The notes under the pieces were generated by a model, which was given only the letters and a program-made list of their open reading frames with translations, searched no databases and was not told where the DNA came from. A stretch of 64,000 nt of DNA from Bacteroidales bacterium (GTDB taxonomy: Bacteria; Bacteroidota; Bacteroidia; Bacteroidales; UBA932): the NCBI GenBank assembly GCA_023667095.1, contig JAMPAT010000017.1:1-64000 (forward strand), in the 5' to 3' direction. This document shows positions 1 to 64,000 of this stretch, in pieces. Positions within the stretch are counted from its first letter, which is position 1. The number at the start of each line of letters is the position of its first letter. Position numbers and translations under genes: made by a program.

Positions 1-66
1 GTATATTCTGCAAAAGTCATCTGCCATACAGAAAATTTCAGTAATTTTGTCATCGATGATCATCAT
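1..66 (-). CDS. N-terminus of a transposase, IS982-like (cut by the left edge)
   Basis: Reading leftward from an ATG whose complement is at 64-66, 22 codons stay open to base 1. The peptide contains KITEIFCMADDFC, which I recognise as the opening of IS982-family transposases common in Bacteroidales. A minus-strand promoter-like TATATTTG sits about 40 bases upstream (104-111). Only the first 22 residues are visible, so the DDE catalytic domain and the element's ends cannot be checked. The family call rests on a short motif and is moderate. If right, the right end of the insertion sequence should lie somewhere between base 67 and the glnS promoter. Confidence 0.5.
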   Translation of the reverse strand, partial: MMIIDDKITEIFCMADDFCRIY

Positions 67-103
67 AGCGATTGTTTTTGTAGTTTTGATGTGTCTGCTT
101 ATT

Positions 104-111
104 CAAATATA
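104..111 (-). promoter_or_regulatory. Bacteroidetes -7 element (minus strand)
   Basis: The complement reads TATATTTG, matching the Bacteroidetes -7 consensus TAnnTTTG. It is correctly placed to drive the transposase-like frame leaving the window to the left. The rest of 112-250 is AT-rich with no supportable gene. Confidence 0.45.
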
Positions 112-253
112 CAAAAACGTTTGCTATTTTACTAATATACAATTAATTATATTTAAACGATTTCGCCGAATTGACGTTATATATGATAAAAGGGTTGCCA
201 TTCCTGCCGTAAGTAAAGTTGTGAAAAGTGGTATATAAATCAAAACAGTTTCC

Positions 254-261
254 TATATTTG
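254..261 (+). promoter_or_regulatory. Bacteroidetes -7 element for glnS
   Basis: TATATTTG fits TAnnTTTG and lies about 100 bases before the glnS start. This would leave a leader of roughly 95 nt. No convincing -33 TTG at the usual 19-bp spacing was found. Confidence 0.5.
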
Positions 262-363
262 CAAGTTGTTTTGGAAACAAGAATATACTATCAATAAAAT
301 TTAGAACAGTTTATAGAAGTCGTCTGAATTTTATTTGGACAGCTTCTGAATACTTCACAGATT

Positions 364-2034
364 ATGGAAGAACTGAACAAAGAGGTCAACGAGACCAGGA
401 ACCTCAATTTCCTTGAGGAGATTATCGAGGCTGATTTAGCCTCAGGCAAGTACAGTAGCATAATGACGCGTTTCCCGCCGGAGCCTAACGGCTACCTGCA
501 TATCGGGCACGCCAAGAGCATCTGCCTGAATTTCGGTCTCGCCCAGAAATATGGAGGAAAGACCAACCTCCGCTTCGATGATACAAACCCTGTGAAGGAA
601 GACACCGAATATGTCGACTCAATCAAGGAGGACATCAACTGGCTCGGCTTCCAGTGGGCAGACGAGAAATACGCCTCAGACTATTTCGAGCAGCTCTATG
701 AATGGGCGGAGGAGCTTATAAGGAAAGGCCTCGCGTATGTCGATGACCAGACACAGGAGGAGATCCGCGAAGGAAGGGGGACAGTGCAGACTCCCGGAAA
801 GGAGAGTCCGTACCGCAATCGCAGCGTCGAGGAGAACCTTCAGATCTTCCGTGACATGAGGGCAGGCAAATATGCTGACGGTGAGAAGGTGCTCCGTGCC
901 AAGATTGACATGGCGCATCCTAATATGATGTTCCGTGACCCGATCATGTACCGCATTATCCATGCACATCATCACCGTACAGGTGACAAATGGTGCATCT
1001 ACCCGATGTATGACTATACCCACGGCCAGTGCGACTCAATAGAAAACATTACGCACTCAATCTGTACACTTGAATTTGATGTGCACAGGCCTCTGTATGA
1101 CTGGTTTATTGAGCAGCTTGGAATCTTCCCTTCGCACCAGTATGAGTTTGCAAGGCTCAACCTTACATATACAGTGATGAGCAAGAGAAAGCTCCTTGAG
1201 CTTGTGAAGAACAATTTCGTAAGCGGATGGGATGATCCACGTATGCCGACCATCTGTGGAATACGCCGCCGTGGATATACTCCTGAGGCAATCAGGATGT
1301 TTGCCGAGAAGGTGGGTGTTGCCAAGAGGGAGCAGCTGATTGACCTGCAGCTTATGGAATGGTGCGTCCGTCAGGACCTGAATGAACGTTCAAACCGCTA
1401 TATGGTAGTGCAGGACCCTGTCAAGGTTACTATAACCAACTGGGAGAAAGGCAAGGTGGAGTGGTTTGATGCACCGCTTAATCCTGCTGATCCGGAGGGA
1501 CCGTCACGCAAGGTGCCTTTCACAGGTGAAGTCTATATCGAGAGAAATGACTTCATGGAGGAGCCGCCTAAGAAATATTTCCGTCTCAAACCGGATGGTG
1601 AGGTACGTCTGAAATATACCTACATCATCAAGTGCGAGGAGGTGGTGAAGGATGCAGATGGCAATGTCGTTGAAATCAAATGTACCTATGACCCAGCTTC
1701 GAAGCCGGGAGCAGGGGAGTGGCGTTCTGTAAAGGGGACAATCCATTGGGTGTCAACTGAGCATGCAAAGGAAATCGAATGCCGTCTCTATGACAAGCTC
1801 TTTACTGAACCTAAGATGGGTGATATACCTGAGGGACAGGACTACAAGTCTTACCTTAATCCGGATTCGCTTGTCATCGGCAAAGGATATGCAGAGCCGG
1901 CCCTCCTTGAGGACAACAGCGGAATCGCAGTGCAGTTCGAGCGTGTGGGATATTTCTTCAAGGATCCGGACAGCACACCGGAGCATTTCGTCTTCAACAA
2001 GACAACTGCATTGAAGGACTCTTTCAAGTTCTGA
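364..2034 (+). CDS. glnS: Glutaminyl-tRNA synthetase
   Basis: Cytoplasmic class I aminoacyl-tRNA synthetase that charges tRNA-Gln with glutamine using ATP. The 556-residue length matches bacterial GlnRS (E. coli about 554). The HIGH signature is literal at residues 46-49 within PEPNGYLHIGHAKS. The KMSKS loop appears as VMSKRK near residue 272. The C-terminal 200 residues correspond to the two-barrel anticodon-binding region. The ATG at 364 follows a leader with a TATATTTG promoter at 254. The gene stands alone; a strong terminator follows, shared with the convergent MFS gene. GluRS is excluded because the catalytic core is of the GlnRS subtype and the C-terminal domain is beta-barrel rather than alpha-helical. 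Confidence 0.97.
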   Translation: MEELNKEVNETRNLNFLEEIIEADLASGKYSSIMTRFPPEPNGYLHIGHAKSICLNFGLAQKYGGKTNLRFDDTNPVKEDTEYVDSIKEDINWLGFQWADEKYASDYFEQLYEWAEELIRKGLAYVDDQTQEEIREGRGTVQTPGKESPYRNRSVEENLQIFRDMRAGKYADGEKVLRAKIDMAHPNMMFRDPIMYRIIHAHHHRTGDKWCIYPMYDYTHGQCDSIENITHSICTLEFDVHRPLYDWFIEQLGIFPSHQYEFARLNLTYTVMSKRKLLELVKNNFVSGWDDPRMPTICGIRRRGYTPEAIRMFAEKVGVAKREQLIDLQLMEWCVRQDLNERSNRYMVVQDPVKVTITNWEKGKVEWFDAPLNPADPEGPSRKVPFTGEVYIERNDFMEEPPKKYFRLKPDGEVRLKYTYIIKCEEVVKDADGNVVEIKCTYDPASKPGAGEWRSVKGTIHWVSTEHAKEIECRLYDKLFTEPKMGDIPEGQDYKSYLNPDSLVIGKGYAEPALLEDNSGIAVQFERVGYFFKDPDSTPEHFVFNKTTALKDSFKF

Positions 2035-2058
2035 TATGGAACTTCAGGAATAAGTGAC

Positions 2059-2090
2059 GGTCTCCGGAAAGGTTAATCTTTCCGGAGACC
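2059..2090. terminator. Bidirectional terminator between glnS and the MFS gene
   Basis: A perfect 13-bp inverted repeat (2059-2071 with 2078-2090) encloses a 6-base loop and is followed by GCTCTTT. It sits between convergent genes, so it can stop transcription from both sides. The minus-strand gene ends only a few bases beyond it. Confidence 0.8.
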
Positions 2091-2095
2091 GCTCT

Positions 2096-3502
2096 TTATA
2101 TGCACTGCTGTCTTCGTTCCCAATATGCCTCTATCTCCTCCAGAGTCTTGCCTGTAGTCTCCGGAACGGCTTTCCAGATAATCAGGATATATGGGATGCA
2201 CATTATCGCAAACATGAAGAATGTGCCTGCAGGTGTCAGGTTTTCAAGGAACCATGGAGTCAGCTGCCCGATAAGGTAGGTGCCTGCCCACAGTGACAGG
2301 CCCGCAATCGACATCGCCCTTCCCCTGACATTGTTCGGGTACATTTCTGAAAGCAGGACGAACACGACTGCACTGATCGATATGGCGCAGCAGAATACAT
2401 AGAAAAGGAAGAATGCAAGCAGGAAGCCGTTCCCGAGCCCCCATGACTGGCCAAAGGCAAAATACAGCCCTATCATGACGAGAGATATTATCATTCCGGA
2501 TACTCCCCAGTAAATCAGCTTCTTCCTGCCTACACGGTCGATGATGAAAACCGCAATGACGGTTGTGAGCATATTTACGGTGCCGACCAGGACCTGTGAG
2601 AACATGGAGTCTCCGCTTGAAAGTCCTGCCTGCGAGAATATTTCCGGCCCATAATAAAGTACTGCATTCACACCCATGAACTGTCCGAGAATTGCGATTG
2701 CAGAACCGATGATGACTGCCTTCATTATACCTGGCTTCAGCAATGCTGACCATTCAGAGCGGGTCTCACCGGCAATGGATGCCTTGGTGCTCTCCATCTG
2801 AGCCTCCACCTCTGTACTGTCATTGTAGATTCTCATGAGTGTTGCAGCAGCACTGCCACAGTCTCCCTTTACAGTCAGCCATCTTGGACTTTCCGGGATG
2901 AAGAATATTGTGAAGAAGAACAGCAGTGCAGGGAATGTCTCGGAGCCGAGCATTCCTCTCCACATCTCGTCGGACAGGAGAAGCCTGGCGGTGGCAGATG
3001 TGTATGATGTACCCTGGGCCGCGTCCAGTATCCAGAAATTGACGAGGTAGGCGACGAGGAATCCGACTGTGATTGCGAGCTGGTAGAGTGAAACCATCAT
3101 ACCTCTCCTTTCTGCAGGAGATACTTCTGAAATGTATATCGGTGAAACAATCGAGACAATCCCGATGCCTATTCCTCCGATGATCCTGTAGGCTACAAGT
3201 TGTGTGAATCCGCTGCATACAGCACATCCTATTGCTGAAATGCTGAACAGGGATGCAGAGATAAGCATAGTCTTTTTCCTCCCGATTGCATCGCTCAGTG
3301 TGCCTGCTGCCGCAACACCGATTATGGAACCGATGAGTGCGCACCCTACGTACCAGCCCTGTTGCATCGTGTCAAGCCCGAACTGTCTGGCGACGCTTCC
3401 TATGGTGCCGGATATCACAGCTGTGTCATATCCGAAAAGTATCCCTCCGATTGCAGCGACTGCTGCAAGGAACATTGCATATCTTGAATTGCTCTTTGTC
3501 AT
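2096..3502 (-). CDS. MFS sugar:proton symporter (sugar porter family, XylE/GLUT-like)
   Basis: A 468-residue inner-membrane transporter with about 12 hydrophobic segments. Sugar-porter family signatures are visible: GRKK after TM2, PESPRWL before the central loop, GRKK again after TM8, RGRAMS, and PETTGKTLEEIE at the C-terminus. The N-terminus contains GGILFGYDTAVISG, typical of XylE/GalP/GLUT relatives. The family imports hexoses or pentoses with protons; the substrate cannot be read from sequence. It is monocistronic, with a minus-strand TACTTTTG box upstream at 3550-3557. No sugar kinase or isomerase lies nearby to narrow the substrate. Confidence 0.92.
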   Translation of the reverse strand: MTKSNSRYAMFLAAVAAIGGILFGYDTAVISGTIGSVARQFGLDTMQQGWYVGCALIGSIIGVAAAGTLSDAIGRKKTMLISASLFSISAIGCAVCSGFTQLVAYRIIGGIGIGIVSIVSPIYISEVSPAERRGMMVSLYQLAITVGFLVAYLVNFWILDAAQGTSYTSATARLLLSDEMWRGMLGSETFPALLFFFTIFFIPESPRWLTVKGDCGSAAATLMRIYNDSTEVEAQMESTKASIAGETRSEWSALLKPGIMKAVIIGSAIAILGQFMGVNAVLYYGPEIFSQAGLSSGDSMFSQVLVGTVNMLTTVIAVFIIDRVGRKKLIYWGVSGMIISLVMIGLYFAFGQSWGLGNGFLLAFFLFYVFCCAISISAVVFVLLSEMYPNNVRGRAMSIAGLSLWAGTYLIGQLTPWFLENLTPAGTFFMFAIMCIPYILIIWKAVPETTGKTLEEIEAYWERRQQCI

Positions 3503-3549
3503 TTGCAGTATTGATTTTTTAGTCCTTGTGTCTTGTGGTCAGACGTTTG

Positions 3550-3557
3550 CAAAAGTA
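3550..3557 (-). promoter_or_regulatory. Bacteroidetes -7 element for the MFS transporter
   Basis: The complement reads TACTTTTG, fitting TAnnTTTG, 48 bases before the transporter start codon. Confidence 0.45.
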
Positions 3558-3791
3558 ATATCTTTTATTAATTGTATACATATTTTGTAAAATTTTATTT
3601 ATTTTCCGGATGTATTGGAAATTTTATTTATTAATATGCCTTTCTTTTCCGGCTGTGGCGTATATTGTTATGTGCGTTGCTGTTATTTGTGCCGTTGATT
3701 CAGTATGTCAGCCTTGTCACTGCCTGGTATGCTATGGCTGCTGTTTTGTTGATGAAATCTTCTTGTGTGGGATGATTTCGGATCTCTGTCC

Positions 3792-3885
3792 CAGGTTGGT
3801 ACAGATTGCGACCAACCTGCTACGTCAAAGTGCCTCTCAGCTCATATATCAGCAGTGCAGGTTGGCACTGGTTATCACCAACCTG
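3792..3885. repeat. Pair of CAGGTTGGY hairpin repeats
   Basis: Two 28-bp hairpin units occur at 3792-3819 and 3858-3885. Each has 9-bp arms (CAGGTTGGT or CAGGTTGGC against ACCAACCTG) and a loop of exactly 10 bases. The right arm of the first and the left arm of the second also face each other, giving a nested dyad. The 40-bp block 3812-3851 recurs exactly at 4009-4048. Confidence 0.85.
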
Positions 3886-4007
3886 CGCACGCTAGAATAC
3901 CTCCCGTGGTGTATTGGTCCAACTCTGGTCATGTCATTTTCAAGTCAGTAAGCTCAATGCTCCTGCATAAAAATCTGCTGGTGTACTGTGCATCTTGGCC
4001 ATGTTGC

Positions 4008-4149
4008 GCCAACCTGCTACGTCAAAGTGCCTCTCAGCTCATATATCACATATCAGTGGCGCAGGTTGGCACTAATTACGACCAACCTGCACCGATGATG
4101 AACATCTCGCATCATATGTTGCATGCCGGAACCTTTTGAGACCAACCTG
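4008..4149. repeat. Second cluster of the same hairpin repeats
   Basis: A half site GCCAACCTG (4008-4016) begins an exact 40-bp copy (4009-4048) of the block at 3812-3851. A full hairpin unit with a 10-base loop follows (4062-4070 with 4081-4089). An isolated ACCAACCTG lies at 4141-4149. Relative to the first copy there is a 7-base expansion between block and hairpin. Confidence 0.85.
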
Positions 4150-4286
4150 ACATAGATACACCGGCACCCGCAATTCATGCATTGCCGTAAGCCTGCTCAG
4201 ACGTAGGCCTGCTCAGATGAATTGCCGGCACCGGTGCTATGATCACATCCGGTCCACTCACGCGGCTTCCTGCCTTTGCCTCTCTG

Positions 4287-4952
4287 TTATAGATATTTCA
4301 GCACGATGCCTTCCATAATCCTGTAGGCATCCTTGTTCGGATGGACGTTGTCCGGAGCGTATTCCTTCGGCAGGCCGTTGCTGCTGTCCTTCAGGGCGGA
4401 GTGATAGTCTACGTATGGAATCTTTGCTGATTTTGCATATTCCCTGATCATGGCATTCAGCTCAATTATCTTTTCTGACGGATTGCCTACTGCCGGTCTC
4501 CAGCCGAAAGAGGTGCTTGGAAGGACCGAACACAGGATTGGCTTGATTTTGTTTGCCTTGGCAAGTTCGCACATTGAGATGATGTTTCCGAGGATGTTTT
4601 TCATCTCTATGTAGCCGTTGTTCAGGGCAAGGTCGTTTGTCCCGGCCATGATCACAACATATTTCGGGTGCAGCTCTATTACATCGGGGCGGAATCTCAC
4701 AAGCATTTCCGAGGTTGTCTGCCCTGATATTCCGCGGCATGCGAAATTATTGTCAGTGAAGAAGCTGCCATCCCTGTCGTCCCAGTTGTCCGTAATGGAA
4801 TCCCCCATGAATACGGCTTTTGGGGTGACCTGTACTTCTGCGTTGGCCTTTGCATACCTTCCGAATTTTGCCCAGTCATGGTTCTGGGCGTCCATTTCCG
4901 CTGCACATACAATGATTGTCACTGCTGCTGCGATTAGATGTATTCCTTTCAT
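4287..4952 (-). CDS. Secreted SGNH/GDSL-type esterase or lipase
   Basis: A 221-residue SGNH hydrolase. The start chosen (complement of 4950-4952) gives MKGIHLIAAAVTIIVCAAEM, a clear signal peptide; the frame is open further upstream to 5117 but without sensible N-terminal features. Block I is FMGDSITDNWD (nucleophile Ser), block III is GTNDLA (oxyanion Asn), and block V is DNVHPN (catalytic Asp and His). The family hydrolyses ester bonds in lipids or acetylated polysaccharides in the periplasm or outside the cell. The length and domain pattern fit single-domain acetylxylan-esterase-like or lysophospholipase-like members; the substrate is unknown. Confidence 0.88.
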   Translation of the reverse strand: MKGIHLIAAAVTIIVCAAEMDAQNHDWAKFGRYAKANAEVQVTPKAVFMGDSITDNWDDRDGSFFTDNNFACRGISGQTTSEMLVRFRPDVIELHPKYVVIMAGTNDLALNNGYIEMKNILGNIISMCELAKANKIKPILCSVLPSTSFGWRPAVGNPSEKIIELNAMIREYAKSAKIPYVDYHSALKDSSNGLPKEYAPDNVHPNKDAYRIMEGIVLKYL

Positions 4953-5205
4953 TGCTATGGTTGTTTTAATTTTATCTGCAATAGCTTTTGCCTCGCATGG
5001 TAAAGCAGGCTTTCGCCAGCACTCTGCCTGTCCGTTTCTGCTGTTTCCGCCCTGCATCGCCAGTCGCTCTTTCTCTGCATGGACCTGGATGGCTATGCAA
5101 TCGGCAGATTCCTGCAATAGGCGGGAGACTTATTCAAAAATGCCCATAAAAATATTGATAATTCTTATGAACGACAAATATATTTTATCTCACGGATTTA
5201 TATTG

Positions 5206-5213
5206 TACATTTG
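5206..5213 (+). promoter_or_regulatory. Bacteroidetes -7 element upstream of the HAMP-like gene
   Basis: TACATTTG matches TAnnTTTG and lies 28 bases before the ATG at 5241. Transcription from it argues against the alternative TTG start at 5211, which lies inside the promoter box. The remainder of 4953-5205 holds only the open extension of the SGNH frame and nothing else I can identify. Confidence 0.5.
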
Positions 5214-5240
5214 CGCCTGCTAAACTATAGTTGGAATAGG

Positions 5241-6089
5241 ATGCTAAGGAAATTTCAGAAAAGATATCGCGCAAGGAAGCTGTCAATCAAGACAAAGCTG
5301 ACCCTCGGGCTTGGCTCCATTGCTGCCATGCTTCTCTTGTCCAGTATAATATCCGTCCTTGAATACAGGAGGATGAGCAACTATGTGGCTGACCTTGTTG
5401 CAGCCAATATCAAGAGTATCGAAGTGGCCCAGAAGCTCGCTTCCGGAAGTGATGAATATAACCTCAAGATTCTTGCTGCCATTGGGGACGAGGCCTCCGG
5501 ACGGCTCCCGGACTTTGACCGGCAGGCGTTCTTTGACCAGTGTGACAGCCTCAGGATGTCATTGGGAAACTCCAAGGAAGTTACACCTATGGCTGATTCC
5601 GTACTGTATTCCTTTACTGCCTATATGCTTACTTCCATGGAACTTGAAAAGGTCATGCTTTCTGATTTCATTGATTCGAGGGACTGGTATTTCGGGAGGC
5701 TGCAACCAAGCTACAACCGTCTCAGGTCAGATATTGAGAAGCTTACCAATGTGGCATACAATGACCTGCAGGAGAATTCCCTGACATTCCAGGACAGCTT
5801 CTACAGGAGCATAATCCCTGGGGTAGTGTCTGTAGGGGCTGGGCTGATACTTGTCCTGCTGCTGTATTTCTTTATTACTGTATATTATGCAGATCCCCTG
5901 TACAGGATGCTTACAGCCCTCAAGAACTATGGGCTGACCGGGGTACGGTACAACTGCACATTTGACGGCAAGGACGAACTCTCTGCGCTGAATGCGGAGA
6001 TTGCGGATGTGGTGGATGAAAATGTCGAGCTGAAGAGGCGCAACAAGATTCTCCGTGAGAGGGTCGCGGGAACATCGGTGGAGGAATAG
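5241..6089 (+). CDS. Two-TM membrane protein with HAMP-like region, no output domain
   Basis: A 282-residue protein with an N-terminal basic stretch, TM1 at about residues 26-45, a periplasmic helical domain of about 150 residues, and TM2 at about 200-222. A short cytoplasmic HAMP-like/coiled-coil tail (YYADPLYRMLTALKNY, then a heptad-like ELKRRNKILRER) follows. This is the layout of a sensor histidine kinase or chemoreceptor input module without kinase or signalling domain. It ends 3 bases before trkH, suggesting translational coupling and a role in regulating or assembling that transporter; this is inference. ATG 5241 is preferred over TTG 5211 because of the promoter position. Confidence 0.65.
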   Translation: MLRKFQKRYRARKLSIKTKLTLGLGSIAAMLLLSSIISVLEYRRMSNYVADLVAANIKSIEVAQKLASGSDEYNLKILAAIGDEASGRLPDFDRQAFFDQCDSLRMSLGNSKEVTPMADSVLYSFTAYMLTSMELEKVMLSDFIDSRDWYFGRLQPSYNRLRSDIEKLTNVAYNDLQENSLTFQDSFYRSIIPGVVSVGAGLILVLLLYFFITVYYADPLYRMLTALKNYGLTGVRYNCTFDGKDELSALNAEIADVVDENVELKRRNKILRERVAGTSVEE

Positions 6090-6092
6090 CGG

Positions 6093-7547
6093 ATGAACCT
6101 TAAGGTCATATCATTGAATGTAGGAAGGGCATTGCTGGTAAGTGCCCTCTTCATGTTCCTGTCCATGCTTGTGTCCATATTGAACGGCATGGATTCGTCA
6201 TTCGGGCCATTGTCCATAAGCTTTATCATCACGTTCATATTCGGTGCATTCCCGTTTATATTCGTACGCCATTCTTCATCGATTTCCATAAAGGACGGCT
6301 TTCTTATCGTTGTCCTGTCATGGATGTTTTCGTTCATTTTCGGAATGTTGCCGTATGTCCTGTGGGGAGGGGAGTTCTCATTGGTGAATGCCTGGTTTGA
6401 GAGCGTGTCGGGCTTTACAACTACAGGCTCAACTATCCTTGACAATGTCGAGGGGCTTCCTAAGGGACTGATGTTCTGGAGATCTTCCACACATTTTATC
6501 GGCGGTCTGGGAGTTGTGGTCTTTATGCTGCTTGTACTTCCGTCTGCAAGTCCTTTCCGCTTGAGACTGACGAATATAGAGCTGTCATCACTCTCCCGTG
6601 AAGGATATCGCTACCGTTCTACAAGGACGGTATATGTGATTGTTTCCGTCTATATAGGAATCTTCCTCCTGTCTGCTGTAAGCCTGATGCTTGCCGGAAT
6701 GTCGCCTTTCGATGCCGTGAACCATGCATTCAGTGTCGTGTCGACAGGCGGATTCAGCACAAGGAACATGTCGGTGTCGTATTACGGCTCGATGACCATA
6801 AATATCATAATAACATTCTTCATGCTGCTCTCCTCTCTGCACTATGGCCTTATATTCACGACTGTAGTTACAAGGTCATGGCGTCCTGTGGCAAAGAATC
6901 CTGTCGTGAAGTATTATTTCGGGTCTCTCATTGTGATGTCATTCCTCATCATGCTTTCCCTTAAGGTACGTGGCGGATACGACAGCTGGGGCCGTGCAGC
7001 CGTGGATTCCTTCTTCCAGGTCTGCAGCTACTTGACTACCACGGGATTCGGAATGTCGGATAATTCCCGATGGCCGTTCATGGCAGGGATTGTCCTGCTT
7101 TTTGCCTCCCTGCAGTGCGGCTGTTCCGGATCCACCTCGGGAGGACTTAAGGCAGACAGGATATATATCGCCTTCAAGACCCTTGTACGCCAGATGCGTT
7201 CATCTCTGCATCCTACGGCGGTGTCAAAGGTCAAGGTCGGCGGACATTATATAGGTGACAGCGAAGCCCTGCCTATACTTCTCTACATTGTGCTTTACTG
7301 TACAATCATAGTTATAGGCATATTCCTGCTGATGCTCTGCGGAGTTGATGTCATGGATGCCATTTCAGGTGCTGTGTCCTCGATGGGCAATGTCGGTCCA
7401 GGCCTTGGGAATCTGGGCGCGTTGGGGACATACGCTTCACAGCCTGCAGCTGCCAAGTTTATATATACCCTCGGGATGATTCTCGGACGTCTTGAGATAT
7501 ATCCGGTGTTCATGATGTTTGTACTGATGTTCAGGAGGGAGAAATAG
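6093..7547 (+). CDS. trkH: Trk-type potassium uptake protein, TrkH family
   Basis: A 484-residue inner-membrane K+ channel-like subunit with the four-repeat SKT architecture. Selectivity-filter segments are visible: SGFTTTGST (filter 1), VSTGGFST (filter 2), TTTGFGMSDN (filter 3) and SSMGNVGPGLG (filter 4). It imports K+ and is normally gated by the cytosolic ring protein TrkA/KtrA, which is not encoded in this window. It follows the HAMP-like gene by 3 bases and is followed 2 bases later by a helicase gene, so the three are probably co-transcribed. Confidence 0.95.
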   Translation: MNLKVISLNVGRALLVSALFMFLSMLVSILNGMDSSFGPLSISFIITFIFGAFPFIFVRHSSSISIKDGFLIVVLSWMFSFIFGMLPYVLWGGEFSLVNAWFESVSGFTTTGSTILDNVEGLPKGLMFWRSSTHFIGGLGVVVFMLLVLPSASPFRLRLTNIELSSLSREGYRYRSTRTVYVIVSVYIGIFLLSAVSLMLAGMSPFDAVNHAFSVVSTGGFSTRNMSVSYYGSMTINIIITFFMLLSSLHYGLIFTTVVTRSWRPVAKNPVVKYYFGSLIVMSFLIMLSLKVRGGYDSWGRAAVDSFFQVCSYLTTTGFGMSDNSRWPFMAGIVLLFASLQCGCSGSTSGGLKADRIYIAFKTLVRQMRSSLHPTAVSKVKVGGHYIGDSEALPILLYIVLYCTIIVIGIFLLMLCGVDVMDAISGAVSSMGNVGPGLGNLGALGTYASQPAAAKFIYTLGMILGRLEIYPVFMMFVLMFRREK

Positions 7548-7549
7548 CC

Positions 7550-9010
7550 ATGGGAAGGAGTGAGTTCTTGTACAGCGGCTTCGTGTCCCGCCTGAAATAT
7601 GAGCCTACGCCATGCCAGGATTCCCTGCTGCATTCTGTGGCAGACTTCATTTGTGGCGATGATTCAGACATAATGGTTGTCAATGGCTATGCCGGAACAG
7701 GAAAGACAACGGCCATTGCGGCTGTAATCAATACATTGCGTGAATACAGGACTCCATGTATCCTTCTTGCACCAACTGGACGTGCAGCAAAGGTGCTTTC
7801 AGGATATGCAGGAGGTCAGGCCTATACTATACACAAGCATATATACAGGCAGAAGGCTGTCAGCGGAGACGGTTTCGGGGAGTTCTCCCTCGGGCCGAAC
7901 AAGGCAAGGGATGCCCTTTTCATTGTGGATGAGGTGTCGCTGATAGGAATCGATGCCGGCCAGCAGTCCACCTCGCTTTTCGGCTCCGGCAATCTTCTGG
8001 AGGACCTGATAAGGTTTGTCCGTTCAGGGATTGACTGCCGTCTGATACTTATAGGCGACTCTGCCCAGCTGCCTCCGGTAGGCCTTGACTGCAGCCCGGC
8101 ATTGTCACGTGACTATATGGCGATGGCAGGCGGTGTCGTCTATGTTGACCTTGTTACTGTAGTCCGCCAGCAGAAAGAGTCGGGAATCCTGTATAATGCG
8201 ACCCTTCTGAGGAACATGATAGAGGGCTGTGAAGAGCCGGGGACTTCCGGGGAGGGACTTGATTTCCTGGCAGGGGAGATTGAGCTGAAATTCAGGACAG
8301 AAGGTTTCGATGATGTGGAGAGGATAGACGGGGGAGACCTGATTGAGAAGATTTCTGATGCATATTCACGCTATGGGGAGGACGAGACAATTGTCCTGTG
8401 CCGTTCCAACAGACGTGCAAACAAATACAATGCGGGAATACGTTCCGCCGTGCAGTTCAAGGAGGACCGGCTTGTGAGGGATGACAAGCTGATGATAGTG
8501 AAGAACTGCTACCAGTTTGTCGGGAAACTTGATGGAATGGACTATATCGCCAATGGTGACATCGCAAAGCTTATAAGGATTTCCGGATATGAGGACCGCT
8601 ACGGGCTTCATTTTGCAGAGGCGCGCATAGCATTTCCTGACTATGATGACCAGGAGATTGTTGCGAAGGTCATTCTCGATACCCTTGAATCAGAGAGTGC
8701 ATCGTTGACCTACGAACAGCAGAATGCACTCTATCAAGGTGTAAATGAGGATTATTCGCATATCACATCGAAGAAGAAACGCTATGAGGCTGTGCGTGAG
8801 GACCATTACTACAATGCCCTGCAGCTGAAATATGCCAATGCCATCACCGGGCACAAGTCTCAGGGCGGACAGTGGAAATGCGTCTTCATCGACAATCCGC
8901 TCTGGCAGGAGGAACTTGCGGCTGATGACCTGAAATGGCTCTATACTGCCATCACGCGTGGAGTTGAAAAGGTGTATTTTGTGAATTTCAAAGACAGGTA
9001 TTTTGAATAA
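7550..9010 (+). CDS. RecD-like ATP-dependent DNA helicase (SF1B)
   Basis: A 486-residue helicase. Walker A is GYAGTGKTTA near residue 46; Walker B is FIVDEVSLI near residue 123; a Gln motif region and GDSAQLPPVG (motif III) follow. The C-terminal UvrD_C_2-like fold carries GHKSQGGQW and YTAITRG (motifs V and VI). It is a short RecD2-like protein lacking the long N-terminal extension of RecD2. The family unwinds DNA with 5'-3' polarity; the cellular role of these stand-alone Bacteroidetes members is not established. It starts 2 bases after trkH. Confidence 0.88.
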   Translation: MGRSEFLYSGFVSRLKYEPTPCQDSLLHSVADFICGDDSDIMVVNGYAGTGKTTAIAAVINTLREYRTPCILLAPTGRAAKVLSGYAGGQAYTIHKHIYRQKAVSGDGFGEFSLGPNKARDALFIVDEVSLIGIDAGQQSTSLFGSGNLLEDLIRFVRSGIDCRLILIGDSAQLPPVGLDCSPALSRDYMAMAGGVVYVDLVTVVRQQKESGILYNATLLRNMIEGCEEPGTSGEGLDFLAGEIELKFRTEGFDDVERIDGGDLIEKISDAYSRYGEDETIVLCRSNRRANKYNAGIRSAVQFKEDRLVRDDKLMIVKNCYQFVGKLDGMDYIANGDIAKLIRISGYEDRYGLHFAEARIAFPDYDDQEIVAKVILDTLESESASLTYEQQNALYQGVNEDYSHITSKKKRYEAVREDHYYNALQLKYANAITGHKSQGGQWKCVFIDNPLWQEELAADDLKWLYTAITRGVEKVYFVNFKDRYFE

Positions 9011-9022
9011 AAAGGTTTTGTT

Positions 9023-11224
9023 ATGAAATACGGAAAATTGTTTTGTACTATGGCTGCAGCAGCGGTTTCTCTCATCTCCGCCAATGCGGCATCTGACGGG
9101 GATACAGGTTTCAACAAGGTGCCGGTGGCCTGGAAATGGCTGAATTCCAGGGATGTCATTTTCAGCTATGACGGGACATATTGCGACAGCACTGCGTTTG
9201 TCTTCGATGCTTCACGCAGGAAGACTCGCACAGGGGTATCTGCCCCTGCGAAATATGCTGACTTCCCGGTGAACCCGGAGTGGGCGGTGAACATGACATA
9301 TTCACCGGATTCGACGAAGATCGCATTTACAAGGGACAATGACCTTTATGTCATCGACATTGCCACAGAAAATGAGACCCGTCTTACATTTGACGGTACA
9401 GACCTGATAATGAACGGATATGCCTCGTGGGTCTACTATGAGGAAATTCTCGGACGTCCGTCAAGATACCGTGCCTTCTGGTGGTCGCCGGACGGAAAAA
9501 AGATAGGATTCTACAGGTTCGACAATACTATGGTGCCTTTGTTTCCCATATATTCTCCGTTCGGACAGGATGGAAGCCTTAACAATACACGTTATCCGAA
9601 GGCAGGGGAGACCAATCCTGCTGTAAGGATAGGCATCATAGACCTTGACGGGGTCCAGCCTGTCCCGGGATGTGCAGATGCCATGACAAAGGGGACGATA
9701 ACATGGGCTGATTTTGATGAGAATGAGGACCAGTATTTCGGGATTCCGTTCTGGAGTGCGGACAGCAGGGAATTCTTTATTGCCCGTATGCCGCGTATCC
9801 AGAATACCCTTGACCTGTATGCAGTCTCCGCTGCGGACGGCTCAAAAAGGCATGTCTACCATGAGGATTACAAGACATGGCTGGACTGGATTGACGGTGT
9901 GGTATTTACGGATGATGGCCTGTATATGGCCCGCAGCTTTGAGACAGGATGGGAACAGATATATTTCCTGCCATACGACGGCTCCGGTGTGCGCAGACTT
10001 ACAGACGGTACTAACTGGGGGATATCCATTGTCCGTGTGGACGGGAAGAAAGGCGATGTCTATTTTACGGCAAAACGTGACTCCCAGGTGCGTCCTGCCC
10101 TGTATAAGGTTGACCGGAAAGGGATTGTGACCGCCCTTACTGACCCTGTATATTATGTGCAGGGTGTAAAGTTCTCACCGGACGGGAAATATTTTGCAGC
10201 AGCTGTCTCAAATGGACAGACTCCAACAAAAGTCATTGTAAGTGAAACTGCAAGACAGAATTACGGTTCGTCTGCACCATCGGTTTCCGGAAGCCGGGCA
10301 GGGAGCATGGAGTCCTCAAGATGGATGACTGTGGCAGCGGATATGGCAGGGGGACAGTTCAATCCTTCTTCATACGCTCTTCCGCAGATAGTTACAATGA
10401 AGACAGATGACGGCTTCGAACTGTATGCCCAGATTACATATCCTGCAGATTTCGATGCCTCTAGGAAATATCCTGTGCATGTTGACATCTATGGCGGTCC
10501 GAACACTCCTCTGGTGCATGACAGGTGGATGACGCCGAATGAAAGTAACCAGTGGTGGTCTGAAAACGGCATTATCCAGGTAGTTGCGGACTGCCGTGCC
10601 GCAGGACATAACGGCCGTGCAGGTACCGACATGGTCTACCGCAACCTCACAGAGTGGCCTGTGCGTGACTTTATCTCATGGGCTGGATGGCTGAAGTCGC
10701 TGCCGTATGTTGACGGAGAGAAAATAGGTGTCGAGGGCTTTTCCTTCGGAGGGACAATGACTTCCATGCTCCTGTTCCGGGCTCCGGAAAGCTACCATTA
10801 CGGTATTGCCGGAGGCGGTGTCTATGACTGGGCACTCTATGATTCGCATTATACAGAACGTTTCATGGAGACACCGCAGTCAAATCCTGAGGGCTACAAG
10901 GCCGCATGTGCCTTGGAATATGTATCCGGATATCCTGTAACTTATTCTGCTTCAGCTGGCTCGGTCTGCTGTGATGGCGAGGGGACAGGTGACAGCAGCT
11001 GTGGATGTGCCGTTGAACCTGTCATGCTGAAGATTACGCATGGGACAGGTGATGACAATGTGCATTTCCAGAATACGCTGCAGCTGATAGATGTCCTTCA
11101 CAGGGAAGGCAAGAAATTCGACTTCATGATATATCCTGACGGCATGCATGGCTACAGGGGATATCAGGGAGAGCATTTCAGGGATGCCAACCGTGAATTC
11201 TGGCTGCGCTATCTGAAACGTTAG
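9023..11224 (+). CDS. Dipeptidyl-peptidase IV-type serine peptidase (S9)
   Basis: A 733-residue exported peptidase with an N-terminal signal peptide (about residues 1-22), a beta-propeller domain (about 40-480), and an alpha/beta-hydrolase domain. The nucleophile motif is GFSFGGTM (Ser574). The acid is in GTGDDNVHFQ (Asp677) and the base in GMHGYRG (His709). DPP IV enzymes remove X-Pro dipeptides from peptide N-termini in the periplasm. The double-Glu region that anchors the substrate N-terminus appears as YEEILG. Between strands of the hydrolase domain (10941-11022) there is a Gly/Ser/Cys-rich insert unusual for the family. Confidence 0.92.
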   Translation: MKYGKLFCTMAAAAVSLISANAASDGDTGFNKVPVAWKWLNSRDVIFSYDGTYCDSTAFVFDASRRKTRTGVSAPAKYADFPVNPEWAVNMTYSPDSTKIAFTRDNDLYVIDIATENETRLTFDGTDLIMNGYASWVYYEEILGRPSRYRAFWWSPDGKKIGFYRFDNTMVPLFPIYSPFGQDGSLNNTRYPKAGETNPAVRIGIIDLDGVQPVPGCADAMTKGTITWADFDENEDQYFGIPFWSADSREFFIARMPRIQNTLDLYAVSAADGSKRHVYHEDYKTWLDWIDGVVFTDDGLYMARSFETGWEQIYFLPYDGSGVRRLTDGTNWGISIVRVDGKKGDVYFTAKRDSQVRPALYKVDRKGIVTALTDPVYYVQGVKFSPDGKYFAAAVSNGQTPTKVIVSETARQNYGSSAPSVSGSRAGSMESSRWMTVAADMAGGQFNPSSYALPQIVTMKTDDGFELYAQITYPADFDASRKYPVHVDIYGGPNTPLVHDRWMTPNESNQWWSENGIIQVVADCRAAGHNGRAGTDMVYRNLTEWPVRDFISWAGWLKSLPYVDGEKIGVEGFSFGGTMTSMLLFRAPESYHYGIAGGGVYDWALYDSHYTERFMETPQSNPEGYKAACALEYVSGYPVTYSASAGSVCCDGEGTGDSSCGCAVEPVMLKITHGTGDDNVHFQNTLQLIDVLHREGKKFDFMIYPDGMHGYRGYQGEHFRDANREFWLRYLKR

Positions 11225-11252
11225 GATATTCAATGCGGATTTTATCTGGAGT

Positions 11253-12767
11253 TCATACCCTTCTGCAGGCTATGAGCCAGTTCTGTGACGCTGCCTTCAG
11301 GCCGAAAATGTGATATTCGTCAGAGGACCCGACCCCAAGTTTCCTGCGCAGCACTTCGCTTGTCATAGGGATGTTTCTGGCGGTCACTTCTGCCTGGGGA
11401 AACTCCTTGGCAAATTCCTTTATTGAACGCTTGTCAAGCGGTGCTGCCCTGAGGATACGGAATGACTTGAACAGCCCCTGCAATTCATTCTTTTGCATAT
11501 CTGCCGGGATACAAAAGGATGGCCTGTCCAATGCGCTGCTCTCCGATGTACTGTCTGATGTGCCGCAGGAGACCATGGATTCCCAGGCAGTGGCGGATGC
11601 AATGAAATAATGGGTGGAACTGTCCATCTGCACAAGCCCGAACCTTTGGCAAAGCAGCTTGAAAGGTGCAGCTTTCATCAGTGCCTTGTCCGGTTCAAGG
11701 AGCAGCTGACCGGCCTGCAGCCCGGTTTGTGGCTTGTCTGTGATGCCGTCCTTGGGTCCCATTCCTTGATGACAAGGTCCTTTTTGGGGATTTCCTGCCA
11801 ATGTCAGCATGGTGTCTCTCCCTGCATATCTGCCTCCGGCGGCAGCCTCTTTGCTTCGGGTGAAGCTGAAACGTGTCCCGTTGCAATTGGCTGTGATTGT
11901 GCATTCTCCATGGTGCTCCCTGTCAAGGACAACCATAAGCTCCTTGCATTCACCTTTGACGGATACAACTTCCAGCAGCCTGCATTGCGGACCGAGCCTT
12001 TTCAGCACCATGTCGATGTCTGCCATAGGTGAAAGCTTCACGACAACAAAACGTGACAGCCCGAGCAGCTCTTCTTTCAGTGTGAGGATATCCGGCTGGC
12101 AGTCTTCTATCAGAAATACCTTTTTGCCCTCACCGTCCCTCCGTGCAGGGTCAAGGAATATTACATCTGGGGAGAAGCTTCCAAGTAGCTGGCCGGGTGT
12201 CGCTGACATCGGGTCATCAGACGGTTCAGGTACAACCATCCTGTTGCTGACGGTTATGTTGCCTGCACCGAGCACCTTGAAATTATGCCGTGCGGCATCT
12301 GCGAGTTCTGGATTCATCTCGTTGTAGAGCACTTTCCCTGCAATTCCTGAAAAGGCAAATGTGTCGACGCCCAGTCCTCCTGTCAGGTCTGCTATATCCG
12401 GTCTGCTGCCCATTCTTGCGTTTCCTGGCATTCCTGTTCCATTCCATGGCCCTTCTTGCGCATTTCCTGGCTCTTCTGCTGGGAAAAGGCTCCGTATCAG
12501 CTCTGCCTTGTATCTTGCGCTTTCCTCTGACGAACATTGTTCAGCAGAAAGCCTGCGCGGATATATCAGCGATGGCTCTCCATAGAATGACGGGACCTTT
12601 CCCCTGAGCTTCCTCCTGGAAAGTATCGTGTTGACTGCAAGTGTCATGTCGATGCCAGGATATTTCTCCCTGTTCAGGAGAAGCCTGTCCGTGTCATCAT
12701 TTTCGTGCTTTAGGATAAATTCTGCAAATCCATTCATTCCCGATGTCCCCAATAATCTGATTTCCAT
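11253..12767 (-). CDS. SAM-dependent methyltransferase with THUMP-like C-terminal domain
   Basis: A 504-residue class I methyltransferase. The SAM-binding motif is DLTGGLGVDTFAFS, the acidic post-motif loop is NEMNPELA, and FLDPARRD is the motif IV equivalent. The C-terminal part matches the THUMP-like domain of a conserved Bacteroidetes family; the RNA or other substrate is unknown. The start at the complement of 12767 (MEIRLLGTSG) is preferred because a minus-strand TATCTTTG promoter box at 12797-12804 lies inside the longer frame. Three hydrophilic Gly/Ser/Pro-rich inserts (around 12400-12485, 11715-11855 and 11515-11575) lengthen it. Confidence 0.8.
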   Translation of the reverse strand: MEIRLLGTSGMNGFAEFILKHENDDTDRLLLNREKYPGIDMTLAVNTILSRRKLRGKVPSFYGEPSLIYPRRLSAEQCSSEESARYKAELIRSLFPAEEPGNAQEGPWNGTGMPGNARMGSRPDIADLTGGLGVDTFAFSGIAGKVLYNEMNPELADAARHNFKVLGAGNITVSNRMVVPEPSDDPMSATPGQLLGSFSPDVIFLDPARRDGEGKKVFLIEDCQPDILTLKEELLGLSRFVVVKLSPMADIDMVLKRLGPQCRLLEVVSVKGECKELMVVLDREHHGECTITANCNGTRFSFTRSKEAAAGGRYAGRDTMLTLAGNPQKGPCHQGMGPKDGITDKPQTGLQAGQLLLEPDKALMKAAPFKLLCQRFGLVQMDSSTHYFIASATAWESMVSCGTSDSTSESSALDRPSFCIPADMQKNELQGLFKSFRILRAAPLDKRSIKEFAKEFPQAEVTARNIPMTSEVLRRKLGVGSSDEYHIFGLKAASQNWLIACRRV

Positions 12768-13089
12768 TGATGTGCCGGACAGCAGTCCAGACATGGCAAA
12801 GATATGCATTTTATTTAGCAAAAATCCCGGATAACTGTCAAAACGGATGTCAAAATTCTCAAACTGTCATCAAATGTATGGTATTCAGATAATATTTTAT
12901 AAATTTGAAAGATTTTGTATCGCTCTGCTGCTTTGTACCCGATGGCGGGCAGCAGGATGACAATGCTGATGCCTATGTCGTGCCGAATCTGTCCAGGTGC
13001 CGGGCGGGGAGGGCTCCGGAGCGGGAGAGTGATATCAGTATTGGCTTGATATGGAGGAACTTTAGTTTAAAACAAATATATTTATTGAT
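12768..13089. other. Divergent intergenic region
   Basis: This separates the minus-strand methyltransferase from pgm. A plus-strand TAAATTTG at 12900-12907 could serve as a distal pgm promoter, leaving a leader of about 180 nt that includes a GC-rich stretch near 12995-13030. No gene or clear hairpin is supported. Confidence 0.5.
12797..12804 (-). promoter_or_regulatory. Bacteroidetes -7 element for the methyltransferase
   Basis: The complement reads TATCTTTG (TAnnTTTG). It decides the start of the downstream gene: the ATG at 12767 is the first in frame after the predicted transcription start. Confidence 0.45.
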
Positions 13090-14748
13090 ATGGAAAAAGA
13101 TTTCAGACAGGTAGCCCAGAGCTGGCTTGACGGCAACTATGACCACGAAACAAAGTGCAAGGTCCGTGAACTCATGAACGACCTTGCAGCATTGGAGGAT
13201 GCATTCTACCGCAACCTTGAGTTCGGAACAGGAGGACTGCGCGGAGTGATGGGAGTAGGAACCAACAGGATGAACAAATACACAGTCGGCATGGCGACAC
13301 AGGGGCTTGCCAACTACATCAAGAAGAATGTCCCTGGAGAGCACAGTGTCTGCATCTCGTTTGACAGCCGCAACAACAGCAAGGAGTTCGCAAAGATTGC
13401 TGCAGATGTGCTTTCTGCCAACGGAATCCATGTCTATCTCTATGACAATCTCCGCCCGATTCCTGAGCTGAGCTATGCCGTAAGGAGCAAGAAGGCAACT
13501 GCAGGAGTCATGATTACAGCTTCGCACAACCCTAAGGAATATAACGGATACAAGGTATTCTGGAGCGACGGGGCACAGATTATCGCACCTGTCGACAAGG
13601 ATATCGTAGCAGAGGTGAATGCTATTTCAGATCCTTCAATGGTGAAATTCGAGCCAAAGGATGAATGCGGCGGAATCGAGATGATGGGCGCAGAGATGGA
13701 TGAGGCATATCTCAACGATGTCCTTACGCTCATGCTTTCCCCAGAGGCATGTGCAAAGCACAAGGACCTGAAGATTGTCTATACTCCTCTCCATGGCTCA
13801 GGAGTCCATATCGTTCCTGCAATCCTGAAAAGGCTTGGCTTCGAGAACATTTTCCATGTTCCTGAGCAGGATGTCAATGACGGGAATTTCCCTACTGTCA
13901 AGTCACCGAACCCGGAAGAGTCTTCAGCACTTGAAATGGCGATTGCCGTTGCTGACAGGGAGGGCGCGGACGTTGTCCTTGCAACAGACCCGGATGCAGA
14001 CCGTGTCGGAATAGCAGTGCGTGACAATGACGGCAAGATGGTCCTCTTCAACGGCAACCAGACAGGTGCAATGCTTACCTATTATATATTGACAAGATGG
14101 GCTGAGCTTGGGAAGCTTGACAGCACCAAATATGTTGTCAAGACAATCGTGACGACAGAGCTTATCCGTGCCATTGCAGACAAGTTCGGCGTTAAGGTAT
14201 ATAATGTGCTCACCGGATTCAAATATATTGCAGACATAGTACGCCGCAATGAGGGCAAGGGCGAATTCATCTGCGGAGGCGAGGAAAGCTATGGATTCAA
14301 TGTCGGCCAGTTTGTACGCGACAAGGATGCCCCTATCGCATGTGCAATGGTAGCCGAGTGCGCAGCATGGGCGGCAGAGCAGGGCAAGACCCTTTACCAG
14401 CTTATGCAGGATATCTATGCAGAGTTCGGATATTATAGGGAATCCCTGACCTCACTTGTGCGCAAAGGCAAATCCGGAGCGGAGGAGATAGCTGCAATCA
14501 TGGTTGATATGCGCAACAACCCTCCTAAGGAACTTGCCGGCTCGCCTGTGGTCAAGGTAATAGACTACAACAAGCCGGAGGAGACAGGGCTCCCTAAGTC
14601 CAATGTCCTGCAGTTCTTCAATGAGGCCGGGGATGTGGTGTCTGTACGCCCTTCAGGGACAGAGCCTAAGATAAAGTTCTATTTCGGTGCACATGGTGCT
14701 GATGCAGATGCGAAGATCGAGGCTCTCCGTGCGCAGTTCGTGAAATAG
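13090..14748 (+). CDS. pgm: Phosphoglucomutase/phosphomannomutase (PGM2-like)
   Basis: A 552-residue alpha-D-phosphohexomutase that interconverts hexose 1- and 6-phosphates. The phosphoserine loop is TASHNPKEYNGYK with Ser145; the Mg-binding loop is DPDADRVG; the sugar loop is GGEESYG; the phosphate-binding C-terminal loop is RPSGTEPKIKFYF. These four motifs define the family. The protein is of the longer PGM2/phosphopentomutase-like subgroup used by Bacteroidetes as general phosphoglucomutase. A Rho-independent terminator follows directly. Substrate preference (glucose, mannose or pentose phosphate) is not decidable from the motifs. Confidence 0.93.
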   Translation: MEKDFRQVAQSWLDGNYDHETKCKVRELMNDLAALEDAFYRNLEFGTGGLRGVMGVGTNRMNKYTVGMATQGLANYIKKNVPGEHSVCISFDSRNNSKEFAKIAADVLSANGIHVYLYDNLRPIPELSYAVRSKKATAGVMITASHNPKEYNGYKVFWSDGAQIIAPVDKDIVAEVNAISDPSMVKFEPKDECGGIEMMGAEMDEAYLNDVLTLMLSPEACAKHKDLKIVYTPLHGSGVHIVPAILKRLGFENIFHVPEQDVNDGNFPTVKSPNPEESSALEMAIAVADREGADVVLATDPDADRVGIAVRDNDGKMVLFNGNQTGAMLTYYILTRWAELGKLDSTKYVVKTIVTTELIRAIADKFGVKVYNVLTGFKYIADIVRRNEGKGEFICGGEESYGFNVGQFVRDKDAPIACAMVAECAAWAAEQGKTLYQLMQDIYAEFGYYRESLTSLVRKGKSGAEEIAAIMVDMRNNPPKELAGSPVVKVIDYNKPEETGLPKSNVLQFFNEAGDVVSVRPSGTEPKIKFYFGAHGADADAKIEALRAQFVK

Positions 14749-14760
14749 TTTGCCTATATA

Positions 14761-14797
14761 GGGAATGGCTGCAATGCCGCAGCCGTTCCCTTTTATT
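14761..14797 (+). terminator. Rho-independent terminator after pgm
   Basis: A 12-bp stem (14761-14772 with 14779-14790, one G-T pair) with a 6-base loop is followed by TTTTATT. It ends 27 bases before ndk, which therefore needs its own promoter or readthrough. Confidence 0.8.
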
Positions 14798-14823
14798 ATA
14801 AACCACATAGTAGAATCAATCTT

Positions 14824-15285
14824 ATGGAAAGGACATTAGTAATTTTGAAGCCATGTACACTTCAGCGCGGACTGGTCGGTGAGGTTATATCACGTTTTGA
14901 GAAACGTGGACTTAGGCTGGTCGCAATGAAGATGAAGCAGCTGACCCCGGAAATCCTTGAAGTGCATTATGCACACCTCAAGGACAAGCCGTTTTTCCCT
15001 TGGCTGCTTGACGGCATGATGGCTGCCCCTGTAATCCTCTGCTGCTGGGAGGGGGTTGAGGCTGTGAGGGTCGTGCGTGAAATGGCCGGTACCACAAATG
15101 CCCGCAAGGCAGCCCCAGGCACAATCAGGGGGGACTATTCCCTCAGCGGACAGGAGAATATCGTGCATACATCAGATTCATTGGAGAATGCTGCAATTGA
15201 GCTGGAGCGTTTCTTTGTTCCGGAGGATTATTGCGAATATCCTTCTCCGCTGAACCAGTATCTCTATGCGCCGGATGAAGTGTAG
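14824..15285 (+). CDS. ndk: Nucleoside diphosphate kinase
   Basis: A 153-residue cytosolic enzyme transferring the gamma-phosphate from ATP to NDPs through a phosphohistidine. The N-terminus TLVILKPCTLQRGLVGEV carries the conserved Lys. The substrate region is AAPGTIRGDYS, and the active-site His115 lies in NIVHTSDS. The PCT in place of the usual PDA, and HTSDS in place of HGSDS, are features I associate with Bacteroidales NDKs rather than signs of decay. Length is typical. Confidence 0.96.
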   Translation: MERTLVILKPCTLQRGLVGEVISRFEKRGLRLVAMKMKQLTPEILEVHYAHLKDKPFFPWLLDGMMAAPVILCCWEGVEAVRVVREMAGTTNARKAAPGTIRGDYSLSGQENIVHTSDSLENAAIELERFFVPEDYCEYPSPLNQYLYAPDEV

Positions 15286-15437
15286 CCGGCTGCCCTTTCC
15301 TATTGAGATATAGATATTCTTTGCCGTTCGCGACTGTAGCATCATTGCCCCATGTGGCTGAGTCGCAGTGTTTGCTATGTCTTTGGGAAGGAACATGGGA
15401 TGCAAAATATAAACTGCTGTATATTAGCGTGTTATAT

Positions 15438-15471
15438 AAGGGCGGGTGCTCAATTTGGAACACCCGCCCTT
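15438..15471. terminator. GC-rich hairpin between convergent ndk and thioesterase genes
   Basis: A perfect 11-bp inverted repeat (15438-15448 with 15461-15471) with a 12-base loop. There is no long T-run on either side, so it may act as a bidirectional stop or an RNA 3'-end stabiliser. The rest of 15286-15547 holds nothing recognisable. Confidence 0.6.
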
Positions 15472-15547
15472 GCGTAAATTGATGTATATGAATTATTTGT
15501 GTTTTGCACTTCATCGGCAGAAGTGCCTGCTCGCGTCTTGCGCTGGT

Positions 15548-15919
15548 CTATAGCTTTGACTGGAAACGGTCTACGTCAATGATGAACCTTTCATGCAGCC
15601 CTTCGCCGATCAGTCCCTTTTCGTTATATGCGGCAACCTTGAAAGTCAATTTCCTGCGGTCTATGTCAATCAGTTCACATTCAGCACGTACAGTCATCCC
15701 TACAGGTGTTGAGCTTATATGGGATACATTTACATGCGTACCTACAGTTTCCTGTCCATCTTCAAGATAAGGCTTTACACATGTCCTGCATGTCCTTTCC
15801 ATCAGCGCAATCATCATCGGTGTAGAGAACACCTTTACCGTCCCGCTGCCTATATGGCTGGCTGTCAATTCTTCTGTGACAACCTGGTCTATACTGTTCT
15901 TCAGTCCTGTCTTTAGCAT
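15548..15919 (-). CDS. Hot-dog-fold thioesterase, FlK-like
   Basis: A 123-residue protein of the fluoroacetyl-CoA-thioesterase-like hot-dog family. The start is placed at the complement of 15917-15919 (MLKTGLKNSID) since the upstream extension is Cys/His/Trp-rich and unlike the family. GTHVNVSHISSTPVGM is the family's central strand-helix signature, and the C-terminal HERFIIDVDRF matches its last strand. Catalytic Thr/Glu/His equivalents are plausible (TPMMIALMERT, and His in NVSHI). Members hydrolyse acyl-CoA or similar thioesters; the physiological substrate here is unknown. Confidence 0.8.
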   Translation of the reverse strand: MLKTGLKNSIDQVVTEELTASHIGSGTVKVFSTPMMIALMERTCRTCVKPYLEDGQETVGTHVNVSHISSTPVGMTVRAECELIDIDRRKLTFKVAAYNEKGLIGEGLHERFIIDVDRFQSKL

Positions 15920-15996
15920 AATATAAGTTTTTATAATCCATATATGGTCGCAGCAGTGCTGCGGGACCGGCACAATACAATTTTCAAGCCGTAATC

Positions 15997-17145
15997 CTAA
16001 AAGGCCGGTGCATTCTGCTGATTTTCCGCATGGAGTGAGTCATAATGTGCCCCGTCTACCGGTTCAAGCCATTCATTTGACGGTTCAGGACCGGTAGGGA
16101 CACTGTATGCGATATGCTGGAACCAGCTGTCTGCAGCTGCTCCATGCCAATGCTTCACACCTTCAGGGATGCAGACAACATCTCCTGGTTTGAGACAGCG
16201 TGCCGGCTGCCCCCATTCCTGGTACCATCCGAAGCCGCCTACACAGATCAATGTCTGCACACAGTTGTGGTGGATATGCCAGTTGTTCCTGCATCCTGGC
16301 TCGAATGTGACATTCGACGGTGCACCGGGGCCTTCGGCCAAAGGCGCAAGATAGCTCTCTCCTGTAAAATATTTTCCGTACGGATTTACTTCTCCCTTAG
16401 GGAAAACCATATTCTCGACAGGCCTGCCCTTGAATCTCTCCCCGTAGATGTCTGAAACCTTTTCGCCATAGACCTCTGCAATTGCACTGGCAGCCCTGTA
16501 TGCCTCAGATTCTCCGACAGATGCGGCAAGGTTGAGCGGAATAGACTTTATCTCGTTATCTCCAAGTCCCATGTTCTGTGCTCCGCGTATATGCGACATC
16601 AGCTGCGGCTCTGCACCTTTGAGTGCGCTGAGCGCACTGACAGTCACCAGTTCGCGCTCCTGGAATGAGAGGTTGTCCCTTGCGAATATGTCTCCGAACA
16701 GATGTGCCTTCAGATAATAGTCCGTGGCAGGGGCAAATGTATAGTCAAACGGCCTGCCGCTTACCTTTGTCTGGATTTCGGTTCCTGACGCAAGTGCATC
16801 GAATCCTGCCGGGACAGGGGAGGCATCCACACCTTCCGGAGTGGCCTGGCCCTTTGCTTCCCGTGCTGCAATTACCCTCTGCAGGGCATTCAGCCCGTTG
16901 AGGCTGCGTGGGAATCCTGTGTATGCATACAGATGTGACAGTGCTTCCTTTATCTGGCTGACTGTAAGGCCATTGTCGAATCCGTTGCCAATGGCTGTCT
17001 CTAACTTCACAATGTCGCCCTTTGCCTCAAGGCAGGCGATGGTAGATAGGCTCTGCTGCTGTGGTGTAAGGATGTTTTCCATGTTCTGTGCATTTAGTAT
17101 GCAGCCCAATGTCATTGTGGCCGCAATCATCATATATTTTTTCAT
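15997..17145 (-). CDS. Secreted carboxymuconolactone decarboxylase-cupin fusion
   Basis: A 382-residue exported protein. Residues 1-19 form a signal peptide. Two CMD/AhpD-like helical segments follow (about 30-115 and 125-230), the second with RDNLSFQERELVTVSALSAL, the typical CMD consensus. The C-terminal cupin (about 270-365) has a metal-site pattern, HIHHNCVQTLICVGGFGWYQ, then PGDVVCIPEGVKHWHG. CMD proteins act as decarboxylases or peroxidase-like reductants, and cupins bind metal. The second CMD domain lacks a clear CxxC pair, so peroxiredoxin-like activity is not supported. A minus-strand promoter box lies at 17165-17172. Confidence 0.85.
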   Translation of the reverse strand: MKKYMMIAATMTLGCILNAQNMENILTPQQQSLSTIACLEAKGDIVKLETAIGNGFDNGLTVSQIKEALSHLYAYTGFPRSLNGLNALQRVIAAREAKGQATPEGVDASPVPAGFDALASGTEIQTKVSGRPFDYTFAPATDYYLKAHLFGDIFARDNLSFQERELVTVSALSALKGAEPQLMSHIRGAQNMGLGDNEIKSIPLNLAASVGESEAYRAASAIAEVYGEKVSDIYGERFKGRPVENMVFPKGEVNPYGKYFTGESYLAPLAEGPGAPSNVTFEPGCRNNWHIHHNCVQTLICVGGFGWYQEWGQPARCLKPGDVVCIPEGVKHWHGAAADSWFQHIAYSVPTGPEPSNEWLEPVDGAHYDSLHAENQQNAPAF

Positions 17146-17164
17146 AAAGAGATTTTTACTGATG

Positions 17165-17172
17165 CAAAGATA
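17165..17172 (-). promoter_or_regulatory. Bacteroidetes -7 element for the CMD-cupin gene
   Basis: The complement reads TATCTTTG (TAnnTTTG), 20 bases before the start codon. Confidence 0.5.
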
Positions 17173-17232
17173 CTATGGCATATCGTGATACGGCATATCA
17201 GAATTACTGAAATCCTTACCAGTTTTACAGTC

Positions 17233-17931
17233 CTATACCGGAAATAACATATTGAAGATGGGTACAAGTATCGCTGTCATGAGTCCCATCAGGGCGATGG
17301 CAAGTCCGCTGACAGCCCCTTCCACTGCACTGCTTTCTATTGCCCGTGATGTCCCGAGGCCATGTGCCGCACATCCCATTGCAAGTCCTTTGGCGACAGG
17401 TGTCTTGACATGCAGGATTTTCAGTACAATTGGCCCGAAGACGGCACCGATGAATCCGCAGAGTACGACTGAGACTGCTGTCAATGAGACGTTGCCGCCA
17501 AGTATTGCACTAAGGTCCATTGCGATAGGTGTCGTGACGGATTTAGGCTCCAGTGACCTTACGAATATTTCATTCAGCCCGAACAGGCGGCAAAGTGCAT
17601 AGACGCTTCCGATTCCCGTGATGCTTCCTGCAGATACGGATACCATTATCGATGCCATATTCCTGCGTATGGTCTCAATGTGGTCATAGAGCAGAAGCCC
17701 GAGGGCAACTACGCTCGGGCCGAGCAGGAATTCTATCATCCTGTTGGATTCCATATAGAATGAGCATGGGATGTCAAGTGCATTCAGGACAGCGATAATC
17801 ACAGGTATACATATAAGGAAAGGGTGAAGCAGCGACAGCCCTGACCTGTTCTTGACCCATACTCCAAAGAGATATGACCCGATGGTCAATGTAAGCATCA
17901 TCGGGACGTTCGTGAATATTTCCCTAACCAT
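17233..17931 (-). CDS. lrgB: LrgB/CidB-family membrane protein
   Basis: A 232-residue multi-pass membrane protein of the LrgB family, paired with LrgA upstream. Family segments include EPKSVTTPIAMDLS, GGNVSLTAVSVVLCGFIGA, and CAAHGLGTSRAIE near the C-terminus. The start at the complement of 17929-17931 (MVREIF) overlaps lrgA by 8 bases, implying coupling. LrgA/LrgB pairs were named for holin/antiholin-like control of murein hydrolases, and plant and Bacillus relatives (PlgG, PftAB) transport glycolate or pyruvate; either is possible here. Confidence 0.93.
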   Translation of the reverse strand: MVREIFTNVPMMLTLTIGSYLFGVWVKNRSGLSLLHPFLICIPVIIAVLNALDIPCSFYMESNRMIEFLLGPSVVALGLLLYDHIETIRRNMASIMVSVSAGSITGIGSVYALCRLFGLNEIFVRSLEPKSVTTPIAMDLSAILGGNVSLTAVSVVLCGFIGAVFGPIVLKILHVKTPVAKGLAMGCAAHGLGTSRAIESSAVEGAVSGLAIALMGLMTAILVPIFNMLFPV

Positions 17932-18298
17932 TTTTCCTATCCCTCCTATGCCTGTCAATGAACCTTATGAAGCAGTCCTCTGTCCAGCCTGTCACGGCAA
18001 GGACGCATACTGTCGAGATGAATATAACGCCAAGCCATCCTACGATGTTTGCACTGATGATGCCCCATTGCTCCATTATGCCTATTGATGCCGGTATGAA
18101 GAATATTGTCATGTTCTTTGTGAGGAAATCTGCCACTGTCCTGATGTCTTCAGGCTTTACGATCCTTGCGACAAGGGCAATGAACAGAAGTACCATCCCG
18201 CATACGCTCCCGGGGATGAAATGGCCCAGGAGCCACGAGCATATATTGCCCAGCACAAGGAAGAGCAATATGATGAAAATGCCTTTTACTATGTTCAT
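17924..18298 (-). CDS. lrgA: LrgA/CidA-family membrane protein
   Basis: A 124-residue, four-TM protein. The family pattern is visible in PGSVCGMVLLFIALVARIVKP followed by FFIPASIGIMEQW. It is first in an lrgAB operon and is thought to form one subunit of the pyruvate/holin-like complex with LrgB. A minus-strand TATATTTG box at 18327-18334 lies 29 bases upstream. Confidence 0.92.
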   Translation of the reverse strand: MNIVKGIFIILLFLVLGNICSWLLGHFIPGSVCGMVLLFIALVARIVKPEDIRTVADFLTKNMTIFFIPASIGIMEQWGIISANIVGWLGVIFISTVCVLAVTGWTEDCFIRFIDRHRRDRKNG

Positions 18299-18326
18299 GT
18301 CAAGTCCGTTTTCTGTTTTCGGGCGG

Positions 18327-18334
18327 CAAATATA
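18327..18334 (-). promoter_or_regulatory. Bacteroidetes -7 element for lrgAB
   Basis: The complement reads TATATTTG. A second, plus-strand copy of the same motif occurs at 18355-18362, making a back-to-back promoter pair. Confidence 0.55.
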
Positions 18335-18354
18335 TTCTATTTTTCCTTATTTTG

Positions 18355-18362
18355 TATATTTG
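18355..18362 (+). promoter_or_regulatory. Bacteroidetes -7 element, plus strand
   Basis: TATATTTG on the plus strand, upstream of a nuclease remnant and the lipoprotein gene at 18555. It may now drive the lipoprotein through a leader made of pseudogene sequence. Confidence 0.45.
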
Positions 18363-18398
18363 CCGGTAAATTTGACCGAAGGGCGAATTAGAGAATAG

Positions 18399-18545
18399 AA
18401 ACAGAAAAGGCAAATCTTCCACAAGAAAGATTGCATTCTGATCGGAATATCCGAATATGAACTTGAAAAACTCTATCCCGAAAAGATTGAAGGCACAATG
18501 CCGTCTATCAAAGAGATAGAAGCTAAATTATATGGTCAGACAAAT
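18399..18545 (+). pseudogene. C-terminal remnant of a DUF1016 (YhcG/PDDEXK) nuclease gene
   Basis: After an in-frame TAG the frame reads through a peptide containing IGISEYELEKLYPEKIEG and then IKEIEAKL. This resembles the C-terminal end of DUF1016/YhcG-type PDDEXK nuclease proteins. No start or catalytic core is present. The frame then runs without a stop into the downstream lipoprotein, whose own signal peptide starts later. The match is by eye to a short tail and is moderate. Confidence 0.45.
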
Positions 18546-18554
18546 TGCTGGATT

Positions 18555-19076
18555 ATGGAAATGTCAAGAAAAATACGGCCGATGCTTCTGGCGATAGCTT
18601 CAATAATTGTGATGCCGTCGTGCATAATAGACAGGATACCGTCAGACGCTGCAGATCTTCAGCCGGGAGACCGCGTCCCGGAATTCGCTATAACGCTTTC
18701 AGACGGCAGTACCTTGACAGATGAAATGCTCGCAGGGAAACCGTCCGTCATTGCATTCTTCCATACCGGATGCGGTGACTGCCGTGAGGAACTGCCTGTG
18801 CTCCAGCATTTCTACAGGGACTATGGCAAAGATGTGAATGTCATCTGCATCAGCCGTGCGGAGGATGGAGCCTCCGTCTCATCATATTGGGCCGCCCATG
18901 GCCTGACCATCCCGTATTCCGCCCAGGATGACGCATCGCTGTATTACCGTTTCGCAAAGAATGTCATCCCGCGTGTCTATGTGGTGGACCGTAGCCTTGT
19001 CATCCGGAAGATATTTACAGATGACCCCGTTGCCTCATATGGGGAGCTTGTTGAGGCGGTTTCCATGGAAGAATGA
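18555..19076 (+). CDS. Thioredoxin-like lipoprotein (TlpA/AhpC-TSA type)
   Basis: A 173-residue predicted lipoprotein. The N-terminal hydrophobic segment ends in a lipobox-like IVMPSC, so it is likely anchored to the envelope. The fold is thioredoxin/AhpC-TSA: GDRVPEFAITLSDGS, then FFHTGCGDCREELPVL with a CxxC (Cys-Gly-Asp-Cys), and a cis-Pro region NVIPRVYVVD. It probably acts as a periplasmic thiol-disulfide oxidoreductase; CGDC differs from the CPxC of standard TlpA. ATG 18555 or 18561 both fit; the open frame continues upstream into a nuclease remnant, which I exclude. Confidence 0.82.
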   Translation: MEMSRKIRPMLLAIASIIVMPSCIIDRIPSDAADLQPGDRVPEFAITLSDGSTLTDEMLAGKPSVIAFFHTGCGDCREELPVLQHFYRDYGKDVNVICISRAEDGASVSSYWAAHGLTIPYSAQDDASLYYRFAKNVIPRVYVVDRSLVIRKIFTDDPVASYGELVEAVSMEE

Positions 19077-19109
19077 ATCGCGGTGCGGAAGAGGCTCGGT
19101 GTGTAGATT

Positions 19110-19301
19110 GTGAAGACCCTGCTCCTCTGCAACCGGCAGCAGATACGGTTCAATCTATTTGTGGCCAGGGAAGACAAACTTTTCAGTACAAGGAATTTCG
19201 GACATGCGTTGGGGATATCCAGTGTGTCTTTTGCTTCTGCAGAGAAACTTTATGACATGCTGGGAACTCCTGTCGGAGGGGCTTCCATAAAGTATGGTCA
19301 T
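19110..19301 (+). pseudogene. Internal fragment of a ProX/YbaK prolyl-tRNA editing gene
   Basis: This frame encodes about 60 residues resembling the middle of YbaK/ProX-type aminoacyl-tRNA deacylases: KTLLLCNRQQ, then a strand, then ALGISSVSFASAEKLYDMLG, then TPVGGAS. A stop lies directly before it and the sequence diverges right after the GGAS motif, where the family would continue with another 60-80 residues. Both ends are missing, so it is a relic. It overlaps nothing and its downstream edge abuts the 3' end of the minus-strand lipoprotein. Confidence 0.6.
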
Positions 19302-19302
19302 G

Positions 19303-20127
19303 CTACTCGTCCAATCCATCGGCAGTTGAAAATCTTGCAGTCGTTATTTCTGTGATTGGTTCGCCTTTTTCGTTGATTCCATATGCTAAAATGACATAGG
19401 CCGTTCCTGGCTTTAAATAAGAAAATGTATTGACATACTTGGAAGTGAATATATTGTTGGCATGATTGTTCCAGTAATCTTCATTGTTGTAAAGCAAGAT
19501 TAGCCTGATGAGTTGATAGATATTTTCATATTGCTGCTCAAGCACTGATTCTTCAATTATATAAACATAAGACTTGATGTTCTTGTTTGAAGGCTCAATG
19601 CTTATTGTCAGTGCATTGCTTTGAATAATTGTCCCCTCAATTGTATATTTGCATTTTTCAGTCGGGGTAAATACTGGAGTGTGAAATAAACTGCGTGTCA
19701 CCCCTGTGGTTACAGTACCATCGGGTTCAAGACCGAATATGCTCAAATAGTAATCGGTGTCAATGTCAAGATAATCAGAGCTTATCTCACTCTTGCCGTT
19801 CTTAAGCACTCCACGAAGATATTCTTCAGTTGTCTGATGGTTGACAACAGCTTCCCCTTCTATAATTTGAAGTGCATGGTCAATGAATTTATCATCTGTA
19901 TTCCATTGCTCTTCAACAAATTCTTTTTTATCAAGACACATATAATATGAATGGCTTTCACCGTCCAAGGTAGGATTCACATGCACAGAAACACTGTGCC
20001 AATCCAGAGTGGTATATTCAATAGCAAACTGCTGCTCTACTGTCCCATGCCCTTTATCAGTGTCGCATGAGACAATGGCTATAATTAATACTGTCAGGAA
20101 GACTTGCTGGGTGAATATGTTTTTCAT
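19303..20127 (-). CDS. Predicted lipoprotein with fibronectin-like region, unknown function
   Basis: A 274-residue envelope protein I do not recognise. The start (complement of 20125-20127) gives MKNIFTQQVFLTVLIIAIVSCD, a lipoprotein signal with Cys at the cleavage site. The mature part is hydrophilic and beta-rich, with a closing strand pattern (FSYLKPGTAYVILAYGINEKG) that resembles fibronectin type III domains of Bacteroidales surface lipoproteins. It lies between decayed gene fragments and is noticeably more AT-rich than its flanks, hinting at recent acquisition. Confidence 0.65.
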   Translation of the reverse strand: MKNIFTQQVFLTVLIIAIVSCDTDKGHGTVEQQFAIEYTTLDWHSVSVHVNPTLDGESHSYYMCLDKKEFVEEQWNTDDKFIDHALQIIEGEAVVNHQTTEEYLRGVLKNGKSEISSDYLDIDTDYYLSIFGLEPDGTVTTGVTRSLFHTPVFTPTEKCKYTIEGTIIQSNALTISIEPSNKNIKSYVYIIEESVLEQQYENIYQLIRLILLYNNEDYWNNHANNIFTSKYVNTFSYLKPGTAYVILAYGINEKGEPITEITTARFSTADGLDE

Positions 20128-20223
20128 AAGAATCCATTTATACAGAATGTGACTAAGCTTTAACATAGTAAATATATATAAATTAAAGGCAATTTATGTG
20201 TTATTTTCCGATTCTGCAAGAAA

Positions 20224-20439
20224 ATGCATGATGAGAATCCAACAATCGGCATTCTGCTTGGTACAAGTAAAAACGCTACTGTAGTAAAGATGACCTTGAC
20301 GGAAAAGAATACAGCAATACTTGCAAGCGAATATCATCTATATCTTCCGCCTCAGGAACAGCTGATAGGCGAAGTAGACAGCGTAAGGCAGGCAATGGCA
20401 GGTAAAATTGAATCCTATGTACCTGACCAGGAAACATAA
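20224..20439 (+). pseudogene. C-terminal remnant of a second DUF1016 (YhcG-type) nuclease gene
   Basis: Seventy-one residues beginning HDENPTIGILLGTSKN and continuing through ASEYHLYLPPQEQLIGEVD. This is a recognisable C-terminal end of PDDEXK nuclease domain proteins of the DUF1016 family (typically DNPTIGLLLC...YKLYLP). The nuclease core should precede it but upstream sequence belongs to the lipoprotein leader. The first codon ATG is probably fortuitous. It is distinct from the remnant at 18399. Confidence 0.65.
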
Positions 20440-20494
20440 GGTATTCCAATTGATTGCAGCATTTGTTGAGAAATTCAAGGGTGTCGGGGGAGAA

Positions 20495-22114
20495 CTATAA
20501 TATGAACTCCGCTGCCGGGCATTCCAGGAATATCTCCGCACCAGTCATAGGATGCCGGAAAGTTATTGATTCGGCATGGAGGTACATCCTGCGGCAGTAG
20601 CGGCCGCCATACAGGAGGTCGCCGGCAATTGGGCAGCCAAGGCCTGAGGGATGAGATGCGTGTACCCTGATCTGGTGGGTGCGGCCTGTGTGGGGGCTGA
20701 ACCTTATTAGAGCCAGTCCTCTGTCTTCATCTGTGGAAAGCACTTCATATCCTGTAACGGCAGGTTTGCCGTAGGTGTAGTCCACAATCTGGCGCGGACG
20801 GTCATCTATGTCCGGGCGCATCGGGAGGTCTATTGTGCCTCTGTCCCCTTTCTTTAGATTGCAGGCTTTCACCTGGTCAATCTCTTCCGGATTGACAGGT
20901 TGCGGTTTATCCGGATTTTCGACAATGGCCAGATATGTCTTGCTGATTTCCCTGTTCTCGAACTGTCTCTGCAATTCTTTCTGTACTCTTAAGGTCTTGG
21001 CTACGAGTATAATCCCAGATGTGTCCATGTCGAGCCGGTGGACAGAATACGCCGGTTGCGGGAGCCTCTCCAGAAGAGAAATCTGGCCGTCCTTTCCTGG
21101 GACGCAGAGCATTCCCGCTGGTTTTGCAACAGCAAGCATATATTCATCCTCCCAGATTATTTCAGGAATCCAGCTGTCGTCAAATCCGTATGGATTGTCC
21201 ACATTGAACCCTTTCAGCATCCATCTCAGGAGAGGACCGCATTTGCTGCTGCATGAAGGATAGAATTCACCGCATTTCCGGCTTCCATGGCTGTGACCTT
21301 GACATATATCATGCTGCAGACCGCCTGTTCCGGTACAGCAGGCATTGGCTTCTGGCTTATCTGCGCCGTCTGTGCTGTCTGCTTCGGCCATTCCTGCGCC
21401 CTCAATGACGTGGTATTCATACCAGAACTCTCCCATGGCGACAGGAGTAAGCCCATGTGCAAACGCATATTGCAGCAGTTTCGGCGCAGCACATTCTCCA
21501 GTCCCTCCTGGAGGTACCAGCCCGTATCCTGCAAATATATCCAGTATCGATTTCTTTTCGCCAAGGGCGTTGAGCACTTCATATCTGGAGAAAATCCACT
21601 TCTGTAGATTGTCGGACATGGATTTGCGCTGCAGCTTAAGTGCCTGTACAGATGCAGAGCCGTTTCCTTCCGTCTCAACGGCAGAGGCGATCTGCCTGTT
21701 CAGCCCGCTGATTCTTGCCTCTTCTGTCTTGAAATGCCCCTCCGGGTCAAGAAGGTCAAAGACAGGTGGTACAAATCCCTCAATCATGTTCGTTCCTCCT
21801 GCAAGTCCGGAGAATGCTGCAATGTAGCCATAATGCTTATGCCCGTCTGCGCAGTCCTGGGAATGACCATCAGGCACGGCTTCCAGAGGATGTACATATT
21901 CAGGATAAGGCATTGCTGAAAGCTTCTCGTCTGCCGTTCCAATTCCGGAGCAACTCTCCCATGACACAACCAGGATGCCGAGCATCTTTCCCTCGCCGAA
22001 GGCTTTGCGCAGCCTTTCAGAAGAGTCAATCATGTCTATTACCTCACCGGCTGCCTTTCTGACTTCTGCCGAAGGCGCATATCTGAACGGATATGTAAAT
22101 CTTGATTTCTGCAT
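20495..22114 (-). CDS. RluA-family RNA pseudouridine synthase with N-terminal extension
   Basis: A 539-residue protein. The C-terminal 230 residues are an RluA-type catalytic domain: [16 protein letters not shown] with the catalytic Asp, then [12 protein letters not shown], then [14 protein letters not shown]. The N-terminal 300 residues match a Bacteroidetes-specific extension and include [19 protein letters not shown] with paired Cys. A Gly/Cys/His-rich insert at about 21240-21400 precedes that segment. The enzyme isomerises uridines in rRNA or tRNA; the target site is not predictable. Its start is 14 bases after the antiporter gene's stop, so both may be one transcript. Confidence 0.9.
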
Positions 22115-22128
22115 CCTTGCATAGATTG

Positions 22129-23604
22129 CTATGATTCATGGTCGGATATGATGAGCAGCCTGTCTCCTTCCTGCAGCTTCGCCTGTCCGTTTGGCACAAT
22201 AAACTTGTCATCCCGTTTTATCATCATCACAAGCATTCCTTCCGGCAATTTCAGCTTTGCAAGTGTGTCTCCGTGTGTCAGTGACTCTTTTGTCAATGTG
22301 ATTTCAGCCAGCTTGCCGGCCTCTTCCGGCACTTCGATCCCGAACATGTCATTCTCTTCCGTAGCCGGTGCATTCAGTTTCAGCAAAGATGCTGTGGATG
22401 TTATAGTGCTTCCCTGCAGTACAAGTGAAAGCAGGGTTATGAAGAAGACTATGTTGAATATCTGGTCGGAGCCCTCGATGCCTTCCACTACAGGATATGT
22501 AGCAAATATTATAGGTACGGCACCCCTTAGGCCAACCCATGATATGAATGCCCTGGACCGCAGGTTTATATTCCTGAAAGGCAGCAGCGTAAGGAATACG
22601 CTTGCCGGCCTTGCCACGAGCATCATGAATGCACCTATAAGGAGTGCCATAGGCGCGAATTTCATCATTTCATGCGGCTCGACCAGCAGGCCGAGGGTAA
22701 GGAACATCCCTATCTGCATCAGCCATGTCATGCCGTCCATGAAGGAAGATATCTCTTTTCTGTTGGCTATCTTGTGGTTACCTATTATTATACCTGCGAT
22801 ATATACTGCCAGATATCCGTTGCCGTGAAGGAATCCTGTCACGGAGTATGTGAAGAACACAATGCTCATGAGCATGATGGCGTACAGTGGGGTGTTGCGC
22901 AGATTTACCCTGTTGATTATCCATACGGTGGCATATCCCATGACGGCACCTGTGGCGGAACCGGAGACAAACTGCATCAGAAGTGTAATCAGGGCATCTG
23001 CAACAATGCTCCATGTGTCCATGTCGGCTGAACCTGGGCCGCTCAGCTGGCCGGCAACCTGTATCAGGACAATGGTGAGTATATATGCCATCGGGTCGTT
23101 GCTTCCGCTCTCCAGTTCCAATGTCGGCTTAAGGTTGTATTTAAGGTTTATGTTCTTGCCCCTTAGTAGGTTGAATACTGCTGCAGAGTCTGTAGATGAC
23201 ATTGTGGCTGCCAGGAGGAAGCATGTCACAACCGGCAATGACAACGGGAACTTTTCCCAGCCTGAAAGCAGGTATATGAATCCTCCGGTCAATGCCGTTG
23301 TCAAGATTACACCTATTGTCGAGAGAGCAAGTCCTGGTGCAAGTATAGGCTTGATTTCCTTTATCTTGGTCTCAAGTCCTCCTGTAAACAGAATGATGCA
23401 CAGTGCTGCGATGCCGACAAACTGTGCCTGCCTTGCATTGCTGAACTCCAGCCCGAGACCGTCGCTCCCGAACAGCATTCCTGCAAGCAGGAAGAGCAGG
23501 AGGGTAGGCAGCCCGAACCGGTAGCCGGCCTTGCTGATGAGAATGCTTGTGAATATAAGTATCGAACCTACAAACAGCAGGTTCTCCGAGGTGAAATACA
23601 TCAT
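22129..23604 (-). CDS. K+/H+ antiporter, CPA1 family with RCK_C domain
   Basis: A 491-residue cation:proton antiporter of the NhaP2/CvrA type. The start (complement of 23602-23604, MMYFTSENLLFVG) is chosen since the earlier in-frame sequence is hydrophilic and unlike the family. About 12 TM segments are visible, with the conserved SSTDSAAVFNLL region (ion-binding Asp) and a following ELESGSNDPMAY. A C-terminal RCK_C (TrkA_C) domain at about 400-490 includes the GDRLLIISD ending. The protein exports K+ or Na+ and contributes to volume and pH control. Confidence 0.9.
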   Translation of the reverse strand: MMYFTSENLLFVGSILIFTSILISKAGYRFGLPTLLLFLLAGMLFGSDGLGLEFSNARQAQFVGIAALCIILFTGGLETKIKEIKPILAPGLALSTIGVILTTALTGGFIYLLSGWEKFPLSLPVVTCFLLAATMSSTDSAAVFNLLRGKNINLKYNLKPTLELESGSNDPMAYILTIVLIQVAGQLSGPGSADMDTWSIVADALITLLMQFVSGSATGAVMGYATVWIINRVNLRNTPLYAIMLMSIVFFTYSVTGFLHGNGYLAVYIAGIIIGNHKIANRKEISSFMDGMTWLMQIGMFLTLGLLVEPHEMMKFAPMALLIGAFMMLVARPASVFLTLLPFRNINLRSRAFISWVGLRGAVPIIFATYPVVEGIEGSDQIFNIVFFITLLSLVLQGSTITSTASLLKLNAPATEENDMFGIEVPEEAGKLAEITLTKESLTHGDTLAKLKLPEGMLVMMIKRDDKFIVPNGQAKLQEGDRLLIISDHES

Positions 23605-23744
23605 TTTTTCTATTCCTTTGTTGTCTGTTCCATGTCTCCAGTTTTGTCTGCCCAATCTCTCCGTCCACAAATCGGCCTCAAAACGTGGCTGACCCTTGCG
23701 AAAAAGACACCTTGGCCACGTTGGGCCTGCTAAATGTGGCTGAA

Positions 23745-24386
23745 TCAAAAAATCTGTCCATCAATGTATTGGCGGCACCATTGCTGGAGACCGCATCCAT
23801 CGCACTTGGGCTTGCGTGCAGTACAGACATATCTTCCGTGCAGGATGAGCCAATGGTGTGCAAGCGGACGAAGCTCCGGGGAAATGTTACCTGTCAGGTC
23901 TTTCTCTACGGCCTCCACTGTGCTCCCGTCTGACAGCCCAATCCTGCGTGAAACCCTGAATACATGGGTGTCGACAGCAATGACTGGCTTGTTGTATACG
24001 ACAGAGGCAATTACATTGGCCGTCTTTCTCCCGACTCCAGGCAGCTTCACAAGCAGATCCGGGTCAGACGGAACTTCGCCGGCGAACTCGCCAAGCAAAG
24101 TCCGCGCCATTCCTATCAGGTTTTTCGCCTTGTTGTTCGGAAATGTTATTGACTTTATCAGATCATATACCTCATCGAATGATGCTGATGCGAGATCTTC
24201 CGGTCCGGGGAAACGCCTGAATATCTCAGGAGTGTGCATGTTTACCCTGCGGTCAGTACATTGTGCGGAAAGTATTACCGCTATAAGAAGATGAAATGTC
24301 GAGTCGTAGTGAAGTTCTGTCTCTGCAACAGGCATGTTGTCTGAAAACCATCTGATTATGCCTGCATATCTGTCCTGTGTCTCCAT
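23745..24386 (-). CDS. nth: Endonuclease III
   Basis: A 213-residue base-excision-repair glycosylase/AP lyase. The helix-hairpin-helix is LLVKLPGVGRKTANVI with the following VDTHVFRVSRR containing the catalytic Asp. The catalytic Lys lies in the AQCTDRRVN helix region. The 4Fe-4S cluster is complete: C-x6-C-x2-C-x5-C in CTARKPKCDGCGLQQWC. It removes oxidised pyrimidines. The start codon lies 12 bases after the ABC gene's stop. Confidence 0.95.
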   Translation of the reverse strand: METQDRYAGIIRWFSDNMPVAETELHYDSTFHLLIAVILSAQCTDRRVNMHTPEIFRRFPGPEDLASASFDEVYDLIKSITFPNNKAKNLIGMARTLLGEFAGEVPSDPDLLVKLPGVGRKTANVIASVVYNKPVIAVDTHVFRVSRRIGLSDGSTVEAVEKDLTGNISPELRPLAHHWLILHGRYVCTARKPKCDGCGLQQWCRQYIDGQIF

Positions 24387-24398
24387 TTGTAATGTATG

Positions 24399-25088
24399 TT
24401 ATTCTGTCACCTCGGTACATCTCTCATCGCGGCATACCATCATCCTGCCCTTGTACTGGCTGCAGATGTTCATGTTGTGCGTGACCATGACGATTGCCGT
24501 ACCCTGCTCCCTGTTGATGCCGGTGAGAAGCTGCATGATTCCGTCCGCAGTCTCCGGGTCAAGGTTTCCTGTCGGTTCGTCCGCAATAATCACCTCCGGG
24601 GAATTGAGCAGGGATCTTGCGATTGCAATCCTCTGCTGCTCACCGCCGGACAGCTGGTGCGGCATCTTGTGCGCCTTGTGTGACATCTTCACTGATTCAA
24701 GCACCTCCCTGATCCTCCTGGACATCGCGGCCTTGTCCTTCCAGCCGGTTGCCTTCAGCACAAATTCAAGGTTTTCCTCGACACTTCTGTCCATGAGCAG
24801 CTGGAAATCCTGGAACACTACACCCATTTTTCTCCTCAGGAATGGTATCTCTTTCTCCTTTATGCCGTCCAGCCTGAATCCGCAGACGTGGCCCTCTCCG
24901 TTGCGCAGGCTGTTTTCCGCTATCGCAGTCCTTATTATCGAGGTCTTTCCTGTACCGACTTTCCCGACTATATAGACAAAGTCGCCAGGGTACACATCCA
25001 TGTCCAGGCCATATATCACGGTGCTCTCACCGTTCATTATGTCAGCGTTCCTGAAAGAGATTACAGGTGCTTTTTCTTCCATATCCAT
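24399..25088 (-). CDS. ftsE: FtsE-like ABC transporter ATP-binding protein
   Basis: A 229-residue ABC ATPase. Walker A is GKVGTGKTS, the signature is LSGGEQQR, Walker B is EVIIADEPTGNLD, and the His switch is VMVTHN. The Q-loop is VVFQDFQLL, typical of the FtsE/LolD/MacB group. Bacteroidetes FtsE works with FtsX in septal peptidoglycan hydrolase activation, but ftsX is not next to it. The start (complement of 25086-25088, MDMEEKAP) is chosen because a minus-strand TATATTTG box lies at 25218-25225 and the intervening residues are not family-like. LolD is the main alternative. Confidence 0.82.
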   Translation of the reverse strand: MDMEEKAPVISFRNADIMNGESTVIYGLDMDVYPGDFVYIVGKVGTGKTSIIRTAIAENSLRNGEGHVCGFRLDGIKEKEIPFLRRKMGVVFQDFQLLMDRSVEENLEFVLKATGWKDKAAMSRRIREVLESVKMSHKAHKMPHQLSGGEQQRIAIARSLLNSPEVIIADEPTGNLDPETADGIMQLLTGINREQGTAIVMVTHNMNICSQYKGRMMVCRDERCTEVTE

Positions 25089-25217
25089 GCTTTTTACCGT
25101 TATCGGGATGCCCCAAAAGCGGATTTCAGTTTGCCATAAGCCGTTTCCCTTGAAAAACTGATCCTTCTTTCCGGTGATCAGTGCCGCATTTGGTGCTCTA
25201 AATTCACCATAAAGATA

Positions 25218-25225
25218 CAAATATA
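25218..25225 (-). promoter_or_regulatory. Bacteroidetes -7 element for the ftsE-nth direction
   Basis: The complement reads TATATTTG. It lies back to back with a plus-strand TAAATTTG at 25238-25245. Confidence 0.5.
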
Positions 25226-25232
25226 CTGAAAA

Positions 25233-28200
25233 ATGGCTAAATTTGTAAAAAATTATGCGATGATGAGATTTAAATCCGTTATGGCTGCCTTTTTTGTGCT
25301 TGTCATGGCTTCAGGGATATGCGCTACGGCCCAGGACCGCCCAGGTGAGAGGGTGGACGATGCCGCAGCCATTGACATGAAACTTGCGATGAGCCTGTAT
25401 GGCAGGGGAATGTATGAACGCGCAGAGGCAATGTTTGCCTCCATGGCAATGGAAAATGACGACTGCATGGCCGAAGGATACCGTGTGCTCTGTGCGGAGA
25501 AGCTCGGCCGCAAGGGTTATGAGGCTATGCTGGACAGCTATGCCGTGAAATACCCGTATTCGGCCCTGATTCCACAGCTACGTTTCCAGCATGCGCTGAA
25601 CCTCTTTGACCAGGGCATGTTCCACGAGGCAGGCAATGAACTTGAGGCATTGTCACGCAGGCAGCTTTACCGCAAGCAGATTACAGAATTCCTTTTCAAG
25701 AAGGCGTACTGCGACTTTGAATGCGGGAACTTTACAAGGGCATATTCCCGTTTCAAGGAAGTTGTGGTCCGCCCTGCTTCGGACTATACGGCACCGTCAC
25801 AGTACACACTTGGATATATCTGCTATGTGAATGAAAATTTCACAGAGGCGGAGAAATGGTTCTCGGAGTCGGTGAAGGATGGACGTTTCACTGATATCTC
25901 AAGCTATTATATCCTGGAGTGCCGGTTTATGCAGAAAGACTACAGCTATGTGGCCGACAAAGGTCCCGATATGATAAAATGTGTCCCTGACGACCGCAGA
26001 CCGCAGCTTGCAAGGCTGATTTCCGAGTCGTTCCTTGTCCTTGGCAATCCGGATGAAGCCCGCAGCTACTATGAAATGAATGAGGTCTCCGGCAGGCCAA
26101 AGAGCCGCTCCGACTATTTCTATGCCGGGTCTGTGCTCTATGCGGTCAAGGACTGGAAAGGTGCTGCCGATAATTTCTCGTCAATGGAGGACAGGACAGA
26201 CAGCCTCGGGCAGATTGCAAACTATGAACTTGCGTTCAGCTATATCCAGCTAAAGAACAAGGTCGCAGCCATGGGGGCATTCAAGGCAGCTTCTGAAGTG
26301 GGGTATGATTCTGTAATAGAGGAGGATGCACATTATAACTATGCGAAGCTTGCATTCGATCTCAACAATGACATGACCGGATTCGACAGCTACATTGCAA
26401 AATATTCAGACAGGAAGAGGGGGGACCGTATATATGCATACGTGGCTATGAGTGCGTTGCGGAGCCGTGACTATGCCGCTGCTGTGGATGCATACGACAA
26501 GATTGATGAACTGGATGATGATATGGTGAACAACTATATGAAAGCCAACTATCTCCGTGCTGACCAGCTTGTCTCCGACGGTTCATGGAGAGCCGCCATA
26601 CCTTGCCTCAAGGCAGCTGCCTACTATTCAGACAAACGCGGCATGTTCAACCAGCTGTCCCGTTTCTGGCTGGCCGAGTCCTATTACCGTGACGGCCAGT
26701 ATGACAATGCGATGAATGTGCTCCGTGACCTGTACAATACCGCTGCCCTCTATGGAATGGAGGAATCGTATCTCATCCTATATAATATGGCATTCTGCAA
26801 TTTCGCCCAGGAAAACTACAGGAATGCGGAAAAATGGTTTACCGAATACCTCGCCACACCGTCACAGACGTACCGCAAGGAGGCACTTGTGCGTATAGGG
26901 GACTGCTGGTTCATGCAGAGGAACTACAGCCGTGCACTTGAATCATATACAGTGGCGGCAGATGCATACAATGACATAAATGAAATCTATCCTTATTACC
27001 AGGCTGCCCTTTCACAGGGACTTCTTGGCAATAATGCAAAGAAAATCGTGATACTTGCACCTGTCGCAGGTGCGGACCCGTCAGCGGATTTCTATCCGGA
27101 GGCTACATACGAGCTGGGACGTGCCTACGCCCGCGCCGGTGATTCTGCAAAGGCTGAGGCAAGTTTCAAAAGGCTGATAGACAATTCTCGGGATACGACA
27201 TATATTGCAATGTCACTTATCGAACTTGGTACATTGGCAAGAAATGCCGGAAAGACTGAACAGGCAATGGGATATTACAAAAGTGTTGTCCAGGGAATGC
27301 CAGTCTCCGAGTATGCCGAGGACGCACTTGCAGCGATAGAGTCAATCTACCAGTCCCAAAACGATCCGGAGGGCTATCTTGCATACATTGATGGCATCGG
27401 GAAGTCTTCGGTGAAGACGGATGCCGAGAAGGAACAGATGATATTCAATGCCGCCGAACAGATTTTCCTTTCCGGGAACTGGCAGAAGGCACTCGTGTCC
27501 CTCCAGTCATATATTGACCGCTATCCGGAAGGGGCAAATCTCATGCAGGCAAAATTCTATATCGCGGAATCATACCGCGCATCCGGTGACAGGGAGAAGG
27601 CATGTGACTACTATTCTGTGGTAATGAAAGGTGGAGAAGGCTCTTTCCGTGAACTCGCCACATTGCATTATGCCGAACTTTCATACCGTCTACAGAAGTT
27701 TGATGACGCCTTTGAAGGATATTCTGCACTTTCTGCAACTGCTGAAATCGAGGGCAACAGATATGTGGCTTTGCTCGGAATGATGCGTTCTGCATACAAT
27801 GCCCGCCGCTATGCAGATGCTGTGGCAAATGCAGTCCTTGTGGCCGAAGACCGGAGGACTGAAAAGGCAGTGAAGACAGAGGCTGTATATATGGAAGCCA
27901 AGTCGCTGCTCGCAATGAGCCGCAGGGATGAGGCGATGGACAAGATAGCCTCCCTGGCATCCGACCCGTCAACTGTCTATGGCGCAGAGGCTGCATACCT
28001 GCTTATCCAGGACTGCTACGACAGGGGAGCATTCGATGAGGTAGAGAACCGTGTGTATGCGTTCTCTGACGCCGGGACACCTTGGCAGTATTGGCTTGCG
28101 AAGTCGTTCATAGTCCTTGGAGATGCGTTCGCGGACCAGGGAGAACTGGAGCAGGCCAAGGCTACATTTGAAAGCATACTTGACGGGTACAGGCCTGAAA

Positions 28201-28274
28201 AGGAGGATGATGTCAAGGACAATGTGGAATTCAGGATAAGGAGGCTGGCCGAGATTACAGCCGGACAGAACTAA
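25233..28274 (+). CDS. Large periplasmic TPR protein
   Basis: A 1013-residue exported protein of tetratricopeptide repeats. A signal peptide ends near ASGICATAQ. TPR-like helix pairs run through almost the whole chain, for instance residues with ARAGDSAKAEASFKRLID and ASGDREKACDYYSVVMKG. ATG 25233, 25260 or 25263 are all possible starts; a TAAATTTG box at 25238-25245 overlaps the first, favouring 25260, but no experiment can be read from sequence. It is followed 12 bases later by an outer-membrane barrel gene, and the pair is probably an envelope assembly or scaffold unit. Confidence 0.85.
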   Translation: MAKFVKNYAMMRFKSVMAAFFVLVMASGICATAQDRPGERVDDAAAIDMKLAMSLYGRGMYERAEAMFASMAMENDDCMAEGYRVLCAEKLGRKGYEAMLDSYAVKYPYSALIPQLRFQHALNLFDQGMFHEAGNELEALSRRQLYRKQITEFLFKKAYCDFECGNFTRAYSRFKEVVVRPASDYTAPSQYTLGYICYVNENFTEAEKWFSESVKDGRFTDISSYYILECRFMQKDYSYVADKGPDMIKCVPDDRRPQLARLISESFLVLGNPDEARSYYEMNEVSGRPKSRSDYFYAGSVLYAVKDWKGAADNFSSMEDRTDSLGQIANYELAFSYIQLKNKVAAMGAFKAASEVGYDSVIEEDAHYNYAKLAFDLNNDMTGFDSYIAKYSDRKRGDRIYAYVAMSALRSRDYAAAVDAYDKIDELDDDMVNNYMKANYLRADQLVSDGSWRAAIPCLKAAAYYSDKRGMFNQLSRFWLAESYYRDGQYDNAMNVLRDLYNTAALYGMEESYLILYNMAFCNFAQENYRNAEKWFTEYLATPSQTYRKEALVRIGDCWFMQRNYSRALESYTVAADAYNDINEIYPYYQAALSQGLLGNNAKKIVILAPVAGADPSADFYPEATYELGRAYARAGDSAKAEASFKRLIDNSRDTTYIAMSLIELGTLARNAGKTEQAMGYYKSVVQGMPVSEYAEDALAAIESIYQSQNDPEGYLAYIDGIGKSSVKTDAEKEQMIFNAAEQIFLSGNWQKALVSLQSYIDRYPEGANLMQAKFYIAESYRASGDREKACDYYSVVMKGGEGSFRELATLHYAELSYRLQKFDDAFEGYSALSATAEIEGNRYVALLGMMRSAYNARRYADAVANAVLVAEDRRTEKAVKTEAVYMEAKSLLAMSRRDEAMDKIASLASDPSTVYGAEAAYLLIQDCYDRGAFDEVENRVYAFSDAGTPWQYWLAKSFIVLGDAFADQGELEQAKATFESILDGYRPEKEDDVKDNVEFRIRRLAEITAGQN

Positions 28275-28286
28275 TTGGGAATAATC

Positions 28287-30161
28287 ATGAAGAAATCGAT
28301 ATATTTGACGGCGGCTTTGCCTGTATTGCTGATGTGCGGAAGCCAGGAAGCCTTTTCGCAGAATCTTGACCCTACTGTCGAGGTGTCAAGGGCCTATGTG
28401 GCCAAGAAGATGGAAGTGAACAAGTCTTCCATAAAGATGGCTGTTCCAGACTCAGTGATGAAATTTGACCTTGACTTTGACTACTCTGTCAATGACAATC
28501 CGTACCGCGGCTCGTACGAGTTCCGTCCGTACGTCCTGGACATGAGGCCAGAGTCGCAGGTTCTTGACGGAAATACATTTTTCCTGCGTGCCGGAGCCGG
28601 CTATTCGCTTCACCCGACCCTTGACCTCGTGTATTCGCCACGGTTCAGTAAGGTGCCTTTCACTATGAGCATATATGGGACGCACAGGTCCTATGTGGGT
28701 AAGTACCGTGGGGTGTCATCATGGGAGGAGTATCGCCTTGTCCCTGAAATCTATCTTCCGGAATGTCCTTTGAAGCGTGACAGGACATCTTCCTATTCAG
28801 GATATAACTCATATACTTCTGCCGGGGTGAACGGCCGTACAGACTGGAAGACTGGTTTCTTCTCTTTTGACGTGGGGTATGTCGGGTATGCGGACAAGGA
28901 TACTATGCGTACACGTGGATATGATGCAGTGAAGGCTGATTTCCGTGTCGCTGCCAACAGGACTGACGACAGATATTTTTTCTATGACGTTGCCCTTAGC
29001 TACCAGTTCGGTGAGGACAAGATAAAATTGGCTGACAAGCCGCTTTATCATGATGGTTATGGCGGCATAAATGGTGGCTATGGCCTGAATCAATATGTCG
29101 GAGAGCATGATTTTTCGCTCAAGGCTACACTCGGACCTGTATTTACGCAGAAGCAGAGGGTGCTCATGGATGTTGTTGCCGATGTGGCATCGTATGGAGG
29201 TTCACTGTCTGCCGTTGCCGGAAAATTTAGTTTTACGCCTAAATATCAGCTTTTTACAGGAAGATGGAAATTTGACCTGGGAGTAAAGGTCTCTGTCCTG
29301 TTCGGTGAAGATAAGCTCGGGACAAGCATTAATGCTACGCGTGGACAGTTCGTCTATCCTGACGTTGAAATAGGCTTCGATGCCATAAAGGGGCACATGA
29401 ACATCTATCTCAAGGCCGATGGGGGCGAGGATATCAACCGCTATTCGGACATGATTGCAAGGAACTGGCATTTCTCGCAGTTCTACAGCACCTCATGCTT
29501 TGACTACCTCGGCAAGCCTACACCTCTTCTTGACAATACTGTCGAGCGAGTCAAGGCTGTGCTCGGTTTCAGGGGCAGTATCTCTTCTAAATTTTCATAC
29601 GACCTCAGGGGAGGGTATGCGAACTACAAGAATCTTGCATGTGATGCTGCCGTGTTATGTCCTTACGAATATATCATGGATGAGTGGGGCAAGCCTTCCA
29701 TTGGCCAGCCATTGTCGGCGGGATGTATCAGATATTCAAAATGCAACTATTATTTCGCGGCCTTTGACATGAAGTGGAACTCCCAGGATGTAACTGCTGA
29801 CATGTCCTTGAAATATTGCGCGACAGACCTTGAGAAGAGGCAGTCGCAGGCAATCAGTCCATCTCCGCTGACAATTGATGCAAATGTAGTCTATAACTGG
29901 AAAAGGAGGATATATGCCGGTGTGCATTGCAATGCTGCCCTTAGGCGTACAGGAACATATTATTCAGTACTGTCAAAAAGGAATGTCATTACCAGGGTCC
30001 CGGGCTACGCCGACCTCGGTGTGTCCCTTGAATACAAGGTAAACAGAAAGTTTTCGGTATGGCTCTATGGCGGTAACCTGCTGGACATGACCATACAGCG
30101 TGTGCCTATGTATGCGGAGGGAGGCATAAGCGCGACTGCCGGAATCACACTTAGCCTGTAG
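28287..30161 (+). CDS. Outer-membrane beta-barrel protein (TonB-receptor-like)
   Basis: A 624-residue exported protein starting MKKSIYLTAALPVLLMCG with a signal peptide ending near AFSQ. From about residue 70 to the end it shows alternating amphipathic strands with aromatic girdles (for example FFLRAGAGYSLHPTLDLVYS, and a final SATAGITLSL), as in TonB-dependent receptor barrels. There is no carboxypeptidase-like or full plug domain. It starts 12 bases after the TPR gene; I infer a two-protein envelope unit. Substrate and TonB dependence are unknown. Confidence 0.75.
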   Translation: MKKSIYLTAALPVLLMCGSQEAFSQNLDPTVEVSRAYVAKKMEVNKSSIKMAVPDSVMKFDLDFDYSVNDNPYRGSYEFRPYVLDMRPESQVLDGNTFFLRAGAGYSLHPTLDLVYSPRFSKVPFTMSIYGTHRSYVGKYRGVSSWEEYRLVPEIYLPECPLKRDRTSSYSGYNSYTSAGVNGRTDWKTGFFSFDVGYVGYADKDTMRTRGYDAVKADFRVAANRTDDRYFFYDVALSYQFGEDKIKLADKPLYHDGYGGINGGYGLNQYVGEHDFSLKATLGPVFTQKQRVLMDVVADVASYGGSLSAVAGKFSFTPKYQLFTGRWKFDLGVKVSVLFGEDKLGTSINATRGQFVYPDVEIGFDAIKGHMNIYLKADGGEDINRYSDMIARNWHFSQFYSTSCFDYLGKPTPLLDNTVERVKAVLGFRGSISSKFSYDLRGGYANYKNLACDAAVLCPYEYIMDEWGKPSIGQPLSAGCIRYSKCNYYFAAFDMKWNSQDVTADMSLKYCATDLEKRQSQAISPSPLTIDANVVYNWKRRIYAGVHCNAALRRTGTYYSVLSKRNVITRVPGYADLGVSLEYKVNRKFSVWLYGGNLLDMTIQRVPMYAEGGISATAGITLSL

Positions 30162-30237
30162 CAGGCGGAATGGGGTTGCGGTGCCAGAATACGTGTAGAA
30201 TACGGCATAAAAATTTCGGTATGTTAGGATAAATTAC

Positions 30238-32256
<2,019 letters not shown>

Positions 32257-32271
32257 TTTAAAATGAGTTAT

Positions 32272-32315
32272 ATTCCTCACCTGTGTCTGGAGCCGTTCCT
32301 TTCAAGGTGGGGAAT
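32272..32315 (+). terminator. Possible terminator after gyrB
   Basis: An 11-bp imperfect stem (32272-32282 with 32305-32315, one mismatch) encloses a 22-base loop. No T-run follows, so it may be a weak or Rho-assisted end. Confidence 0.4.
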
Positions 32316-32354
32316 CTAAATATGACAGTGTAATAAAATCTAAATAAAACAGCT

Positions 32355-33614
32355 ATGGATATTTTTGACAGAATAGCAAGGGACTCAGGCGGTCCTATCG
32401 GACAGTATTTTGAGCAGGCTTTCGGCTATTATATGTATCCCCGTCTTGAAGGGGAACTCGGGCCTCACATGATATTCAACGGCAAGCCGGTACTTAACTG
32501 GAGCCTTAACAACTATCTTGGACTTGCAAACCATCCTGAGGTCCGCAAGGCTGATGCACAGGGTGCTGCAGACTGGGGACTTGCATATCCTATGGGGGCC
32601 AGGATGATGTCCGGACATACACGCTACCATGAGAAGCTTGAGAAGATTTTCGCTGAGTTCGAGAAGAAGGAGGATGCTTTCCTCTACAACTTCGGCTACC
32701 AGGGAATCGTGTCGACAATCGATGCGCTGACAACGCGCCATGATGTGATTGTCTATGATGCAGAGTGCCATGCCTGCCTGCTTGACGGTATCCGTCTGCA
32801 TGTGGGAAGCAAATACAAATACCGCCACAATGACATAGCAGACTGCGACAAGGTGCTCGGAAGGGCATGCGAGGAGGCTGCGAAGAACGGAGGCGGTGTG
32901 CTCCTGATTACAGAGGGCGTGTATGGAATGACAGGTGCGCTCGGCAAGCTCGATGAAATCTGCGCACTCAAGAAGAAGCACAATTTCAGGATCATGATCG
33001 ATGATGCACATGGATTCGGGCTTCTCGGAGAGCACGGACGCGGAACATCCGAGCATTTCAATGTGATGGATGAGATTGACCTCTATATCGGAGCATTTGC
33101 AAAGAGCATGGCCTCAATCGGAGGATTTGTTGCAGGACCTAAGAAGATCATCAACTATCTCCGTGCGAACATGCGCTCGCAGATGTATGCGAAGTCACTT
33201 CCTATGCCGCTTGTGATAGGAAACATCAAGAGGATGGAGATTATTGACTCACCTGAGGGTGACGAGTTGCGTGCAAAATGCTGGAAGATTACACATGCAA
33301 TCCAGAAAGGATTCACAGACCTCGGGCTCAATATCGGAGAGGCTGAGGCATGTGTCACTCCGGTACATATCCCAGGTACACCGGCACAGGCTACAAAGAT
33401 GGCCAAGGATCTCCGCGAGAACTATGGAGTGTTCTGCTCTATCGTGGTGTATCCTGTGATACCTAAGGGTATGGTCATCTTCAGGATTGTCAGCACTGCA
33501 GTCCATACAATGGAGGATGTAGAGTACACGTTGAAGGCGTTTGCGGACATCAAGAAGAAGCTTGATGCAGGCGAATATGACGGAGACGAGATTGCTGCAA
33601 TGACAATAGAATAA
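32355..33614 (+). CDS. spt: Serine palmitoyltransferase
   Basis: A 419-residue PLP enzyme of the alpha-oxoamine synthase family. LNNYLGLANHPEVRKA, GARMMSGHTRYHEKLE and IDDAHGFGLLGEHGRGTSEHF are family blocks; Lys250 in GAFAKSMAS forms the Schiff base. The sequence matches the cytosolic Bacteroides SPT that condenses serine with a fatty acyl thioester to 3-ketosphinganine, the first step of sphingolipid synthesis. The next gene, 7 bases away, is a short-chain reductase suited to the second step. KBL and BioF are the alternatives; the N-terminal region DRIARDSGGPIGQY and the operon context favour SPT. Confidence 0.88.
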   Translation: MDIFDRIARDSGGPIGQYFEQAFGYYMYPRLEGELGPHMIFNGKPVLNWSLNNYLGLANHPEVRKADAQGAADWGLAYPMGARMMSGHTRYHEKLEKIFAEFEKKEDAFLYNFGYQGIVSTIDALTTRHDVIVYDAECHACLLDGIRLHVGSKYKYRHNDIADCDKVLGRACEEAAKNGGGVLLITEGVYGMTGALGKLDEICALKKKHNFRIMIDDAHGFGLLGEHGRGTSEHFNVMDEIDLYIGAFAKSMASIGGFVAGPKKIINYLRANMRSQMYAKSLPMPLVIGNIKRMEIIDSPEGDELRAKCWKITHAIQKGFTDLGLNIGEAEACVTPVHIPGTPAQATKMAKDLRENYGVFCSIVVYPVIPKGMVIFRIVSTAVHTMEDVEYTLKAFADIKKKLDAGEYDGDEIAAMTIE

Positions 33615-33621
33615 TCCTATT

Positions 33622-34440
33622 ATGGTCACATTCAAGGACAAAGTTGTAGTCATAACAGGAGCCAGCTCAGGTATTGGGTTGGCTTCTGCCAAATTATTCG
33701 CATCCCTCGGGGCCAGGCTAGCGCTTGCGGCACGTTCCATTGAAAAACTGGAGGCTGAGGCTGGCAGGATGCCCGGGGCTGAAAACATATTGTGTGTCAA
33801 GGCTGATGTCTCAGTAGAGGAGGACTGCCGCAGCCTTATAGAAAAGACTGTGGAGAAATTCGGACGTATTGATGTACTTGTCAACAATGCCGGACTTTCC
33901 ATGAGGGCACTTTTCAGGGATCTTGACCTCAGCGTCATAAAGACACTGATGGATGTGAATTTCTGGGGTACCGTGTATTGTACAAAATATGCACTCCCTT
34001 ATCTGCTTGAGGCAAAAGGTTCTGTAGTGGGGGTCATATCCATCGCCGGATATGCAGGGCTTCCTGGAAGGACTGGCTATTCCTCATCCAAATATGCGAT
34101 AAGGGGTTTCCTGGACACTTTGCGTATTGAACATCTGTATGACGGTCTCCATGTGATGGTGTTTGCCCCTGGCTTCACTGCCTCGAACGTGCGTAATGCC
34201 GCACTGACCGCAGATGGTTCGCAGCAGGGCAGGACGCCACGTGACGAGGGCAAGATGATGACCGCGGAGAAGGTGGCGGAATATATGGTGAAAGGTATAG
34301 TGAAGCGCAAGCGTGAAATGATACTTACGCCGATAGGCAAGGCCACAGTGTTGCTCAACAAACTCTTCCCGAAGCTTACAGACAGGCTTGAGTTCAGCTA
34401 TATGGCCAAGGAGCCTGACAGCCCGTTCAAGAAAAAGTAA
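33622..34440 (+). CDS. Short-chain dehydrogenase/reductase, likely 3-ketosphinganine reductase
   Basis: A 272-residue NAD(P)-dependent SDR. The nucleotide motif is TGASSGIGLASA; NNAG appears in DVLVNNAGLS; the catalytic Ser lies in VISIAGYAG and Tyr/Lys in YSSSKYA. It starts 7 bases after spt, so the expected reaction is reduction of 3-ketosphinganine to dihydrosphingosine. That assignment is from context; the sequence alone identifies only the classical SDR family. It ends 5 bases before the HD gene. Confidence 0.85.
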   Translation: MVTFKDKVVVITGASSGIGLASAKLFASLGARLALAARSIEKLEAEAGRMPGAENILCVKADVSVEEDCRSLIEKTVEKFGRIDVLVNNAGLSMRALFRDLDLSVIKTLMDVNFWGTVYCTKYALPYLLEAKGSVVGVISIAGYAGLPGRTGYSSSKYAIRGFLDTLRIEHLYDGLHVMVFAPGFTASNVRNAALTADGSQQGRTPRDEGKMMTAEKVAEYMVKGIVKRKREMILTPIGKATVLLNKLFPKLTDRLEFSYMAKEPDSPFKKK

Positions 34441-34445
34441 CTGCC

Positions 34446-36479
34446 ATGAACAATATTGCCGGACTCCCGCGTAGCTATAAGGTATATATCCCATTGGTGA
34501 TATTCTTTGTATCCCTGCTCCTTCTGATGCCAAGGAGCGGGAACTTCAAGTATGACTACAGGAAAGGTTCTCCATGGATGTATGAGACATTGATTGCCCA
34601 GTTTGATTTTCCTATCCTCAAGACAGCATCTCAGCTCCAGCAGGAGAGGAATACTGCCGGTTCAGGTGTCATACCTTATTATAAATATTCAGAAGATGTA
34701 GTTGCAGAAAGGCTCAGGGCCGTGGATGCCACCAATCTTGGTGAATATTCCTCCCTCAGGCCGGGAATCCGGAAAATCATGTCAGGAATATATGCAAAGG
34801 GTGTTATCTCGGAGATTGACGGGGCGTCCGGAGATACACAGGTCATATATATCCAGAGGGACAAGCGTGCGATGAAATACCCTGTCTCGGAGACGTACCA
34901 GGTGCCGGAAGCGCGTGCAAAGATGCTTTCAGAGCTGAGGAAACTTGCCCCTAAATATGATGTGGACTCAATCTGCAGGTATAGCGGCATATATGATATG
35001 ATAGTCCCGAACCTTGAATTTGACCAGCAGACTACAGAACTGGTACATGACGAGGCTGTCAACTATATCTCACCTACTTCCGGAGTTGTCAATGCAGGCC
35101 GGCTGATTGTTTCCAACGGCGAGATTATCACAGCTGAGATTGAGCAGCTGCTTGACTCGTACAAGGCTGAGTATGACAGAAGTTTCGGGTATAATGGACC
35201 GAGGTTTCTGCTTTGGGGAGGCAATGCTCTTTTGGCTTTCCTGCTTGTTGCCCTGCTATTCTTTACGATATATTATTCGAATCCGCTTATATTCAATGAT
35301 TTCAATCGTTACTGCTATGTGGTGATGATTGTCTTTATCGCGGCTCTGGTCACTTTCCTTGTCGAAAGGACAGGGCACCAGAGGATTTATCTGATACCGT
35401 TCTCGCTTATCGCGCTTTACCTTGTGGCGTTCTTCAAGTGGAAGGTCGTGTATCCGGTATATATAGTCTCGTTGCTGCCTTTGCTGATATTTGCGCATAA
35501 CGGAATCGAGCTTTTCGTCATGTATCTCGTGGCAGGTGTAGTGTCGATATTCTCGTTCCGTATTTTCAACAAGGGCTGGCAGCAGTTCGTCACGGCTGTC
35601 TTTGTATATATATCGCTGCTTGTCACATTCTCTACATTCCGTCTCATTGAGGGAATGGAAGGGTTCAACGACTATCAGCCTGTATTCTATATGGGCCTCG
35701 GTTCCCTGTTTTCTGTCGCAGGATATCCTCTGATATATCTTTTCGAAAGGATCTTTGCGCTGGTCTCGAATTCGCGCCTTATCGAGCTGAGCGACACCAA
35801 CAACAAGGTCCTGCGCGAGCTGGCGCACAAGGCTCCAGGGACATTCCAGCATTCACTCCAGGTGATGAACATGGCAGATGCGGCTGCACGCGCGATATAT
35901 GCGAATGTGCCTCTGGTACGCTGCGGTGCACTTTACCATGACATCGGAAAGACCATGAATCCACTGTGCTTCATCGAGAATGAGACTGCCGGTACACATT
36001 ACCACGAGGGACTGACTCCATTGGAAAGTGCACGTGACATAATCAAGCATGTACCTGACGGATACGCAATTGCCGAGAAGGCCGGGCTGCCGGATGTAAT
36101 CAAGGACTTCATCATCACACATCACGGCACGACCTGCACTGCATTCTTCTACAATAAATATATGCAGGCGGAAGGTGACCATTCGCAGGCTGATGAGTTC
36201 TACTACAAGGGACGCAAGCCTTCTACAAAGGAACAGATAATACTGATGCTGTGCGATACGCTGGAGGCGGCTTCGCGGTCGCTCAAGGATTTCTCAAAGG
36301 AAAGCATCTCAGACCTTGTGGAGCGTATATTCCGTTCCAAGATGCAGGACGGGCAGTTTGAGGATTCAGACATATCGCTCAAAGAGCTTAATATCCTTAA
36401 AAGGGTGCTCAAGGAGTATCTGCAGCAGGTCCACCATGCAAGGGTTGCATATCCCAAAAGAATGCCTTCCTCTAGATAA
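34446..36479 (+). CDS. 7TM-HD membrane phosphohydrolase (PgpH-like)
   Basis: A 677-residue inner-membrane protein with an N-terminal TM, a large extracytoplasmic 7TMR-HDED-like domain (about 45-260), a seven-helix membrane core (about 260-440), and a cytoplasmic HD domain. The HD domain has HDIGK (His498) preceded by ALYHD and followed by an ITHHGT motif. Listeria and Staphylococcus homologues hydrolyse cyclic di-AMP. No c-di-AMP synthase is in the window. It follows spt and the SDR with very short gaps. Confidence 0.87.
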   Translation: MNNIAGLPRSYKVYIPLVIFFVSLLLLMPRSGNFKYDYRKGSPWMYETLIAQFDFPILKTASQLQQERNTAGSGVIPYYKYSEDVVAERLRAVDATNLGEYSSLRPGIRKIMSGIYAKGVISEIDGASGDTQVIYIQRDKRAMKYPVSETYQVPEARAKMLSELRKLAPKYDVDSICRYSGIYDMIVPNLEFDQQTTELVHDEAVNYISPTSGVVNAGRLIVSNGEIITAEIEQLLDSYKAEYDRSFGYNGPRFLLWGGNALLAFLLVALLFFTIYYSNPLIFNDFNRYCYVVMIVFIAALVTFLVERTGHQRIYLIPFSLIALYLVAFFKWKVVYPVYIVSLLPLLIFAHNGIELFVMYLVAGVVSIFSFRIFNKGWQQFVTAVFVYISLLVTFSTFRLIEGMEGFNDYQPVFYMGLGSLFSVAGYPLIYLFERIFALVSNSRLIELSDTNNKVLRELAHKAPGTFQHSLQVMNMADAAARAIYANVPLVRCGALYHDIGKTMNPLCFIENETAGTHYHEGLTPLESARDIIKHVPDGYAIAEKAGLPDVIKDFIITHHGTTCTAFFYNKYMQAEGDHSQADEFYYKGRKPSTKEQIILMLCDTLEAASRSLKDFSKESISDLVERIFRSKMQDGQFEDSDISLKELNILKRVLKEYLQQVHHARVAYPKRMPSSR

Positions 36480-36522
36480 CTGTCTGAAATATATTGGATT
36501 ATATCCTATATAACTTGGGAGG

Positions 36523-36553
36523 TTGCTATTTCCCGCGGAAATGCTTATATTTG
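36523..36553 (+). promoter_or_regulatory. Promoter for tig (-33 TTG, -7 TATATTTG)
   Basis: TTG at 36523-36525 and TATATTTG at 36546-36553 are separated by 20 bases, close to the 19-base Bacteroidetes spacing. It lies 66 bases before the trigger factor ATG. Confidence 0.6.
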
Positions 36554-36618
36554 CAGGCTTTTCGCGGGGCTTTGCGGTAGCTCCGCAACAGATGAAAAAA
36601 TAATAAAACTGATATATC

Positions 36619-37935
36619 ATGGAAATATTGAAAAACGCGATTGATGACCTCAATCTTGAGCTGACCCTTTCTATTGTAAAGGAAGACTATGCTGACAAAA
36701 AGAAGAAAAAACTCAGCGACTACAGGAAAAAGGCTGAAATCAAGGGATTCCGTAAAGGAATGGTCCCTATGTCACTCATTGAGAAGATGTATGGACAGTC
36801 TGCCCTCGTGGATTCAGTAAATGACATCATTTCAGAGTCACTGAACAACTATATCAATGAAAACAGTCTCCGTGTTGTCGGAGAACCTCTTCCAAGCGAG
36901 GACCAGCCACAGGTTGACTGGACAGACGGCAATGACTTCACATTCAAGTTCGACATTGCAATGAATCCTGAGATTGCACTTGAACTTTCAAAGGATGACA
37001 AGATCCCTTACTATCAGATTTCAGTCAGCGAGGCTGCAAAGGATGAGATGAAGGAAAACCTTCTCAGGCAGTATGGCTCCCTTGAGGACGGCGAGGCTGC
37101 AAAGGAGGATGACTTCATCATAGTTGACTTCGAACAGGGCGAGACAAAGGTAGAGGGTACATACGTTTCACTCCGCAGTGTAGCTGAGCCTGCAAGGGCT
37201 TCATTCATCGGGCTGAAGGCAGGTGACTCTATCGATGTGAATGTAAATGAGGCTTTCACAAATGAGACTGACAGGGCTTCTATGCTCAAGGTAAGCAAGG
37301 AGGAGCTTGCAGACCTTGACCCTATGTTCAAGATGACTGTCAAGAACGTGAAGACTTTCGTCTCTGCTGCAATGACACAGGAGAACTTCGACAAGATCTT
37401 CGGTGAGGGTGTAGTGAAGAGCGAGGAGGAGTTTGATGCAAAGGTGGCAGAAAGGCTTGCAGCCGAGTATGCACAGGAGTCTGACTTTCGTTTTTCAAAG
37501 GATGCAAAGGAATATCTTGTCAACAAGGCAAATGTTTCAGTTGCAGAGAAATTCCTCAAGAGGTGGATCTTTGTTGCAAATGACGGCAAGTACACAATGG
37601 AAGACATCGAGAAAGAGTGGGATCTCTTCATCGCTGACTACAAATGGCAGCTTGTAAGGGGCTTCCTCATGCAGAAATACGGGGTCAAGGTTGACGAGGC
37701 TGACATGCTTGCAAGTGCAAAGGGATTTGCTGCATACCAGTTTGCAATGTATGGCATGAACAATGTCCCTGAGGAGCAGCTCGAGTCTTTCGCAAAGAAC
37801 CTCCTTTCACAGGAGGAGCAGGGCAGGAGGATTCTCGACCAGGTGGAGAACGAGAAGACTTTTGCTGCTGTACGCGAGGTCGTGTCACTTGCCAATGAGC
37901 AGGTTACAGTAGAGCAGTTCCGCGAGCTGAAATAA
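36619..37935 (+). CDS. tig: Trigger factor
   Basis: A 438-residue ribosome-associated chaperone. The N-terminal domain carries the ribosome-binding signature in GFRKGMVPMSLIEKMYG. The centre (about 150-240) is a degenerate FKBP-type PPIase region (EDDFIIVDFEQGE). The C-terminal half is the helical chaperone body. The sequence is a diverged Bacteroidetes form, recognised by the GFRKG loop and by its position before clpP and clpX, the arrangement known across bacteria. Confidence 0.9.
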   Translation: MEILKNAIDDLNLELTLSIVKEDYADKKKKKLSDYRKKAEIKGFRKGMVPMSLIEKMYGQSALVDSVNDIISESLNNYINENSLRVVGEPLPSEDQPQVDWTDGNDFTFKFDIAMNPEIALELSKDDKIPYYQISVSEAAKDEMKENLLRQYGSLEDGEAAKEDDFIIVDFEQGETKVEGTYVSLRSVAEPARASFIGLKAGDSIDVNVNEAFTNETDRASMLKVSKEELADLDPMFKMTVKNVKTFVSAAMTQENFDKIFGEGVVKSEEEFDAKVAERLAAEYAQESDFRFSKDAKEYLVNKANVSVAEKFLKRWIFVANDGKYTMEDIEKEWDLFIADYKWQLVRGFLMQKYGVKVDEADMLASAKGFAAYQFAMYGMNNVPEEQLESFAKNLLSQEEQGRRILDQVENEKTFAAVREVVSLANEQVTVEQFRELK

Positions 37936-37953
37936 ATTTTAAACTGAAAATTT

Positions 37954-38003
37954 ATCCGGGAATCTGCCATGAAGTCTTTTCAGGGCCGGTTCCCGGATTT
38001 TTA
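37954..38003 (+). terminator. Terminator between tig and clpP
   Basis: ATCCGGGAA (37954-37962) pairs with TTCCCGGAT (37990-37998), followed by TTTTT. It overlaps the first codons of the longer clpP frame at 37969, which is why the start at 38020 is chosen. Confidence 0.6.
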
Positions 38004-38019
38004 CAATATTCTTGTCATT

Positions 38020-38691
38020 ATGGAAAAAGAATTCGATAAGTTTGCCCGTTCGGAGTATGGTGTCAGTTCTATGACAATGCACCGCTACAGGTCTGCATAT
38101 GATGCATATATCAATCCTACAATAATTGAGGAAAGGAAGCTCAATGTGGCTTCAATGGATGTGTTCAGCCGTCTTATGATGGACAGGATCATATTTCTCG
38201 GTGTCCCGATTGATGATGATGTAGCGAATATAATACAGGCACAGCTCCTTTTCCTGGCTTCATCGGATGCTTCAGCTGACATATCCATATATCTTAACTC
38301 CCCTGGAGGCTCCGTGTCTGCAGGCCTTGGAATCTATGATACTATGCAGCTTGTTGAGCCGGATGTTGCAACAATATGTACAGGAATGGCAGCCTCGATG
38401 GGTGCTGTACTGCTTTGTGCCGGTACCGCAGGCAAACGTTCTGCATTGCCGCATTCGAGGGTGATGATACATCAGCCGCTCGGCGGAGCGCAGGGGCAGG
38501 CTTCTGACATAGAGATTGTTGCAAGGGAGATTCTCAAGACGAGGAATGAACTGTATTCAATCATTTCGGAGCATACAGGAAAGACTGTTGAGCAGATTGC
38601 CGCAGACAGCGACAGGGATTACTGGATGACTTCCCTGGAGGCTAAGGAGTACGGGATGATTGACGAGATTCTCGGGAAGAGGAAGAAATAG
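38020..38691 (+). CDS. clpP: ATP-dependent Clp protease proteolytic subunit
   Basis: A 223-residue self-compartmentalised serine protease. The catalytic Ser126 lies in [10 protein letters not shown], His151 in VMIHQP, and the Asp is in the RDYWMTS region near residue 197. [11 protein letters not shown] is the conserved oxyanion segment. The start [14 protein letters not shown] is preferred to the upstream ATG at 37969, which lies inside a terminator hairpin. Its partner ATPase gene clpX lies downstream after a structured spacer. Confidence 0.95.
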
Positions 38692-38699
38692 CCGATTCA

Positions 38700-38737
38700 G
38701 CACATTCCTAAAAAATGAATGAAATGTCGAAAAAAGG
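38700..38737 (+). repeat. 38-bp direct repeat, copy 1 (clpX start-region duplicate)
   Basis: An exact 38-base copy of 38873-38910, which contains the clpX start codon region. In this copy the reading frame stops being clpX after AAAAAAGG. The two copies are 173 bp apart, start to start. Confidence 0.9.
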
Positions 38738-38738
38738 A

Positions 38739-38930
38739 GACTTCAGGAAGTCATGCAATGACTGACGGGCCCCGGCGAGGGGCGGTCGGGGTGGCGCTCC
38801 CCCGGGAGCTGTCTGCCTTGCAGACTGAGGGGTTGACGGTGCAGTATTCTTCTTGAGTAAACGAAGTTAGCTGCACATTCCTAAAAAATGAATGAAATGT
38901 CGAAAAAAGGTAAAGAAGAAGAATACTGCA
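38739..38930 (+). promoter_or_regulatory. Highly structured clpX leader
   Basis: Between the two 38-bp repeats lie four successive hairpins: 38739-38752, 38764-38787 (core 38769-38773 with 38779-38783), 38796-38809 and 38811-38825, with unusually high GC. After them 15 bases (38840-38854) are perfectly complementary to 38916-38930 inside the clpX coding start, enclosing the initiation codons in a 61-base loop. This could control clpX translation; function is inferred from base pairing only. Confidence 0.6.
38873..38910 (+). repeat. 38-bp direct repeat, copy 2 (native clpX start)
   Basis: This copy contains both candidate clpX start codons (38888 and 38897) and continues into the gene. It is identical to 38700-38737. 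Confidence 0.9.
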
Positions 38931-40114
38931 TATTCTGCGGCCGTACAGAGGGCGAAGTCCCTCTCCTGCGCGGCATAGATGCATGTATCTGCGCAGATTG
39001 TGTACAGAGATGCAATGATTATCTCCGTGAGGCCGGTGTCCTGGAGGCCCCGAAACACGGTAAGATAGACAAGCTTCTCAAACCCAAGGAAATACATGAA
39101 AGCCTTGACCAGTATGTAATTGGTCAGGACAGGGCGAAGAAACTCCTGTCAGTTGCTGTCTACAACCATTACAAAAGGATAAACCACAATATAGAAAGGA
39201 AAGATGACGATCTGGACATAGAGAAGTCAAATATCCTTATGGTTGGTCCTACTGGTACAGGAAAAACACTGATAGCAAAGACTATAGCAAAACTTCTCAA
39301 TGTGCCTTTCACAATAGTCGATGCGACAGTCCTTACAGAGGCCGGATATGTCGGTGAAGACGTGGAAAGCATTCTGTCAAGGCTTCTCCAGGAGGCGGAC
39401 TATGATGTCGAGCTTGCAGAAAGGGGAATCGTCTTCATTGATGAAATAGACAAGATTGCCCGCAAAAGTGACAACCCCTCAATTACACGTGATGTATCAG
39501 GGGAGGGAGTACAGCAGGCTATGCTTAAACTTCTTGAAGGAAGCATCGTGAATGTCCCGCCAAAGGGAGGAAGGAAGCATCCGGAGCAGGAGTTTGTGAA
39601 GGTAAACACGCAGAATATCCTTTTCATCTGCGGCGGCGCATTCGAGGGAATCGAGCGCAGGATTGCCCAAAGGCTGAATACCCAGGTCATCGGTTTCGGC
39701 TCCGACAACAGGAAGCGTGTAGACAAGGAGAATCTTTTGCAATATGTGGAGGCTGCTGACCTGAGGGCGTATGGACTTATTCCTGAGATAATCGGCCGTC
39801 TGCCTGTGATAACTTATCTTGACCACCTTGACAAGCCGGCACTTCTGCGTATCCTGACAGAACCGAAGAATGCAATCATGCGCCAGTATGAACGGATGTT
39901 TGAGCTTGACGGGATAAAGCTTAAGGTCGGGGAAGGTGTCCTTGACCTGATTGTAGACACGGCCATCGAGAACAAGCTCGGTGCACGCGGTCTCCGCTCC
40001 ATCTGTGAGAGGATAATGACAGATGCAATGTATGAGGCGCCATCGTCAAGCAAGAAGACTTTCAACCTCACATTGGACTATGCAAAGAAACGGCTTCAGG
40101 AGAATATGGAATAG
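38888..40114 (+). CDS. clpX: ATP-dependent Clp protease ATP-binding subunit ClpX
   Basis: A 408-residue AAA+ unfoldase. The N-terminal zinc-binding domain has CIFCGR and [10 protein letters not shown]. Walker A is GPTGTGKT near residue 120; Walker B is [11 protein letters not shown]. The sensor and pore-loop region [14 protein letters not shown] and the C-terminal [10 protein letters not shown] are all typical. It feeds substrates to ClpP. ATG 38888 and ATG 38897 ([11 protein letters not shown]) are both possible; the second is closer to the family's usual short N-terminus. A terminator follows. Confidence 0.96.
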
Positions 40115-40142
40115 TCTTCTGGGGAATGTATATATCGTATTG

Positions 40143-40178
40143 ATGGTGACAGCTGAAACTTGGCTGCCACCATTTTTA
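40143..40178 (+). terminator. Terminator after clpX
   Basis: An 11-bp stem with one mismatch (40143-40153 with 40163-40173), a 9-base loop, and a following TTTTATTTTA tract. Confidence 0.7.
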
Positions 40179-40523
40179 TTTTATGGCGTATTGATAACAA
40201 CGGTCTACAGCTCTATGCCAAGCATTATCTTCATCAGGTCATGTAAACCGTATCCCTTGTCGTGTTCCCTTGAGTGTGTATGAGGCAGGTTTGCCTCAGG
40301 AGTTGCTTTGCAAAGTTGATTGAAAAGTTTGTGTCTCATATCAAATTTACTGCATCTCTAATGCGGCCGGACGGGGAAACGAGTTCAGCAGAGACGCATT
40401 ATTTCGTACGGACGGGCAAGGTCAATGTGGTACATGCTGGTTTCATCTGCGTTGCATTATCTAGTGCATTTCCTTCAGCGTGAGCATCACAACGGTTTAT
40501 GCGATATTTCGATGAGGGTGGTG

Positions 40524-40624
40524 CAGGTTGGTATGTTTCTCGACCAACCTGTGACGTCATCCCTCTTCCTGCTGCATATATTGCATTCTGTGGGTTCAGG
40601 TTGGTCATCTACCATACCAACCTG
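40524..40624. repeat. Third cluster of CAGGTTGGT hairpin repeats
   Basis: Units at 40524-40551 and 40597-40624 have the same 9-bp arms and 10-base loops as the units at 3.8-4.1 kb. The block from the right arm of the first to the left arm of the second is 63 bp, the same length as the 4008-4070 copy. ACGTCA follows the first unit here as it does there. Confidence 0.85.
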
Positions 40625-40760
40625 GCACGTTTTTCCGGGAAACGGGAGATAGAACGGAATGGAGAAGATGCCATGGCACCGGCAGGATGGTGATCTGCCT
40701 GTATAATGTCAAGACAGAATGTAATGTCAAGACAGAAGTGCAACATTATGTGGATATTTA

Positions 40761-40790
40761 TTGACATTCCATTGAAAGAATGTACATTTG
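40761..40790 (+). promoter_or_regulatory. Promoter for the 67-residue gene (TTG-N19-TACATTTG)
   Basis: TTGACA begins at 40761 and TACATTTG lies at 40783-40790, with exactly 19 bases between TTG and TA. It is 17 bases before the ATG, giving a very short leader. Confidence 0.65.
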
Positions 40791-40806
40791 CACAAAATTC
40801 TGATAT

Positions 40807-41010
40807 ATGAAAAGAAGAAAGAAACTTAGAATCACCGAGGCGGACTTTCTTCTTGCAAACCGCAGGGCAGCGAGGCAGGAGGAAATCGAGACGCACGGAC
40901 GCCAGGTCCAGATGAGGACAATGCCGCACAAATCAAGGAAGGTCTATGACCGCAACAGACTCAAGAGGGCTGTCATCAAGGGCGATGACGGCTCTTATTG
41001 TTTTTTGTAG
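40807..41010 (+). CDS. Small basic conserved protein, unknown function
   Basis: A 67-residue strongly basic protein (opening MKRRKKLRITEADFLLANRR) with a central HKSRKVYDRNRLKR stretch. I know similar short, Arg/Lys-rich, uncharacterised proteins from other Bacteroidales, which usually keep the EADFL/HKSKKxYDR pattern. The good promoter directly upstream and the protein-like composition support it as real. Nucleic-acid binding is a guess based only on charge. Confidence 0.6.
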   Translation: MKRRKKLRITEADFLLANRRAARQEEIETHGRQVQMRTMPHKSRKVYDRNRLKRAVIKGDDGSYCFL

Positions 41011-41052
41011 CCGGGTGCAGAGAACCCCCTTTGGAAGAATGTTATATTATCC

Positions 41053-41082
41053 TTGTAATAATCAATATTTTCTCTATATTTG
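41053..41082 (+). promoter_or_regulatory. Promoter of the kinase/cell-wall cluster (TTG-N19-TATATTTG)
   Basis: TTG at 41053-41055 and TATATTTG at 41075-41082 are separated by exactly 19 bases, the best promoter match in the window. Transcription would start near 41090, giving a leader of about 220 nt. Confidence 0.7.
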
Positions 41083-41148
41083 CAGACAGAAAGTGCAAAA
41101 CTTTTTAGACAGATAAATATTTGAAAACATAACAGTTTTCTTATTGCC

Positions 41149-41286
41149 GTACTCTAGAAATCGCCAAAATTACTCAGCAGTCGCAGGCAATAAGGAGCCG
41201 CACCCGTATAAGGTGCGGACTTTCCTTATGCGATTGCAGGTGTTTGGCGATACCTTAGAGTGCAGACGGGGAGTCCGCACTTTTTT
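41149..41286 (+). promoter_or_regulatory. Structured leader with terminator/antiterminator architecture
   Basis: Nested stems are visible: P1 41149-41168 with 41243-41263 (imperfect), P2 41177-41184 with 41230-41237, P3 41190-41196 with 41223-41229, P4 41198-41204 with 41212-41218. The right arm of P4 (GGTGCGG) can instead pair with 41272-41280 (AGTCCGCAC), a stem extendable to about 14 bp and followed directly by six T. The two pairings exclude each other, as in a riboswitch or attenuator. It lies between the promoter and the SEDS-PBP start. I do not recognise the aptamer class. Confidence 0.65.
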
Positions 41287-41311
41287 GTTTTACTTGCAAG
41301 GGGTCATCATT

Positions 41312-44300
41312 ATGAAAAAATATTCATTTGTCATCGTCTCACTGATATTGGGGATTCTGTTCCTTAAATTGTCGCATAACTACTCTGACAGGTTTTCCGA
41401 TATTAAGAAGTCCTATGGAGACAATACTTCCATCAATCTTGTAAAAGATGTTGATGTAAAGAAAATAAGCACAGTCTTGTTTGACAATAATTATATGCAG
41501 GACAAGCAGGATGCTGATTTTCTTGCAGAACAATTGGCAGGGAAACTTAAATCTGGACAGGTTCTGTCAGAATTGTCGGATCTTAATAAACGTGCATGGC
41601 AGCTGCCTTGTACTGTGATTGATACTTGTAAAAGTGCGGAATTAAGGAAAAAGTTGTATCAGTCTCAGGTGGCATTGGGACTGGATGAGGAATTTAAAGG
41701 AATTGCTGTCGGAGAGTTGGAATCCTATGCTCGTCTTAATGAAAAACATGACGGAAAAATAGAGGTATATGTTAATGCTGAAGATGATAAGGCAAACATT
41801 AACACCGAGGATGATAAGGCTAACTTTCTGAAGAAGATAACTAAAAAAGATAAGAAATGCTGTGTGGGTACAGTCGTCCGTCTGTCAATGCATGACCTTG
41901 ACAGCCTTTCCGGCAGCCCGGAGCGCAGGACAATCTGCTATCTGAAGACAGACGGGAATGGCAAGGCCATATTTGAAGGACTGGATCCAGCATTGTCATA
42001 TAGCGTATTGCCAATCCGTAAAGGGTATGAATATGGAGTATCCAAAGGAACCTTGTCTGGAAGTCTTTCAAGAAGCAGCAAGAATAACTCCCTTTCATTC
42101 TCCTTTACAGAAATGGAGCATAGGATCAGGCTTTTTGATACAGCCACTTTGAGACAGATCAAGGAAGACAAGGCAATGACAGTACGGTCTCCCGAAAAAT
42201 TCAAAAGCATATTGACAATATCCCTTGCAATGTTCTTTATTGCGTGGTGGGGACTGTATCTGTCCGGTATTTTCAGGCGCAGAAGGCTGGATGCCGGAAT
42301 TATGTCTTCAATCATGCTGCTTACCGGAATCTGCCTGATGACGATGTTTTCCATAAATGATCCTTTGACTGATAGACTGTTGGGAATAGAAATGGCTCAG
42401 GGCATTGTATTCGGGATTATAGCTGTTTCCTTGCTTTGTAATGTTGATTTTATCGGATTCTATCAGAATAGATTGCCAGTAGGGTTTGATATACCTTTGG
42501 AGTGCATGAAATGGATATTCAGGCCTTTCCGGGAAAAAGTTGCGTATTTGACTGAAATCCTGACCAGGAAAACAGCGAATGGATTTTATAAGTTATTTGC
42601 TGTCTTGGTTATACTTGTCTGCACGCCTTTTCTTGTCCTGGATCTTTTCCGTATGACAAGGTTAAATGGATTTGTGGACAGGTTATGCAGCAGATTGCCT
42701 AAAGGGACAGGATATCTATTGATAGCTATATTTCTGACAGTCTCCCTGTTCTTGTTTGGCAATGAAGTCGGAGGCATGAAGGTCAACCTTAACCTGCTCG
42801 GCCTGAAATTCCAGCCAAGTGAAATTGCCAAATATCTTGTCGTGATTTTCATGGCAGCTTTCTTTACAGCCAATGCTGACAGTATTGTGAAGTACTCTGA
42901 AAAAGGAAATGCAGGATTGTTTGGAGCAAAATTGAAGATGCTGGCGGCAATGATTGTTGGCCTTGGGATGATGATGCTTCTTTATCTTGCTCTTGGGGAT
43001 ATGGGGCCTGCGCTTATCCTGGCTTTCACTTTCATAATATTATATTCTATAGTCAAGTCAAAGGTAGATATAGAAGGGCTTGATGACAGCCGTCAGCTGG
43101 TAAGGCTTCTGACATGTGACCTGGCTATGCTGCTTTATGGTGCAATATCATTTATTGCCTGTCTTTATGTCGGGAATCTTGCCGGAAGCATGGGAGCATT
43201 CTGCATAGGATGGTTTGCAGTCTGGATTATTTTCGGGATATGCAGGAAACAGATTTTTGAGTCTGCAATCATGTTCAACCTTATCATTGCTGCATTTCTG
43301 TTTGCAGGAAATATCCTTGGGCATATCCCGCAGCTGGAAAGTACGGCAGAACGACTGGAAAGCAGGAATGAAATGTGCTCAAACACCTGGGGAATACTTC
43401 CTGTAGACGGAAATACGGCGGACGCAGGGGAGAACACACAGGTTGCGGAAGGCTTGTGGGGGCTTGCTTCCGGTGGACTGTCAGGACAGGGACTGGGGAA
43501 CGGGGCTCCATATTATATTCCGGCATATCACACCGACATGATACTTGAGAGCATAGGGGAACAGATGGGATTTATCGGGATATCTATGATTCTACTGGCA
43601 TTGGCTGTGCTTTTGAGAAGGACCATGTTGGCGGGTTACAGGACGTCCCATCCATTCCCTTTTTACCTTTGTACAGGAATTGCCATAGTGACTGCTGTAC
43701 AGTTTATTGTAATATCGTTGGGAAGCCTCGGCATAATACCTTTGACAGGTGTAACTGTGCCGTTCCTGAGCTATGGCAGGGTCAGCATGATTCTTAATTT
43801 GGCGGCCTTTGGAATAATCTTGTCTATATCCAGGGATGATAGAAGGCTTTCCGTGAATGAGAATAAAGTTATCACTGACCTTATAAGGCGCAATATCGGG
43901 CAATATAATTATTCTGTCTCGATATTGAGCTGGATGTACTGCATCTTGGCAGTCCTGATATGTGGCACTTTCTTCTATTGGCAGTTCATTGCCAGGGACA
44001 GGACATTGATAAGGCCTGTCTATGTCAATAATTCGAGCGGTGTGCCTGTAATAGAATACAATCCGCGCATTTCCCAGCTGACAAGGAAGATGTATGCCGG
44101 TGACATATATGACCGTAACGGTGTGCTGCTGGCAACCAGTGACCGTTCCAGGCTTGCAAAGGATAAGAAAACATATTCAGGACAAGGGCTTGAATGTGAT
44201 ACATTGAAGCGTCAGCGCAGATATTATCCTTTCGGGGAACATCTGTACTTTATGCTTGGTGACTACAATTCGATGCTCTTCTTTTCTTCAAGTGACAAAA

Positions 44301-45772
44301 GTCCCCGGGGATATATGGCTGAGGCCAGGCACCTGTCTGAATTACGTGGCTATGACAATATATTGCGTGATTCAGAGGGGAAGCCAGTCCGGGTGGATTT
44401 GTCTTCAAATAGCTATAGACCGGAAAAATATTTCTCTTCAGATTATGAATTTTTCCAGAAAGGAGTACAGCTGAGGGATCATTCTGCGCTTATTCCATAT
44501 CTCAAGGCCGGTGTCAACAGTGACAAGGTAAGGCGTCTGAACGGGAGGAATACGAGACTACTTGAACGGGAGACTGTCAAGCCTCAGGATATCCAGCTTA
44601 CAATAGATGCCTGCCTGCAGACAAAGTTACAGCAAAACATGAAAGCACATATGAGTAAGAAAGATTATTCCGGAATGGAATGGAACAAGGTCAGGGCTTC
44701 TGTCGTTGTACTTGATGCAAGGAATGGAGACCTTCTTGCATCTGCGAATTATCCTTTACCGGATTATGATGTACTGAAGACGTCTCCTGATGTGTATTCC
44801 GATTACCGGAAAGGGGCTGATTGGAAAGCCTATACTGATATGGATCTGGGGCTTGTCTATCCTACAGCACCTGGTTCTACAGCAAAGGTCATGTCTTCAT
44901 TGGCAGCTTTTCGAAAAGATGAGAGGCTCGCTTCCAAGAAGAAATACTATATCTATGAGGAGGAAAAGATATACGGTAATGAACCATCTGGAAGATATCT
45001 GGATATGAAAGATGCGTTAAGGTATTCGTCGAACTGTTACTTTATCAATCTTGTCAATGATATGTCACTCTATGATGAACTTGCCTATATCTATGGCAAT
45101 GCAGGAGTCAATGTCAACGGAGCTGCTCCATATATATTTGAGTATAGTTTGCCATCTGAAGACTGGAACCGGCGGGTGACATCACAGCAAGGGCCTTGTG
45201 TCAGTGCTTATGAAAAATATATAAAAAGCGGTGTAAAGGAAAAAATGAATGACAAAAAACCTGCTGCATGGTCATGGGCCTGGGGACAGAATGGAGTAGA
45301 CGCAACTCCTGCTGCCATGGCACGTATTGTCTCCGTTGCCGCAAATTGCGGTAAGATGCCGAAGACAAGATATCTTCTCCAGGATGAAAAAGATGATGTC
45401 GACTATGTTGACAGGGTGAGTGCGGAGCTGCTTAATGAATATTTAAAATTTACTGCGCAGAATCACGATAAGTTTACATCTGCAAAAGGATTTCATGGAG
45501 ATAGAGTCGGAGGTAAGACCGGTACTTCTGAGAGATACTTTGACAGAAGTGAAAATAATAAAAGAAATGACGGATGGTATATCTGTTTTATAGAGAACGC
45601 CAAAATTTCAAAAGTGATCGGCCAGAAGACAGAACTGGACGATTCTCCTCTTGCAGTTGCTGTCCGTATGGAGAGGCTCCCGGGAAAAAACGGGTCAGGA
45701 CGTGCACGGCAGTTGACAAAGGAAGTTGTCTGGACATCATTGGATACATTGGGCTATATAAATAAATTATGA
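41312..45772 (+). CDS. SEDS glycosyltransferase-class B PBP fusion protein
   Basis: A 1486-residue fusion of the two halves of a peptidoglycan synthase. Residues 1-21 are a TM anchor; 22-290 are extracytoplasmic. From about 295 to 850 lies a FtsW/RodA-like polytopic domain: GGMKVNLNLLGLKFQPSEIA, LALGDMGPALIL (conserved Asp), GGLSGQGLGNGAPYYIPAYH and PLTGVTVPFLSYG. From about 870 follows another TM and a transpeptidase domain with PGSTAK (Ser1189, Lys1192), SSN (1239-1241) and KTG (1402-1404). All three transpeptidase motifs are intact. The SEDS signature usually reads SYGGSS; here it is SYGRVS. The long upstream frame from 41144 is rejected because it crosses the structured leader. Expected role: glycan polymerisation and crosslinking in one polypeptide. 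Confidence 0.93.
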   Translation: MKKYSFVIVSLILGILFLKLSHNYSDRFSDIKKSYGDNTSINLVKDVDVKKISTVLFDNNYMQDKQDADFLAEQLAGKLKSGQVLSELSDLNKRAWQLPCTVIDTCKSAELRKKLYQSQVALGLDEEFKGIAVGELESYARLNEKHDGKIEVYVNAEDDKANINTEDDKANFLKKITKKDKKCCVGTVVRLSMHDLDSLSGSPERRTICYLKTDGNGKAIFEGLDPALSYSVLPIRKGYEYGVSKGTLSGSLSRSSKNNSLSFSFTEMEHRIRLFDTATLRQIKEDKAMTVRSPEKFKSILTISLAMFFIAWWGLYLSGIFRRRRLDAGIMSSIMLLTGICLMTMFSINDPLTDRLLGIEMAQGIVFGIIAVSLLCNVDFIGFYQNRLPVGFDIPLECMKWIFRPFREKVAYLTEILTRKTANGFYKLFAVLVILVCTPFLVLDLFRMTRLNGFVDRLCSRLPKGTGYLLIAIFLTVSLFLFGNEVGGMKVNLNLLGLKFQPSEIAKYLVVIFMAAFFTANADSIVKYSEKGNAGLFGAKLKMLAAMIVGLGMMMLLYLALGDMGPALILAFTFIILYSIVKSKVDIEGLDDSRQLVRLLTCDLAMLLYGAISFIACLYVGNLAGSMGAFCIGWFAVWIIFGICRKQIFESAIMFNLIIAAFLFAGNILGHIPQLESTAERLESRNEMCSNTWGILPVDGNTADAGENTQVAEGLWGLASGGLSGQGLGNGAPYYIPAYHTDMILESIGEQMGFIGISMILLALAVLLRRTMLAGYRTSHPFPFYLCTGIAIVTAVQFIVISLGSLGIIPLTGVTVPFLSYGRVSMILNLAAFGIILSISRDDRRLSVNENKVITDLIRRNIGQYNYSVSILSWMYCILAVLICGTFFYWQFIARDRTLIRPVYVNNSSGVPVIEYNPRISQLTRKMYAGDIYDRNGVLLATSDRSRLAKDKKTYSGQGLECDTLKRQRRYYPFGEHLYFMLGDYNSMLFFSSSDKSPRGYMAEARHLSELRGYDNILRDSEGKPVRVDLSSNSYRPEKYFSSDYEFFQKGVQLRDHSALIPYLKAGVNSDKVRRLNGRNTRLLERETVKPQDIQLTIDACLQTKLQQNMKAHMSKKDYSGMEWNKVRASVVVLDARNGDLLASANYPLPDYDVLKTSPDVYSDYRKGADWKAYTDMDLGLVYPTAPGSTAKVMSSLAAFRKDERLASKKKYYIYEEEKIYGNEPSGRYLDMKDALRYSSNCYFINLVNDMSLYDELAYIYGNAGVNVNGAAPYIFEYSLPSEDWNRRVTSQQGPCVSAYEKYIKSGVKEKMNDKKPAAWSWAWGQNGVDATPAAMARIVSVAANCGKMPKTRYLLQDEKDDVDYVDRVSAELLNEYLKFTAQNHDKFTSAKGFHGDRVGGKTGTSERYFDRSENNKRNDGWYICFIENAKISKVIGQKTELDDSPLAVAVRMERLPGKNGSGRARQLTKEVVWTSLDTLGYINKL

Positions 45773-46455
45773 GAAATCTATGTCTATTGATTGCCGTGAT
45801 TGTATTCCCGGCTGTGGCCATTGCCCAGAACTATGATTCCTACCTTCAGGAGGCAAAGGAGCATCTGGAGCAGGGGAATGTGGAGAGTGCAAAGAAGTCA
45901 TATCAGGTGTACCGGAGACTGACGGATAAGACAGATGCCATGTTTGAGGAATTGCTAAAAGAATATGGGCAGAATACGCTGTGGATGAGGTACTGCCGCA
46001 TTTTTGACTTGAATGACAGTACCTTCATGGCTGTCCAGGCACTTGACATGACTTCGGTTTCCCATTATCAGGATGCAAAGATAAAGGCGGAATCGTCAAG
46101 GCTTGGAGGATTTGATGACTGGAGACTTTCAGACCAGGGAGAAATGACTTGTATAATGTCGAATTTGCCATCAGATGAACAAAACGCTCCTTTTTATTGG
46201 ATTGCATCCTGTTACAGAAGTGCATCAGCAAGCCAGACTGTAATTATAAACGGCCGGATTGAACCGATTTCTGAATCATTCAATGAAGAGATATATAAAG
46301 TGCTGGATAAATGTACAGGAGTAAAAGACGTATATGGCCGTTCTGTCAAAACTAAGAATGGAGTTGTTGTGAGTGATACTGAATTCGGTGATAAGGCATA
46401 TTGTGCATGGTATTTCATTGTAAGGACATTCCCTAAAAATGACAAACAATTTTAA
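45769..46455 (+). CDS. Exported TPR protein with DUF1566-like domain
   Basis: A 228-residue secreted protein overlapping the fusion gene by 4 bases (ATGA). The signal peptide ends at AIAQ. Residues 21-60 form a TPR-like pair (YDSYLQEAKEHLEQGNVESA) closely resembling the start of the protein at 51149. The remainder contains LGGFDDWRLSDQGEMTCIM, which looks like the DWRLPT signature of the DUF1566/Lcl C-type-lectin-like fold. A periplasmic or surface sensor or scaffold role is inferred from position between the cell-wall synthase and the kinase. The specific function is unknown. Confidence 0.7.
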   Translation: MRNLCLLIAVIVFPAVAIAQNYDSYLQEAKEHLEQGNVESAKKSYQVYRRLTDKTDAMFEELLKEYGQNTLWMRYCRIFDLNDSTFMAVQALDMTSVSHYQDAKIKAESSRLGGFDDWRLSDQGEMTCIMSNLPSDEQNAPFYWIASCYRSASASQTVIINGRIEPISESFNEEIYKVLDKCTGVKDVYGRSVKTKNGVVVSDTEFGDKAYCAWYFIVRTFPKNDKQF

Positions 46456-46466
46456 TCAGATTCATT

Positions 46467-48143
46467 ATGGCTTTTCTGGAAGAATATACATTGCTTGACG
46501 AATTGGGGCAGGGTGGATATGCAACTGTCTATAAGGTTCGTCACAATAAGTTGGGGTATATACGCGCGGTCCGTGTCCTTAATGCAATAATTGCACATGG
46601 CGAATCAGACAGGACATATCAGAAGTTCCTTGAGGAATGCCGTCTTCTGCTGCGTCTCGGAAACGGTAACCATCCAAACATTGTACATGTCTACCAGCCT
46701 CTCCTGAAGGCACAGCGTGCAATTGTGGAGATGGACTTTGTTGATGGGAAGGACCTGTACCATTACCTTGAAGACAAGTCGTCATTTGTGGAGATTGGCG
46801 ATGTGATGAAGTTTTTGATGGATATTGGCAGTGCATTGGCATACTGTCATCACGACATCTATAGGTTCTGCATGGATAAGGAAGAAGATGATTTGCAGGA
46901 TGACCCTGATGATGGTACAAAGGTATTGCTTGATGAAAAGAAGCGTGCCGGGCTAATCGCAAAGTACCGTGTCATCCACAATGATATACATTCGGGAAAT
47001 ATTATCCGCCGTGAGGACGGCAGCTATGTCTTGTTGGATTTTGGACTTGCAATAGAAGGGGACAGTGTAGTCAGAAGCAGCAGACGTAAAAATGGAGCAC
47101 CTGAATTCAAGGCTCCTGAGAAATGGGACAATGACAGTATATTGACAACTCAGTCAGATATATACAGTTTCGGTATCGTCCTGTATGAGTTCCTGGCGGG
47201 GCGTGTCCCGTTTATGTTTGACAAGAAGAATTCAAATCCCGTTGAGGCTGAATATCTGCTTGGGAAAGCTCATAAGGAACAGGCTCCTGAACCTGTGTAT
47301 AGCTTGAGGAAGCAGGCCTTTGAACGCTCACATCCAGGAGAGACATACGTGAAGGACTATCCTGATTGGCTCGAGTCCCTTATCATGAAATGCCTTTCAA
47401 AGAATATGGAAGACAGGTTCACGAGCGGAAAGGAATTGTTCTCGTACATTAAGGGGCATATCAATGAGGATACCGCTACAGAAGAACTTGCTGCGCTGAA
47501 AAAGGAAAATGCAGACCTTGTCAGCCAGCTGAAGCAGATAAGCATTATGAACATTGTCGAATCCCGTTCAAAAGATGCATGGGAAAACCTGCTTACAGAC
47601 CTCCAGGGCCAGCTGCGTGAATCCATAGCAGAGAAAGAGGGCCTGTACAATAGGATACAGGTGTTGCAGACCCGTATAGAACAGTCAGAAAAGGAACTTG
47701 CAGCAGCAAGGGCGGACAGGAAACCGTCATTTTACAGTCCGATATGGAAAATCATGTCGGTGCTGATGCTTGTTGCCGCACTGGTGCTCGGATATCTGTA
47801 TGGTTCAAACGTTGGAACAGAAAGGCCTCCTGCCTCTTTTGTATCAGACAGTACAATAGTCAACAGTGATGATGTGCGTGAGAGATATAAGGAACTGATT
47901 TCCCAAAAAGAAAAGAGGGTTATGGAGCAGGAAAAGCAGATACAGTCGCTTAACCGTCAGATTGCAGAGCTGAAGCAGAATAATCAGGCTGGAGTCGACC
48001 AAAGTATCATTGATGAAAAGGACAGGACAATATCTGAACTAAAGTCAGAAGTAGGCAAGCTTCAGTCTTCTGTAGGCAGTCTGCAAAGGCAGATTGCAGC
48101 AAAGGACAAAGAAATATCTGTGTTGAAAGATGTATATAAATAA
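46467..48143 (+). CDS. Transmembrane Ser/Thr protein kinase-like protein
   Basis: A 558-residue protein. The kinase-like domain (about 7-325) has a glycine loop (LGQGGYATVYKV), DFG at 191-193, and APEFKAPEKWD plus SDIYSFGIVLYE. The catalytic loop is HNDIHSGN (Asp173, Asn178), resembling small-molecule and APH-type kinases more than HRDLKPxN. The beta-3 Lys position reads AVRVL, with Arg36 in place of Lys. A cytoplasmic coiled coil (about 335-420), a single TM (about 425-448) and a periplasmic coiled coil follow, with no PASTA repeats. It is likely a membrane receptor kinase or pseudokinase for the FHA proteins encoded next. Gap to the previous gene is 11 bases. Confidence 0.9.
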   Translation: MAFLEEYTLLDELGQGGYATVYKVRHNKLGYIRAVRVLNAIIAHGESDRTYQKFLEECRLLLRLGNGNHPNIVHVYQPLLKAQRAIVEMDFVDGKDLYHYLEDKSSFVEIGDVMKFLMDIGSALAYCHHDIYRFCMDKEEDDLQDDPDDGTKVLLDEKKRAGLIAKYRVIHNDIHSGNIIRREDGSYVLLDFGLAIEGDSVVRSSRRKNGAPEFKAPEKWDNDSILTTQSDIYSFGIVLYEFLAGRVPFMFDKKNSNPVEAEYLLGKAHKEQAPEPVYSLRKQAFERSHPGETYVKDYPDWLESLIMKCLSKNMEDRFTSGKELFSYIKGHINEDTATEELAALKKENADLVSQLKQISIMNIVESRSKDAWENLLTDLQGQLRESIAEKEGLYNRIQVLQTRIEQSEKELAAARADRKPSFYSPIWKIMSVLMLVAALVLGYLYGSNVGTERPPASFVSDSTIVNSDDVRERYKELISQKEKRVMEQEKQIQSLNRQIAELKQNNQAGVDQSIIDEKDRTISELKSEVGKLQSSVGSLQRQIAAKDKEISVLKDVYK

Positions 48144-48148
48144 TAGCC

Positions 48149-49021
48149 ATGGGAAAAAATATATTTGAAAGAATTGCCGGTTGGATAAATGGTCAGGAAG
48201 ATAATGGGCTTGCGGAAAAAACCGGGCAGCCGGTGGCTGCAAAGGCAGACATGGATGAAAGCAGCAAGTCTGTGAAAGGTGAGTCGAATGCAATCGAAAA
48301 AAGGGAAAATCTGATAAAGTCAGTTAAAGATACATTGAATGCAAACTACAGGGGACAGAAATGCAGCTTTGAAGATAAGGTCCTGTCTGTCTGCATTATG
48401 GACAACCTGTTCTATGATTCTCTGGATAAGGATGATTTTGAGAGGCAGTTGCAGACAGTGGTATATGATGAACTTGGGTATGCCTTTGCAAAGGTGGAAA
48501 CCATATCCGGACCGTTGCATGAAGATGAATCATATTCAAAGGTTTCTGACAGTGTATTCCTGCAGGTCAATCCGGTAAAGAAGGCATTAGTCGTCAGGAA
48601 AGCCATTATAATGCCTGTTGAAGGATGTGGCTCAACAGTCAGTGAAAGCTATGTCCTTGATTCGGAGGAGATTTCTGGAAATCCTGGAGCGAGGTACAAT
48701 ATAGGTGCTGGAAAGCATCCTATGATGGCTGACAGCAGTCATCGTAAAAACTACATTGCAATTGATGATGATCCGTTTTCTCCTGATTTTGCCAAGAACA
48801 GGTATGTCAGCCGCTCGCATGCATATATCACATATGGGGAAAATGCTGGCTTTATGCTTCATGCGGAACTGGGAGGAACACGCCTGGCCGGCAAACGGAC
48901 ACATATCTACAGGGATTCAGAGAAGATAGAACTGGACAACACACTGATTTCCGAGCCATTGAGGGATGGAGACTATATTGTCCTGAGCAAATATGTTCAC
49001 CTCCTATTTAAAGAAATGTAG
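48149..49021 (+). CDS. FHA-domain protein 1
   Basis: A 290-residue cytosolic protein. The N-terminal half (about 45-160) contains FERQLQTVVYDELGYAFAK, an alpha/beta region reminiscent in position of the DUF3662 domain of actinobacterial FhaA. The C-terminal FHA domain (about 185-288) has the phosphothreonine-binding Ser and Arg in YVSRSHAYI and a following GGTRL/IY turn. It starts 5 bases after the kinase gene. FHA domains bind phosphothreonine, so it should read out the kinase. The N-terminal similarity is a suggestion only. Confidence 0.8.
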   Translation: MGKNIFERIAGWINGQEDNGLAEKTGQPVAAKADMDESSKSVKGESNAIEKRENLIKSVKDTLNANYRGQKCSFEDKVLSVCIMDNLFYDSLDKDDFERQLQTVVYDELGYAFAKVETISGPLHEDESYSKVSDSVFLQVNPVKKALVVRKAIIMPVEGCGSTVSESYVLDSEEISGNPGARYNIGAGKHPMMADSSHRKNYIAIDDDPFSPDFAKNRYVSRSHAYITYGENAGFMLHAELGGTRLAGKRTHIYRDSEKIELDNTLISEPLRDGDYIVLSKYVHLLFKEM

Positions 49022-49039
49022 TAACAGGAATATATCAAC

Positions 49040-50005
49040 ATGGCAAATTTTATAAAAAAGGCTCTTGAATTGTTCAAGGGCGAAGACGGCAAGGCAAGTG
49101 TAGAAGAAAACAATGTCCTTACAAACAAGATTCTTTTGAAGGAACTTGTGTCACATTTCAGGACAATGCTGGAAAAGGAATCTGTGGGACATAGGATGCT
49201 TTACCCTATGTCGTTCAATATCCTTATGGAGTCTGAGGACTATAATGACAGGATTCAGTCCCTTCCGTTTGTTCTCCCTGAGGTCGTAGCTGCATTTTAT
49301 GGCATAATTGACAGTATGAAGGGTGAATTCCCGAATTATGAACCGCCTGCGAAGTATTGGTTTTTTCAATTTTCTTCATGCAGCCAAGGAAATGCAGTTC
49401 TTGCCAATTCTGCCCCTATTGTTCGTAAAGGGCATATTGCAACAGTTTCTACGCTGATGACATTCGATATCAGGGAAGCCCGCAATACGTTTGCGGAAAG
49501 CAATACAAGGGTTTCTATCAAATTGGATGATTCCAATGTAATGAATGATGTGAATGTAAATCAGGAAGCTATCAAGACTCTGGATATAATTGGAAACAAT
49601 ATTTTTACCTATAATTTTGATAAGAGCCTGAGCTGTGATTCGTCACGTATCAAGGATTCGTCAAATATGGCAGAAGTCACCGGACTTGCAGTGCTGTCTT
49701 ATTCGCGTGGCGGGAAGAATTATCATTTTACTATGAAAGACAATCTGATACATATTTCAGGCAAGAACGAGAAACGTACTGGACGTTCATTCTTCATTCT
49801 TGAAACTGTAGATGTCAAAGATTCTCATGTACAGATTAAATATGTCCCGGAGGAAAAGAAATTCCAGATTGCCGCCTTTGGCCTGGTGCGGTTGAATGGA
49901 CGTAAATTGACAGAGAGCAGCGGTGCTCCTCAATGGCATAGCCTTGCAAATAATTCGAGCATCTTTATAAATGATGAGATCAGTGTCAAATTTGAGATCA
50001 AATGA
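49040..50005 (+). CDS. FHA-like protein 2
   Basis: A 321-residue cytosolic protein. The last 100 residues look like a degenerate FHA domain: SHVQIKYVPEEKKFQIAAFG, then VRLNGRKL (the usual GTxVNG turn), then SIFINDEISVKFE. The N-terminal 180 residues have no domain I recognise but share the layout of FHA protein 1, with an alpha/beta region before the FHA. The usual binding Arg is not clear, so phosphopeptide binding is uncertain. Overlaps the phosphatase start by 4 bases. Confidence 0.65.
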   Translation: MANFIKKALELFKGEDGKASVEENNVLTNKILLKELVSHFRTMLEKESVGHRMLYPMSFNILMESEDYNDRIQSLPFVLPEVVAAFYGIIDSMKGEFPNYEPPAKYWFFQFSSCSQGNAVLANSAPIVRKGHIATVSTLMTFDIREARNTFAESNTRVSIKLDDSNVMNDVNVNQEAIKTLDIIGNNIFTYNFDKSLSCDSSRIKDSSNMAEVTGLAVLSYSRGGKNYHFTMKDNLIHISGKNEKRTGRSFFILETVDVKDSHVQIKYVPEEKKFQIAAFGLVRLNGRKLTESSGAPQWHSLANNSSIFINDEISVKFEIK

Positions 50006-51138
50006 GTATGGAAAGCATAAAGTTCTGTGGCAATACTGACCTTGGCAAGGTCCGCACAAACAATGAGGATGCATACATCGTACAGAATATATGGGATGAG
50101 AATCATGTCCTGGCTGTTGCCATTGACGGTGTCGGGGGATATGAAGGTGGTGAAGTCGCATCCGGTATGGCAAAGAAATATATTGTAGAATATCTTGAGA
50201 ATTATTCAAATGGAGAACGGATTGAACTGTTGAAACAGGCTGTGGTCTATGCCAATAACAATATATTTTCTGCGCGTAGGGAACTTCACCAGTATTCGAG
50301 CATGAGCTGTGTCCTGACAGCAATAATTGTGGATGTCACCGGCAGGTGTGTACATATGGCGCATGTAGGTGATACGCGTCTTTATCAATATTCAGACGAT
50401 GAACTTGTGAAACTGTCACATGACCATTCGCTTGTCGGGTATCGGGAAGAGATCGGTGAATTGACGGAAGATGAGGCGATGCACCATCCGCAGAGGAATG
50501 TCATTGGGCGAGATGTCGGGTCAACATACCTGGATGGCAATGTGGGTGAATATGTTGAGACAGCAACATTTCCGCTTCTGCCAAAATCTGACCTGCTCCT
50601 TTGTTCTGACGGATTGTGCGATATGCTTAAATCTGTGGAGATAAAGTCTGTGCTTGAGACGAAATGTACGGTTGAGGAAAAGGTTGGCCAGTTGATTGCC
50701 GCTGCAAATGAAGCAGGCGGAAAGGATAATGTCACTGTTGTTCTGGTCGAAGTAGATATGGATTTGGAGGCTGATGAACCTCTTGTTGAAGACGGCAATG
50801 GGCATGAAGAGGAGAATATGCCTGATAATATCTCTGAAGATATGGCAGTTGACAAGGGTACATCCTTGAATTGGAAGATTAGTAAAAAATATTGGCGTCC
50901 TTGGATATTGGCTGCTGTCGTCGCATTTGCCATGTTCGTTGTGGGATTCATGTCAGGAATGTATGCTGAACGTAATGGAGTGCTCCACAAAGCATCTGAC
51001 AATGTTCCGGAGTCCATGGACTGCTGTCGTGATTCTGTAATTCTCAGATTGCAGAAAGATACAATGGTGCTGCACCGTCAGATTGCAGAGAGGGATTCGG
51101 TAATCAATGTTTTGAAAGTGGCTTTGGATAATAACTAA
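50002..51138 (+). CDS. Transmembrane PP2C-family Ser/Thr phosphatase
   Basis: A 378-residue PP2C (PPM) phosphatase with a C-terminal TM. Metal-site and core motifs are all there: RTNNEDAY, AIDGVGGYEGG, HVGDTRLY, LLCSDGLCDML and GGKDNVTVVLVEV. After the domain (about 1-252) an acidic linker leads to a TM at about 298-318 and a short periplasmic tail with coiled-coil-like heptads. It is the expected counter-enzyme of the kinase. A second copy without TM is at 59379. It overlaps the FHA-like gene by 4 bases, suggesting translational coupling. Confidence 0.93.
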   Translation: MSMESIKFCGNTDLGKVRTNNEDAYIVQNIWDENHVLAVAIDGVGGYEGGEVASGMAKKYIVEYLENYSNGERIELLKQAVVYANNNIFSARRELHQYSSMSCVLTAIIVDVTGRCVHMAHVGDTRLYQYSDDELVKLSHDHSLVGYREEIGELTEDEAMHHPQRNVIGRDVGSTYLDGNVGEYVETATFPLLPKSDLLLCSDGLCDMLKSVEIKSVLETKCTVEEKVGQLIAAANEAGGKDNVTVVLVEVDMDLEADEPLVEDGNGHEEENMPDNISEDMAVDKGTSLNWKISKKYWRPWILAAVVAFAMFVVGFMSGMYAERNGVLHKASDNVPESMDCCRDSVILRLQKDTMVLHRQIAERDSVINVLKVALDNN

Positions 51139-51148
51139 ATTACTTAAT

Positions 51149-52162
51149 ATGAATAAATTATTGACTTTGCTTTTTGCGCTGTTGCTGTCTGTTGGAACAG
51201 CTGAGGTGTATTCTCAGGATTATGGTTCCTATCTGCAGACGGCTAAGGAGCATTTTGATGCCGGACGTTATGAATCTGCACAGAAGGCGTTGGCTGTATA
51301 CTGTAAACTGACTGGAAAGGCTGAGACGGAATTTGAGCAGAAGATATGCATTTGTATTGAGTATGTCCGTCTTGCTGAGCAGGCGGAGAAGGAACAGAAG
51401 TATAAGGAGGCTATTGACTGGTATAATAAGGTCGTCCAGATTAATCCGAACGACAATGGTATCACTTCTGAAATCAGTAGGCTTACGGCTTTGAATAAAT
51501 CATCAAGTCCAATATTACAGGCTACTTCTCCATCTGTAGAAGTAAAAGAAGTGCAGAAACATCATGTAAGGAAAAATATATTTAAACCTCAGAGGGGCGG
51601 CTTTAGTATGATGCTGCTTAGTTCATTTGAACGTAAGGGACCTTTGGGAATGGGAATATATTTTAACAGGTCATATTTTCAGTTTGGACTTGATTTTGTG
51701 CTTTCCAATGAATTTGCTGATGCAAGCGGAATAGATACAGATAAGATATATTTATCATCAGAACAGGAACTTATCTCCGAAAAGTTCTTTTTGATTGATG
51801 AATCTGAAATACTTGCGAAAGATGGGAGATTATGGAAAGTGGAAAGTAATTATGTCTATCCACGTGCACAGTTGACAGTATCTCCTGGAATTAATCTCAA
51901 ATATCTGTCTGTCAATTGTGGATTGGGTGTATTCCTATGTGAGGATTTAAATATGACTCACTATCTGATACAGACTGATGGCATGAATGAATATATGGCT
52001 TCAATGAAGGTTAAGCCATACTTTCTTGTCAGACCGACCATTATTGGGTATATTCCAATAGGACGTAATCATAATGGGATGTCTGTTAGTCTTGGATATA
52101 ATATTGTACCAGGGGCAAAGCCTATGAATGGCTTTCTTTTCGGTATAGGATTCTTTATCTAA
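51149..52162 (+). CDS. Exported TPR protein with beta-rich C-terminus
   Basis: A 337-residue secreted protein starting 10 bases after the phosphatase. The signal peptide ends near EVYSQ. Residues 25-120 are TPR-like (YGSYLQTAKEHFDAGRYESA, a close relative of the start of the 45769 protein). Residues 140-337 alternate hydrophobic and polar residues and end in GFLFGIGFFI, as outer-membrane barrels do. It could tie the kinase system to the outer membrane. The function is not known. Confidence 0.65.
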   Translation: MNKLLTLLFALLLSVGTAEVYSQDYGSYLQTAKEHFDAGRYESAQKALAVYCKLTGKAETEFEQKICICIEYVRLAEQAEKEQKYKEAIDWYNKVVQINPNDNGITSEISRLTALNKSSSPILQATSPSVEVKEVQKHHVRKNIFKPQRGGFSMMLLSSFERKGPLGMGIYFNRSYFQFGLDFVLSNEFADASGIDTDKIYLSSEQELISEKFFLIDESEILAKDGRLWKVESNYVYPRAQLTVSPGINLKYLSVNCGLGVFLCEDLNMTHYLIQTDGMNEYMASMKVKPYFLVRPTIIGYIPIGRNHNGMSVSLGYNIVPGAKPMNGFLFGIGFFI

Positions 52163-52163
52163 A

Positions 52164-52814
52164 ATGAAATTACTTAAACTGATATACTACCCCGTAATTC
52201 TGCTGCTGATAGTATTGTCAGCAATGGAACTGTGGCCTGCATTGGGGTATGCATTCGAAAACCTTGATGGCTACAGGTGGTTCGGGGCTGGTATTTTGGG
52301 GTATTTCCTGCTTCGTCTATTGCCGTTGTGGAGAAAGAACGAGGATATAATTGAGACTTTTACGCATGAATTTACACACATGCTTGTAGGCATGATGTTT
52401 TTTCACAAGATTCATGGTATTTCTGCTGAGGACAGGAATGGCGGTGCCGTGATCCATAGCGGACGTCTTGGGAATATTTTTATTGCACTGTCTCCATATT
52501 GTTTCCCGGTATTTACATATTTCCTTATGGCTCTCGGAATGCTTGGTGCAGCAAAGCAGATGTATGTCTTTGACTTGCTGATTGGTTTGTCTGCTGCTTT
52601 CCATACCGGATGTTTTGCAAGGCAGACACGGTTATACCAGACTGACATACAGGGCCAGGGATATGTGAGGTCTTTTCTGTTTCTTGCATTTTTCTGGATG
52701 TTCAATCTGACCGTGATTCTTCTTGATGTCCGTAAAGGTCTTTGGGAGGCTGTCTTATATATCTTCCAGCATTATTGGTCAGATGCTGTTGCGTTGTGGA
52801 ATATGGTATTCTGA
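52164..52814 (+). CDS. Membrane metallopeptidase-like protein with HExxH (M50-like)
   Basis: A 216-residue polytopic membrane protein beginning 1 base after the previous gene. HEFTH at residues 68-72 is a zinc-site HExxH at the end of a cytoplasmic loop followed by a hydrophobic helix, which is the layout of site-2-type proteases. No third ligand motif (NxxPxxxLDG) of classical M50 is evident; NIFIALSPYCFPVF may be an equivalent. About five TM helices. It could cut a membrane-bound signalling partner or release the cysteine-rich peptide; both are speculation from position. Confidence 0.6.
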   Translation: MKLLKLIYYPVILLLIVLSAMELWPALGYAFENLDGYRWFGAGILGYFLLRLLPLWRKNEDIIETFTHEFTHMLVGMMFFHKIHGISAEDRNGGAVIHSGRLGNIFIALSPYCFPVFTYFLMALGMLGAAKQMYVFDLLIGLSAAFHTGCFARQTRLYQTDIQGQGYVRSFLFLAFFWMFNLTVILLDVRKGLWEAVLYIFQHYWSDAVALWNMVF

Positions 52815-52870
52815 AAATTAACGGAGATGCCGATAGCCGATAAGTGGAGGCGAAATTTAATTTATGTTTT

Positions 52871-53065
52871 ATGATTAGATTGAGTCAGTTGGAGTCAGTT
52901 AGGGATGCGATTCTGATGAGTATCCAGTCTGATAAGATTGGAGATGAGATGATGAACCTTCCATATTACCGTATGGATCCTTGTCCAACATGTGAAGGTA
53001 CTTGTTCAGGTACATGTGATGATTCATGTTCTGGACAGTGCTCAGGATGTGGCAATAATGGGTGA
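52871..53065 (+). CDS. Cysteine-rich peptide, candidate RiPP precursor
   Basis: A 64-residue peptide. The N-terminal 37 residues look like a leader (MIRLSQLESVRDAIL, then a Met/Asp-rich stretch to PYYRMDP). The C-terminal 27 residues carry seven Cys at 38, 41, 45, 49, 53, 57 and 60, spaced x2-x3-x3-x3-x3-x2, with Gly/Ser/Thr between and an end CGNNG. A SPASM radical-SAM gene begins 75 bases downstream. The regular spacing suggests Cys-to-alpha-carbon thioether cross-links. ATG 52871 is chosen over an upstream GTG at 52844. No toxin or metal-binding homologue is recognised. Confidence 0.75.
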   Translation: MIRLSQLESVRDAILMSIQSDKIGDEMMNLPYYRMDPCPTCEGTCSGTCDDSCSGQCSGCGNNG

Positions 53066-53088
53066 TATTGTCTAAATGCTATGTGATG

Positions 53089-53121
53089 TGGTGGAGGATA
53101 AGTATATACCTTCCTCCACCA
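53089..53121 (+). terminator. Hairpin between the precursor and the radical-SAM gene
   Basis: A perfect 10-bp stem (53089-53098 with 53112-53121) with a 13-base loop follows the peptide stop by 23 bases. A T-tract is only weak. It could partly terminate transcription and so raise precursor over enzyme. Confidence 0.6.
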
Positions 53122-53140
53122 TATTTGATAAAAATTAGGT

Positions 53141-54268
53141 ATGATGAAGTACTCCAGTAGATATATTTGCATTACAACAAATGTAATGTGTAATTTGAAT
53201 TGTGTATATTGTTATGAAGATAAGACAAGTAAGAAAACATTTGATCTAAATGCTTCTAAAGCTAAATTAGCTGAATATTTGTCAGAGAAAACTGAAACTG
53301 GGACATTGATTGATTTACATGGAGGTGAACCGTTGATTGTCTTTTCTAAGATTAAGGAATTGTGCGAATGGTTGTGGACGCAAGATTTTCCAGAAGAGTT
53401 TAAAGTCTTTTGTACATCAAATGGAACATTGGTACATGGTAAAGTTCAGGAATGGCTTTGGGAACATAAGGATAAATTTACTTTAGGTCTAAGTTTAGAT
53501 GGACATCGTCAGATGCATAATGCCAATAGATCAAATTCTTTTGACTTGATTGATCTGGACTTCTTTTTAAGGACTTGGCCTTATCAAGGAGTGAAAATGA
53601 CAATAAGTCCACATACAATAAATACTTTGGCTGAAGGTGTTATATTTCTTCATGAAAGAGGTTTTGTAGATATCCGTGTCAATCTTGCTGAAATGGTAGA
53701 TTGGAATAAAGAGAGTTATTTGGAGATTTATCGTCGTGAACTTGGTAAGCTAGGAGAATATTATCTTGAGCATCCTGGTTTAAGTCCATGCTCATTATTT
53801 AAAGTTCCTTTCTTTAGGATAGTGAATGATATGAAGAATGAAAAATGGTGTGGGGCAGGATCTATGCATGCACGTGATATTAGTGGTGATAAAGAATATC
53901 CATGTCATTTGTTCTTTGAATCAGTGTGTGGAAAGGAGAAGTCTGAAAAAAGTTTTGAAATAGATTTTAATAATCCAGATAATCTTGTCTCAGAAGAATG
54001 TAAAGATTGCGCATTCCTACCTATTTGTCCGACTTGTTATGGCGCAAATTATATATCAAGAGGAAATATTGCTTATCGTGATATGAGTATTTGCCGGTTG
54101 CATAAGGTGAGGTTTGTGGAAGTTTGCAAATATGAGTATTCCAGAATTGTTTCCAATAAAACAGAATTGTCAGATGTGAATAATGACGAAAAGTACCGGA
54201 GAGTCTATACTTTGGATGCAATCAAAAAATTATTGCCGTCATTAAGGGAACTTGATTCATCAATATAG
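53141..54268 (+). CDS. SPASM-domain radical SAM peptide maturase
   Basis: A 375-residue radical-SAM enzyme. The 4Fe-4S cluster motif is CNLNCVYC (Cys17, 21, 24), and HGGEP is the SAM-binding segment. The C-terminal SPASM region carries paired Cys clusters (CGAGS, YPCHLF, CKDCAFLPICPTCYG and later CRLH), fitting two auxiliary clusters. Such enzymes in this context (anSME and sactipeptide or ranthipeptide maturases) act on a peptide substrate. The neighbouring Cys-rich peptide is the obvious candidate. GC content here is clearly lower than in the housekeeping genes, suggesting transfer. Confidence 0.93.
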   Translation: MMKYSSRYICITTNVMCNLNCVYCYEDKTSKKTFDLNASKAKLAEYLSEKTETGTLIDLHGGEPLIVFSKIKELCEWLWTQDFPEEFKVFCTSNGTLVHGKVQEWLWEHKDKFTLGLSLDGHRQMHNANRSNSFDLIDLDFFLRTWPYQGVKMTISPHTINTLAEGVIFLHERGFVDIRVNLAEMVDWNKESYLEIYRRELGKLGEYYLEHPGLSPCSLFKVPFFRIVNDMKNEKWCGAGSMHARDISGDKEYPCHLFFESVCGKEKSEKSFEIDFNNPDNLVSEECKDCAFLPICPTCYGANYISRGNIAYRDMSICRLHKVRFVEVCKYEYSRIVSNKTELSDVNNDEKYRRVYTLDAIKKLLPSLRELDSSI

Positions 54269-54270
54269 AT

Positions 54271-54831
54271 ATGGTTATAAAGATAAAAAAGAGCATAGGG
54301 GATAATTATATAGATACTTATCAAAATTTTTTTGATAATAAGGAGTTCCGATATTTGTTTTGGGGACACAAGCCTATCAATATAAGCGAGTGGTTGGAGT
54401 CAAATAAAGATGTGTATGAAAGATATTATGTATATGTAGTTAAAAAGTCTCATTTGGAGCAGGAAAGTTATGTGGGATTCTTTCATATTAGACCTATCCC
54501 AGAAAATGTAAAACTTATGGTGGCTCCAGATGCACATGTAAGTATTAGTGGTGGCCTTAATCCTCAATTATTCAATATTGGTATAGGTATATATTCTTGC
54601 GTGGCAATGATAGATTATTATTTTAAAAAGAATCCAGATAAGATAATATATGCCAGCACATTTTCCTATAATATGCGCTCTTTAAAGATGTTAATGGGAA
54701 TAGGGTTTATTAAGCTAGATTGTACGCTATATGATAAGAATCATGTGATTCTTACTAAAACAGATTTTTATAATAGCAGTATTACAAAATATACTATAAA
54801 TAGAGTAAATGTATTTGTGATAAGTGAGTAA
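54271..54831 (+). CDS. GNAT-family N-acetyltransferase
   Basis: A 186-residue protein starting 2 bases after the radical-SAM gene. It shows the GNAT order: a central strand (YVGFFHIRPI), a following helix (GIYSCVAMIDYYFKKN), and the closing FSYNMRSLKMLMGIGFIKLD, where NMRSLKxxxGIGF is the typical RimJ/RimL-like motif. The acyl-CoA loop is less clear. It is AT-rich like its neighbour. Likely a tailoring or self-immunity enzyme of the peptide cassette; the target is unknown. Confidence 0.78.
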   Translation: MVIKIKKSIGDNYIDTYQNFFDNKEFRYLFWGHKPINISEWLESNKDVYERYYVYVVKKSHLEQESYVGFFHIRPIPENVKLMVAPDAHVSISGGLNPQLFNIGIGIYSCVAMIDYYFKKNPDKIIYASTFSYNMRSLKMLMGIGFIKLDCTLYDKNHVILTKTDFYNSSITKYTINRVNVFVISE

Positions 54832-54872
54832 ATTATTTGCTACTCAATAGATTAAAGCAAGATTAAATATCT

Positions 54873-55733
54873 ATGAATATGACTGAAATTTCCATTGCAG
54901 TCTGTGGAGACTGTTCAAATTTGTTCTACTGTGCCGAGGATGGCAAATGCTATTCATTTGGTGCTTTGACGGGACTGGTTTCCGGGATAGAACGTATTTC
55001 GTCTGTATTGCGTTCAATGGAGCCTGCAGAGGCTGTTGGAAGTTACATATCCTATAGAGATTTCATTTGTGACAATAAAGAACTGCTGTCTGGAGCGAAA
55101 CAGGTGTATATCCTTCATGACGGTACAGCGGAGTCTGTTGCTGAGGCATTGCGGGTTGGTGTGCGTCACAATTACAGGGTACATCATATCGCATGTCTTG
55201 CCGTCCTGGGATATGTGTCTTTTATAGGGTGCAATGACGGCACGAATAGAATAGTGGATATAGGTGACTATACATGCAGGTATATTTGTGTGGATGGGGT
55301 TGTTGAGTTATTGTCAATATCATCACAGCCTGGCATATCTGCATTTTCTTTTGACATCCGAAGATTTTCTGTCTATGGCACTACAGTATTGGCTGGCATT
55401 CGTGGCGGGTATATACGTGATATCCTGCTTTTGTGTCTGAACGGATATGGGATAAGTGCCGCATGTGAACTTGAAGGTAGAGTGAGGGATTGGACGCAAT
55501 TGATTGGCAAGGACTGCCCTATTCCTGCACGGAAGTCTGAAGTGTTGACTTGTGAGGGATACGATTTGTTTCTGTATATCAGTGAAAAGAAAATAAGTCT
55601 TGCTGAATATCTGGAAAAAAATGTATCTTCGGCCAAAGTTACTGCAGATGTAGATGCCGGAGGTAAAGCTAAAATTTACATTGAAACAGATTCCGGATGT
55701 ACGGACCTGTATATTAGTGATTTATTAAAATGA
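54873..55733 (+). CDS. Miniature Hsp70-like protein
   Basis: A 286-residue protein I read as a degenerate Hsp70. Residues 115-155 (RIVDIGDYTCRYICVDGVVELLSISS) resemble the Hsp70 phosphate-2 strand-turn region VVDLGGGTTD followed by EVLA. Residues about 210-225 (LIGKDCPIPARKSEVLT) and 255-280 (VTADVDAGGKAKIYIE) match the start of the substrate-binding domain: IPARKSEVF and then FDIDANGILNV. The nucleotide-binding Asp and Gly-rich loops are mostly lost, and the domain is far too short for an ATPase. It may be a client-binding chaperone scaffold. Confidence 0.55.
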   Translation: MNMTEISIAVCGDCSNLFYCAEDGKCYSFGALTGLVSGIERISSVLRSMEPAEAVGSYISYRDFICDNKELLSGAKQVYILHDGTAESVAEALRVGVRHNYRVHHIACLAVLGYVSFIGCNDGTNRIVDIGDYTCRYICVDGVVELLSISSQPGISAFSFDIRRFSVYGTTVLAGIRGGYIRDILLLCLNGYGISAACELEGRVRDWTQLIGKDCPIPARKSEVLTCEGYDLFLYISEKKISLAEYLEKNVSSAKVTADVDAGGKAKIYIETDSGCTDLYISDLLK

Positions 55734-55818
55734 ACGATTAAGCCGAGAGCATAGGAAAACACAGTTTTACTCTGCCGGGGCGAGTGATTGTAAGCAAAGT
55801 TTAAAATAGGAATTGCCT

Positions 55819-56982
55819 ATGTGTAATGTCTTTAAGCAAATAATTCCATTTGTGATGTCTGCCGTGCTTGTCAGCTGCAGCGGAGATTATTCCTTAACAT
55901 TGGTGGATGAGTCGGAACCGTATGAGTATGATGGGGTAATTGTTGTCAGATCCCATTGGACAAGCAGAGGGAAAGAGGATGTCTATATATATGACAAAGT
56001 TACGGGAGTGCAAAATGATTATCTTGAAATCTACGATAGTGATGGCAGGATTAAATGCCAGGCTGGCTTTGCAAGTGAATGCATCCCGTCTGTCGCCAAT
56101 TCTGTTAATTATGTCTATGAGGGTGATGTGCTGAGAGGTTTCCTGTATGGCTTCAGGGAGGACAGCAATGCTATGGATATTGAGGAAAAACTTCATGATG
56201 TGTATGATACAGAGGGATATCTGTACGTATTGCATAAATTTCTACGGAAGCACAGAGACTGTATGGAACAATATTTCCTACGTTACGATGAAAATGGGGA
56301 AATAGTAGAGGTATATGACCCTGTCTCACATAGGCTTCTGCTGGCTCCTGAAGGGTATCATATTGAGGCTCATGTGAATAAAAATTCAGAATTTTGGAAC
56401 AGTGATATATCTGGAGGAGCTGTTTTACTTGATTTTATTATACGGCCTGCATGTAAAGATCTGAGTTCAGGGTACAGTATTGCACGTTATCTGGGCTATA
56501 GGAAGCAGATGATTGAAACCTATTCCGGTAACGCCTCCCTGAAACGCCGTGAACTATATGGCAAGGACAGCAATCTTCTTCTTTCCCAGGAAATTTTTGC
56601 AGATAAAGATGGGAATATAACTGTAGAACAGATCAATAATCAGACAGGGATCAGGATTATTTATACCTTTGCAGGGAGATTCCTTGAAAAACGTGAGACT
56701 GTAAGCCAATATGGTACTGTACTTCAACGTGATACATATTCCGGAATGCCGAAGGAGAAAATAATGTACTCTACCGAAAAATATAATTATTCAAAAGGTC
56801 TTCTGGAGAAAGCCGGTACACCTTCTGCTGTTCCGTATGGGGAATATCTGTCATACGGTTTCGAAGAGATAAATTCAAATATGGATGCCGCAATCTGGGA
56901 TGAGTGGGATTGCTTGCTGCCACGGGACAGATGGCCTGTCCTTGAATTTCCGGTAGAGGATGATATATTGAATATAATCTGA
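55819..56982 (+). CDS. Predicted lipoprotein, unknown function
   Basis: A 387-residue envelope protein. The N-terminus (MCNVFKQIIPFVMSAVLVSC) is a lipoprotein signal with the lipobox Cys at residue 20. The body has repeated beta-hairpin-like segments (for example VRSHWTSRGKEDVYIYDK, VNYVYEGDVLRGFLYG) somewhat like RHS/YD or MORN-type sheets. I recognise no known domain. It follows the Hsp70-like gene by about 85 bases and precedes the HD gene by 7. Confidence 0.6.
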   Translation: MCNVFKQIIPFVMSAVLVSCSGDYSLTLVDESEPYEYDGVIVVRSHWTSRGKEDVYIYDKVTGVQNDYLEIYDSDGRIKCQAGFASECIPSVANSVNYVYEGDVLRGFLYGFREDSNAMDIEEKLHDVYDTEGYLYVLHKFLRKHRDCMEQYFLRYDENGEIVEVYDPVSHRLLLAPEGYHIEAHVNKNSEFWNSDISGGAVLLDFIIRPACKDLSSGYSIARYLGYRKQMIETYSGNASLKRRELYGKDSNLLLSQEIFADKDGNITVEQINNQTGIRIIYTFAGRFLEKRETVSQYGTVLQRDTYSGMPKEKIMYSTEKYNYSKGLLEKAGTPSAVPYGEYLSYGFEEINSNMDAAIWDEWDCLLPRDRWPVLEFPVEDDILNII

Positions 56983-56989
56983 ATAAATT

Positions 56990-57487
56990 ATGGAAACAGG
57001 AAAGATGAAGACGGGAATCTCAATTGAAGATACTCTGAAAATTGCAATCGAAGCGCATCGCGGGCAGACCGACCTCGATGGAAAGCCTGTCATCCTGCAT
57101 CCGCTTGCAGTCGGGCTTATGGGCAGGAACGGGATTGAAATCAAGGCAGGGTTTCTCCATGATGTTGCAGAAGACTCAGACATTACACTTGGTGCTATGG
57201 AGGAAATGGGGGTTGACAGTGAAGTGATTTCCGTTTTGAGGCTTTTGACACATGATAAATCCTCCCTTGATTATTACGGATATGTAGACAGGATTATACA
57301 TTCAGGAAATACAGCTGCCATAAATGTAAAGCTGAACGACTTGAGGCATAATATCCAACGTGGCAGGGAATCGTACCGCAAGGCTTTGGAGGAAAAGGAT
57401 GAAGCCATGATGAAAAAGCTGGAAAGGATAAATGCCAAGCATTTGAAAGCATTGGAATTGTTTGAAAGACAAGGCTTTTACTGGTGA
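56990..57487 (+). CDS. Single-domain HD phosphohydrolase (SpoT/MESH1-like)
   Basis: A 165-residue cytosolic HD protein. The ordered motifs AHRGQTDLDGKPVILHPL (His23), FLHDVAED (His57-Asp58) and VKLNDLRHNIQRG match the hydrolase half of Rel/SpoT enzymes and the small alarmone hydrolases (MESH1). The expected reaction is hydrolysis of (p)ppGpp to GDP/GTP and pyrophosphate; other nucleotide substrates are possible. There is no synthetase domain. It ends 23 bases before the ATG of the WG-repeat gene and overlaps the frame's possible GTG start by 4 bases. Confidence 0.82.
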   Translation: METGKMKTGISIEDTLKIAIEAHRGQTDLDGKPVILHPLAVGLMGRNGIEIKAGFLHDVAEDSDITLGAMEEMGVDSEVISVLRLLTHDKSSLDYYGYVDRIIHSGNTAAINVKLNDLRHNIQRGRESYRKALEEKDEAMMKKLERINAKHLKALELFERQGFYW

Positions 57488-57510
57488 AAACATATGATAA
57501 CTGTCAGAAT

Positions 57511-58800
57511 ATGAAAACCAAAATTTGTAATCTATTGATAATTGTCTCTCTTGTGGGTGTATGCATATCTATTGGATATGGATTTTATGTCCATAGGTAT
57601 GCCGTCCATCACTGGGATGAACTGAATGAACATTTGACTGTGGTCAAGTATAGTGACGGCAGGTTAGGAATCAGGAACAATGAGACAGGTAAAGTGGTGG
57701 GATGTTTCGATGAAATAAAGTCACAGTACTGTGGACAGGATGCCTGTTCATTTGTTGTCGTAAGGGATAATTTGCGTGGCTATGTATCCGCTGTTACCGG
57801 TGAAGTGATATTTGAGCCCCAATTCCTCTATGCATGGGTGGATGATGGGGAAAGTAACCTGGCTGCATGTGTTGATACAGAACATAGGCTTGGTTTTGTC
57901 AATGTAAGGACAAAGGAGACCACAATACCTTTTCAATACGATTTTAATGACAGGAGCTTTGTTTCTTATATGGGGCCGGTCCTGGATTTTGTGTTCAGCA
58001 ATGGGCTTTGTATAGTTCCGGGTGCAGAGGGGAAAATAGGCCTTATAGACGTGTATGGCAATTCAGTCTTGCCGATACAGTATGAGGATATCATAAACTG
58101 GAGGGATATTGATACCCCTGAAATAATCCTTAAACGTAAGGCTGATGATGGAATGGGATTCCTTTATGGGGTCTGTGACAGGGACTTTAATCTGCTTGTT
58201 CCGTTTGAATTCAATTGCTTTACGAAAGTTTGGGATTATGACAGCCAGGGAGAAGTCCATCTGTATGGATATATCGTATCCAAAGCTGGAAAATATGGCC
58301 TGCTGGATTCGGCATTTAATGAACAGCTGCCGCTGAAATATGATTATATGGCTGTTACTGAACATGGTTCATATATAGCCTCCATGGATGGTAAATATGG
58401 AGTACTGGATAACAATCTTAAAATTATAGTGCCGTTTGAATATGAATTCATATATGAAGAAGATTCTTCTGAAGGCTATGTGGCTGAGAAAAACTATACT
58501 TCCAGACTATTTGACAAGACGGGAAATTTAATTAATGATTTCTATGTCAAGAACAGATATACGTATGACGTTGAATTGTGTGATTATGTTGCCATGAAGA
58601 GCCTGGAGGCTATACCGGAACCTTTTGGCGGTGGCGCATCTGCGTATGTCAAGTACGATTTCCACGGCAGTTGCGGTGTGGTGACAGGTACAAGGAGAGT
58701 CGTGATTCCTGCAAAATATGAGAATATAGAATATCTTGGACATGGCAACTTTGCATGTACAGTTGATGGCAATGTTTTTCTTGTTCACGATGACAAATAA
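57511..58800 (+). CDS. Membrane-anchored WG-repeat protein
   Basis: A 429-residue protein with an N-terminal TM (MKTKICNLLIIVSLVGVCIS). Six or more WG-type repeats follow, for example GKIGLIDVYGNSVLPIQYEDI, GKYGLLDSAFNEQLPLKYDYM and GKYGVLDNNLKIIVPFEYEFI. The WG (KWG) fold is common in Bacteroidetes surface or periplasmic proteins and is usually a binding scaffold. The start at ATG 57511 gives a clean anchor; a GTG at 57484 would overlap the upstream gene. Confidence 0.82.
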   Translation: MKTKICNLLIIVSLVGVCISIGYGFYVHRYAVHHWDELNEHLTVVKYSDGRLGIRNNETGKVVGCFDEIKSQYCGQDACSFVVVRDNLRGYVSAVTGEVIFEPQFLYAWVDDGESNLAACVDTEHRLGFVNVRTKETTIPFQYDFNDRSFVSYMGPVLDFVFSNGLCIVPGAEGKIGLIDVYGNSVLPIQYEDIINWRDIDTPEIILKRKADDGMGFLYGVCDRDFNLLVPFEFNCFTKVWDYDSQGEVHLYGYIVSKAGKYGLLDSAFNEQLPLKYDYMAVTEHGSYIASMDGKYGVLDNNLKIIVPFEYEFIYEEDSSEGYVAEKNYTSRLFDKTGNLINDFYVKNRYTYDVELCDYVAMKSLEAIPEPFGGGASAYVKYDFHGSCGVVTGTRRVVIPAKYENIEYLGHGNFACTVDGNVFLVHDDK

Positions 58801-59341
58801 AAATTTTATTGACATGGATGACGAAAAGACAATGACGGAAAAGGCGGTAACGGAAGAGAAATCAAAATGGGACCAGATAGGTGAGATGCCATTGAAAGAT
58901 GCCGTGAAGTTCTGCTGGAAATATATTCTTGACATGAAGCTGGAGACTGTCGGAATATGTGCATTCTCACTTATTTTATTGACAGGAATGGGATTTTTGC
59001 TCTATTATGGCCTGGTACCTGTGTGTAAACTTATATGGCACTGTATTTCGATGACTATAGGGATGCATGAATATGCATATCAGTATACCTTGTTTGACAG
59101 TGACTTGCTGTGCACTGTCCCGTTGGCTATCTTGATTGCGTCACTTGTCGGCTACTGTAGCCGGAAGCACAGGTTACTGAATACGATATGCTATTTTATT
59201 TTGCTGCAGGCCACTTTGGAGATTTGGGACTATCTACATCTTGAAATGCCTGGTTTCAGTGGAGTTCCTGGTGGTGTATGTTTTGCGATAATGTTTATTG
59301 TAATACCTTTGCTGCGATATATTGATAGCGATACGGAGTGA
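58790..59341 (+). CDS. Small membrane protein, unknown function
   Basis: A 183-residue protein with about four predicted TM segments in two pairs (around residues 50-85 and 100-175). A charged N-terminus (KTMTEKAVTEEKSKWDQIGE) precedes them. I do not recognise the family. It overlaps the WG gene by 11 bases if it starts at 58790; ATG 58814 is an alternative. It is in a co-directional run ending with the second phosphatase. Confidence 0.55.
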   Translation: MTNKNFIDMDDEKTMTEKAVTEEKSKWDQIGEMPLKDAVKFCWKYILDMKLETVGICAFSLILLTGMGFLLYYGLVPVCKLIWHCISMTIGMHEYAYQYTLFDSDLLCTVPLAILIASLVGYCSRKHRLLNTICYFILLQATLEIWDYLHLEMPGFSGVPGGVCFAIMFIVIPLLRYIDSDTE

Positions 59342-59363
59342 CGTAATTACAGCTGTAATGGAT

Positions 59364-59371
59364 TAAATTTG
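59364..59371 (+). promoter_or_regulatory. Possible -7 element for the second PP2C gene
   Basis: TAAATTTG fits TAnnTTTG but lies only 7 bases before the ATG at 59379, so any transcript would be nearly leaderless. It may be a coincidence. Confidence 0.3.
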
Positions 59372-59378
59372 TAGAAAG

Positions 59379-60140
59379 ATGGAATGCATGAAGTTCGGTG
59401 GAAAAACAGACGTAGGCAAGGTCCGCACAAATAATGAGGATGCCTTCATCGCACAGAATATATGGGATGAGAATCACATCCTGGCTGTTGCCATTGACGG
59501 TGTCGGGGGATATGAAGGTGGTGAAGTCGCATCTGGGATGGCAAAGAAATATATTGTCGAATATCTCGGGAACTATTCAGATGGAGAACGGCTTGAACTG
59601 TTGAAGCAAGCTGTTATCTATGCCAATAACAATATCTTTTCAGCCAGAAGGAATCTTCCGCAATATTCTGGTATGTGCTGTGTGCTTACGGCAATCCTTG
59701 TTGATCTCACCGGCCGGTGTGTGCATATGGCTCATGTCGGTGACACACGTCTTTACCAATATGCTGACGGTGAACTTGTGAAACTGTCACATGGCCATTC
59801 GCTTGTCGGCTATAGGGAGGAAATAGGTGAATTGACAGAAGATGAGGCTATGCATCATACGCATAGAAATGTCATAGAACGAAGTATCGGCTCCTCATAT
59901 CTTGATTGGGAACATTGTGACTATGTAGAAATAGCGACCTTTCCACTTAAACCACAATCCTTTCTTATGTTGTGCTCTGACGGCTTGTCTGATATGCTTA
60001 AGTCGTGTCAAATCAAGTCTGTGCTTGAGCAGAAATGTACAGTTGAGGAAACGGTTGAACGGTTGATTGCCGCAGCCAATGATGCAGGAGGAAAGGATAA
60101 TGTAACTGTCGTTTTGGTTGAGCTCAGTAGTGCCTGTTAG
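59379..60140 (+). CDS. Soluble PP2C-family Ser/Thr phosphatase, paralogue of the 50002 gene
   Basis: A 253-residue PP2C. All metal motifs are present: RTNNEDAF, AIDGVGGYEGG, HVGDTRLY, LMLCSDGLSDML and GGKDNVTVVLVEL. It is very similar to the domain at 50002 and ends where that protein's acidic linker and TM begin. The DNA in the first third is nearly identical to the first gene (for instance around 59490-59530 against 50112-50152). It is the last gene of the plus-strand cluster. It should dephosphorylate soluble partners, while the other acts at the membrane. Confidence 0.92.
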   Translation: MECMKFGGKTDVGKVRTNNEDAFIAQNIWDENHILAVAIDGVGGYEGGEVASGMAKKYIVEYLGNYSDGERLELLKQAVIYANNNIFSARRNLPQYSGMCCVLTAILVDLTGRCVHMAHVGDTRLYQYADGELVKLSHGHSLVGYREEIGELTEDEAMHHTHRNVIERSIGSSYLDWEHCDYVEIATFPLKPQSFLMLCSDGLSDMLKSCQIKSVLEQKCTVEETVERLIAAANDAGGKDNVTVVLVELSSAC

Positions 60141-60211
60141 TTTCCTCGTTTCCCTTTGGAAGTTGATGCCCCGTCCTGCCTGAATCTATGTGACGGCAGG
60201 ATGGAAGTATG

Positions 60212-60727
60212 TTACAGTGCCTCCACAAACCATGGCAGTTCTGGTATAGGAGGATTGTCAGTGAGATATTCATTGAACATCTTGTCCATTCTTATATCCT
60301 CTTCTCTGTCTTCTTCTGTTTTTTCGAATAGAAACAGGAGATTTATCCTTATTTCTTCGGGAAGAACGTCATTTGATGAATTGAGGCTTCTCCATATTTT
60401 TTCTGTGGAGAATATTTGTTGCACTTGTTCAAGTATTGCTATCATATCGCCTGCCATTTTTTCATTTCCATTGTCTCCAATGGTGAAGTGGCACAGGACG
60501 TACATGGCTTCCTGTGCAGGAAGTACTTCCTTTATTGCTGCCCGTATACTGTCAATGCAATTGCTGAATGTGCCTTGACATGAGATCGCGTATCTGAATG
60601 TCCCGTTTTCTCTCAATCGCTGCAAGTCTCTGTAGTCCTGCAGGAGCAACTGTTTCTGCAGGAAAATGTCTTCTGCCATTTTTTCAATGCTCCAGCGGTC
60701 TGTAATGATGGTCGTTTTCATAATCAT
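60212..60727 (-). CDS. Conserved-looking hypothetical protein, partner of a phosphoesterase
   Basis: A 171-residue protein I do not recognise. It is helical and charged, with a central CHFTIGDNGNEKMAGDMIAIL and an acidic Glu/Asp-rich stretch (EKTEEDREEDIRMDKMF). The start codon overlaps the 3' end of the metallophosphoesterase gene by 4 bases, so the two are translationally coupled and likely function together. Confidence 0.6.
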   Translation of the reverse strand: MIMKTTIITDRWSIEKMAEDIFLQKQLLLQDYRDLQRLRENGTFRYAISCQGTFSNCIDSIRAAIKEVLPAQEAMYVLCHFTIGDNGNEKMAGDMIAILEQVQQIFSTEKIWRSLNSSNDVLPEEIRINLLFLFEKTEEDREEDIRMDKMFNEYLTDNPPIPELPWFVEAL

Positions 60728-61359
60728 TGTTTTAGAATATCCGTTGTTCTGTCTATCTTTTGTACGTATGTGCTGAATGGCTCACCTACTGTCTTTTGCA
60801 ATGCAGCCTCATAAAGTGCGGAAAGGCTTACAAGACCTCCTGATTTATGTGCCAGTTCACCATCTATTCCTACATCGAATCTTAGTTCTCCGGACATTTG
60901 ATTGTATCTGTCAAGTTTTCCGTGACAATGTCCATGAAGCATGATGGATCCAAGGTTCCTGTTGTTCCAGTCAAGCATCGGGTAATGGCACAGTGTAAGG
61001 AGCATGGTCTCTTGCAGTTCCGGAAAGTTGGCCGGCTTGATGCTGATGTCCAGTATTTGTGCGACCTTTTCAAAATGTTCCTTATGGGCCTTTACAGAAT
61101 GGTCATGGTTGCCTGTGATGAGGAATTTGACTCCTGGCAGCTTTTCAAGCAGTTTCCTTGCTTCGCCACTTCTGTAAAAAGTAAGGTCTCCAATTATATA
61201 TACAATGTCTTTCTTGCAGATTTGTGAACACCAGAGCTCCATCAGCCATTCGTCATGTTTTGATATGTCCAGGTCGGTTGAATATGGACGCGATGGGACA
61301 TGCTGCAATATGTTTTTGTGTCCGAAATGTAGATCTGCTGTGAAAAATATGTTGTTCAT
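60724..61359 (-). CDS. Metallophosphoesterase (calcineurin-like)
   Basis: A 211-residue cytosolic phosphoesterase. Motifs in order: FFTADLHFGHKNI (metal Asp and His), VYIIGDLTF (GD), LITGNHDHS (GNHD), LTLCHYPML (H), and MLHGHCHGKL (GHxH). All five metal-ligand motifs are intact. The start (complement of 61357-61359) gives MNNIFFTADLHFGH; the upstream extension MNFLNVYLQKIS is less likely. This subgroup resembles uncharacterised phage-like or Bacteroidetes enzymes often labelled phosphohydrolase. The substrate is unknown. Confidence 0.88.
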   Translation of the reverse strand: MNNIFFTADLHFGHKNILQHVPSRPYSTDLDISKHDEWLMELWCSQICKKDIVYIIGDLTFYRSGEARKLLEKLPGVKFLITGNHDHSVKAHKEHFEKVAQILDISIKPANFPELQETMLLTLCHYPMLDWNNRNLGSIMLHGHCHGKLDRYNQMSGELRFDVGIDGELAHKSGGLVSLSALYEAALQKTVGEPFSTYVQKIDRTTDILKQ

Positions 61360-61371
61360 GCTGATTTTTTG

Positions 61372-61379
61372 CAAATATA
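61372..61379 (-). promoter_or_regulatory. Bacteroidetes -7 element for the phosphoesterase pair
   Basis: The complement reads TATATTTG, 13 bases before the ATG. Confidence 0.5.
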
Positions 61380-61402
61380 CATTTAAAAAATTCAAGTAGC
61401 AT

Positions 61403-62941
61403 CTATAGCCTCCTGACCACTTCCTCGAATTCGTCCTTGGAGCATTTCGCGTTGTTGCGCAGGCGTGTCCTGTAGGTGTAGACTGTGGCAGGGGAGCATT
61501 TGAGGAATGTGGCTATCTTGCCGCTCTGGGTTATGCCGATACGCATGGCGGCCAGTATACGCAACTCAGTTGTGAGGACATTTTCCTGAGGCTGTGACAA
61601 TTGGCAATCATCCTTAAGGAGTCTGTTTACCTTTCTGACGAAATCAGGGTAGATACCGAGGAATATCTCGTCGAAGATTCTGTAGAACCTGTCATACTCC
61701 GCGTACATTTCCTCCGGCGATTTCAGCTGTTTCATCATTGCGTCTACCCCTTCATTCTTGGCTGTCTGCCTTAGTTTGCTGCGTATGTCCCCAATCCGCT
61801 CCAGATATTCGATTGACAGGGACATATACCGGAATACGTAGCTGTCCTTTATCAGGTTTGAATCCTGCAGGGCCCTGTTGCTTGCCTGAAGCATCCTGTT
61901 GGCTTTCCTTGAATTTCGGAGCATTATGCACAGTATTATGCTCATGATTCCTATTATCCCTGACAGAGTCAATATGATTGCGTATATCATGTTCCTTTCC
62001 TGCCTTGCAGCATCTTCCATCACAAGATGTGCCTGGCTGGAGTTGAATATCCTTGAACTTATATTGCCTTCAATTATGTCTGTCATGTTCTGGTTGATGT
62101 ATCTCTGTGCCTTTTCAAGCATCCCTTCTTCATAGCACATCATTGCAAGGTCATATAGCGACAGGTAGTTCCTGTCCGGAGTCTTGAAATCATATTCTGC
62201 AGCCATGGCAAGCCACATCATTGCCTTTTCCCTGTCTCCGGTGTCTCCATAGATTGCAGCAAGGTTGTACGAGATGGAAGCTAATGTATGGTAGTCTGTC
62301 TGTGTGCTGTGCAGGTAATGGAATATTGCAATTGCATTTTCTGTCTCTCCTGTTTCCCTAAGATGTTGGGCCTTGTATCTCATACCCTCCATTGAGTCAG
62401 GGAATATGGATATGTACCTTGAACGTAGCCTGTCCAGCCTGTCAGAATACTCTGCCTTTTCCTTGTCAGGGATATTGAGCCTTGACAGATTATAATATAC
62501 GGATATCCCGGTAGCAAGATACTCTTTCAGCACTTCTGGCATGTAAATGACACTGGTGTCTGCAGAACTGAACTTCCTGTATGCTGTCCATATGTCGCAC
62601 ATCGTCAGGCGCATACGTACTTCGGCAAGGCCTGTAAGGCATTTTTCCCTGTCTGTTGACGCATATTCCTGCATAAGCCTGAGATATCTTGATGATGAGT
62701 CTGACTGCCAGTGCATGTATGCCATATGCATGCTGTCCGCCATTTCCCAGAGTGAGTCTTTTCCTGCCTTTTCAAATCTTTCCCTCAACAGGCCTGTCTG
62801 TTCCATGAATGCATTTCTCCAGACATGGCTGCTGTCTATTGTCCTGTCCAATGATTCCAGTGCGTCCTTTGTCGCATTTCCTGTACATGATGTGACAGTC
62901 AGGATTGCAGCTGTAAGTAATAATATGTAGCGTCTTGACAT
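61403..62941 (-). CDS. DUF6377-like transmembrane transcriptional regulator
   Basis: A 512-residue protein. The N-terminal lipoprotein-like signal (LTAAILTVTSC) leads to a periplasmic helical region with TPR-like units (about 30-300, for example AAIYGDTGDREKAMMWL). A TM is at about 308-330. A cytoplasmic helical region follows (NRMLQASNRALQDSN, then about 380-440), and a C-terminal winged-helix/LuxR-like part has FLKCSPATVYTYRTRLRNNAK as recognition helix. This is the Bacteroidetes DUF6377 layout. It is divergent from a GH89 gene and is its likely regulator. Confidence 0.85.
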   Translation of the reverse strand: MSRRYILLLTAAILTVTSCTGNATKDALESLDRTIDSSHVWRNAFMEQTGLLRERFEKAGKDSLWEMADSMHMAYMHWQSDSSSRYLRLMQEYASTDREKCLTGLAEVRMRLTMCDIWTAYRKFSSADTSVIYMPEVLKEYLATGISVYYNLSRLNIPDKEKAEYSDRLDRLRSRYISIFPDSMEGMRYKAQHLRETGETENAIAIFHYLHSTQTDYHTLASISYNLAAIYGDTGDREKAMMWLAMAAEYDFKTPDRNYLSLYDLAMMCYEEGMLEKAQRYINQNMTDIIEGNISSRIFNSSQAHLVMEDAARQERNMIYAIILTLSGIIGIMSIILCIMLRNSRKANRMLQASNRALQDSNLIKDSYVFRYMSLSIEYLERIGDIRSKLRQTAKNEGVDAMMKQLKSPEEMYAEYDRFYRIFDEIFLGIYPDFVRKVNRLLKDDCQLSQPQENVLTTELRILAAMRIGITQSGKIATFLKCSPATVYTYRTRLRNNAKCSKDEFEEVVRRL

Positions 62942-63298
62942 ATTCTCCTGTTTTCTCGTTGTCTTTATGCCTGTCCTGGCGGGCCAGTCTCAGTATCCGT
63001 TTCACAAATGCGTTACATAGTTAACGAAAATATGGATTCATTCCAAATCTGCCAGTCCCCGAAGCAGTGCAGGGTGTCTATATTGACGTCTGAAAAATCT
63101 TGACTGGAGGCTTATAGATGATAAAATCAATCGTTGTTCTACACACCTCTATTGCCTTTTTTGAAAGATTTATATGAATTTTACTCTATATTCATTAAAA
63201 ATCTTTGTGCCGGGCCTTGCAAGAGTGGTAACTTTGCAGAAAAGTATTGGACCTGTCATGTTTTTCAACCATTGGTGCAATGCTGGATATTTTGTTAT
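62942..63298. other. Divergent intergenic region between regulator and GH89 gene
   Basis: This is 357 bp with a plus-strand TAACTTTG at 63229-63236 and TTTG at 63204-63207, 21 bases upstream, a plausible GH89 promoter. The rest holds no hairpin or gene I can support. Confidence 0.5.
63229..63236 (+). promoter_or_regulatory. Bacteroidetes -7 element for the GH89 gene
   Basis: TAACTTTG (TAnnTTTG), 63 bases before the ATG. A TTTG lies 21 bases upstream. Confidence 0.5.
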
Positions 63299-64000
63299 AT
63301 GAAAAGGTTAAAGCAACTTGTGTGTGCCCTGGTTTCCGGAATCATGTTTTCCGGCTGTGGCACTGATGCTGCCTCGCAGGCAGAAAAAGTGATTGAAAGG
63401 ACATTCGGAAAAATGCCCGGAAATGTACGGATTGTTGTAAATGGTTCTCCGGATTCTACAGACACATACACATTGTCGGTATCCGGTGGAGTCCTTACTG
63501 TGTCAGGAAACAGTACTGTCTCCGTATGCAAGGGATTCCATGACTATATCCTGGAGAACGGATACGGAGTGGCGACATGGACAGGCAACCGCCTGGAACT
63601 TCCGGAAGAGCTTCCTGATATGGAAATTGTCAGGAAAGTATCTCCATTCAAGGGACATCTGTACCAGAATGTGTGCACATTCGGATACACTTCCCCTTTC
63701 TGGGGATGGAAGGAATGGGAGCGCGAAATAGACTGGATGGCACTGCATGGCTTTGACATGCCGCTTGCCCCGATAGCAGGGGAGGCGATACTGGCACGGG
63801 TGTGGAAGGAAATCGGGCTTTCCCAGGAGGAGATCGATGCCTATTTTACCGGGCCTGCACATTTCCCGTGGATGAGGATGGGAAACATGACTGCTGTTGA
63901 CGGTGGTATGTCCCAGGAGTGGCATCGGCAGCAGATAGAGCTGCAGCACAGGATAAACGACCGTATGCTTGCATTGGGGATGACTCCTGTGTACCAGGGA
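63299..64000 (+). CDS. Alpha-N-acetylglucosaminidase, GH89 (5' part, cut by the right edge)
   Basis: The first 234 codons of an exported NAGLU-family glycosidase. The N-terminal lipoprotein signal ends at MFSGC. A family N-terminal domain follows, then NVCTFGYTSPFWGWKEWERE, IDWMALHGFDMPLAPIAGEA, and FTGPAHFPWMRMGNM, which are hallmark segments of GH89 (human NAGLU has the same WxWxxWEREIDWMALxGIN order). The ATG at 63299 keeps the frame exactly to the window's last base. The enzyme removes terminal alpha-GlcNAc from host glycans. The catalytic Glu pair is beyond the edge. Confidence 0.9.
   Translation, partial: MKRLKQLVCALVSGIMFSGCGTDAASQAEKVIERTFGKMPGNVRIVVNGSPDSTDTYTLSVSGGVLTVSGNSTVSVCKGFHDYILENGYGVATWTGNRLELPEELPDMEIVRKVSPFKGHLYQNVCTFGYTSPFWGWKEWEREIDWMALHGFDMPLAPIAGEAILARVWKEIGLSQEEIDAYFTGPAHFPWMRMGNMTAVDGGMSQEWHRQQIELQHRINDRMLALGMTPVYQG

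Follow-up and report, generated by a model that had tools for sequence, protein, structure and literature searches.

Is a run of cell-wall and phospho-signalling genes in a Bacteroidales bacterium related to the actinobacterial fhaA-fhaB-pstP-rodA-pbpA-pknA-pknB cluster, or was it put together independently? A locus within the 64,000-nucleotide stretch analysed here, which we refer to as the window, raises this question: an initial annotation had likened its content and order to that cluster and had left the choice between convergent assembly and deep homology open. The pstP-rodA-pbpA-pknB cluster has been described as conserved across Actinobacteria and, in part, Firmicutes, and linkage of pstP to pknB is conserved in both groups; when the pstP operon is knocked down, the wall and the cell shape change, and fhaA and fhaB encode proteins that recognize phosphothreonine (PMC6554272). 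Our literature search, which did not extend to subscription papers or preprints and in which absence is not proof, returned no earlier account of such a cluster in Bacteroidota. As described in the following, this operon of a gut-type Bacteroidales genome is uncommon and accessory, and it is the Bacteroidota counterpart of the actinobacterial phosphorylation and cell-wall cluster.

Organization of the locus

Six co-directional genes occupy positions 41312-51138 of the plus strand, in the order SEDS-PBP, TPR, kinase, FHA, FhaA-like and PP2C. They are listed here with two probable further operon members and a distant second phosphatase copy:

41312-45772, plus strand: SEDS-PBP fusion of about 1486 aa, with PF01098 and PF00905 in one ORF
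45769-46455, plus strand: short secreted TPR-like protein, with a signal-peptide-like N-terminus and similarity to the protein at 51149-52162
46467-48143, plus strand: membrane Ser/Thr-kinase-fold protein (PF00069, E=1.7e-35) with one transmembrane (TM) segment
48149-49021, plus strand: FHA protein F2 (FHA1), from AlphaFold, Foldseek and the family profile
49040-50005, plus strand: FHA protein F1 (FHA2), diverged FhaA-like, from AlphaFold, Foldseek and hhalign
50002-51138, plus strand: membrane PP2C phosphatase, PstP/Stp1-like (PF13672, NF033484 Stp1)
51149-52162, plus strand: TPR protein with signal peptide (TPR_2, E=6e-7), probable operon member after a gap of 10 bases
52164-52814, plus strand: M50B-like membrane peptidase (PF13398, E=1.9e-7), probable operon member after a gap of 1 base
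59379-60140, plus strand: second PP2C domain, soluble and 82% identical to the first

All the genes named in the initial annotation (SEDS-PBP, TPR, kinase, two FHA, PP2C) were recovered with Pfam and with AlphaFold and Foldseek, and its view that their tight spacing marks one operon is probably right: the five gaps measure -4, 11, 5, 18 and -4 bases. Since the gaps are this short, and since two further genes follow the PP2C gene in the same direction at 10 and 1 bases, a single operon probably extends from 41312 to 52814. The start that had been placed at 41053 needs correction, as that position is merely a promoter-like hexamer and the ATG of the fusion lies at 41312. The G+C content of the region is 41-45%, against 47-51% upstream.

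Over 43 aa, the TPR-like protein at 45769-46455 is 51% identical to the TPR protein at 51149-52162, of which it is a partial paralogue; its similarity to TPR proteins is otherwise sub-threshold. It has no relative among the other homologous loci searched and is thus window-specific in this data set. In a search for an insertion point beside clpX, other genes were seen to follow clpP-clpX in congeners, an arrangement consistent with an accessory insertion, and no empty site was defined.

The SEDS-PBP fusion

The first gene joins a SEDS glycosyltransferase (PF01098, E=2.3e-37) and a class B transpeptidase (PF00905, E=2.4e-18) in a single ORF, preceded by an N-terminal segment that is recognizable in relatives as a carboxypeptidase-regulatory-like periplasmic domain (CarboxypepD_reg in a Spirosoma relative, E=7e-5). 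The SEDS catalytic Asp, within HTDM, and the PBP motifs SxxK and SxN are kept in 90 of 90 fusions, and the Lys of the PBP KTG motif in 89 of them. The fusion therefore has the active-site residues of a SEDS-bPBP synthase, and polymerase and transpeptidase activity is predicted for it. Housekeeping SEDS and PBP genes are present elsewhere in the same genome.

Distribution and linkage

The fusion occurs across Bacteroidota. A contig scan with the single sequence returned nothing; an alignment-based scan found relatives in many named genomes, among them Spirosoma, Mucilaginibacter, Pedobacter and Niastella. One copy lies on a Spirosoma plasmid, beside FHA, PP2C and two kinase genes. Spirosoma linguale Slin_1280 has been tabled as an eighth PBP and described as an ‘FtsW/RodA/SpoVE family protein’ (PMC8225782), an annotation from which we infer that it is the fusion. 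Sampling of whole genomes yielded 9 further carriers among 395 Bacteroidia and 14 further ones among 396 genomes from the phylum; the fusion was not found in 24 congeners and the other 392 Bacteroidales sampled, and within the genus 2 of 101 genomes carry it. A phage search gave ordinary SEDS matches only.

To quantify linkage, family profiles were applied to 69 loci in which the fusion is flanked on each side by 6 kb or more. F2 was found in all 69, F1 in 66, the PP2C in 65 and a kinase in 64, with all four in 62, and no partner gene lies on the opposite strand. The fusion and the kinase genes are thus together in most homologous loci rather than apart. Likewise, a reverse search with the F1 profile retrieved the same ten of the 395 Bacteroidia genomes as the search with the fusion. 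Gene fusions tell the same story of linkage: PP2C, SEDS and PBP form one 1384-aa frame in locus L153, and an FHA domain is attached to a kinase in L149.

The commonest gene orders are K-F1-PP2C-SEDS/PBP-F2-K and F1-PP2C-K-K-SEDS/PBP-F2 (K, kinase), and SEDS/PBP comes first in the window and in its two nearest Bacteroidales relatives, L069 and L070. Genome G1179 of the same genus has the order F1-PP2C-SEDS/PBP-K-F2 and a fusion that is only 33% identical; even within the genus, the system is therefore patchily distributed and varied.

Such patchiness (2 of 101 genomes in the genus, 10 of 395 in Bacteroidia), the plasmid location in Spirosoma and the presence of separate housekeeping synthases would fit an envelope-stress role, in which a spare SEDS-PBP is switched on when the housekeeping enzymes become limiting. 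This would concern the timing of use and is compatible with a dedicated additional synthase; we regard it as possible rather than likely, given that the sequence gives no sign of inducibility or altered drug sensitivity and that conservation is broad in genera of Sphingobacteriales and Cytophagales.

The signalling proteins

The window kinase has one TM segment (residues 426-444), which, judged by eye, is flanked by coiled coil on both its cytoplasmic and its periplasmic side. A Pfam search gave no PASTA match in it, in line with the earlier remark that coiled coils stand in place of PASTA repeats. Across loci, the periplasmic ends of the kinases are coiled-coil, proline-rich or of other types, with no PASTA among them. 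From the residue set of active Hanks-type kinases, the window protein lacks the beta-3 Lys, which is replaced by Arg, and has the helix-C Glu, HRD Asp and DFG Asp; its catalytic-loop Lys is replaced by His. The three kinases of L070, its nearest relatives, share both replacements, and all four keep the HxD Asp, the Asn, the DFG Asp and the helix-C Glu. In the kinase family, 126 of 132 members have the beta-3 Lys, and two of the non-Lys rows (L109 and L120) are likely to be alignment shifts, since in both the sequence is VVALKQ and a Lys falls next to the column. The kinase of G1179, whose N-lobe is partly masked, reads ALKILL and thus keeps the Lys. The window kinase may consequently be inactive or use unusual chemistry, and phosphorylation by it is putative and, given the beta-3 Arg, unproven.

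The PP2C at 50002-51138 (PF13672, E=1.3e-16; NF033484 Stp1, 200 bits) has one C-terminal TM segment and retains its metal-binding residues. Cluster PP2Cs from across the phylum form one group (100/100), in a tree that does not settle whether their nearest outside kin is PstP or another phosphatase. The soluble copy at 59379-60140 is possibly part of the same circuit.

The two FHA proteins are harder to recognize. In Pfam searches, F2 gave a weak FHA match (E=0.029) and window F1 matched neither FHA nor FhaA_N; at E<=0.1, PF00498 was found in 23 of 25 members of the F2 family and in 10 of 25 of the F1 family. We accept both as FHA folds and not unrelated ones because AlphaFold models built on family alignments match solved FHA structures best: F2 (pLDDT 84) has FHA domains as its best PDB matches in Foldseek, with a best E of 6.7e-5, and F1 (pLDDT 76) likewise, with a best E of 6.5e-7 and with a Mycobacterium FHA domain in complex with PknB and the FHA of FhaA in its list.

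F2 combines an N-terminal domain of its own with an FHA domain in which SRxH is kept throughout; the Gly-Arg has become Gly-Ala in three Bacteroidales F2 proteins of the family alignment, including the window copy. An FhaA_N fold was also considered for the F2 N-terminus, and the Foldseek match (2lc0, E=0.6) is too weak. In F1 proteins of the class Bacteroidia, window F1 included, the phosphothreonine Ser-Arg motif is gone, with Pro at this position in 78 of 82. A direct comparison of this family with FhaA_N gave a probability of only 4%, and the link needed deep relatives: all five deep-branching F1 proteins have a good FHA domain, and two carry FhaA_N above the Pfam cut-off of 25 bits (26.5 and 27.4), with the other three scoring below it. 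As these deep relatives align with the F1 family (hhalign E=2e-16 over 272 columns), the most plausible reading of window F1 is as a strongly diverged FhaA.

With Arg for the beta-3 Lys of the kinase and Gly-Ala for the Gly-Arg of F2, the circuit may be altered in this genome. Taken further, the signalling could have decayed or been rewired here and in near relatives, leaving a pseudokinase or nucleotide binder and phospho-independent FHA scaffolds beside a still active synthase. The Arg and His replacements in all four window and L070 kinases, the F2 change, the F1 proteins without Ser-Arg and the kinase-free cluster of L069 would all fit. Nevertheless, we consider this unlikely, as the HxD Asp, Asn, DFG Asp and helix-C Glu of the kinases and all PP2C metal residues would not have survived decay; moreover, the G1179 kinase has its Lys, and the PP2C has even been duplicated. 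Phosphorylation-dependent docking is most credible for F2; it is least secure in the lineage of the window itself.

Descent of the cluster

A SEDS tree of 45 rows (LG+C20) has a branch, supported at 100/100, that brings together on one side the SEDS halves of the fusions and SEDS proteins from FHA/PBP clusters of actinobacteria and of the clostridial Monoglobus, although calling them ‘one clade’ assumes a root among FtsW/RodA and the reference set is small and drawn from plasmid-filed records. On the other side are FtsW, RodA and SpoVE of Bacteroidota, Proteobacteria and Firmicutes. Constraining the fusions to group with Bacteroidota FtsW/RodA is rejected (p-AU 3.2e-5), and removing actinobacteria from the set does not change this outcome (99/95, p-AU 2.7e-4). 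For 16 of 18 fusions, the best SEDS reference is a cluster SEDS. The remaining components are less informative: fusion, PbpA and PBP2 form three groups in the PBP tree, with their joining not settled, and the cluster kinases split into several subfamilies with weak deep support, in a tree that does not place them with PknB.

Given the SEDS tree, FhaA_N in deep F1 and the shared FHA-PP2C-SEDS-PBP order, the core of the cluster appears to be related to the actinobacterial one by common descent, and the choice initially left open is to this extent decided, with no vote from the PBP half and the kinases. The proposed likeness to the actinobacterial cluster holds in content; in order, it holds for relatives (FhaA-PP2C-SEDS-PBP, G1179 included) and not for the window itself. 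Convergent assembly from the phylum's own FtsW/RodA, PBP2, kinase, FHA and PP2C genes could draw on parts at hand, as further kinase, PP2C and FHA genes exist elsewhere in the genome, and on a PBP half and kinases that are not clearly closest to actinobacterial ones, but the SEDS placement, FhaA_N and the common order make it very unlikely. We conclude that the fusion cluster belongs to the pstP-rodA-pbpA-pknB system as a Gram-negative branch with a fused synthase. More tentatively, and with somewhat more doubt than confidence, the cluster SEDS could be seen as a third ancient lineage beside FtsW and RodA. It would have been inherited or have spread along with FhaA, PP2C and a class B PBP, the set forming a module for wall synthesis under phosphorylation control in Gram-positive and Gram-negative phyla alike, and the actinobacterial ‘RodA’ would belong to this lineage rather than being orthologous to E. 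coli RodA.

Proposed function and significance

We think it probable that this operon provides the cell with an extra, dedicated peptidoglycan synthase and with a phospho-signalling set to run it, as a Bacteroidota branch of the actinobacterial system whose core is shared by descent. Genes, folds, active-site residues, linkage, co-occurrence and the phylogeny of the SEDS half are the observations on which this explanation builds. The SEDS polymerase and the PBP cross-linker would be held in one chain, separate from the housekeeping FtsW-FtsI and RodA-PBP2 pairs. With its periplasmic part as a sensor of the state of the periplasm or wall, the membrane kinase may phosphorylate itself, the synthase assembly or both. 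Of the two FHA proteins, both presumed cytoplasmic adaptors, F2 would dock on the phosphorylated target through its phosphothreonine site and F1 would act with it as an FhaA-like scaffold, so that synthesis is permitted or blocked; the membrane PP2C would reverse the signal and reset the system. Sensing, phosphorylation targets and the direction of control are our proposal, and we infer from linkage that phosphorylation controls the synthase. Such control via kinase, FHA proteins and phosphatase parallels what has been proposed for the actinobacterial cluster (PMC6554272).

A Gram-negative phylum is hereby found to hold a relative of the actinobacterial cluster, and in this relative polymerase and cross-linker are fused. 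The PP2C-synthase fusion of one lineage (L153), taken with the SEDS-PBP fusion, speaks for phosphatase and synthase working in a common complex, and the single-chain SEDS-PBP offers an object for structural and biochemical work. Furthermore, the cluster provides natural experiments on dispensable parts: PASTA is absent, the FhaA phosphopeptide site was lost in the class Bacteroidia and the kinase lysine in the window lineage.

Comparison with known systems

The closest known system is the actinobacterial cluster, also that of Mycobacterium, which we compared using records from Actinomyces oris, Tsukamurella, Nocardia and Nonomuraea. It resembles the Bacteroidota cluster in its functions and in its membrane-bound PP2C and kinase; the SEDS proteins are related by tree, and FhaA_N recurs in the deep Bacteroidota F1. 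The order in Actinomyces oris, FHA-FHA-PP2C-SEDS-PBP-K-PknB, has FHA-PP2C-SEDS-PBP in common with Bacteroidota relatives. By contrast, the Bacteroidota SEDS and PBP are fused, with a further periplasmic domain at the N-terminus; PASTA is missing from the kinases, whose ectodomains vary; the FHA motif of F1 is eroded; and the whole is accessory, beside a full housekeeping set. In the window, the order is moreover rearranged and the kinase lacks its beta-3 Lys.

The other systems share individual features. The FHA-SEDS-PBP cluster of Monoglobus contains one of the closest SEDS references to the fusions, although nothing is fused there. The PrpC-PrkC/StkP systems of Firmicutes have the kinase-PP2C pairing in common, but no fused synthase is tied to the kinase; PrkC-type kinases carry PASTA. 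Finally, RodA-PBP2 and FtsW-FtsI of E. coli, like the fusion, unite a SEDS protein and a class B PBP with the same catalytic residues in one working unit, but they are encoded by separate genes, have no phospho-signalling neighbours and stand apart from the fusions in the tree.

Phosphorylation proteins of the window and of related clusters

Among Bacteroidales cluster kinases, that of the window (46467-48143) and those of the near relative L070 (14286-18655) have a double change in common: Arg replaces the beta-3 Lys, and the catalytic-loop Lys is replaced by His in the motif IHND[IL]HSGN. By eye, the membrane PP2Cs of Spirosoma and of genome G640 carry periplasmic repeats resembling a parallel beta helix, while an SH3-like part forms the end of some cluster kinases in Segetibacter. 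At locus L153, from a genome outside class Bacteroidia, PP2C, SEDS and PBP form one open frame (7262-11416). In this and another deep lineage (L154), a Swt1-like HEPN domain precedes the FHA domain of F2, the FHA protein with its own N-terminal domain.

Features of related clusters
L037 10671-12104; L053 6594-8051; L104 15386-18916: beta helix-like PP2C parts or SH3-like kinase ends (by eye)
L153 11479-12753; L154 11435-12805: F2 with Swt1-like HEPN and FHA domains

Additional genes in the window organism

The window also encodes a soluble extra copy of the cluster PP2C domain, which, unlike the membrane PP2C of the cluster (50002-51138), has neither a transmembrane segment nor the C-terminal part. 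Elsewhere in the same genome, an additional kinase pair accompanies a PP2C of 584 residues (L058, contig C49, 7527-16380), and one of these kinases ends, by eye, in an FHA-like domain. A further frame (L059, contig C16, 8117-10903) joins, again by eye, transglutaminase-like and kinase-like parts to a TIR/SEFIR-like C-terminus, and looks like a conflict-system protein. A separate stretch of the window, of just 33% G+C, encodes a radical SAM protein followed by a GNAT protein; the former is similar to CXXX-repeat peptide maturases, with a TIGR04115 score of 114 bits that lies below the cut-off.

Additional features of the window
59379-60140: soluble PP2C copy, 82% identical to 50002-51138
53141-54831: radical SAM and GNAT proteins

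What the first reader, a model, noticed from the sequence alone, without database searches (positions are those of the whole stretch)
52871..54831. Cysteine-rich peptide with SPASM radical-SAM enzyme and GNAT: a possible new RiPP
A 64-residue peptide ends in seven cysteines with the near-symmetric spacing x2-x3-x3-x3-x3-x2 and is followed by a SPASM radical-SAM gene and a GNAT gene. Regular Cys spacing plus a SPASM enzyme suggests thioether cross-links (sactipeptide or ranthipeptide-type). No transporter, no usual leader-peptidase and no known precursor family are seen. Its location inside a kinase/cell-wall operon is unexpected. An M50-like protease gene directly upstream might process it.
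Basis: partly seen in the sequence, partly recalled or inferred. Interest (0 to 1): 0.85.

Follow-up and report, generated by a model that had tools for sequence, protein, structure and literature searches.

The report
Cysteine-rich radical-SAM RiPP cassette
A small bacterial gene cassette makes a short cysteine-rich peptide and, very probably, the iron-sulfur enzyme that chemically staples it; the same peptide-enzyme pairing recurs in many relatives, so it is a real but chemically uncharacterised peptide-modification system of a broadly known kind.

Summary
A 64-aa ORF (52871-53065) ends in seven Cys spaced x2-x3-x3-x3-x3-x2. A 375-aa radical SAM/SPASM enzyme (53141-54268) and a GNAT (54271-54831) follow. 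The RiPP reading is well supported: all three nearest maturase orthologues (57-60% identity) have their own Cys-X-Gly-X precursor, and 19 of 20 related loci read have a Cys-rich short ORF or tail within about 1.7 kb. In about 413 kb, ORFs with four or more Cys on a C-x3-C lattice occur only beside such enzymes. A stable hairpin of unrelated sequence separates precursor and maturase in eight of eight loci. GNAT is in six loci, absent from two close sisters: accessory. The M50 gene is not part of the cassette; M42/M18 aminopeptidases recur in other loci. The maturase is nearest to the CXXX-repeat (TIGR04115) and PapB ranthipeptide families but far below both cut-offs; its closest solved fold is CteB. 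Thioether cross-linking is the best guess, not shown. The cassette is AT-rich and rare in the genus, so probably acquired; two unlike cassettes of this clan sit beside one PP2C-phosphatase island, and PP2C genes flank this one. Verdict: new subfamily of a known kind.

The parts
52871..53065 (+). precursor peptide, 64 aa: leader MIRLSQLESVRDAILMSIQSDKIGDEMMNLPYYRMDP, then Cys-rich core
   Evidence: relatives; similar leader style MFxLxxLxxxxxEL in L012, L013, L014
52982..53050 (+). core: C-PT-C-EGT-C-SGT-C-DDS-C-SGQ-C-SG-C (Cys-X-Gly-X repeats)
   Evidence: positions; Gly at Cys+2 in 43 of 65 across family, 0 of 20,000 shuffles
53085..53125 (+). 14-bp-stem hairpin in the gap between precursor stop and maturase start (arms 53085-53098 and 53112-53125); inferred attenuator or mRNA-processing/stability element
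   Evidence: MFE -24.7, z -3.5, 0 of 200 shuffles; z -4.5; same place in seven relatives
53141..54268 (+). radical SAM/SPASM peptide maturase, 375 aa, no N-terminal RRE domain
54271..54831 (+). GNAT-family acyltransferase, 186 aa, accessory tailoring or N-terminal capping enzyme (role inferred)
   Evidence: co-occurs in L012-L016

Best explanation
52.87-54.83 kb is a compact, probably horizontally acquired RiPP cassette. The 64-aa peptide is made in excess of the enzymes (a hairpin after its stop codon would damp transcription or stabilise the upstream mRNA). Its 37-residue leader is recognised directly by the RRE-less radical SAM/SPASM enzyme. The enzyme abstracts H atoms in the Cys-X-Gly-X core and joins several Cys sulfurs to nearby carbons (thioethers; -2 Da each), giving a rigid multi-ring peptide. 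A host peptidase (in other loci a linked M42 or M18 aminopeptidase) removes the leader, and the GNAT acylates the freed N-terminus or the core. Shown by sequence: precursor-maturase pairing, hairpin, GNAT co-occurrence, lack of an N-terminal RRE, relation to CteB/PapB/CXXX enzymes. Inferred: cross-link chemistry, excess expression, leader removal, GNAT substrate, and biological role (secreted antimicrobial or signal, or an effector of the neighbouring Ser/Thr-phosphorylation system).
For: Orthologues at 57-60% identity in three other genera of the family each lie beside their own C-x3-C peptide and a GNAT. More distant relatives (30-44%) also have Cys-rich neighbours; 19 of 20 loci in all. ORFs with >=4 Cys on the C-x3-C lattice occur only beside these enzymes in 412,926 bases and 3,999 ORFs. 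Gly at Cys+2: 43 of 65, 0 of 20,000 shuffles. Hairpin between precursor and maturase in eight of eight loci, z -3.1 to -6.7, sequences unrelated; five other intergenic gaps of the window give z between -2.0 and 1.4. Profile best hit among solved structures is CteB 5wgg, E 6.6e-30, aligned from CteB residue 93 on; the predicted model (pLDDT 80, pTM 0.82) matches CteB first, and also ChlB, a 375-aa maturase solved with its leader bound. PapB makes Cys-Asp/Glu thioethers (PMC9413430).
Against: No chemistry can be read from sequence: the core has no CX3D array (only one CX3E, C38-E42, not conserved), so the acceptor residues are unknown; epimerisation or C-C bonds are not excluded. No transporter, immunity gene or dedicated peptidase is encoded in the cassette, and the own genome has no M42 gene. 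GNAT is missing from the sister loci L058 and L064. One relative (L059, 44% identity) has no recognisable precursor.
Confidence: 0.68

Rival explanations
1. A RiPP, but not a multi-thioether one: the enzyme makes another modification (epimerisation, C-C or other bond, one thioether only) and the remaining Cys form disulfides or bind metal.
For: The SPASM superfamily includes epimerases, cyclophane and streptide makers; many of these families score above noise. Regular Cys-X-Gly-X spacing would also suit metal binding.
Against: Nearest curated families and nearest solved fold are thioether makers or CXXX-target enzymes; the Cys lattice is the only part of the precursor conserved across the family.
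Confidence: 0.22
2. The peptide is a self-standing metallothionein-like protein and the radical SAM gene beside it is unrelated.
For: High Cys density with Gly/Ser/Asp spacers.
Against: In the DNA read, such lattices were found only beside these maturases, in both gene orders and with different leaders; hairpin and order conserved.
Confidence: 0.03
3. The modified peptide is an effector or signal of the Ser/Thr kinase-PP2C operon in which it sits, not a bystander insertion (compatible with the best explanation).
For: PP2C plus phosphoesterase genes lie near three cassettes of two different maturase clades; in G063 and G753 the only PP2C match of the genome is beside the cassette. L014, L018 and L065 sit by E1/JAB-AAA, TerB/AAA-Hsp70 and DO-GTPase genes. 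Radical SAM/SPASM peptide-processing modules within conflict systems that include kinase/PP2C types are described (PMC7159879).
Against: Lower GC (0.30-0.34 against 0.38-0.45) and GC3 of the two enzyme genes and absence from nearly all same-genus genomes look like a recent insertion; L013, L015, L016, L026 show no such neighbours in the DNA held.
Confidence: 0.25
4. The upstream M50-like protein is the dedicated leader peptidase.
For: Directly upstream, 56 bp gap, same strand; HExxH-type motif (HEFTH) and Peptidase_M50B 31.4 bits.
Against: Relatives in eight same-genus genomes stand without any cassette, several beside a sigma-factor-like gene; no M50 gene seen in L012-L016, L058, L064; GC of the M50 gene matches the host operon, not the cassette.
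Confidence: 0.06

Closest known systems
CXXX-repeat radical SAM system (NCBIfam TIGR04115 maturase, TIGR04114/TIGR04117 targets, TIGR04119)
   Same: Radical SAM/SPASM enzyme beside a peptide with Cys every fourth residue; best curated match (114 bits). A true member was found in a phage tail cluster beside the same Cys-X-Gly-X type of repeat.
   Different: Score a third of the cut-off (350); no TIGR04119 domain, which the A. prevotii plasmid member carries; separate branch in the tree, where true TIGR04115 relatives cluster 100/100 apart.
PapB / freyrasin ranthipeptides (NF047865)
   Same: SPASM enzyme, many Cys in regular spacing in the core; 109-149 bits for the close family.
   Different: Cut-off 340 not reached; PapA uses CX3D motifs (PMC9413430), here the residue four after Cys is usually another Cys (41 of 71).
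SCIFF / thermocellin maturase CteB (5wgg, 5why)
   Same: Closest solved structure by profile (E 6.6e-30) and by fold; SPASM Cys aligned.
   Different: CteB has about 90 extra N-terminal residues (the RRE region, from general knowledge) that this enzyme lacks; precursor does not match the SCIFF model.
FxSxx-type peptide-processing modules of ternary conflict systems (Kaur et al. 2020, PMC7159879)
   Same: Small peptide plus radical SAM/SPASM gene within a signalling locus.
   Different: No FxSxx motif; no vWA or AP-ATPase partner among the neighbours scanned; FxsB not among the best 25 families of this maturase.

Membership tests
TIGR04115 CXXX-repeat maturase | NCBIfam score above 350 bits | tested here: not met
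   113.7 bits; close relatives 109-136 bits; members found here score 386-487
TIGR04114 CXXX target repeat | score above 20 bits | tested here: not met
   14.5 bits; relatives 11-16
PapB/freyrasin ranthipeptide | NF047865 above 340 bits | tested here: not met
   108.6 bits
PapB/freyrasin ranthipeptide | array of CX3D(E) motifs in the core | tested here: not met
   only C38-X3-E42; position Cys+4 is Cys in most cases
ranthipeptide or sactipeptide class | Cys S to non-alpha or alpha carbon thioether bonds | not testable with these tools
   needs mass spectrometry / NMR
SCIFF | match to SCIFF precursor and TIGR03974 maturase models | tested here: not met
   peptide: no SCIFF hit; enzyme 47 bits, cut-off 425
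radical SAM/SPASM RiPP maturases | CX3CX2C plus seven-Cys SPASM region | tested here: met
   C17-C21-C24 and C237, C255, C287, C290, C296, C299, C318 invariant in six sequences; aligned to CteB
RiPP (precursor + maturase) | conserved adjacency of a short precursor with leader and core to the maturase | tested here: met
   19 of 20 loci
GNAT acetyltransferase | GNAT domain above gathering score; R/QxxGxG/A-type CoA loop | tested here: inconclusive
   22.7 bits, gathering 25.4; family profile matches solved GNATs; FNxGxGxY loop largely conserved
ternary-system peptide-processing module | zincin peptidase, vWA and effector partners | tested here: inconclusive
   kinase, sub-threshold FHA and PP2C present; no vWA in neighbours scanned

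The most novel reading that the evidence does not exclude
A new class of Cys-X-Gly-X RiPPs whose RRE-less maturase stitches a repeat lattice (several consecutive Cys thioethers to non-acidic residues), N-acylated by a partner GNAT, deployed as an exchangeable effector within Ser/Thr kinase-PP2C signalling islands; the same repeat chemistry is used by phages on tail-cluster proteins.
Probability: 0.15. Interest if true: 0.85.

Novelty: new variant of a known kind. Interest (0 to 1): 0.55.

Why it matters
It gives an unnamed radical SAM subfamily with clear, paired precursors, small enough (three genes, 2 kb) to test at once, in a phylum (Bacteroidota) where few radical SAM RiPPs are characterised. 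The regular Cys-X-Gly-X lattice lacks the acidic acceptors used by PapB, so the cross-link chemistry cannot be predicted and may be new. The finding of true CXXX maturases with the same kind of repeat in phage tail gene clusters makes a direct question testable: do phages modify structural proteins with radical SAM enzymes?

Tried and rejected
M50 as cassette protease: rejected. Empty-site comparison in the genus: the downstream gene P0005 has no homologue in 150 same-genus genomes, so the insertion could not be shown directly. The genome-contig scan found only 23%-identity relatives. GNAT structure from a single sequence was too poor to use (pLDDT 47). Literature searches for CXXX repeat, GNAT plus Cys-rich RiPPs and M42 in RiPPs gave no description of this cassette; Bacteroidales RiPP mining (PMC10352776) mentions neither GNAT nor CXXX. 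The Haft and Basu 2011 paper is not held. No Rfam family nor canonical terminator at the hairpin.

Full report
Observation. The ORF table and sequence confirm a 64-aa ORF at 52871-53065 whose last third is CPTCEGTCSGTCDDSCSGQCSGC (Cys 38, 41, 45, 49, 53, 57, 60). A radical SAM gene (53141-54268) and a GNAT gene (54271-54831) follow on the same strand. All lie in an operon-like run with an FtsW/RodA-transpeptidase fusion, a protein kinase, a protein with a sub-threshold FHA match, and PP2C.

Not chance. A run of five Cys at spacing four arises in 385 of 200,000 shuffles of the core. More telling, among 3,999 six-frame ORFs in 412,926 bases of window and relatives, ORFs with four or more Cys on the C-x3-C lattice were found only next to relatives of this maturase.

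Family. In 300 family genomes seven had a hit, and in 350 genus genomes four, own genome included; so the cassette is rare. Orthologues in L012, L013 and L014 (57-60%) have their own precursors (leader MF[DN]LxxLxxxxEL; two in L012) and GNATs. L015 and L016 (38-39%) again have precursor, maturase and GNAT. L058 and L064 have doubled C[SY]DGSCSG[DN]CVGGC cores and no GNAT. L026, L028, L029 and L065 have other Cys-rich neighbours. L017, L027, L060 and L066 have short precursors with three to four Cys; L017 also has YcaO. A Phocaeicola plasmid (L146) has an M18 aminopeptidase and a 49-aa Cys peptide. L030 has a 109-aa ORF with a CTCGCSC stretch. L018, the paralogue in the own genome, has a 249-aa HExxH protein with a Cys tail. 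L059 alone shows none. That is 19 of 20 loci. In the tree the window enzyme groups 100/100 with L012, L013, L014 and L059.

Core and hairpin. Gly lies two after Cys in 43 of 65 cases, never reached in 20,000 shuffles that keep Cys fixed. Between precursor stop and maturase start a strong hairpin lies in all eight loci where the precursor is directly upstream (window, L012b, L013-L016, L058, L064; z -3.1 to -6.7), with unrelated sequences. Similar hairpins follow precursors in L060, L027, L066 and L146 (z -3.0 to -4.0), weaker in L017 (z -2.5), none after L012a, L028, L026. Control gaps of the window do not show it. In the window the arms are 53085-53098 and 53112-53125. An attenuator or stabiliser favouring precursor mRNA is inferred; no poly-T terminator is present.

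Enzyme. NCBIfam places it nearest to TIGR04115 and PapB with 114 and 109 bits against cut-offs of 350 and 340; relatives behave alike. The profile finds CteB best among solved structures, starting at CteB residue 93. A model made with 29 viral relatives (pLDDT 80, pTM 0.82) matches CteB first, then anSME and ChlB, the latter solved with its leader. The enzyme begins 16 residues before its first cluster Cys, so there is no N-terminal RRE; leader binding must be direct or by another protein (inference).

Accessories. GNAT: weak Pfam score but consistent family; present in six loci, absent in two close ones. N-terminal capping after leader removal is my guess. Peptidase: M42 genes adjoin or lie near in L012, L014 and L060, M18 in L146; aminopeptidase trimming is a known route of leader removal (PMC10885120). 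The own genome has no M42. The M50-like gene is not linked to such cassettes elsewhere.

Setting. GC falls to 0.34 and 0.30 in the two enzyme genes and GC3 to 0.26-0.27, flanks 0.38-0.45: probably acquired. Yet related cassettes recur by signalling genes. L012 and L058 carry the same island (phosphoesterase, PP2C, KptA, DSP phosphatase; 87-92% alike) beside different maturases (39% alike), and in those genomes this PP2C is the only match found. The window has two PP2C genes, 82% identical, on either side of the cassette. L014, L018 and L065 lie by E1/JAB-AAA, TerB/AAA-Hsp70 and DO-GTPase genes. Radical SAM/SPASM peptide modules in such conflict systems are described (PMC7159879). I hold a functional tie at about 0.25.

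Chemistry. CteB and PapB make Cys thioethers (PMC11002830); PapB joins Cys to Asp or Glu in CX3D/E (PMC9413430). Here the residue four after Cys is mostly Cys, so acceptors must differ. Thioethers remain the most likely product, at about two in three; regiochemistry cannot be told.

Verdict. Real RiPP cassette, precursor-maturase pairing about 0.93 likely; a new subfamily of a known kind.

Noticed in passing
L067 4863-6203 and 6528-6920 (also L123; L114 4776-4970; L075 6660-7196; L084 7053-7259; L069 938-1060): Viral contigs carry a true TIGR04115 maturase (L067 486 bits) among baseplate and tail genes, followed by a 130-aa protein with about 20 Cys-X-Gly-X-like repeats; similar Cys-repeat ORFs lie by relatives on other viral contigs. 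Suggests radical SAM modification of phage tail-cluster proteins.
   Followed up: partly
L018 7256-10285 (own genome G000:C22): A 37%-identity maturase paralogue lies between two related 249- and 273-aa proteins with an HExxH-like motif (HECAH), the first ending in CATSHGCSGATDCDAAYGAYHR, within a TerB/AAA and Hsp70 island.
   Followed up: partly
window 50002-51138 and 59379-60140: Two PP2C phosphatase genes 82% identical in DNA over 745 bp, same strand, bracket the cassette about 9 kb apart.
   Followed up: partly
window 41144-51138: FtsW/RodA-transpeptidase fusion (1542 aa) followed by a TPR-like protein, Ser/Thr kinase, sub-threshold FHA protein and PP2C, reminiscent of the actinobacterial pknB-pstP-rodA-pbpA-fha operon (from general knowledge).
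   Followed up: partly
L012 481-18018 and L058 4784-8609: Same phosphoesterase-PP2C-KptA-DSP island (87-92% protein identity) in two genera, beside radical SAM cassettes of two different clades; L012 also holds further radical SAM genes, a second precursor, a second GNAT and a BadF-type ATPase.
   Followed up: partly
L017 5736-8771: Maturase relative with a YcaO gene and a 44-aa precursor (..EGCSFCGLGCEGIVG): possible hybrid YcaO/radical SAM RiPP; similar short precursors at L027, L066, L060.
   Followed up: no
L017 8847-9209, L027 8424-8744, L146 1377-1706: A small hydrophobic protein with a C-terminal four-Cys zinc-ribbon-like tail recurs upstream of the maturase.
   Followed up: no
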